Shown piece by piece: positions 1 through 20,383 of a stretch of 20,383 bases of DNA (the first letter of the stretch is position 1; each line of letters starts with the position of its first letter). Position numbers and translations under genes: made by a program. A model generated the notes under the pieces. The model did not search any database and was not told where the DNA came from. It saw only the letters and a list, made by a program, of their open reading frames with translations. Origin of the DNA: an uncultured Desulfobacterium sp. (GTDB lineage Bacteria > Desulfobacterota > Desulfobacteria > Desulfobacterales > Desulfobacteraceae); contig CAKZLA010000553.1 of the NCBI GenBank assembly GCA_937124525.1, forward strand, positions 1 through 20,383, read 5' to 3'.

Positions 1-510
1 GATGGAAATATTGAAGAGCGGCGAACGACTGTATCTGTGTTTAATGGCCCTGATCCCGGCATCCGTGTACTTGATACCGTTGAAGAAGAAGCTGAGGCAG
101 TGGCGTTATGGCTGAAGGAGCGTATTAATCAGGGCGTTGAACCCCATGAAATAGGTGTGTTTGTTCGCTCTGTCGGTCAATTTGATCGGGCAAAACAGGC
201 GGTGGAGCAGGCGGGGATTCCGTATAAGATGTTGGATGATTGCATGGCGACCACCACAGGCAAGTTGTCCATCAGTACCATGCACCTGGCTAAGGGACTG
301 GAGTTTCGATCCGTTGCCGTGATGGCCTGCGATGATGAAATTATCCCTTTGGAGGAACGCATGGTATCAGTTTCCGATGACGCGGATCTCGAAGATGTCT
401 ATGATACCGAGCGTCATCTGCTTTATGTCGCCTGCACTCGTGCCAGGGATTATCTGTTAGTCACCAGTGTGGCCCCAGCTTCAGAGTTTATTGACGATTT
501 AAAAATGTGA
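1..510 (+). CDS. UvrD/Rep-type DNA helicase, C-terminal part (5' end outside window)
   Basis: The frame is open from base 1 to a TGA at 508-510, so only about 169 C-terminal residues are visible. They match the UvrD_C/UvrD_C_2 part of superfamily 1A helicases. A motif V-like segment, STMHLAKGLEFRSVAVMACD, is followed by the motif VI-like segment ERHLLYVACTRARDYLLV, whose arginines contact ATP. These enzymes unwind DNA 3' to 5' using ATP in repair or phage defence. The C-terminus ends shortly after motif VI, as in NERD-associated or DUF2075-like helicases rather than full-length UvrD. A NERD-type zinc-finger remnant follows at 589, which may or may not be related. The N-terminal Walker motifs lie outside the window, so the exact subfamily is open. 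Confidence 0.88.
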   Translation, partial: DGNIEERRTTVSVFNGPDPGIRVLDTVEEEAEAVALWLKERINQGVEPHEIGVFVRSVGQFDRAKQAVEQAGIPYKMLDDCMATTTGKLSISTMHLAKGLEFRSVAVMACDDEIIPLEERMVSVSDDADLEDVYDTERHLLYVACTRARDYLLVTSVAPASEFIDDLKM

Positions 511-531
511 GTATCACAAAGAACTTTTGGA

Positions 532-573
532 CTTGATCATAACGTCGGCCACCTTGTGGTAAAATTTTAACGG
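532..573. repeat. dispersed short repeat, copy 1
   Basis: This 42-base stretch begins 21 bases past the helicase stop. It matches 6251-6292 at 34 of 42 positions, and every difference is a transition. A shorter match lies at 11872-11896 (21 of 25). The shared core is AACRTCGGCCA. On the minus strand it reads as a conserved peptide tail with core K-(V/M)-A-D-V-(M/G)-(I/T)-K. On the plus strand it can fold as CCAC-CTT-GTGG. Function is unknown. Confidence 0.7.
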
Positions 574-588
574 TGGAAAAGAAAATAG

Positions 589-879
589 GTCTTTATCCGT
601 TACATTAAGTCAAAGCAGGAAATACTACTTTCACAGCCTGAAGTGGATTCGATAACTGCTCAAATTCAATCAGAGCGACTCCAACCCTCTCTGAAAACAC
701 ATCAAGACCACGTTATGCATGTAAAAGAAATTCAACATAGAAAAGAGTCAACGAGAATATGTCCAAGATGTGGAAGTGAAATGGTTCTGCGTACTGTAAA
801 AAATGGTGCAAATACGGGGCAAGAGTTTTGGGGTTGTTCTCAGTTTCCAAAATGCCGTGCAATGTCAAAATGTACTTAA
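589..879 (+). pseudogene. C-terminal remnant of a NERD-type nuclease-related protein (C4 zinc finger)
   Basis: The frame is open from 589 (after a TAG at 586-588) to a TAA at 877-879. It ends in a topoisomerase-type C4 zinc finger, CPRCGSEMV followed by a WGCSQFPKCR segment, giving a Cys-x2-Cys then Cys-x5-Cys pattern. The preceding residues (SQPEVDSITAQIQSERLQPS, then THQDHVMHV) resemble the linker between the NERD nuclease fold and this finger in NERD proteins. The N-terminal nuclease domain is missing, and no ATG or convincing ribosome site begins the frame; GTG at 643 is the only usable start. I read it as a 3' remnant, possibly retained as a cassette. Its stop codon lies inside the R'' box of attC-1, a common cassette arrangement. 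A functional 78-residue DNA-binding peptide is not excluded. Confidence 0.6.
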
Positions 880-974
880 CAATTGCTTGCATGCACTCCG
901 AGTGCAAGTGCAGTCTTTCGGTGGTCTTCATCATACGAAGGTTGTCAAATCGTCGGATGAAGCACGCGTTGGGT
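874..974 (+). other. attC-like recombination site 1 (integron cassette)
   Basis: The left end is a perfect inverse core ACTTAAC (874-880, consensus RYYYAAC). The right end is a perfect core GTTGGGT (968-974, consensus GTTRRRY). Just inside, TGCTTGCAT (884-892) pairs with ATGAAGCA (957-964) except for one extra G on the left arm. That unpaired G in L'' is the hallmark that orients attC sites for IntI. The variable loop contains small hairpins. The 101-base length fits an attC site, and the upstream frame stops within the R'' box. Confidence 0.72.
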
Positions 975-996
975 GTAAAGAAAGGAGTAACTACAA

Positions 997-1183
997 ATGA
1001 TTAGAAAAATTGCATGTCTGATCACAATTGGATTGATTTTCTCAGGGATTATACTGTCTTGGCGGCGGATTTAAAAAAGGAAGTGGTAGCCCTTTTTGCA
1101 ACGGAAAGATGGCAGTGGAAACGGTCACCCCCATGATGGACAAGGATGGTGTTTGGCGAGTGTCAGGATACTATATCAAATAA
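997..1183 (+). pseudogene. decayed lipoprotein, DUF4019-like C-terminus, frameshifted
   Basis: An ATG at 997 follows AAAGGAG with good spacing and starts a signal peptide ([20 protein letters not shown]). The frame stops at 1072. Shifting one base at about 1058-1061 restores a lipobox (L-S-C followed by GGG) and continues to a TAA at 1181-1183. The end of that second frame, VETVTP...[11 protein letters not shown], resembles the C-terminus of DUF4019 proteins. The simplest reading is loss of one C (TGC to TG) after the lipobox serine. The product would also be only about 60 residues, so an internal deletion is likely as well. It is the first frame in the second cassette. Confidence 0.55.
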
Positions 1184-1218
1184 GGACTCAACCACCCAGT
1201 GAACCAGACGGAAACATA

Positions 1219-1331
1219 TGGGGTCGGCAAAACGGTATTTTAAAGCCCCAAAATACCGTTTTAAGAGTAAGGCATAGCCCAAAAAAGAACGTATTTCGTT
1301 TTAAATTAGCATGTTACTGTGGCCGACCCCA
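1219..1331. mobile_element. MITE-like element with TA target duplication
   Basis: TGGGGTCGGC (1219-1228) and its exact reverse complement (1322-1331) form 10-base terminal inverted repeats, each flanked by TA (1217-1218 and 1332-1333). TA duplication is typical of IS630/Tc1-mariner-type insertion. Inside the left end is a perfect hairpin: a 13-base arm at 1229-1241, an 8-base loop and a 13-base arm at 1250-1262. There is no transposase, so this is a non-autonomous element of 113 bases. It sits between the lipoprotein remnant and the 79-codon frame. Confidence 0.6.
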
Positions 1332-1382
1332 TAGTAAGTAGATGGGCACCGGCAGTGGACAGAGGCACTGCCTGGACAGAGT

Positions 1383-1622
1383 ATGGGAGCTCTGAAAGCA
1401 AATCTTGAAACGGAACACCTTGCAGTCGCTTCTATTGAGTATTTAGGTTGGAATGACGTGAAAGTAATTTTTGATGATCCAGACAAACAATTTTACTCTT
1501 TTCAAGTTGAGGGACATACCTATGACCAGAAATATGGAGGCTTCGCGTTTAGGTTTTTAGATGCTGAATACAGAGCTGATATAGTAAATGCTGACTTATC
1601 ATATATGTGGGGGGGACACTGA
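1383..1622 (+). CDS. hypothetical cassette-encoded protein, 79 aa
   Basis: This frame encodes a 79-residue acidic, aromatic-rich protein (LGWNDVKVIFDDPDKQFYSF, then YGGFAFRFLDAEYRADIVNA). No signal peptide or membrane segment is visible, and I do not recognise the family. The ATG at 1383 lacks a clear ribosome site. The frame remains open upstream to a TAA at 1335-1337, right at the MITE edge, so the original N-terminus may have been displaced by the insertion. The TGA ends six bases before the attC-2 R'' box, the normal spacing for a gene cassette. Confidence 0.45.
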   Translation: MGALKANLETEHLAVASIEYLGWNDVKVIFDDPDKQFYSFQVEGHTYDQKYGGFAFRFLDAEYRADIVNADLSYMWGGH

Positions 1623-1628
1623 TTTTTT

Positions 1629-1879
1629 GCATAACAATTGCTTGCACCCGACCGGGTGCAAGTGCTGTTTCTTTCTGTCGACAGGCTGTTACGGAACTAA
1701 AAATATTTTCATAAAAATACCATATGCAATGGTTGTTGTTTCAATAAGATGCTACATATTGTGGTTTGATCTGCAAACAATTCATTTCGTAACAGCCTGT
1801 CGACTTCGTCACCTGAAGGCTCTTAAAAAAACAAACACTGTCGTGCTTCAGCACCCGTCGGGTGAAGCATACGTTCGGT
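1629..1879 (+). other. attC-like site 2, unusually long (251 bases)
   Basis: The left inverse core is GCATAAC (1629-1635) and the right core is GTTCGGT (1873-1879), each one base off consensus. Inside, TGCTTGCACCCG (1639-1650) pairs with CGGGTGAAGCA (1859-1869) except for one extra G on the left, the diagnostic L'' bulge. A second perfect stem, GTCGACAGGCTGTTACG (1677-1693) against 1788-1804, continues the cruciform. About 94 AT-rich bases lie in the apical loop. Each arm also carries a local hairpin (1643-1664 and 1847-1867). Most attC sites are about 55-150 bases, so this one is exceptional or carries an insertion. Confidence 0.62.
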
Positions 1880-1898
1880 ATCCCATTTTTAAAATTTG

Positions 1899-1927
1899 TT
1901 GACATTCGGCACACGCTTTATTACATT
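1899..1927 (+). promoter_or_regulatory. sigma70-type promoter of the toxin-antitoxin cassette
   Basis: A consensus -35 TTGACA (1899-1904), a 17-base spacer and a -10 TACATT (1922-1927) lie immediately before the toxin start. Only six bases separate the -10 box from the ATG at 1934, and no ribosome site is present. Transcription would therefore begin at or next to the start codon, predicting a leaderless message. A private promoter is typical of toxin-antitoxin cassettes in integrons. Confidence 0.6.
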
Positions 1928-1933
1928 TAGTTT

Positions 1934-2215
1934 ATGGATTATTATAAATGGAATAAAGAAAAAAATGAAAAGCTTAAAATAGAACGTGGCCTGAGTTTTG
2001 AACAAATAGCCATGCATGTTGAACGAGGTGATGTTCTTGATATCGTAGATCATCCTAACCAAAAAAAATATCCTAATCAGCAATTACTCGTAGTTGAAAT
2101 CAATAATTATGCTTACCTTGTTCCATTTGTCGAATATGAAAATAGCAAATTTTTAAAAACAATAATTCCAAGTCGCAAAGCCACTCGTGATTATTTAGGA
2201 GGTAAAAATGAATAA
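1934..2215 (+). CDS. brnT: BrnT-family ribonuclease toxin of a type II toxin-antitoxin pair
   Basis: This 93-residue protein fits BrnT (DUF497/COG2929) in size and layout. It opens with an aromatic MDYYKWNKEKNEK segment and then FEQI, matching the family's 'F-x-W-D-x-x-K-x-x-x-N...hgisFeea' pattern. The C-terminal IIPSRKATRD resembles the conserved 'iISARkAtrrEr' segment that carries catalytic and RNA-contacting residues. Family members are RelE-fold RNases that stop translation and are neutralised by BrnA. The next gene overlaps by 8 bases, the usual brnT-brnA arrangement. The start is the first ATG after a strong promoter. A second ATG at 1948 lies in a different frame. Confidence 0.8.
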   Translation: MDYYKWNKEKNEKLKIERGLSFEQIAMHVERGDVLDIVDHPNQKKYPNQQLLVVEINNYAYLVPFVEYENSKFLKTIIPSRKATRDYLGGKNE

Positions 2216-2522
2216 AATTAAACTTGATAAAGATGAACAAGAAATTTTAAAATCCTTTGAAGACGGTGAGTGGAAATCCGTGCAAAATGTTAAAGAAGAA
2301 ATAATGAAACACCAGCAGTATGCACGTAATACTTTGAAAAAAGATAAAAGGGTTAATATTAGGATTTCTTCTAAAGTCTTAGAAGAAATCCAAGCTCTTG
2401 CTGTAGAGGATGGAATTCCATATCAAACACTTATGTCTAGTGTCTTGCACCGTTATGTTTCTGGCTACCTAATAGAGAAACCAAGACCGAACAAACCGCT
2501 GGAGGGGGTCGGGGGGTGCTGA
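2208..2522 (+). CDS. BrnA-like ribbon-helix-helix antitoxin
   Basis: This 104-residue protein overlaps the toxin by 8 bases and has a ribosome site (TTAGGAGG) within the toxin's end. The N-terminal half is highly charged. Residues about 47-85 hold a ribbon-helix-helix segment: RVNIRISSKVLEEIQALAVE, then GIPYQTLMSSVLHRYVSGYL. This matches CopG/BrnA-type antitoxins that bind the operator as dimers. The C-terminal tail (NKPLEGVGGC) looks like read-through into cassette-terminal DNA. Its expected role is to bind and inhibit the toxin and to autorepress the promoter at 1899. The RHH call is firm; the specific BrnA name is inferred from the partner. Confidence 0.75.
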   Translation: MNKIKLDKDEQEILKSFEDGEWKSVQNVKEEIMKHQQYARNTLKKDKRVNIRISSKVLEEIQALAVEDGIPYQTLMSSVLHRYVSGYLIEKPRPNKPLEGVGGC

Positions 2523-2641
2523 GTGGTTCTTGAAGGTTCAGCTTTAATAAAATTTTTAATCATACAGAGGTTGTCGATATTAAGCCCCCGACGCTTCAGC
2601 GATAGTAAGGTAAATTCTACACCCCACTTACTACTTAGGCA

Positions 2642-2689
2642 CCTCAACAAACCACTGCACTGGGCAAGCCAGTGAGTTAAGTGTTATGT
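2642..2689 (+). other. attC-like site 3 (short)
   Basis: The left box CCTCAAC (2642-2648) and right box GTTATGT (2683-2689) frame a stem in which ACTGCACTGG (2654-2663) pairs with CCAGTGAGT (2669-2677), leaving one unpaired G on the left arm. The loop is only GCAAG. GTTATGT deviates from GTTRRRY in the way Vibrio VCR GTTATGC does. At 48 bases it is shorter than usual. Its position between two cassette genes, at the far end of a 119-base gap after the antitoxin, supports the call. Confidence 0.5.
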
Positions 2690-2706
2690 GTCTAAAAGGT
2701 GAGATT

Positions 2707-2994
2707 ATGTCAGTATTCTTTTTAGTTCAGATTGAAACAATCTTAGATGAAAATATGTATAGAGAGTACATTGATAAAGCCACTCCTATTATAAAAAAAT
2801 ATGGAGGTGAATATATTCTTCGGTCAGAGAAAATAAACATCTTGACTGGAGATTGGAACCTGAAGCGTATCCTATTAATTCGTTTTGCAAGCAAAGAGAA
2901 AATTCAAGAGTGTTTACAATCGAGTGAATACAGAGATATAGCCCATTTGAGAGAAAATTCTACCACATCTAAAGCAATAATAATTGAGGAATAA
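2707..2994 (+). CDS. DUF1330 domain-containing protein (ferredoxin-like fold)
   Basis: This 95-residue protein fits the DUF1330/dimeric alpha-beta barrel family. Its pattern is FFLVQIETILDENMYREYI, then KATPIIKKYGGEYILRSEK, LLIRFASKEKIQECLQSSEY and a late AIIIEE strand. The family's catalytic role, if any, is unknown. ATG 2707 is chosen because AAAGGTGAG precedes it; an in-frame ATG at 2686 overlaps the attC-3 core and lacks a ribosome site. DUF1330 genes are frequent integron cargo. Here the gene starts 24 bases after the attC-3 core and stops just before attC-4. Confidence 0.75.
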   Translation: MSVFFLVQIETILDENMYREYIDKATPIIKKYGGEYILRSEKINILTGDWNLKRILLIRFASKEKIQECLQSSEYRDIAHLRENSTTSKAIIIEE

Positions 2995-2996
2995 AA

Positions 2997-3064
2997 AGTT
3001 AACCAGTCACCACCGGAGCGTCCGATCTTTTTGGCTACCCACTTAAGGTGTTGGCTGGTTCCAA
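2997..3064 (+). other. degenerate attC-like site 4 / imperfect inverted repeat
   Basis: Directly after the DUF1330 stop, AACCAGTCACCACC (3001-3014) pairs with GGTGTTGGCTGGTT (3047-3060) at 12 of 14 positions. The flanking boxes (AGTTAAC and GTTCCAA) only partly fit attC consensus. The site is exactly where the cassette's attC is expected, so I read it as a decayed attC. It could simply be an unrelated inverted repeat. It also marks the junction with the truncated transporter on the other strand. Confidence 0.35.
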
Positions 3065-3143
3065 AATACCGTTTATCGCCCAAGAACATCGGAGCTGGTT
3101 GACTGAGCATATTCGCAAATGGGATATCGAGATCATCCGACAC

Positions 3144-3329
3144 CCTTATGTGGACATCCGGCCGAGAATCAACAAGAACAAGGACGATTCCCCCAACTAT
3201 TAGCGCCCCGATGGTTTCATAGATCATGGCACTCATGGGGCTGATATATCGAGTGGTGATCTTGGGAATAAATCCCCATAATCCCCAACAAATAAGCGTT
3301 ACAGATGCAGGCAATATCCAGGTCTTCAT
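3144..3329 (-). pseudogene. EamA/DMT-family transporter, N-terminal fragment
   Basis: From an ATG at 3329 with AAGGAGA upstream, about 62 residues match the start of EamA (drug/metabolite transporter) proteins. The first helix contains SVTLICWGLWGF and the second AMIYETIGALIVGGIVLVLV. Full members have ten helices and about 280-300 residues. The resemblance ends near 3144. The frame then stays open to 2904 but runs through the attC-4 region and antisense to the DUF1330 gene, with no transporter character. The gene looks cut by the event that placed the cassette array here. Confidence 0.7.
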
Positions 3330-3519
3330 AATCATTCTCCTTTGACAGAATAAAAACGGGTTGAGCTGTTGAAATCGAGTATAATGAATTATCGTCCCCA
3401 AACCGTCCCTAAAAGGGTCCCAAAAGGCATGGGTTTAAAAAAAAATGATTTTTTTTTATTTTAGTATCTGCTTAATATTCTTAATATGTTTTATTTTCAG
3501 GATATTACAAATTGATTAA

Positions 3520-3621
3520 GTAAGTTCTCAATAAGTTCGGGCATTCAGGGAATCCTTTTGAATAGCACCTGGCGTTTAAAGGGTAAGCAGGTTTTATCAC
3601 CCCAGGTTATTGAGAACTTAC
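3520..3621. mobile_element. MITE-like element with 8-base target duplication
   Basis: GTAAGTTCTCAATAA (3520-3534) and its exact reverse complement (3607-3621) form 15-base terminal inverted repeats around a 72-base core. The core has no reading frame. TTGATTAA flanks both sides directly (3512-3519 and 3622-3629); the duplication could be counted as 9 bases if the G is included. This is the signature of a non-autonomous transposed element. The transposase that moved it is not in the window. Confidence 0.78.
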
Positions 3622-3625
3622 TTGA

Positions 3626-3711
3626 TTAAGACGTTTGAAGTAACCTGAAATTGCAATTTTGCCATGAAAAAGATAAAAACCATGGGGCATACATCCATTT
3701 AAACGTCTTAA
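3626..3711. repeat. inverted repeat next to the MITE
   Basis: TTAAGACGTTT (3626-3636) and AAACGTCTTAA (3701-3711) are exact reverse complements 64 bases apart. The left arm overlaps the right target duplication of the MITE, so the repeat predates or shares the insertion site. No gene lies between the arms. It could be an older element end or a decayed terminator. Confidence 0.4.
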
Positions 3712-4015
3712 ACAAGAACATCTTTTTCCCCTTTCCGGTCTTTCATGTCCAAACGTATCACAGGGGACGAAAAGTCTTCCAAGATTGTTGAAGACTGAAG
3801 AAAATTATGATGCCGTGGCCCTTTTTTTCTCAATCGCCCGGATGGTCAGTCCGGATCTGAAATTGAATGCCCAAAATTTTTCCGGGGTTGCCCGTATCTG
3901 TGGACTAACCGGAGGAATGCCCCTTGCCATCATATTGGCAGCTGGCTGGGCAGATATTTTTCCCCCTGAAAAGATTGCTGATGAAATTCTTAACTTAAAC
4001 GCCTGGATTTTCTAA
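3677..4015 (+). pseudogene. fragment of an AfsR/NB-ARC-like signalling ATPase
   Basis: The frame is open from 3677 (TAA at 3674-3676) to a TAA at 4013-4015. It matches the ARC/winged-helix part of AfsR- and LuxR-type STAND ATPases: EHLFPLSGL, then DAVALFFSIARMVSPD, then ARICGLTGGMPLAIILAAGW and PPEKIADEI. 'GMPLAIxLAA' is the GxP sensor motif of this class. The P-loop, Walker B and C-terminal repeat domains are absent on both sides, and no start codon with a ribosome site is seen. These proteins are usually 700-1200 residues, so this is an isolated internal piece. Confidence 0.72.
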
Positions 4016-4135
4016 GGGCCGGGATTCGGGATTTTCACCTTGCCACAAGAGTATGCAAGCGGTTTTTGATACGTCCTGGAACCGTTAAAAAAATGCTGTC
4101 GTGTTCTTTTTCCAATAAATAAATTTTTATTGCAT

Positions 4136-4585
4136 CTAAAATTTATCTCTATTCATTCTTGAAATCATGCATGTGGCAGTTGCATGTGCGTAGATATTAC
4201 CGTCTTCATCTTTTAATGAGCCTTCAGAGACACCCAGTCGCTTCGAACAATGAATAACCCTTGCTCGTGCCTTTAGCGGGGTGCCCATGGGTAATGGTTT
4301 GAGAAGTTGCACATTGAGATCAATCGTTGCATAATTGTCCCCTGGCCCCAGCATTGTATGCACGGCGCATCCTGTCGCAGAATCCAGTATAGTGGCTGCG
4401 AAGCCTCCGTGGACGGTTCCCATTGGGTTTAAATGATTTTTGTTAGCTTCAGCTTGAAATTCCGCAAGGCCCTTTTCCGCCTCCATCAATTTCATTGGGA
4501 TGGTTACCGCCATAGAGGGTAGCGGAATTTCTCCACTGATGACTTTCCTTAATATCTCCAATCCATTTAGTTGATCAATATTCAT
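4136..4585 (-). CDS. PaaI-family hotdog thioesterase
   Basis: This 149-residue protein belongs to the PaaI/YbdB hotdog thioesterases, which hydrolyse acyl- or aryl-CoA in the cytoplasm. The family signature is clear: NPMGTVHGGFAATILDSATG (residues about 53-72), with the HGG loop at 59-61 and the catalytic acidic residue D68 on the central helix. The later strands YATIDLNVQLLKPLPMGTPL and HATATCMIS complete the fold. Its ATG overlaps the stop of the small upstream ORF by ATGA, so the two are probably translationally coupled. A GlxA-type regulator is divergent, and an acyl-CoA ligase lies 3 kb away. The physiological substrate is not evident from sequence. Confidence 0.88.
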   Translation of the reverse strand: MNIDQLNGLEILRKVISGEIPLPSMAVTIPMKLMEAEKGLAEFQAEANKNHLNPMGTVHGGFAATILDSATGCAVHTMLGPGDNYATIDLNVQLLKPLPMGTPLKARARVIHCSKRLGVSEGSLKDEDGNIYAHATATCMISRMNRDKF

Positions 4586-4758
4586 ATCTGCTCCAAGTTT
4601 TCAGGGGGGGTGGTTTTGAAAAAATCTATCTTCGTCTCTTTTTGCTCGATTTTATAAAAAGTCTTTCTCAACTCCGGGAACTCCAGGAATATATACAAAC
4701 GGTTAGTAAAATCAGCTTTTCTGTAATTTTCAAGAATTTTTTCACATCTTGTGTTCAT
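4582..4758 (-). CDS. 58-residue small protein coupled to the thioesterase
   Basis: An ATG at 4758 with a GAGGGG ribosome site opens a 58-codon frame ending in a TGA that overlaps the thioesterase start (ATGA). The product is charged and soluble: NTRCEKILENYRKADF at the start, then LYIFLEFPELRKTFYKIEQK, then a Pro-rich end. No known domain is recognised. The four-base overlap, its own ribosome site and the promoter-like sequence 39 bases upstream argue that it is real. It could be a subunit, a leader ORF or a regulator of the thioesterase. Confidence 0.6.
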   Translation of the reverse strand: MNTRCEKILENYRKADFTNRLYIFLEFPELRKTFYKIEQKETKIDFFKTTPPENLEQI

Positions 4759-4796
4759 TTCGTTGCCCCCCTCTGTCGTTGTTTACTGATCCCATT

Positions 4797-4824
4797 TCAT
4801 AATTAATTTTGATGGCCTTGTAAA
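4797..4824 (-). promoter_or_regulatory. putative promoter for the small ORF and thioesterase
   Basis: On the minus strand, TTTACA (4824-4819), a 16-base spacer and TTATGA (4802-4797) resemble a sigma70 promoter. It would give a leader of about 30 bases before the ATG at 4758. It is a pattern match only. Confidence 0.38.
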
Positions 4825-4965
4825 AGGTCAGAGTCACATGATTTGACAACAATATGGTGGGTGTGAACACCGTTATTACAGCAATAGAGTGTGGTCAAAA
4901 TTTCATGGGCCAACTTTTTACAGGGGCATCGGTCTTGGTATTAAAATAGCTTTTGATTTATTTGT

Positions 4966-4993
4966 TTTGAAGTGGTAAATACGACATTATAGA
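4966..4993 (+). promoter_or_regulatory. putative promoter of the GlxA-type regulator
   Basis: TTTGAA (4966-4971), a 16-base spacer and TATAGA (4988-4993) lie 28 bases before the ATG at 5022, leaving a short leader that contains GGGAGGTGAG. It shares the divergent intergenic space with the thioesterase promoter, so the regulator could act on both. Confidence 0.42.
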
Positions 4994-5021
4994 GTTGGAT
5001 TGTGCCATTTTGGGAGGTGAG

Positions 5022-6005
5022 ATGAAAAAAGTAACAATACTGGCCATGCAGAACAGCATAGGTTTCTCCATTATCAGCCCCATGGAAGTGTTTTCCCAGG
5101 CAGGGGTGATGTGGAATTATTTTAATGGGCTGGAAATGATGCCCTGCTTTGACGTCAGGTTAGTGACAAGCATCGGCAAACCCTTTAAATGTTTAAACGG
5201 CGTCAGGATGGTGCCGGATGGATCAATTCATGACATAGGGGAGACGGATCTGATTGTGGTGAGTTCCATTATGAATATTGATAAAACCCTTCGTATGCAA
5301 GGAGAGGTTCTTGAATGGTTAAAGGATCGGTATCACGAGGGTTCCCATATTGCCACAGTCTGTTCAGGGGCATTCGTACTGGCGGAAACCGGGTTGCTGG
5401 ATGGTAAAACGGCAACCACCCACTGGGGCTTTGCAGATCAATTCAAAAAGCGGTATCCCCAGATAGAACTCAAACCTGAGCGGTTAATTACAGATGAGGG
5501 GGATCTGTTTTGCTCCGGTGGTTATAGCGCTGGTATGGATCTTTCTCTCTATCTGGTGGAAAAATATTGTGGGCATGAAGTGGCCTTGCAGTCTTCAAAA
5601 TCAATGCTTTTTGACATGGGCCGGACCTCCCAGTCCCCTTATTCCGTGTTTCAGTATAGAAAAGATCACAGAGACGATAAAATTCTTGTAGCCCAAGAGT
5701 GGATTGAGGATCATTTTGATAAGCATTTTAATTATGATGATTTGGCTTGTAAAATTGGTATGAGTCGTCGCACATTGGAACGGCGATTTAAAGCCGCCAC
5801 CGGGGAAACCCCTCTGAGGTATCAACAGACCATTCGGGTTGAGGCCTCCAAACGATTGCTGGAAAAAGGAATGCATTCCTTTGATGAAATTACGTATCTG
5901 GTAGGTTACGAAGACAGCAGTACCTTCCGCAAGATCTTTTCAAAACAGACCGGTTTGGCGCCAACGGAATATCTGAAGAAATTTCAGAGAGTAATCACGG
6001 CATAG
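5022..6005 (+). CDS. GlxA-family AraC transcriptional regulator with DJ-1/PfpI domain
   Basis: This 327-residue protein has two parts. Residues about 1-190 form a DJ-1/PfpI-like (class I amidotransferase-like) domain with the nucleophile-elbow Cys in HIATVCSGAFVLAETGLLDG followed by ATTHWG, as in GlxA proteins. Residues about 225-325 are an AraC double helix-turn-helix (LACKIGMSRRTLERRFKAAT, then EITYLVGYEDSSTFRKIFSK). Such proteins sense small metabolites, often amino-acid or betaine related, and activate nearby genes. ATG 5022 is chosen for its excellent GGGAGGTGAG site; an in-frame TTG at 4995 lacks one. It is divergent from the small ORF-thioesterase pair, the most likely target. Confidence 0.88.
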   Translation: MKKVTILAMQNSIGFSIISPMEVFSQAGVMWNYFNGLEMMPCFDVRLVTSIGKPFKCLNGVRMVPDGSIHDIGETDLIVVSSIMNIDKTLRMQGEVLEWLKDRYHEGSHIATVCSGAFVLAETGLLDGKTATTHWGFADQFKKRYPQIELKPERLITDEGDLFCSGGYSAGMDLSLYLVEKYCGHEVALQSSKSMLFDMGRTSQSPYSVFQYRKDHRDDKILVAQEWIEDHFDKHFNYDDLACKIGMSRRTLERRFKAATGETPLRYQQTIRVEASKRLLEKGMHSFDEITYLVGYEDSSTFRKIFSKQTGLAPTEYLKKFQRVITA

Positions 6006-6150
6006 CCATCCGGTATTTCGGCTCAGGAATCAGGATGCAGACCGGCATCCGGGTGTGCCGGGAAGCTGGCCGATTCGTGCTGTCAGGTGTTTTACTATTT
6101 TTAAAATATGGCTTTGGAAAATGCTGGACTGATTTTCCGGCGACTGTCCG

Positions 6151-6195
6151 AAAAAACCGGGGATAACGTCCATGCATCGTTATCCCCGGTTTTTT
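6151..6195. terminator. strong bidirectional intrinsic terminator
   Basis: CCGGGGATAACG (6157-6168) and CGTTATCCCCGG (6178-6189) form a perfect 12-base stem with a 9-base loop. A-run 6151-6156 and T-run 6190-6195 flank it, giving U-tracts in both directions. It can end transcription from the GlxA-type regulator (stop at 6005) and anything arriving on the minus strand. Confidence 0.88.
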
Positions 6196-6202
6196 GGAAT
6201 TT

Positions 6203-6271
6203 TTATTTGGCGAGAACACCCTTGCTGATGGTATTTCCCGGGGTCAGGGGCTTGGTCATAACGTCGGCCAT
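6203..6271 (-). CDS. possible 22-residue peptide or fossil C-terminus
   Basis: On the minus strand an ATG at 6271 opens 22 codons that start M-A-D-V-M-T-K-P-L-T-P-G and end in V-L-A-K with a TAA, eight bases before the terminator. The frame is open upstream to 6298 without another start, and no clear ribosome site is present. The first residues coincide with the dispersed repeat, whose copy at 532 preserves the same reading frame. It may be the tail of a lost gene rather than a functional peptide. Confidence 0.28.
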   Translation of the reverse strand: MADVMTKPLTPGNTISKGVLAK

Positions 6272-6292
6272 TTTGTAATGGAATTTTAATGG
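6251..6292. repeat. dispersed short repeat, copy 2
   Basis: This copy matches 532-573 at 34 of 42 positions with only transitions. The possible plus-strand hairpin is preserved by paired changes: CCATT-TTGT-AATGG here versus CCAC-CTT-GTGG in copy 1. Minus-strand codons are also conserved, so the selection, if any, could act on RNA or peptide. Confidence 0.7.
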
Positions 6293-6720
6293 TAAGAATT
6301 AAATTCAGTTATTACAGTGGCTTGCGATGAGTAGAGTTTTGTGTCCCGCATAGTGACCCAGCTTATGACCAACCCCAAATCGCTGCACCGGACGGCACCT
6401 CGCCTTGCTCATTTGCCGTCTGTTAGCCTTTAACCGAGGCGGACACCGGATACAGAGCATTTATTTCAGGGCGTGGGCACCCGCGCTTTTTGGCAGACTC
6501 CACCGCATTCCATGTCACAACGCATTAAGTTTCTTCTTAATGTCCATATGATCCTCCTTTAAAGCCATATAATCCATTTAATATTACAAATATGTGACTC
6601 TATAAAAACAAATTGTAATGTTTTTTGGATAAACGGGCGTAAATTTTATTAGGCTTTTTAAAGCGGAACAGAAAATAGTGAAAAGCAGAAAAATAAGTGG
6701 TGGATATTTATTTTTAATGG
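6293..6720. other. long intergenic region with possible gene remnant
   Basis: No convincing gene is seen. On the minus strand an ATG at 6547 has a near-perfect ribosome site (AAAGGAGG, 6 bases away). It reads only MDIKKKLNAL before a TGA at 6515-6517. The next frame continues for about 30 codons, suggesting a frameshifted remnant running toward the fragment at 6271. The 6560-6720 stretch is AT-rich and gene-free. Confidence 0.35.
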
Positions 6721-6743
6721 TAAACATTGTTTATTTGTTGACA
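6721..6743 (+). promoter_or_regulatory. palindromic operator-like site plus -35 box upstream of the acyl-CoA ligase
   Basis: TAAACATTGTTTA (6721-6733) is a perfect 13-base palindrome. A consensus -35 TTGACA follows at 6738-6743. A good -10 box is not obvious at the expected distance (TGCTGT at 6761). A dimeric regulator could bind the palindrome. The leader to the ATG at 6900 would be about 130 bases. Confidence 0.35.
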
Positions 6744-6899
6744 TAGGAGTTAAATTTGAGTGCTGTTAATTTATTGCAAATAGTTAGGTCAAAATAGGCA
6801 ATTGGATATTTATTACGATTTTTTAGTGGATCGCTAAATTTATAAAAATAATCTGCCGGATGAATAAACTCTGGCCCAATAACTTAGGGAGAATATTGA

Positions 6900-8696
6900 A
6901 TGCTGACATTGGAAACCCCGGTCAATCTGGTGGAACTTTTTGAAAATGGTGTTCGAAAATTTAAAGATAATCCATTTTTTGGGCTGAAAAACGAATCTAA
7001 AACCGAACTTAACTGGATGACATACGGGGATGTGGGCCAGCGCGTTGATAATCTCAGGGGCGGCCTGGTACACAAAGGCATCGGCAAAAATCATGTGGTC
7101 GGTTTCATCGGAAACAACCGGCCTGAATGGGCAATTTGCGCTTTTGCAACATACGGTACTGGTGCCCGTTTTGTCCCCATGTACGAGGCGGAGCTGGAAA
7201 GCACCTGGGAATATATTATCAAAGACAGTGGCGTTAAACTGTTAATGGTCTCTAAACCTGAAATCTATGAAAAAGTAATCAAACTTACCGAAATTATTCC
7301 TGCTCTTGAGCATGTTTTTGTCATTGAAACCAATGGTGAAAACTCAATGGCCGAACTGGAAATCATTGGTAAAAAAAATCCGGTGCCGTCTGTAAAGCCG
7401 GAAATAAACGACATCGCCGCTTTGATTTATACTTCTGGAACCACGGGTGATCCCAAAGGTGTGCTGCTGTCCCACGGGAATTTTACCTCCAATGCCGTGG
7501 GCGGCAACCGGATCTATAAAGATATTTTAAATGAAAATGCCCGCAGTATTTCTATTCTTCCCTGGGCACATTCATACGGCCAGACGGCTGAACTATATAA
7601 CTGGATGCTGGTGGGCGGTTCCATTGGATTTATGGAATCCGTGGCCACGCTGGGGAATGATCTGGCGCTGATCAAGCCCACATTTATGATTGCAGTGCCC
7701 CGGGTGTTTAATAAAATTTATGATGGTTTGTGGACAAAAATGAATGAAACCGGAGGGGCGGCCAAGGCTTTGTTTGAAATGGGCGTAAACAGCGCCAAGA
7801 AGAAGCGGGAACTGGCAGCAGAATGCAAGTCCAGTTTTATGGTTAACTTAAAGGTCGCACTGGCAGATAAAATCGTGTTTAAAAAAATCCGGGACAAATT
7901 TGGCGGCAGATTAGAAGGGGCACTCACTGCCAGCGCCCTGATGAATGTCGACATTTCAAATTTCTTTACCGACATCGGAATTCCCGTGTTTGACTGTTAC
8001 GGATTGAGTGAAACCTCTCCGGCGGTGAGCATGAATTGTTTTTCCGCTTTTAAGACCGGCAGCGTTGGCCGACCCGTCGACGATGTTAAGGTTGTCATTG
8101 ATCAATCCGTTGTGGAAGATGGCAGTGATGACGGCGAAATTGTTGTCTACGGTCCCAACGTCATGCAAGGGTATCACAACAAGCCGGAAGACACCCGGGC
8201 AACCATGACCGCCGACGGCGGTTTTAAAACAGGAGATCGGGGCCGGATTGATGAAGATGGTTATCTTTTTATTACTGGCCGGATCAAGGAGCAATATAAG
8301 CTGCAAAACGGGAAATACGTTTTCCCGGGTGCCATTGAAGAAGACATTCGCCTGCTGCCAAATGTGGCCAATGCCATGCTGTCTGGTGAAGGCAAAGGTT
8401 ACAATGTCTGCCTGATCATTCCCGATTTTGAAGTCCTAACCCAATACGCTGAACAAAATGACCTGCCAACTGATCCAGAGCAGCTGATTGAAAACGAGCA
8501 GGTAAAAAATATGATCTCCGCTGAAATCATTGCATCCTTGAAAAATAAATACGGCGGATACGAAATCCCTAAAAAATTTATTTTTATCGCTGAAGACTTC
8601 TCCATTGAGAACAGCATGCTCACTCAAACCATGAAATTAAAACGGCGGGTGGTATTTGAAAAGTATAATCAGGCAATTGAAAATTTGTATAAATAG
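6900..8696 (+). CDS. long-chain acyl-CoA ligase (AMP-dependent synthetase)
   Basis: This 598-residue enzyme is of the ANL superfamily, long-chain acyl-CoA synthetase type. It activates a fatty acid with ATP to an acyl-adenylate and then forms the CoA thioester. Landmarks are the P-loop YTSGTTGDPKG (177-187), the A5 motif YGLSETSP (367-374), TGDRGRID (444-451) and the hinge/A8 segment GRIKEQYKLQNGKYVFP (460-476). The A10 region is LTQTMKLKRR with the probable catalytic Lys at 579. 'KEQYKLQNGKYV' is characteristic of eukaryote-like ACSL enzymes rather than E. coli FadD. GGGAGA lies eight bases before the ATG. The gene is monocistronic between a terminator and a long gap. Benzoate or other aryl acids as substrate are less likely given the ACSL features. 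Confidence 0.9.
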   Translation: MLTLETPVNLVELFENGVRKFKDNPFFGLKNESKTELNWMTYGDVGQRVDNLRGGLVHKGIGKNHVVGFIGNNRPEWAICAFATYGTGARFVPMYEAELESTWEYIIKDSGVKLLMVSKPEIYEKVIKLTEIIPALEHVFVIETNGENSMAELEIIGKKNPVPSVKPEINDIAALIYTSGTTGDPKGVLLSHGNFTSNAVGGNRIYKDILNENARSISILPWAHSYGQTAELYNWMLVGGSIGFMESVATLGNDLALIKPTFMIAVPRVFNKIYDGLWTKMNETGGAAKALFEMGVNSAKKKRELAAECKSSFMVNLKVALADKIVFKKIRDKFGGRLEGALTASALMNVDISNFFTDIGIPVFDCYGLSETSPAVSMNCFSAFKTGSVGRPVDDVKVVIDQSVVEDGSDDGEIVVYGPNVMQGYHNKPEDTRATMTADGGFKTGDRGRIDEDGYLFITGRIKEQYKLQNGKYVFPGAIEEDIRLLPNVANAMLSGEGKGYNVCLIIPDFEVLTQYAEQNDLPTDPEQLIENEQVKNMISAEIIASLKNKYGGYEIPKKFIFIAEDFSIENSMLTQTMKLKRRVVFEKYNQAIENLYK

Positions 8697-9042
8697 ATAG
8701 GATCGTAAGACGCTTTTTGTCAAGAAGAGCATAAAAAGCAGGGTTTGATCACAAGCCTGACTCCGTGCTCCAGCAATCCTGATGAGTGGCGATGTTATGA
8801 TAAAGCCCAAAGATCTTATGTGTCATTATTGTGATGACAAAGACATGTGATCATGTGGCTTTTTAACTTTTAACCGAGAACTCCCCCTTCCAAATTTTTG
8901 ATTTGGTGGGGGATGACTCTGTGATTCAGGAAGAGAACATTCACTAAGATATGACGCTACTTGTGAAGCCCCCACCCTTTATTGATTGTCAAAATAACAA
9001 CTGCAAAAAAAATGCCATGTAATAAAGAAAAATATTTGATCC
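8697..9042. other. intergenic region after the ligase, with one strong hairpin
   Basis: No gene is seen. The main structure is a hairpin: TCCCCC (8882-8887) with CCAAAT (8890-8895) pairs with ATTTGG (8901-8906) and GGGGGA (8908-8913), interrupted by a small bulge. It lacks a T-run, so a Rho-independent terminator is uncertain. It may be an RNA processing or protein-binding element. Confidence 0.4.
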
Positions 9043-9070
9043 TTGACTTTATTCCATATTCCTATACCCT
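9043..9070 (+). promoter_or_regulatory. putative promoter of the CDP-alcohol operon
   Basis: TTGACT (9043-9048), a 16-base spacer and TACCCT (9065-9070) resemble a sigma70 promoter. It would produce a leader of nearly 190 bases before the first gene at 9266. No better candidate is seen closer to the gene. Confidence 0.35.
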
Positions 9071-9079
9071 ATTAATAGT

Positions 9080-9150
9080 CGTACAGATATAAAGGGTACG
9101 CAAGATTTCCCTCTTAAGGTGTATATCCCCGATACGCAAATGCGGTTTGC
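9080..9150 (+). promoter_or_regulatory. structured leader upstream of the CDP-alcohol operon
   Basis: Three short stems follow one another: CGTAC/GTACG (9080-9084 with 9096-9100), GTAT/ATAC (9121-9124 with 9132-9135) and GCAAA/TTTGC (9136-9140 with 9146-9150). They do not fit a riboswitch class I recognise. The leader could regulate the operon, but the stems are short. Confidence 0.25.
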
Positions 9151-9265
9151 CCCCCAAAGTTAGAAACCTTTATTTTTAAAAAAAACTGTCAATCGCCCAA
9201 GAAATTTCATCTTGAAAATAGATGTTTATTTTTTGCGTCCATTAATTGTTAATATTAGGAGGCCC

Positions 9266-10123
9266 ATGAAACCAGAAAAGAAATCCTATCCCCAAAAACG
9301 CATCACAACCGCTCTGCTGCTGGCTGCCGGTACAGGAAGTCGTCTGCTCCCCCTTACAAAAAAATCACCCAAATGCCTCACCCTTGTGAATGAAACCTCC
9401 ATATTGGAACGGTTAATCAAAAGCCTGAATCAAAATGGTTTTAAACGACTGGTTGTGGTTACCGGTCACCTGGAAGACTGTATTCGTAATTTTCTGAAAA
9501 CCCGGGCAGGTAATCTTACCATTGAGTATGTTTTCAGTCCGTTATACAAAACAACAAATAATATATACTCCCTGTGGATGGCCAGAGACATTATTAATGA
9601 ACCTTTTTTGCTCATTGAAAGTGATCTTGTTTTTGATTCGTCTTTATTAAAGGATATGCGTTATCCTGACAGGATCGCCATCGCAAAGATGCAGCCGTGG
9701 CTCAATGGCTCAACGGTAACAATCGATCCATCCAACACCATTAATGCCTTTCATAGTGGTGGGATAGAAGGGCCTGGCTCGACTCGTTACAAGACGGTAA
9801 ATATATACAGTCTTTCCGTTTCCTCCTGGTATCTGGTGATTGAAAAATTGAATCAATTTATCCTGGCCGGTAAAGTTAATGAATATTATGAAACGGTGTT
9901 CAGGCAATTGGTCATTGAAAAAAAACTTTCCCTTGATGCGGTCTTTTTTGACAATAAGCCATGGTATGAAATTGACACCGCAGAAGATCTTGCATCCGCC
10001 GAAAGGCTGTTTCCATCAAAGGTGCGTCTGCCCTTTAATATTTTAGGTTCAAATTATTTGAAAAAAACAGATCGGCCTGTACGGAAAAAAGTTTTACAGG
10101 GAGGTCTTTATGCCCACTCCTGA
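9266..10123 (+). CDS. LicC-like cytidylyltransferase (NTP transferase)
   Basis: This 285-residue nucleotidyltransferase has the CTP-binding signature AAGTGSRLLPLTKKSPKCL (20-38), with Lys36 likely binding phosphate. The segment TTNNIYSLWMARD (96-108) is typical of phosphocholine cytidylyltransferases such as LicC. ESD (118-120) supplies the metal-binding Asp, and WYEIDTAEDL near the end supplies a second. The expected reaction is CTP plus an alcohol phosphate (choline, ethanolamine or related) to CDP-alcohol. ATG 9266 follows AGGAGG; an in-frame TTG upstream at 9212 lacks a site. It overlaps the next gene by 14 bases, so the proteins are probably made together. The exact phosphate substrate cannot be read from sequence; a sugar-phosphate remains possible. 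Confidence 0.82.
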   Translation: MKPEKKSYPQKRITTALLLAAGTGSRLLPLTKKSPKCLTLVNETSILERLIKSLNQNGFKRLVVVTGHLEDCIRNFLKTRAGNLTIEYVFSPLYKTTNNIYSLWMARDIINEPFLLIESDLVFDSSLLKDMRYPDRIAIAKMQPWLNGSTVTIDPSNTINAFHSGGIEGPGSTRYKTVNIYSLSVSSWYLVIEKLNQFILAGKVNEYYETVFRQLVIEKKLSLDAVFFDNKPWYEIDTAEDLASAERLFPSKVRLPFNILGSNYLKKTDRPVRKKVLQGGLYAHS

Positions 10124-11213
10124 GTACAATAACCCGGCGGAAAAATATAACTATATCTCAGGTCAGCATGGTGGATATTATCGCCACGATTTTATTGATC
10201 ATGCATATTTATATAACCTTTATTTTCCGCCGGAAGAGGTGTTTACCTGTTTTAAAAATAAAATTCATGATCTTGTTCTGAACTACCCGGTTGCCCAGGA
10301 TGTCCTGGCCAATCTGGTGGGTAACCTTATTGATCAGCCGCCAGAGCGCATTGTTGTTGGTAATGGTGCGGCAGAACTTATCAAAATCGTCTCAGGGCAG
10401 ATTTCAAATAGACTCATTGTGCCGGTGCCGTCATTTAATGAATATGTGAACGCCGCACCCCAGGGCCGCGCCATGGAGTTTCCCCTTGAATGGCCCTCTT
10501 TCCAGCTGGATGTAGACAAATTCGCAGCCCATGCCATTAAAGCCAACGCAGATGTTGCGGTTGTGGTCACACCGAACAATCCAACCTCCATGGCCGTTCC
10601 AAAACAGGATTTGGTGTGCTTGGCAGAGGCATTGGCCGATCATGACTGTCTGCTGATTATTGATGAGTCCTTTATTGATTTTACTAAGGACCCGGATCAA
10701 TTTTCAATGGAAGATGAGATTGAGCAGTATCCCAATATCGTCATTTTTAAAAGCATGAGCAAGGCATATGGTATCTGTGGCATTCGAATTGGATATCTGG
10801 TTACAACCAATCTCAAATTTGCCAATGCGGTTCGTAAGGGTGTTCATATCTGGAATATTAATGGCTTTGCAGAAGAGTTCTTAAGAATTCTGCCTGATTT
10901 TCATGGGGAATTTATTAAAAGCTGCAACCAGGTTAAAAAAGATCGGGATAAACTTTATGAAAGTTTGAACGCTTTTTCTCCGCTTACGGTTTATAAGCCA
11001 GACGCAAATTTCATTTTTTGCCGTCTGCCCGACGACGGGCTGAATGCGCCCCAATTGACAGAAAAATTATTTGTTGACCATAATATATATATCAAACACT
11101 GCCAGGGTAAAACCATGCCCCATGGAGATCAATTTGTCCGTATCGCCTCCCGGACTGAACAAGAAAACACTAATCTGGTGGATGCCCTGGCATCTATCCT
11201 TGGGTATAAATAG
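10110..11213 (+). CDS. PLP-dependent aminotransferase-fold enzyme, HisC/CobD-like
   Basis: This 367-residue fold-type I enzyme belongs to aminotransferase class I/II. Visible landmarks are VVVTPNNPTS (151-160, Asn157 near the cofactor), LLIIDESFIDF (181-191, Asp185 to the pyridine nitrogen), SMSKAYGICGIRIGYL with Schiff-base Lys218 and Arg226, and FVRIAS (342-347, Arg344 for substrate carboxylate). HisC and CobD share this architecture, and both handle phosphorylated amino compounds. HisC transaminates histidinol phosphate; CobD decarboxylates threonine phosphate. Sitting between a cytidylyltransferase and a CDP-alcohol phosphotransferase, it probably makes or consumes the phosphorylated amino-alcohol headgroup. 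It has a strong GGGAGG site inside the preceding gene. A histidine-biosynthesis role is unlikely, since no his genes are near. Confidence 0.83.
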   Translation: MPTPEYNNPAEKYNYISGQHGGYYRHDFIDHAYLYNLYFPPEEVFTCFKNKIHDLVLNYPVAQDVLANLVGNLIDQPPERIVVGNGAAELIKIVSGQISNRLIVPVPSFNEYVNAAPQGRAMEFPLEWPSFQLDVDKFAAHAIKANADVAVVVTPNNPTSMAVPKQDLVCLAEALADHDCLLIIDESFIDFTKDPDQFSMEDEIEQYPNIVIFKSMSKAYGICGIRIGYLVTTNLKFANAVRKGVHIWNINGFAEEFLRILPDFHGEFIKSCNQVKKDRDKLYESLNAFSPLTVYKPDANFIFCRLPDDGLNAPQLTEKLFVDHNIYIKHCQGKTMPHGDQFVRIASRTEQENTNLVDALASILGYK

Positions 11214-11220
11214 CGAGCTC

Positions 11221-11865
11221 ATGATGAACAAAACACCATATCAACCGTCACATCACACCAGCATGCTCTGGTTTGCCAAAGATCTTCCAAATATCTGTTC
11301 CCTTGCAGGGCTTTTGTGTGCGCTTTTAGGGATTTATTTTGCCATTCTACAACATTTTTCCATTGCCGTCATTGCAATGATCTGGGCCGTCCTTTTTGAC
11401 TGGGGAGACGGCATTATCGCTCGAAACATGACCGGCAGAACGGAAAAACAAGGAGAATTTGGAGGGCAGCTGGACTCGTTGATCGATATGGTGAGTTTTG
11501 GCATCTGCCCGGCTGTTTTTCTTTTAAGTTATGGGCAGTTCAGTGGGTGGTATTTGCCGGGTGCCTTTGTGATTGTTGCCACCAGTGCCATACGACTTAG
11601 TTATTTTAATGTATTCGGTCTTGTGGACAACTCAACTTACAAGGGGCTTGCACTGGACAACAATGTTATTTTATTCGCATTTGTTTTTCTGTTTGAGGGG
11701 GTTTTCAGCCCTGGCATTTTTCCCATCATACTCTATGCAATGTTCATGATCATGGCGGGCTTTAACTTGTCATCCTTGCGTACACCAAAATTTTCCGGCG
11801 TTTGGTTTTATGTTCTTGTGGGGTATACGGTGATACTGACACTCATTTACAGTTTTATTCTTTAA
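11221..11865 (+). CDS. CDP-alcohol phosphatidyltransferase, PssA-like
   Basis: This 214-residue integral membrane enzyme carries the family motif with four acidic residues: D60-x2-D63-G64-x2-A67-R68, then G81-x3-D85-x3-D89. The spacer between AR and G is 12 residues instead of the usual 8-9. GGQLDSLIDMVSFGICPAVF closely resembles phosphatidylserine synthase (PssA). Several hydrophobic helices follow (for example 101-125, 145-175, 190-214). The reaction displaces CMP from a CDP-alcohol onto a second alcohol, or the reverse choice of donor. ATG 11221 is seven bases past the previous stop; the site is weak, suggesting coupled translation. Context makes the upstream CDP-alcohol product its likely donor. 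Confidence 0.87.
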   Translation: MMNKTPYQPSHHTSMLWFAKDLPNICSLAGLLCALLGIYFAILQHFSIAVIAMIWAVLFDWGDGIIARNMTGRTEKQGEFGGQLDSLIDMVSFGICPAVFLLSYGQFSGWYLPGAFVIVATSAIRLSYFNVFGLVDNSTYKGLALDNNVILFAFVFLFEGVFSPGIFPIILYAMFMIMAGFNLSSLRTPKFSGVWFYVLVGYTVILTLIYSFIL

Positions 11866-11871
11866 GCTGGC

Positions 11872-11903
11872 CTTGATCCCAACATCGGCCACTTTGGGAG
11901 GAG
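11872..11903. repeat. dispersed short repeat, copy 3 (partial)
   Basis: This copy begins seven bases past the CDP-alcohol transferase stop and matches copy 1 at 21 of its first 25 positions, including the TCGGCCA core. On the minus strand the frame continues upstream for about 30 more codons (core NENISQINSAWNNHQ, then SPPKVADVG). That suggests the 11880-12000 stretch holds a fossil coding fragment. No active gene is seen before 12103. Confidence 0.5.
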
Positions 11904-12102
11904 ACATAAATCCGCTGCCCTGATGGTTGTTCCATGCGCTATTAATTTGGGAAATATTCTCATTTGTGATACCTTGTTTTTCAACTACTCCTTTACTTGA
12001 ATTTTTGAATTAAAGTTAAGGAATACAGGATAAAGAAAGGGGCTGACCCAGGGCAGTGGGGTTCGCCGGTACACTGAACACGCATTAAGGATAAAATCAT
12101 TC

Positions 12103-12585
12103 ATGCCACACATCATCGTAAAATTGTATGCCGGAAAATCTGAGCAGCAGAAAAAAGAGCTGACCGAAAAAATTGTTAAAAGTGTTGTTGACGTCACAGA
12201 GTGCAAAGAGACGGCGGTCTCCGTGGCCATTGAAGAGTTTGAACCCCAGGACTGGGCGGAAAAAGTCTACAGGCCGGATATCCTTGATAACCAGGCAAAT
12301 TTGTCTAAAAAACCGGGTTACAATCCTTTTGCCCAGAAAGCGGAAGACAAAATCGCGGAAGACAAAATCCAGGAAGAGACTCCCAGTTTAATGGAGTATG
12401 TCAGGACGTCGGCAGCACTGGCTGCCGAGGAAGATAGCAGCGGAATGTTCAACCCCATGGCATGGTTGGACCTTGAACTGGAAGATAATCCCGACTCTTT
12501 TGACCCCTTTTTTGATACCCCATGGCATGGGCTATCCGACCAGGAAAAAGGGGAACGGATGATGGCTGTAAGGAGGATATTGTAA
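12103..12585 (+). CDS. PptA-like 4-oxalocrotonate tautomerase with C-terminal extension
   Basis: Residues 1-75 are a tautomerase-superfamily unit. Met is followed by the catalytic Pro (MPHIIVKLYAGKSEQQKK), and the domain closes with LSKKPGYNPFA, the hallmark of PptA/YdcE proteins (E. coli PptA ends KKPGYSMNA). Such enzymes use the N-terminal Pro as base for keto-enol isomerisation, but many have no known substrate. Unusually, 85 more residues follow: a duplicated A-E-D-K-I stretch (80-88), then an acidic segment rich in Asp/Trp/Phe (116-143) and a basic end. I do not recognise the extension. A secreted cupin gene begins two bases after the stop, so they are probably an operon. Confidence 0.82.
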   Translation: MPHIIVKLYAGKSEQQKKELTEKIVKSVVDVTECKETAVSVAIEEFEPQDWAEKVYRPDILDNQANLSKKPGYNPFAQKAEDKIAEDKIQEETPSLMEYVRTSAALAAEEDSSGMFNPMAWLDLELEDNPDSFDPFFDTPWHGLSDQEKGERMMAVRRIL

Positions 12586-12587
12586 TC

Positions 12588-13022
12588 ATGAAAAAGATAT
12601 TTTACGCAACAATGCTGCTGACTTTTCTGCTCATAACCCCTTCATGGGGCCATGATGGCGGTGGTGGGGTGACGGTTGATGTGCTTACAAAAACAACAAC
12701 CAGCTGGAACGGTACATCCCTGCCCGAATACAGCCCGGGAACCCCCGAGGTGACAATTTTGAAGATTGTTATCCCAGCAAAAACAGAACTGCCCCTGCAC
12801 CAGCACCCGGTGATCAATGCCGGTGTCCTGCTCAAGGGAGAGCTGACCGTTATTACCCAGGATAAAAAGACATTACACCTGAAGGCCGGGGACCCCATTG
12901 TGGAGGTGGTTCATACCTGGCATTACGGCAGAAACGACGGGGATGGGCCTGCTGAAATCATTGTCTTCTATGCCGGTGTGAAAGATACTCCCATTACTGT
13001 TAAAGCCCCCGTTTCCCCATAA
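12588..13022 (+). CDS. secreted cupin-domain protein
   Basis: This 144-residue protein opens with a signal peptide (MKKIFYATMLLTFLLITPSWG, cleavage near G21-H22) and a Gly-rich patch. A single conserved cupin_2 domain spans about residues 50-132: PLHQHPVINAGVLLKGELTV (H71, H73, E85) and VEVVHTWHYGRN (His109 or His112), the metal-binding set. VFYAG closes the barrel. It is probably a periplasmic metal-binding enzyme or binding protein of unknown substrate. ATG 12588 is chosen because TAAGGAGGATATT lies just before and it yields a proper signal peptide. It is coupled to the tautomerase upstream. Confidence 0.82.
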   Translation: MKKIFYATMLLTFLLITPSWGHDGGGGVTVDVLTKTTTSWNGTSLPEYSPGTPEVTILKIVIPAKTELPLHQHPVINAGVLLKGELTVITQDKKTLHLKAGDPIVEVVHTWHYGRNDGDGPAEIIVFYAGVKDTPITVKAPVSP

Positions 13023-13112
13023 TCCATGTATCCTAAGCTGGACAAGCCAGAACCAAAAGGGTTTGCTGATTCTCTTGTCAAAATAACACGACAATCAGAG
13101 ATAAGAATCTAA

Positions 13113-13847
13113 TTACTCCCCTGTTGAAAGGCGGATTGCCAAATAATGTGGAAGACCCGCATCAATTATTTTCTGGGCTGCTTTGCCGTGATCGTAGGGC
13201 ACCCGGTGGAATTCAATGAGTTGTGCCTCTGTGTCATAAACCAGGTAGGATGCCCGGGGATCCCCGTCCCTGGGTTGGCCAATGCTGCCGCAGTTGAAAA
13301 TTTGTCTTTTCTTTGTGGCAGCGGGCAGCACGCTGTTGTTCAGGGGGCTTTTGACATAGACGCAGAAAAAATTTTTCCGGGTGATGGCTGACGGGGTATG
13401 GGTATGACCAGCGAAGATTATTTTAGATTTGCTCCTGGCAAAGGTTTTTGAAATGACTTTCCTTTTGGTGATGTAGGACCAGGTAAGAGGATTGTAGGGG
13501 GTGCCATGGCAAAAAGACAGGTTCCCCTGCTTGATCACCGTGTCCATACCTTTTAAAAAAGAGAGATTACTTCCGGAGAGCCGTTTCCGGGTCCATACCA
13601 TGGCTTGATCTGCCCGGGTGTTCATGTTGTTTGCATTTCCCACGGCGGCATTGTCATGGTTCCCCTGGATGAAACAGATTCCAGGAAGGGTTTGTATCAG
13701 GGCAATGCATTGGTTGGGATTGGCCCCATATCCCACAATATCGCCCAGGCAGAAGTATTGGTCAATTCTTCGACGGGCCGCATGCATCATGAATGCTCGA
13801 AGGGCTTCCTGGTTGGAATGAACATCTGAAAAAACAGCAATTCGCAT
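13113..13847 (-). CDS. YfcE-like metallophosphoesterase
   Basis: This 244-residue calcineurin-type phosphoesterase has all dimetal motifs: FSDVHSN (D8, H10), LGDIVGYG (D36), GNHDNA (N63, H64), FCHGTP and AGHTHTP (the last His pair), then NCGSIGQPRDGDPRASY. It belongs to the small YfcE/MJ0936-like phosphodiesterases (Metallophos_2), which hydrolyse phosphodiesters in vitro; many have unknown cellular substrates. No signal peptide is present, so it is cytoplasmic. It is convergent with the cupin gene and divergent from the gene at 14207. Confidence 0.88.
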   Translation of the reverse strand: MRIAVFSDVHSNQEALRAFMMHAARRRIDQYFCLGDIVGYGANPNQCIALIQTLPGICFIQGNHDNAAVGNANNMNTRADQAMVWTRKRLSGSNLSFLKGMDTVIKQGNLSFCHGTPYNPLTWSYITKRKVISKTFARSKSKIIFAGHTHTPSAITRKNFFCVYVKSPLNNSVLPAATKKRQIFNCGSIGQPRDGDPRASYLVYDTEAQLIEFHRVPYDHGKAAQKIIDAGLPHYLAIRLSTGE

Positions 13848-14206
13848 GGGCAGGCATCCCTTTTGTTGAAAATTATTTTTGGGTCGGTGGTAATAGACGT
13901 CGTGTTAAGAAGTTATCCCCATTTGATACGCACCAGGGGGGGGAGTTGCTCTTTTCTCCCATGGCATATCTTTTCCATGAGCAAGTCTCATAATAGTACA
14001 GTGAGAACCAATTATCAAAGAAAAAGTGGTATTCTTCATTTGCCAGTTTACTAAGTTTAAAAGCAGATAATGAAAACTCTCATGTGTCATTACTGAAAAT
14101 GGGAATGCGTCCTTGACAAGTTCAATGAAAATCTGTTTTGATATCTTTTTTAATTTGATGATCAAGTTTCCATTATTTAATGACGCAACCAGGGAGAATG
14201 AGGCAC
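13848..14206. other. intergenic region without a convincing gene
   Basis: The stretch is AT-rich with a G-run at 13936-13942. I see no RNA gene or credible promoter pair. An 86-codon minus-strand frame starts with TTG and has no family resemblance or ribosome site, so it is left out. Confidence 0.45.
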
Positions 14207-15127
14207 ATGGGGAAAAATCCGATGAAAAAAAAAGTAACTAAATGGATTAAAAAAGGAAAAGATCCCAGGAGTGCCCATTGGCAAGCAGCCCTTGAGGCCA
14301 CATTAAAACTTTTTGCCCCAGATCTGGAACCTGGGCGACTCATTCCCATGGGCCCCCTGGAGGACGAGGACATTCTTGTTTTTGAGAAAGCCCTGGCCGT
14401 TGTGGACTTGAGCCCCAATGTCTCTGCTGCATTTATTCCACCGCTTCTTGCTGGTAAACTGACTCCCCCCGACACGGTGGAGGAACTCCATCGCATAGTC
14501 AAAGGGGCACCGTCGTATCAGATTCTTATTTCCAGGCCGGGAAAAGAGGTGAGAATTTTATCTGTCGAGATTTCCGAACATGCCATCCGTCCCGGTGTGG
14601 ATCTTTTCCAGTCCGGCGCATTTCTGGGTAACTATGACTTTGAAAACCAGTCTGATTGTCTGGATAGCCTTAAAAAAATCATCCGGGCACATATGTGGAA
14701 ATCAGAAAAATGGACCCGGGAAGACCATATTGCATACACCTTGAACTGGTTTGAAAAGGTGAGAGAGCTCAACAGTGCCACCGTGGCAGTGGAAAATGAT
14801 TTTTCCTTTTTCCACAGCCCCACCCTGATAAAGAGCTCTAAAATGGATGCCATGTTTACCTTGATGACGGAAGATCTTCTCAAAAGAGGAAAAGATAAAG
14901 ATGATCCCTTTGGTCAAATTTTTTCATCCATGGCCAGGGCAGGGGGGGAGAGCCAGGAGTTCCCTTTGCTGGGCCAGACCATTGAAGATGGGATGCTCGG
15001 ACAGTTGAATCTTATGAGATCTTTGGATCTTGTCAGCTTCAGCGATTTTACAAATGCCCAGAGTGAACAGTTTAAAAAGGGATTTTCAGAGACCGTGCGC
15101 TATCTGGAAGGTAAGTTGTTTTCGTAA
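14207..15127 (+). CDS. hypothetical protein, about 306 aa
   Basis: I do not recognise a family. The protein starts with a basic stretch (KKKVTKWIKKGKDPRSAHWQ). It continues with a mixed alpha/beta region (EDEDILVFEKALAVVDLSPN) and a charged C-terminal half (DDPFGQIFSSMARAGGESQE, then EGKLFS at the end). No signal peptide or transmembrane helix is visible. GGGAGA lies eleven bases before the ATG at 14207; an in-frame ATG at 14180 has no site. The gene converges with the kinase at 15219. Codon use resembles the neighbours, so it is likely native. Confidence 0.7.
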   Translation: MGKNPMKKKVTKWIKKGKDPRSAHWQAALEATLKLFAPDLEPGRLIPMGPLEDEDILVFEKALAVVDLSPNVSAAFIPPLLAGKLTPPDTVEELHRIVKGAPSYQILISRPGKEVRILSVEISEHAIRPGVDLFQSGAFLGNYDFENQSDCLDSLKKIIRAHMWKSEKWTREDHIAYTLNWFEKVRELNSATVAVENDFSFFHSPTLIKSSKMDAMFTLMTEDLLKRGKDKDDPFGQIFSSMARAGGESQEFPLLGQTIEDGMLGQLNLMRSLDLVSFSDFTNAQSEQFKKGFSETVRYLEGKLFS

Positions 15128-15218
15128 ATGAAAGAAATCCCATTTTCCTGTCAATTTTCCAGCCGGGCACACTGGCGGGCGCGTTCCCATTCATAACATC
15201 CACCATTCTGGGGTGGGA

Positions 15219-17960
15219 TCAGCGCAATGCGGTTTTAATTTTTTTTGACAACTCCCCCAGTGTGAACGGTTTTTGGATAAAGCCCCGGCCGCCCTGCCTT
15301 AGAATTTCAGCCACCTGAAGGTTCAGACTGTACCCACTTGCCAGCAATACCCTGATCTTGGGATTGAGTTTTTTTAAGTGACTGAAGGTTTCTTCACCAT
15401 CCATTTCCGGCATGATCATGTCTATGATCACCAGATCAATGTCGTTGTGGTGGGTGCGATAAATTTCAAGGGCATCTTTTCCGTTTTCAGCGGTAAATAA
15501 TTGATATCCCAATCGTTCCAGCATCTGTTGTCCCACCTCCAGTATGCTTTTTTCGTCATCCACCAGAAGGATGGAGCCCTCACCAGAGACAACGCTGATG
15601 CTCCCCTGGGAAGATGCCGGAGAAACGCTATTCTTGGGGGTGGCTGGCAAATAGATGTCAAACGTGCTCCCCTTGCCCTTTTCACTGACCAGGCAGATAA
15701 ACCCTCCATGTTTTTTGATAATCCCGTAAACCGAAGCCAGCCCCAGGCCGGTTCCCTGGCCAGGGGGCTTGGTGGTGAAAAAAGGATCAAAAATTTTACT
15801 GGCGGTCTCTTTATCCATGCCGGTTCCCGTATCTGTCACTGAAATGATGGTATAGTCACCACAGGGTATTTCTGTATCGCCGCCGTTTTCCATGTGGGAG
15901 GGGCTCTCTTTTGTTATGGTTTTATTGGTGGTTTGAACATAGATATCCCCCCCCCGGTCCATGGCCTGCCAGGCATTGACATACAGGTTGAGTAAAACCT
16001 GCTGGATCTGCCCCTGATCCACTGTTACAGTCCATAGATTTTTATCAAAGAATTCATGGATACGAATTTCTTTTCGAGTTTCGCCGAACATTCGGTTTTC
16101 CTGGGCAATGAGTGTATTGAGATTTGTGGGCGTGGTCTTATATTCTCCCCCCCGGGCAAAGGCCAGGAGTTGACGGGTCAGTCTTACAGCCCGTTGGACG
16201 GCACCTTCAATGCTTGTCAGATGCTTGATGTCTTTATGGGTTGGGGGTTTATCCATTTTTATCAAGGATACCCGGCCCTGGATGTTCATAAGAATGTTAT
16301 TAAAATTATGGGCAATTCCCCCGGCAAGGGTGCCGATGGATTCCATCTTCTGGGCCTGGTGAAGCTTTGTTTCCAGTTGGATTTTATTTGCTGCAAAGGC
16401 TTTCAGATCGGTTATATCCCGGCCTTCGGGAATGAGAAAGGCGATTTTCCCTTCTTCATCCAGCACCGGTTTGATGGAAAAATCAATGACTCGGATATCT
16501 CCTGTGTGGGAGGGGTGGGTTGCTTCAAATCGGGTAAACTGACCCAGTGCAGCCCGTTCAACGCTTTTTTTTGCTTTTTTCTGCATTTGGGGGTCATGGA
16601 CCCACCAGGGAGTTTCCCAGAAATAGCGGTCTATCACATCTTCAGCACGGCATCCCACAAAGGTTGTGGCGGTTTCATTGATGGACTTTATCTTTCCCTC
16701 CGGGGTTAAAATAGCTGTCAATTGAAAAGATTGGTTGAAAAGTGCCATGAGTTTTAACTCACTTTTTTTCAGGGCAGCCTGGGTTCTCAGCTGTTTTTGG
16801 ATTTCTTTTTCGATTTGTATATGGTTTTTTTCCAGCCGATCCATGAAATCATTGAAATATTGGGACAGCTTGCCCAGTTCATTGGGCTGATGGTAATCCA
16901 TGCGAATGGAATAATTGCCCCTGGCCCCCAACTCCAATTGTGCCATGAGGATTTGCAGGGGGTGGGTGATAGAGGTACTGATGAGAAAGGTAAACAAAAT
17001 GGCCAATGCAAAAATAATTATCAGCATGATAAATAGCAGATGAAACATGTCTGTAAGGGGGGCTTCCATCTCTTTTACATAGCTGGAAGATGCCACAAAC
17101 CACTCATACTCTGGAAGATAATCAAAAAAAATAATTTTTTCCCGGGGCTCACTGTCATTGGGGTTTTGCCAGAAATATTTAAAGTTGCCTTTTTTGTTCT
17201 CCAGGATGCGGGAAAAAATTTTGTTGGAATATTCATTATGATCCAGCATGTTTTTTCCCTGGAACCAGGGATGAAGCAGAAGATCTCCTTTTGAATTTAA
17301 AACATAAGCATAGCCGGAGTCCCCAAATTTGTAGGAGAGCACACTTTTCTTGAAATCCTCTATTTTCACCAGGTCCTTGAATTCTTCTCTGTAGCTGGAT
17401 ACAGAGATGATCCAGTCCAGGGGCTTGAAATAGCACATGTACAATGCCTTGGGCCGTTTTTCCATTTTTTCGGGGTTTTTCCATTCGTATTCGATGTAGC
17501 CATCTTTGAGTTCAATTTGCTTTTTTGCAAGTTTATAATGACCCACATTAGTGCCTTGAAGTTTGTCATTGGGGTGCATCAACATATCTGCATCGCTGTT
17601 CAGACAAAAAATGTACCCGCTGAGGCCAATGCGCTGGCTCATGAATGTCTCTTCAATGATGTTGTAAGCTTGTTGCCGGGTGAGCAAGCCGGAACGGTAT
17701 TTGTTATAGTAGTACTCTGCAATGTCCAGATTTTTTTCCGCAATGGCCCGAAGCCGGTTTCTGATGGACACCGCCGCCGCCGTTTTGATCAGTTGGGTCA
17801 GGGATGCTGTTGTGTTTTCAAGCTCTCTTTCATAACTTTTTCTCAACAGGTTTTGAACCTGATGATAGGACATGGTGGTTCCCACCAATGTAAGGGGAAC
17901 AAACAGCAGAATAAAGGAGATCAGCAGTTGATTTCTAATTTTAAATTTTTTGATAAACAT
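15219..17960 (-). CDS. hybrid sensor histidine kinase (double Cache, HAMP, PAS, HisKA, HATPase, receiver)
   Basis: This 913-residue protein runs in order. TM1 is at about 11-30, and two periplasmic single-Cache-like modules at about 85-195 and 205-300 both contain GxSGYxFxLNS-type segments. TM2 is at about 305-330, HAMP near 331-385, and a PAS domain (415-515) follows. The HisKA H-box GGIAHNFNNIL places phospho-His at 551. The ATPase domain has N658/N662, DTGTG (710-714) and GTGLGLA (736-742). The C-terminal receiver has D801/D802, phospho-acceptor D847 and K897. It would sense an extracellular small molecule and phosphorylate its own receiver. The residue after His is Asn where Asp/Glu is usual. 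No separate response regulator is adjacent. Confidence 0.93.
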   Translation of the reverse strand: MFIKKFKIRNQLLISFILLFVPLTLVGTTMSYHQVQNLLRKSYERELENTTASLTQLIKTAAAVSIRNRLRAIAEKNLDIAEYYYNKYRSGLLTRQQAYNIIEETFMSQRIGLSGYIFCLNSDADMLMHPNDKLQGTNVGHYKLAKKQIELKDGYIEYEWKNPEKMEKRPKALYMCYFKPLDWIISVSSYREEFKDLVKIEDFKKSVLSYKFGDSGYAYVLNSKGDLLLHPWFQGKNMLDHNEYSNKIFSRILENKKGNFKYFWQNPNDSEPREKIIFFDYLPEYEWFVASSSYVKEMEAPLTDMFHLLFIMLIIIFALAILFTFLISTSITHPLQILMAQLELGARGNYSIRMDYHQPNELGKLSQYFNDFMDRLEKNHIQIEKEIQKQLRTQAALKKSELKLMALFNQSFQLTAILTPEGKIKSINETATTFVGCRAEDVIDRYFWETPWWVHDPQMQKKAKKSVERAALGQFTRFEATHPSHTGDIRVIDFSIKPVLDEEGKIAFLIPEGRDITDLKAFAANKIQLETKLHQAQKMESIGTLAGGIAHNFNNILMNIQGRVSLIKMDKPPTHKDIKHLTSIEGAVQRAVRLTRQLLAFARGGEYKTTPTNLNTLIAQENRMFGETRKEIRIHEFFDKNLWTVTVDQGQIQQVLLNLYVNAWQAMDRGGDIYVQTTNKTITKESPSHMENGGDTEIPCGDYTIISVTDTGTGMDKETASKIFDPFFTTKPPGQGTGLGLASVYGIIKKHGGFICLVSEKGKGSTFDIYLPATPKNSVSPASSQGSISVVSGEGSILLVDDEKSILEVGQQMLERLGYQLFTAENGKDALEIYRTHHNDIDLVIIDMIMPEMDGEETFSHLKKLNPKIRVLLASGYSLNLQVAEILRQGGRGFIQKPFTLGELSKKIKTALR

Positions 17961-18190
17961 GACAATGCCTATTCCTCAATGATACGTTTTTAAGGGCTGA
18001 TTTTCCCGCTCATGATCCAGGGCACAGGACAGTTGCCGGGGGCGGCATAGTGCCATTTTCATTATTTATTGTGGTAAGAAATCTTGCCATGATCGTTTTA
18101 TAAGAAACTCCGTCCAATGATTTGTAATAACTGGCGTTTCGATATTTGTTGTGGGCAGGCCAGATCCCCAATACGGTCTGCCCGTGGCAG
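17961..18190. other. gap between kinase and permease, with possible terminator
   Basis: No gene is seen. On the minus strand, just beyond the permease stop, GGGCAG and CTGCCC flank a 19-base loop. There is no clear T-run, so the terminator reading is weak. The kinase promoter presumably lies near 17965-18060. Confidence 0.35.
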
Positions 18191-20329
18191 TTATAATGAT
18201 TTTAATAATGCCACTGGTTTCTGGCGAATCACCCGGCCGGTGGCCATAAGGGCCGTTGCCATGGAAATTAAAGAGATGGTACCCAGGGAAAAGAAACTGT
18301 AACCAAAGTGAAAAACCCAGAGCCTTCCAAAAAAGAACCAGGAAATCCCATAGGAGACCCCAAGGCTTAGGGCAATGCCAAAGAGGGCTGCCGTGGTTCC
18401 CAAGAGTCCGAATTCAAAAAGAATAATCCGCCGGACGTCGGAAAATCCCGCCCCCAGAACCTTTAAAAGATTGATTTCCCAGGCCCGGGTATGGGTTTCG
18501 TGGCGCACAATGGAGAAAAGCACCACAAGGCCAGCCAGTATGGCCAGCCAGGCCATGAAATTGATGGAAAGGGTTAACCGCTGGGTGATGTCCAGCAGCT
18601 GGGCCACAGTTTGGTTCACATCCAGCACGGAAATATTGGGAAATTGGCGGATGATGGCGTTTTGCAGGGGCATTTTTTCAGGGCCCGGCATCTGGGGAAT
18701 GGATGCCAGAAAAGTCCGGGGAGCATCATCCAATACCCCCTTTTGAAAGAGGATGAAAAAATTGGGCTGAAAGCTGTTCCATCTTACCTTGCGAAGATTT
18801 ACCACCCGTCCTTGTAAAAGAACTCCCTGGATATCAAATCCCATGATATCCCCGATTTTAAGGTGAAATCGCTGGGCAAAGCCCTCTTCCAGGGAAACTT
18901 CAAAGGGCAGATTACTTTCAAAGTCCCAGGGCCTGTTACTCAATGCCTTACCTTTAACCATGCTTTCCGAGGTATCCAGGGTTTCCCGCCAGGAAAAGGT
19001 AAAGGTTCTTCGCCGAAATTTTCCCCGGAGACCGGTGTTTCTTTTTTGTTTGCCTTGAAGTTTACCGAGTAAGCCCGCCTTTTTTTCATCCATCCTTTCA
19101 TAAAATCCCACACCGTTCACCGTGTTGATCCTTCCCTGCACCAGGGGGGAGGCATTGGTGAGCTTGAATTTTCTTTTGTCCAGGAAGGCAATGAGAGGGG
19201 ACAGCTGCTCCGGTTGAATATCAAACAGAAAAAATCCAGGCACGGTAAGACCTTGGGGACGGCTAATTTCATCCTGGATGCCGTTTTTCACCTGGGGAAT
19301 GACATTGATGAGAAATGCCCCCATGGCAATGGTGACAAAACAGGACACCGAGGCATGTTTGTGGCGGAAAAGATTTCTTAAAGCGATTTTAGGAATGACC
19401 CGGTGGGTGTGGGAGAACCCTTTGACCAGCATCAGCAGTCCCCGGCCAATGAGGGCCATGATGCCAAAAACACAAAGAAATCCCGCCAAAAAGAGGGTCC
19501 CCCGCTCAAAGGAACGGGTCTGGGCCATGGCAAGTCCCCAGAATACAAGCCCGCCGGGAACAAAACTGATGAGCTGAAGTCGTTGCTTGCGACTGGGAGG
19601 CTGTATGATTTTCCAGATTCTTATGTAGGGAATTGCCGTGGCGGGGGCCTGGGATGTGTGGAGGCCCTGGAGCAGTACCACCGGCTTGACGTCGTGGATG
19701 CGCACAAACACGGGCAGACAAAAAATAATACTGCCAAGGGTGCCAAGAAAAATCGCCAATCCCAGGCTTCCGGGATTGATAATGGGGTTGAAATTGGAGG
19801 GAATCAGGCCCTTCATGACTTCGGGAAACAGTGGCAACACAAAAACGGAGAGGATCACCGACAACAGCGTGGCCCCAAGTCCCAACATCATCACTTGGCA
19901 CAAAAGCAGGCGATAGGTTTGCATGCGACTGGCCCCAAGGCCCATGAGAATGGCCATTTCTTTTAAACGACCATTGATATATCCCCGGAACAGATAGGCT
20001 GTACCAATGCCGCCAAGGAACAGGGCCACAATGGCCACAAGGCCCAGGTAACCGGTGAAATAACCAAACACCCTTCCCAGGTTTTGGTTTACATCCTGGC
20101 TGTTATACACATTGATCTGGGGTTCTCCATCAAACAGGGAGGAAAATTCATTGCGCAAGCGTTGGGTTGCCTGGTCAATGTCAGACCCGGGGGGCAGTCG
20201 GTAATAGCGGGTATGGCGGATGCGACTGCCAAACCCCATGAGTCCTGTTTCTTTTAATCTGGAGATGCCAATGTGGATCACCGGGGCCAGTTCCACCGAA
20301 GTGATAGCTAAGGGATATCCATCTGGCAT
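18191..20329 (-). CDS. FtsX/MacB-type ABC permease, 5' part missing from this frame
   Basis: The 712-residue frame matches large FtsX-domain permeases (YbbP-like, COG3127). They usually have about 800-850 residues, two FtsX domains and a periplasmic MacB-type region between them. Early residues VELAPVIHIGISRLKETGLM, then GFGSRIRHTRYYRLPPG, fit the end of the first periplasmic domain. Helices follow at about 90-185 (first FtsX) and 585-705 (second FtsX, with WEINLLKVLGAGFSDVRRII). The expected N-terminal helix and about 100 residues are lacking, and a TGA (20357-20359) closes the frame upstream. The ATG at 20329 has no ribosome site, so it is unlikely to be the true start. It works with an ABC ATPase, which is not in the window. 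Confidence 0.82.
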   Translation of the reverse strand: MPDGYPLAITSVELAPVIHIGISRLKETGLMGFGSRIRHTRYYRLPPGSDIDQATQRLRNEFSSLFDGEPQINVYNSQDVNQNLGRVFGYFTGYLGLVAIVALFLGGIGTAYLFRGYINGRLKEMAILMGLGASRMQTYRLLLCQVMMLGLGATLLSVILSVFVLPLFPEVMKGLIPSNFNPIINPGSLGLAIFLGTLGSIIFCLPVFVRIHDVKPVVLLQGLHTSQAPATAIPYIRIWKIIQPPSRKQRLQLISFVPGGLVFWGLAMAQTRSFERGTLFLAGFLCVFGIMALIGRGLLMLVKGFSHTHRVIPKIALRNLFRHKHASVSCFVTIAMGAFLINVIPQVKNGIQDEISRPQGLTVPGFFLFDIQPEQLSPLIAFLDKRKFKLTNASPLVQGRINTVNGVGFYERMDEKKAGLLGKLQGKQKRNTGLRGKFRRRTFTFSWRETLDTSESMVKGKALSNRPWDFESNLPFEVSLEEGFAQRFHLKIGDIMGFDIQGVLLQGRVVNLRKVRWNSFQPNFFILFQKGVLDDAPRTFLASIPQMPGPEKMPLQNAIIRQFPNISVLDVNQTVAQLLDITQRLTLSINFMAWLAILAGLVVLFSIVRHETHTRAWEINLLKVLGAGFSDVRRIILFEFGLLGTTAALFGIALSLGVSYGISWFFFGRLWVFHFGYSFFSLGTISLISMATALMATGRVIRQKPVALLKSL

Positions 20330-20383
20330 TGATCCATGCGGGCATGCGTCAGCAGGTCAACATTATAGCCACAGGCGGCATCA
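20308..20383 (-). pseudogene. upstream piece of the permease in another frame
   Basis: A second minus-strand frame is open from the window edge to a TAG at 20308-20310 and reads C-G-Y-N-V-D-L-L-T-H-A-R-M-D. It fits the periplasmic part just before the main permease frame. Adding one base near 20311-20316 (a CCC run) would join the two into one protein. Either the gene is frameshifted here or a base is missing from the assembly. Confidence 0.4.

What the first reader, a model, noticed from the sequence alone, without database searches (positions are those of the whole stretch)
9043..11865. Three-gene operon for a possible new CDP-amino-alcohol lipid pathway
A LicC-like cytidylyltransferase, a HisC/CobD-like PLP enzyme and a PssA-like CDP-alcohol transferase overlap or nearly touch. 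Known chemistry suggests making an amino-alcohol phosphate from a phospho-amino acid (CobD-like decarboxylation) or by transamination, activating it with CTP, and moving it to a lipid. This would be a Kennedy-like route without the usual kinases. The order and coupling are seen; the substrate is inference.
Basis: partly seen in the sequence, partly recalled or inferred. Interest (0 to 1): 0.78.

Follow-up and report, generated by a model that had tools for sequence, protein, structure and literature searches.

The report
Kinase-free CDP-amino-alcohol gene cassette
Three touching genes, found together in many bacteria and some archaea, look like a self-contained route that turns a phospho-amino acid into a CTP-activated amino alcohol and passes it to a second molecule, which is probably small and soluble rather than a membrane lipid.

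Summary
CT (LicC/PntC-like cytidylyltransferase, 9266-10123), PLP (CobD/HisC-like, 10110-11213) and CAP (PssA-like CDP-alcohol transferase, 11221-11865) form a tight operon. The trio recurs in the same order and strand in 70 of 79 fetched relatives, bacteria and archaea, at 56-93% identity.

PLP groups with SMUL_1544, a decarboxylase, apart from CobD and HisC. CT has Glu where the aminoethylphosphonate enzyme PntC contacts the amine; choline-specific LicC has Asp. PEP mutase is over cut-off in 1 of 29 trio genomes, so a phosphonate is unlikely. Phosphoserine to phosphoethanolamine to CDP-ethanolamine is the simplest reading.

The lipid ending is weak. 23 of 29 trio genomes have a PS decarboxylase. 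CAP keeps the PS-synthase serine site but has an invariant Asp near the lipid end of the donor site. In 22 loci a fourth gene follows CAP: an ATP-grasp ligase or a SAM methyltransferase. Distant relatives sit in phosphonate and small-molecule clusters on plasmids. I favour a soluble phosphodiester such as serine-phosphoethanolamine. Substrate and product are inferred; nothing was assayed.

The parts
9257..9262 (+). Shine-Dalgarno-like AGGAGG, 3 nt upstream of the CT start ATG 9266 (short spacing)
   Evidence: sequence
9266..10123 (+). CT: LicC/PntC-type cytidylyltransferase; E118 and E209 are predicted amine contacts, D120 a predicted metal ligand
   Evidence: Pfam NTP_transferase 5.2e-10; best PDB LicC 1jyk 6e-15, Tde-PntC 6pd1 8e-14; E118, D120 and E209 in 77 of 77 family members
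10110..11213 (+). PLP: fold-type I PLP enzyme, predicted O-phosphoserine decarboxylase (predicted PLP lysine K218)
   Evidence: Best NCBIfam CobD TIGR01140 174.2 bits, below the cut-off of 290.55; best PDB 6oux = SMUL_1544 decarboxylase; tree clade 100/97 with 6oux
11221..11865 (+). CAP: PssA-like CDP-alcohol transferase; motif D59, D62, D84, D88; serine-site S85 and F128; trio-specific R72, Y127, D145-N146-N147 (numbered from ATG 11224)
   Evidence: Pfam CDP-OH_P_transf 6.5e-13; AF2 model pLDDT 87.2, best PDB match MjPSS 7b1k/7pow; column counts

Best explanation
The trio is a self-contained, kinase-free route to a phosphodiester of an amino alcohol. Step 1 (inferred, about 0.75): PLP decarboxylates O-phospho-L-serine to ethanolamine phosphate. 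Step 2 (inferred, about 0.65): CT joins it to CMP from CTP, giving CDP-ethanolamine. Step 3 (inferred, about 0.55 for 'not a membrane lipid', about 0.35 for 'serine'): CAP, a relative of phosphatidylserine synthase, moves phosphoethanolamine onto a soluble serine-like acceptor, giving L-serine-phosphoethanolamine or a close relative. In some carriers a fourth enzyme then ligates an amino acid to it or methylates it. What is shown: the operon, its conservation, the family placements, the residues and the fourth genes. No reaction was shown.
For: Trio in 70 of 79 loci, same order and strand, bacteria and archaea. PLP in a 100/97 clade with 6oux (SMUL_1544) and three CT-PLP fusions, apart from 10 CobD-like and 6 HisC-like proteins of trio genomes; NCBI names a 31% relative 'norcobamide biosynthesis serine-O-phosphate decarboxylase'. 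20 of 29 trio genomes hold a separate CobD-like protein of 250 bits or more. CT E118 aligns with Tde-PntC E104; MAFFT pairs E209 with the LicC Asp that I number D192; both are Glu in 77 of 77. Glu there goes with a pocket for an unmethylated amine (PMC6697681 section 8). Fused CT-PLP proteins lie near LicD or Glyphos_transf genes in 3 of 3 chromosomal loci read, L126, L127, L132. On three rhizobial plasmids a PLP relative stands in one cluster with aepX and CT, with no phosphonopyruvate decarboxylase in the (incomplete) gene table, which fits decarboxylation of the phosphoserine analogue phosphonoalanine. CAP keeps MjPSS serine-site residues D84, S85, D88, F128 (72 of 72) but has D145 in 72 of 72 where 21 of 21 PssA of trio genomes have P or T. 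An ATP-grasp ligase-like gene or a methyltransferase follows CAP in 22 loci.
Against: I found no assay of any member of the trio family. CobD and HisC models score the PLP protein within 30 bits of each other, and sequence alone does not tell decarboxylase from transaminase. The PLP AF2 model is poor (pLDDT 68.6), so its fold match adds little beyond sequence; 6oux is a long branch in the tree. HMMER and MAFFT pair E118 with an Ala of LicC, one residue off its Asp-Ala-Asp, so the LicC side rests on the paper, and HMMER's 1-bit alignment pairs E209 with another Asp. CAP lies in the membrane and its nearest named relatives make lipids. The serine-site residues could be kept for another reason. 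A methyltransferase after CAP would also fit PE-to-PC methylation. The window itself has no fourth gene, nor do 38 of the 59 loci with room for one. Why the organisms would need serine-phosphoethanolamine is not known.
Confidence: 0.42

Rival explanations
1. One reading: phosphoserine to phosphoethanolamine to CDP-ethanolamine, then CAP transfers it to diacylglycerol (bacteria) or archaeol (archaea), giving PE or archaetidylethanolamine by a Kennedy-like route.
For: CAP is a membrane CDP-alcohol transferase closest to archaetidylserine synthase and PssA models and to the PSS structure; 6 of 29 trio genomes, three of them labelled Spirochaetes, show no PS decarboxylase; a methyltransferase after CAP could make PC.
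Against: PS decarboxylase in 23 of 29 trio genomes, beside a PssA in 14. Archaeal CAPs (68-76% to the window) fall inside the bacterial range, although the free lipid acceptors would have opposite stereochemistry (recalled). An ATP-grasp ligase as fourth gene does not fit. D145-N146-N147 lies near where PssA meets the lipid end of its donor.
Confidence: 0.22
2. PLP is a transaminase (for example dihydroxyacetone phosphate to serinol phosphate, like Cj1437), and the trio makes CDP-serinol or another CDP-amino alcohol for the same kind of transfer.
For: HisC model 145.8 bits, close to CobD; Cj1437 makes serinol phosphate (PMC12409886 passages); CT only requires an amine.
Against: The closest structure and clade is a decarboxylase; two of the three aepX clusters carry a separate aspartate-aminotransferase-like protein besides the PLP relative.
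Confidence: 0.15
3. PLP decarboxylates O-phosphothreonine and the activated alcohol is (R)-1-amino-2-propanol phosphate.
For: Best NCBIfam is Thr-phosphate decarboxylase CobD.
Against: Below the curated cut-off; groups with the SMUL_1544 enzyme; 20 of 29 trio genomes have a separate CobD-like protein; phosphothreonine needs its own kinase (recalled).
Confidence: 0.1
4. Phosphonate route: the trio handles 2-aminoethylphosphonate, as PntC does.
For: CT has a PntC-type glutamate; rhizobial relatives sit with PEP mutase.
Against: PEP mutase over cut-off in 1 of 29 trio genomes, on another contig than the trio and in one stretch with a CT-PLP fusion; two more genomes match only below the cut-off; none among the window genes scanned.
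Confidence: 0.05

Closest known systems
Pnt phosphonate tailoring (PntC, Rice et al. 2019, PMC6697681)
   Same: LicC-family cytidylyltransferase coupled to a PLP enzyme; Glu amine contact; CMP-activated amino compound
   Different: No PEP mutase over cut-off in 28 of 29 trio genomes; class I/II CobD-like PLP enzyme instead of the class V AEP transaminase; PssA-like transferase instead of LicD
Kennedy pathway / lic operon
   Same: CDP-amino alcohol as donor; cytidylyltransferase then transferase
   Different: No kinase or uptake gene linked; the phospho-alcohol is predicted to come from a PLP enzyme; CAP is PssA-like, not CEPT- or LicD-like
SMUL_1544 (L-serine O-phosphate decarboxylase of norcobamide synthesis)
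   Same: Closest solved PLP protein; proposed to supply ethanolamine phosphate (PMC4585668 passages)
   Different: About 27-28% identity in the fold match; a Sulfurospirillum relative at 31% sits in a cobamide operon, not with CT and CAP
Phosphatidylserine synthase PssA / MjPSS (PMC8633023)
   Same: Same fold; CDP-AP motif; serine-site D, S, D, F
   Different: R104 becomes Y127, P119-A120-G121 becomes D145-N146-N147, extra R72; about 27-39% identity to PssA of trio genomes
Campylobacter Cj1436/Cj1437 (PMC12409886 passages)
   Same: Enzymes that make ethanolamine phosphate (from serine phosphate) or serinol phosphate without a kinase
   Different: The phospho-alcohol is used directly for an amide bond in a capsule, with no CDP activation

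Membership tests
CobD (TIGR01140, Thr-phosphate decarboxylase) | score over curated cut-off 290.55 bits | tested here: not met
   174.2 bits
HisC (TIGR01141) | score over curated cut-off 276.55 bits | tested here: not met
   145.8 bits
SMUL_1544-type Ser-phosphate decarboxylase | phylogenetic grouping | tested here: met
   100/97 clade of 15 rows: 6oux, 3 fusions, 11 trio; 6oux is a long branch
SMUL_1544-type Ser-phosphate decarboxylase | activity on O-phosphoserine | not testable with these tools
   needs an assay
PntC/LicC cytidylyltransferase | sequence family | tested here: met
   1jyk 6e-15, 6pd1 8e-14
PntC (AEP-preferring) | Glu at the Tde-PntC E104 position | tested here: met
   E118, ungapped alignment with 6pd1; 77 of 77
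PntC (AEP-preferring) | Glu at the Tde-PntC E196 / LicC D192 position | tested here: inconclusive
   E209 in 77 of 77 lines up with a LicC Asp by a YYE/YWD motif, but HMMER's 1-bit alignment differs and no Tde-PntC row reaches there
Pnt pathway | PEP mutase in the genome | tested here: not met
   1 of 29 trio genomes over cut-off, 3 of 29 at E <= 0.001; the window's own genome is not held
PssA (TIGR00473) | score over curated cut-off 107 bits | tested here: not met
   62.7 bits
Archaetidylserine synthase (NF038087) | score over curated cut-off 240 bits | tested here: not met
   86.1 bits, the best NCBIfam match of CAP
PssA | serine-site residues of MjPSS (D62, S63, D66, F105) | tested here: met
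   D84, S85, D88, F128 in 72 of 72
Kennedy pathway | transfer of CDP-amino alcohol to a lipid alcohol | not testable with these tools
   needs an assay
Kennedy / lic pathway | choline or ethanolamine kinase linked to the cassette | tested here: not met
   the only other neighbour families in 4 or more of 79 loci were an ATP-grasp-like protein, a methyltransferase and a metallophosphoesterase; kinases elsewhere in the genomes were not searched for

The most novel reading that the evidence does not exclude
A previously undescribed family of soluble zwitterionic phosphodiesters (serine-phosphoethanolamine and its amino-acid-ligated or methylated derivatives), made by a mobile three- or four-gene cassette shared between diverse bacteria and methanogenic archaea. 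It could serve as an osmolyte, phosphorus store or signal.
Probability: 0.33. Interest if true: 0.86.

Novelty: new variant of a known kind. Interest (0 to 1): 0.72.

Why it matters
If right, cells have a kinase-free way to CDP-ethanolamine that starts from a core metabolite, and a PssA relative that makes a soluble product instead of a lipid. The cassette crosses the bacteria-archaea boundary at about 62-76% identity, which is unexpected for a lipid pathway and suggests a small molecule useful in any cytoplasm. Every step can be tested with three small proteins and mostly commercial substrates. Database names seen for such proteins, such as 'histidinol-phosphate transaminase' and 'CDP-alcohol phosphatidyltransferase family protein', now hide it.

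Tried and rejected
Phosphonate route: rejected for the trio because PEP mutase is over cut-off in 1 of 29 genomes, though it fits rhizobial relatives. Cobamide role: rejected because the neighbour clustering shows no cobamide gene family and a separate CobD-like protein of 250 bits or more stands in 20 of 29 genomes. Known RNA: no Rfam match over gathering score in the window. Promoter and terminator scans: 13 promoter-like sites against 8.5 +/- 2.5 in shuffles, 3 terminator-like against 3.9 +/- 2.2, not informative. Virus link: no relative of PLP confirmed in viral contigs, single-sequence query. PLP structure model: pLDDT 68.6, TM about 0.46 to 6oux, used only as weak support. Ten paper searches showed no description of the trio in their listings; the last, aimed at it, returned no paper. 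They cover open-licence PMC papers only. Not done: habitat statistics (the handles carry no environment), the neighbourhoods of 19 of the 33 plasmid records, and a search of the rhizobial DNA for a phosphonopyruvate decarboxylase.
Full report
WHAT IS THERE. In the window, CT (9266-10123), PLP (10110-11213) and CAP (11221-11865) are co-directional. CT and PLP overlap by 14 nt, and CAP starts 7 nt after PLP. Families: NTP_transferase, Aminotran_1_2, CDP-OH_P_transf. Neighbours look unrelated: an AMP-binding enzyme upstream at 6900-8696 and a tautomerase downstream at 12103. The window's genome is not held.

CONSERVATION. A scan of one genome per species with the PLP alignment gave 192 relatives, of which the best 80 (79 loci) were kept. 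Identity to the window by tblastn: CT 56-90% (leaving out L015, cut by a contig end; no CT in L031 and L051), PLP 64-91%, CAP 56-93%. All three genes, same strand and order, stand in 70 of 79, in four of these with one gene cut by the contig end. Of the 9 others, 7 are cut by contig ends (L015, L019, L031, L039, L043, L046, L051). L018 and L028 have another gene after PLP, in L028 a class-III aminotransferase by Pfam; L018's genome has a CAP elsewhere. L020 holds two trios in tandem. Record titles name Deltaproteobacteria and Desulfobacterales, Methanosarcinaceae, Bacteroidetes, Spirochaetes, Chloroflexi, Calditrichota, Planctomycetota and others. Most are MAGs and may be mis-binned, but L025 (Methanococcoides seepicolus strain LLY) and L078 (Carboxylicivirga sp. 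M1479) are not labelled MAG.

PATCHINESS. In 185 genomes of the order of G009, 21 matched A1 at E <= 1e-80; in 297 of the phylum of G002, 3 matched, the centre included. All listed hits were 711 bits or more, so nothing fell between these and the threshold. In 296 genomes of the phylum of G029, searched with a CT-PLP fusion at E <= 1e-20 (four candidates scored per genome), 45 matched; apart from G029 itself only one, G174, matched along the whole fusion. The pattern suggests transfer of a cassette.

PLP ENZYME. Best NCBIfam is CobD at 174.2 bits (cut-off 290.55), then HisC at 145.8. The best solved relative by sequence and by fold is 6oux, titled 'Structure of SMUL_1544, a decarboxylase'; the PLP model itself is poor. 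In a 33-row tree, 6oux, three CT-PLP fusions and 11 trio PLPs form a clade (100/97) apart from 10 CobD-like and 6 HisC-like proteins of trio genomes and Salmonella CobD; several branches are long, and 3ftb joins with weak support. SMUL_1544 was proposed to make ethanolamine phosphate (PMC4585668 passages); its biochemical proof is in papers I could not read (recalled; not held). NCBI names a 31% relative 'norcobamide biosynthesis serine-O-phosphate decarboxylase'. The 11 trio PLPs in the tree share the HGG N-terminal motif with 9 of the 10 CobD-like rows, and K329 stands where all 10 CobD-like rows, Salmonella CobD and 6oux have Arg. 20 of 29 trio genomes have another CobD-like protein of 250 bits or more.

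CYTIDYLYLTRANSFERASE. Best solved relatives are LicC (6e-15) and Tde-PntC (8e-14). PntC has Glu104 and Glu196 near the AEP amine where LicC has Asp105 and Asp192, with a smaller pocket that discriminates against choline (PMC6697681 section 8 read). Window 'LIESDLVFDS' aligns without gaps with Tde-PntC 'LLESDLIYDS', so E118 = E104. Against LicC the programs pair E118 with the Ala of Asp-Ala-Asp, one residue off, so the LicC side rests on the paper. MAFFT pairs E209 with a LicC Asp that I number D192 (YYE/YWD motif); HMMER's 1-bit alignment pairs it with another Asp. E118, D120 and E209 are invariant in 77 of 77 trio CTs. This predicts an unmethylated amino-alcohol phosphate.

CDP-ALCOHOL TRANSFERASE. 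Best NCBIfam models are archaetidylserine synthase (NF038087, 86.1 bits, cut-off 240); PssA scores 62.7 (cut-off 107). The CAP model (pLDDT 87.2) matches MjPSS best (E 8.6e-7), then weakly PIP synthases and AF2299. Against 21 PssA of trio genomes, the CDP-AP motif and the MjPSS serine-site residues (D62, S63, D66, F105 in PMC8633023, passages and section 8) are shared: D84, S85, D88 and F128, 72 of 72 each. Differences: R72 and Y127 (72 of 72), D145 (72 of 72), N146 (70 of 72), N147 (72 of 72). PssA have P or T at 145 in 21 of 21, A, V, M or S at 146 in 21 of 21, and at 147 A or G in 15 of 21 and N in 1. By the alignment these three positions correspond to MjPSS 119-121, which I place at the N-terminus of helix 5; the paper names that end of helix 5 as a contact of CDP-DAG and helix 5 side chains as lining the alkyl channel. 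The placement and the reading 'polar donor end' are mine. Nine CAPs next to PLP relatives on plasmids share R72 (9 of 9), but only one keeps S85.

NOT THE USUAL LIPID ROUTE. PS decarboxylase is present in 23 of 29 trio genomes and PssA over cut-off in 19 of 31; in 14 genomes the two lie side by side by coordinates. So many carriers searched can make PE or archaetidylethanolamine without the trio. Three of the six genomes without PS decarboxylase are labelled Spirochaetes; there a PE role stays open, though incomplete MAGs could explain the absence.

FOURTH GENES. Clustering of all ORFs gave only three further families in 4 or more loci, with 11, 11 and 7 of 79. Two sit directly after CAP. Family A (11 loci, L031 only a fragment; archaea and bacteria; 59-69% identity to the first of nine aligned members) has no Pfam hit in the member scanned at E <= 0.001, but ATP-grasp_3 matches weakly in 9 of 9 members and its best relatives are amino-acid ligases: PDB ATP-grasp peptide ligase 4.6e-6, NCBIfam LdmS 6.9e-9 and BesA 5.7e-7, far below their cut-offs. 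Family B is a SAM methyltransferase in 11 loci (Pfam on the L060 copy): L048 is split over two ORFs, L060 lies on the other strand, L062 is cut by the contig end. Among the 59 loci with at least 1300 bp after CAP, 11 carry A (L031's fragment included) and 10 carry B; none carries both as whole genes, and 38 carry neither. Short family A stretches remain behind CAP in L016, L020 and L047, which suggests loss. The window has neither. Ligases of this class join free amino acids (recalled), which fits a soluble amino-acid-like product better than a lipid.

WIDER FAMILY. A search with the fusion L126 scored 7998 candidates, all at E <= 1e-30 (capped); all 120 listed carry both domains. The three fusions whose chromosomal surroundings I read lie near LicD (L127, L132) or Glyphos_transf (L126, L127) genes, transferases that take CDP-activated head groups. 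The one PEP mutase over cut-off among trio genomes (G020) lies in the L126 stretch, about 12 kb from the fusion and on another contig than its trio. On plasmids 33 records match PLP. Of 14 read, 9 list a CDP-alcohol transferase and 3 list aepX; the two aepX proteins scanned pass the PEP mutase cut-off. Several sit with asnB, methyltransferases, ATP-grasp enzymes or ABC transporters, as in small-molecule clusters. Of 10 PLP proteins scanned there, 2 gave a Pfam nucleotidyltransferase hit in their N-terminal part. The plasmid gene table is incomplete.

VERDICT. Operon and CDP-amino-alcohol logic: well supported. Kinase-free CDP-ethanolamine from phosphoserine: the simplest reading. Lipid product: unproven and less likely than a soluble phosphodiester. 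Serine-phosphoethanolamine is known from animals as the product of CDP-ethanolamine plus serine (recalled); the one search aimed at it listed 10 of 56 papers, none of which was about it in prokaryotes by title.

Noticed in passing
L164 (Priestia megaterium pBM700), 1802-9906: CT-PLP fusion with two ATP-grasp genes and an AAC(3)-family acetyltransferase beside a plasmid-borne DXP reductoisomerase gene; looks like a small-molecule cluster with a self-resistance copy.
   Followed up: partly
L168, L170, L171, L174 (rhizobial plasmids): CDP-alcohol transferase, methyl- or formyltransferase, asnB and a PLP protein with a long N-terminal part, next to ABC transporter genes: opine-like cluster.
   Followed up: partly
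L018 6301-6906, L028 9070-10903: CT-PLP followed by a class-III aminotransferase (Pfam in L028); in L028 a further gene follows that looked like a dehydrogenase by eye but has no Pfam hit.
   Followed up: partly
L003, L004, L006, L010, L011, L049, L075: A conserved metallophosphoesterase family near the trio in 7 loci.
   Followed up: partly
window 1934-2522: BrnT/BrnA-like toxin-antitoxin pair; the BrnT match is below Pfam's cut-off.
   Followed up: no
window 14180-15127: 315-aa protein with no Pfam or NCBIfam match at E <= 0.001.
   Followed up: no
window 15219-17960 (-): Cache-HAMP-PAS histidine kinase with a C-terminal receiver domain.
   Followed up: no
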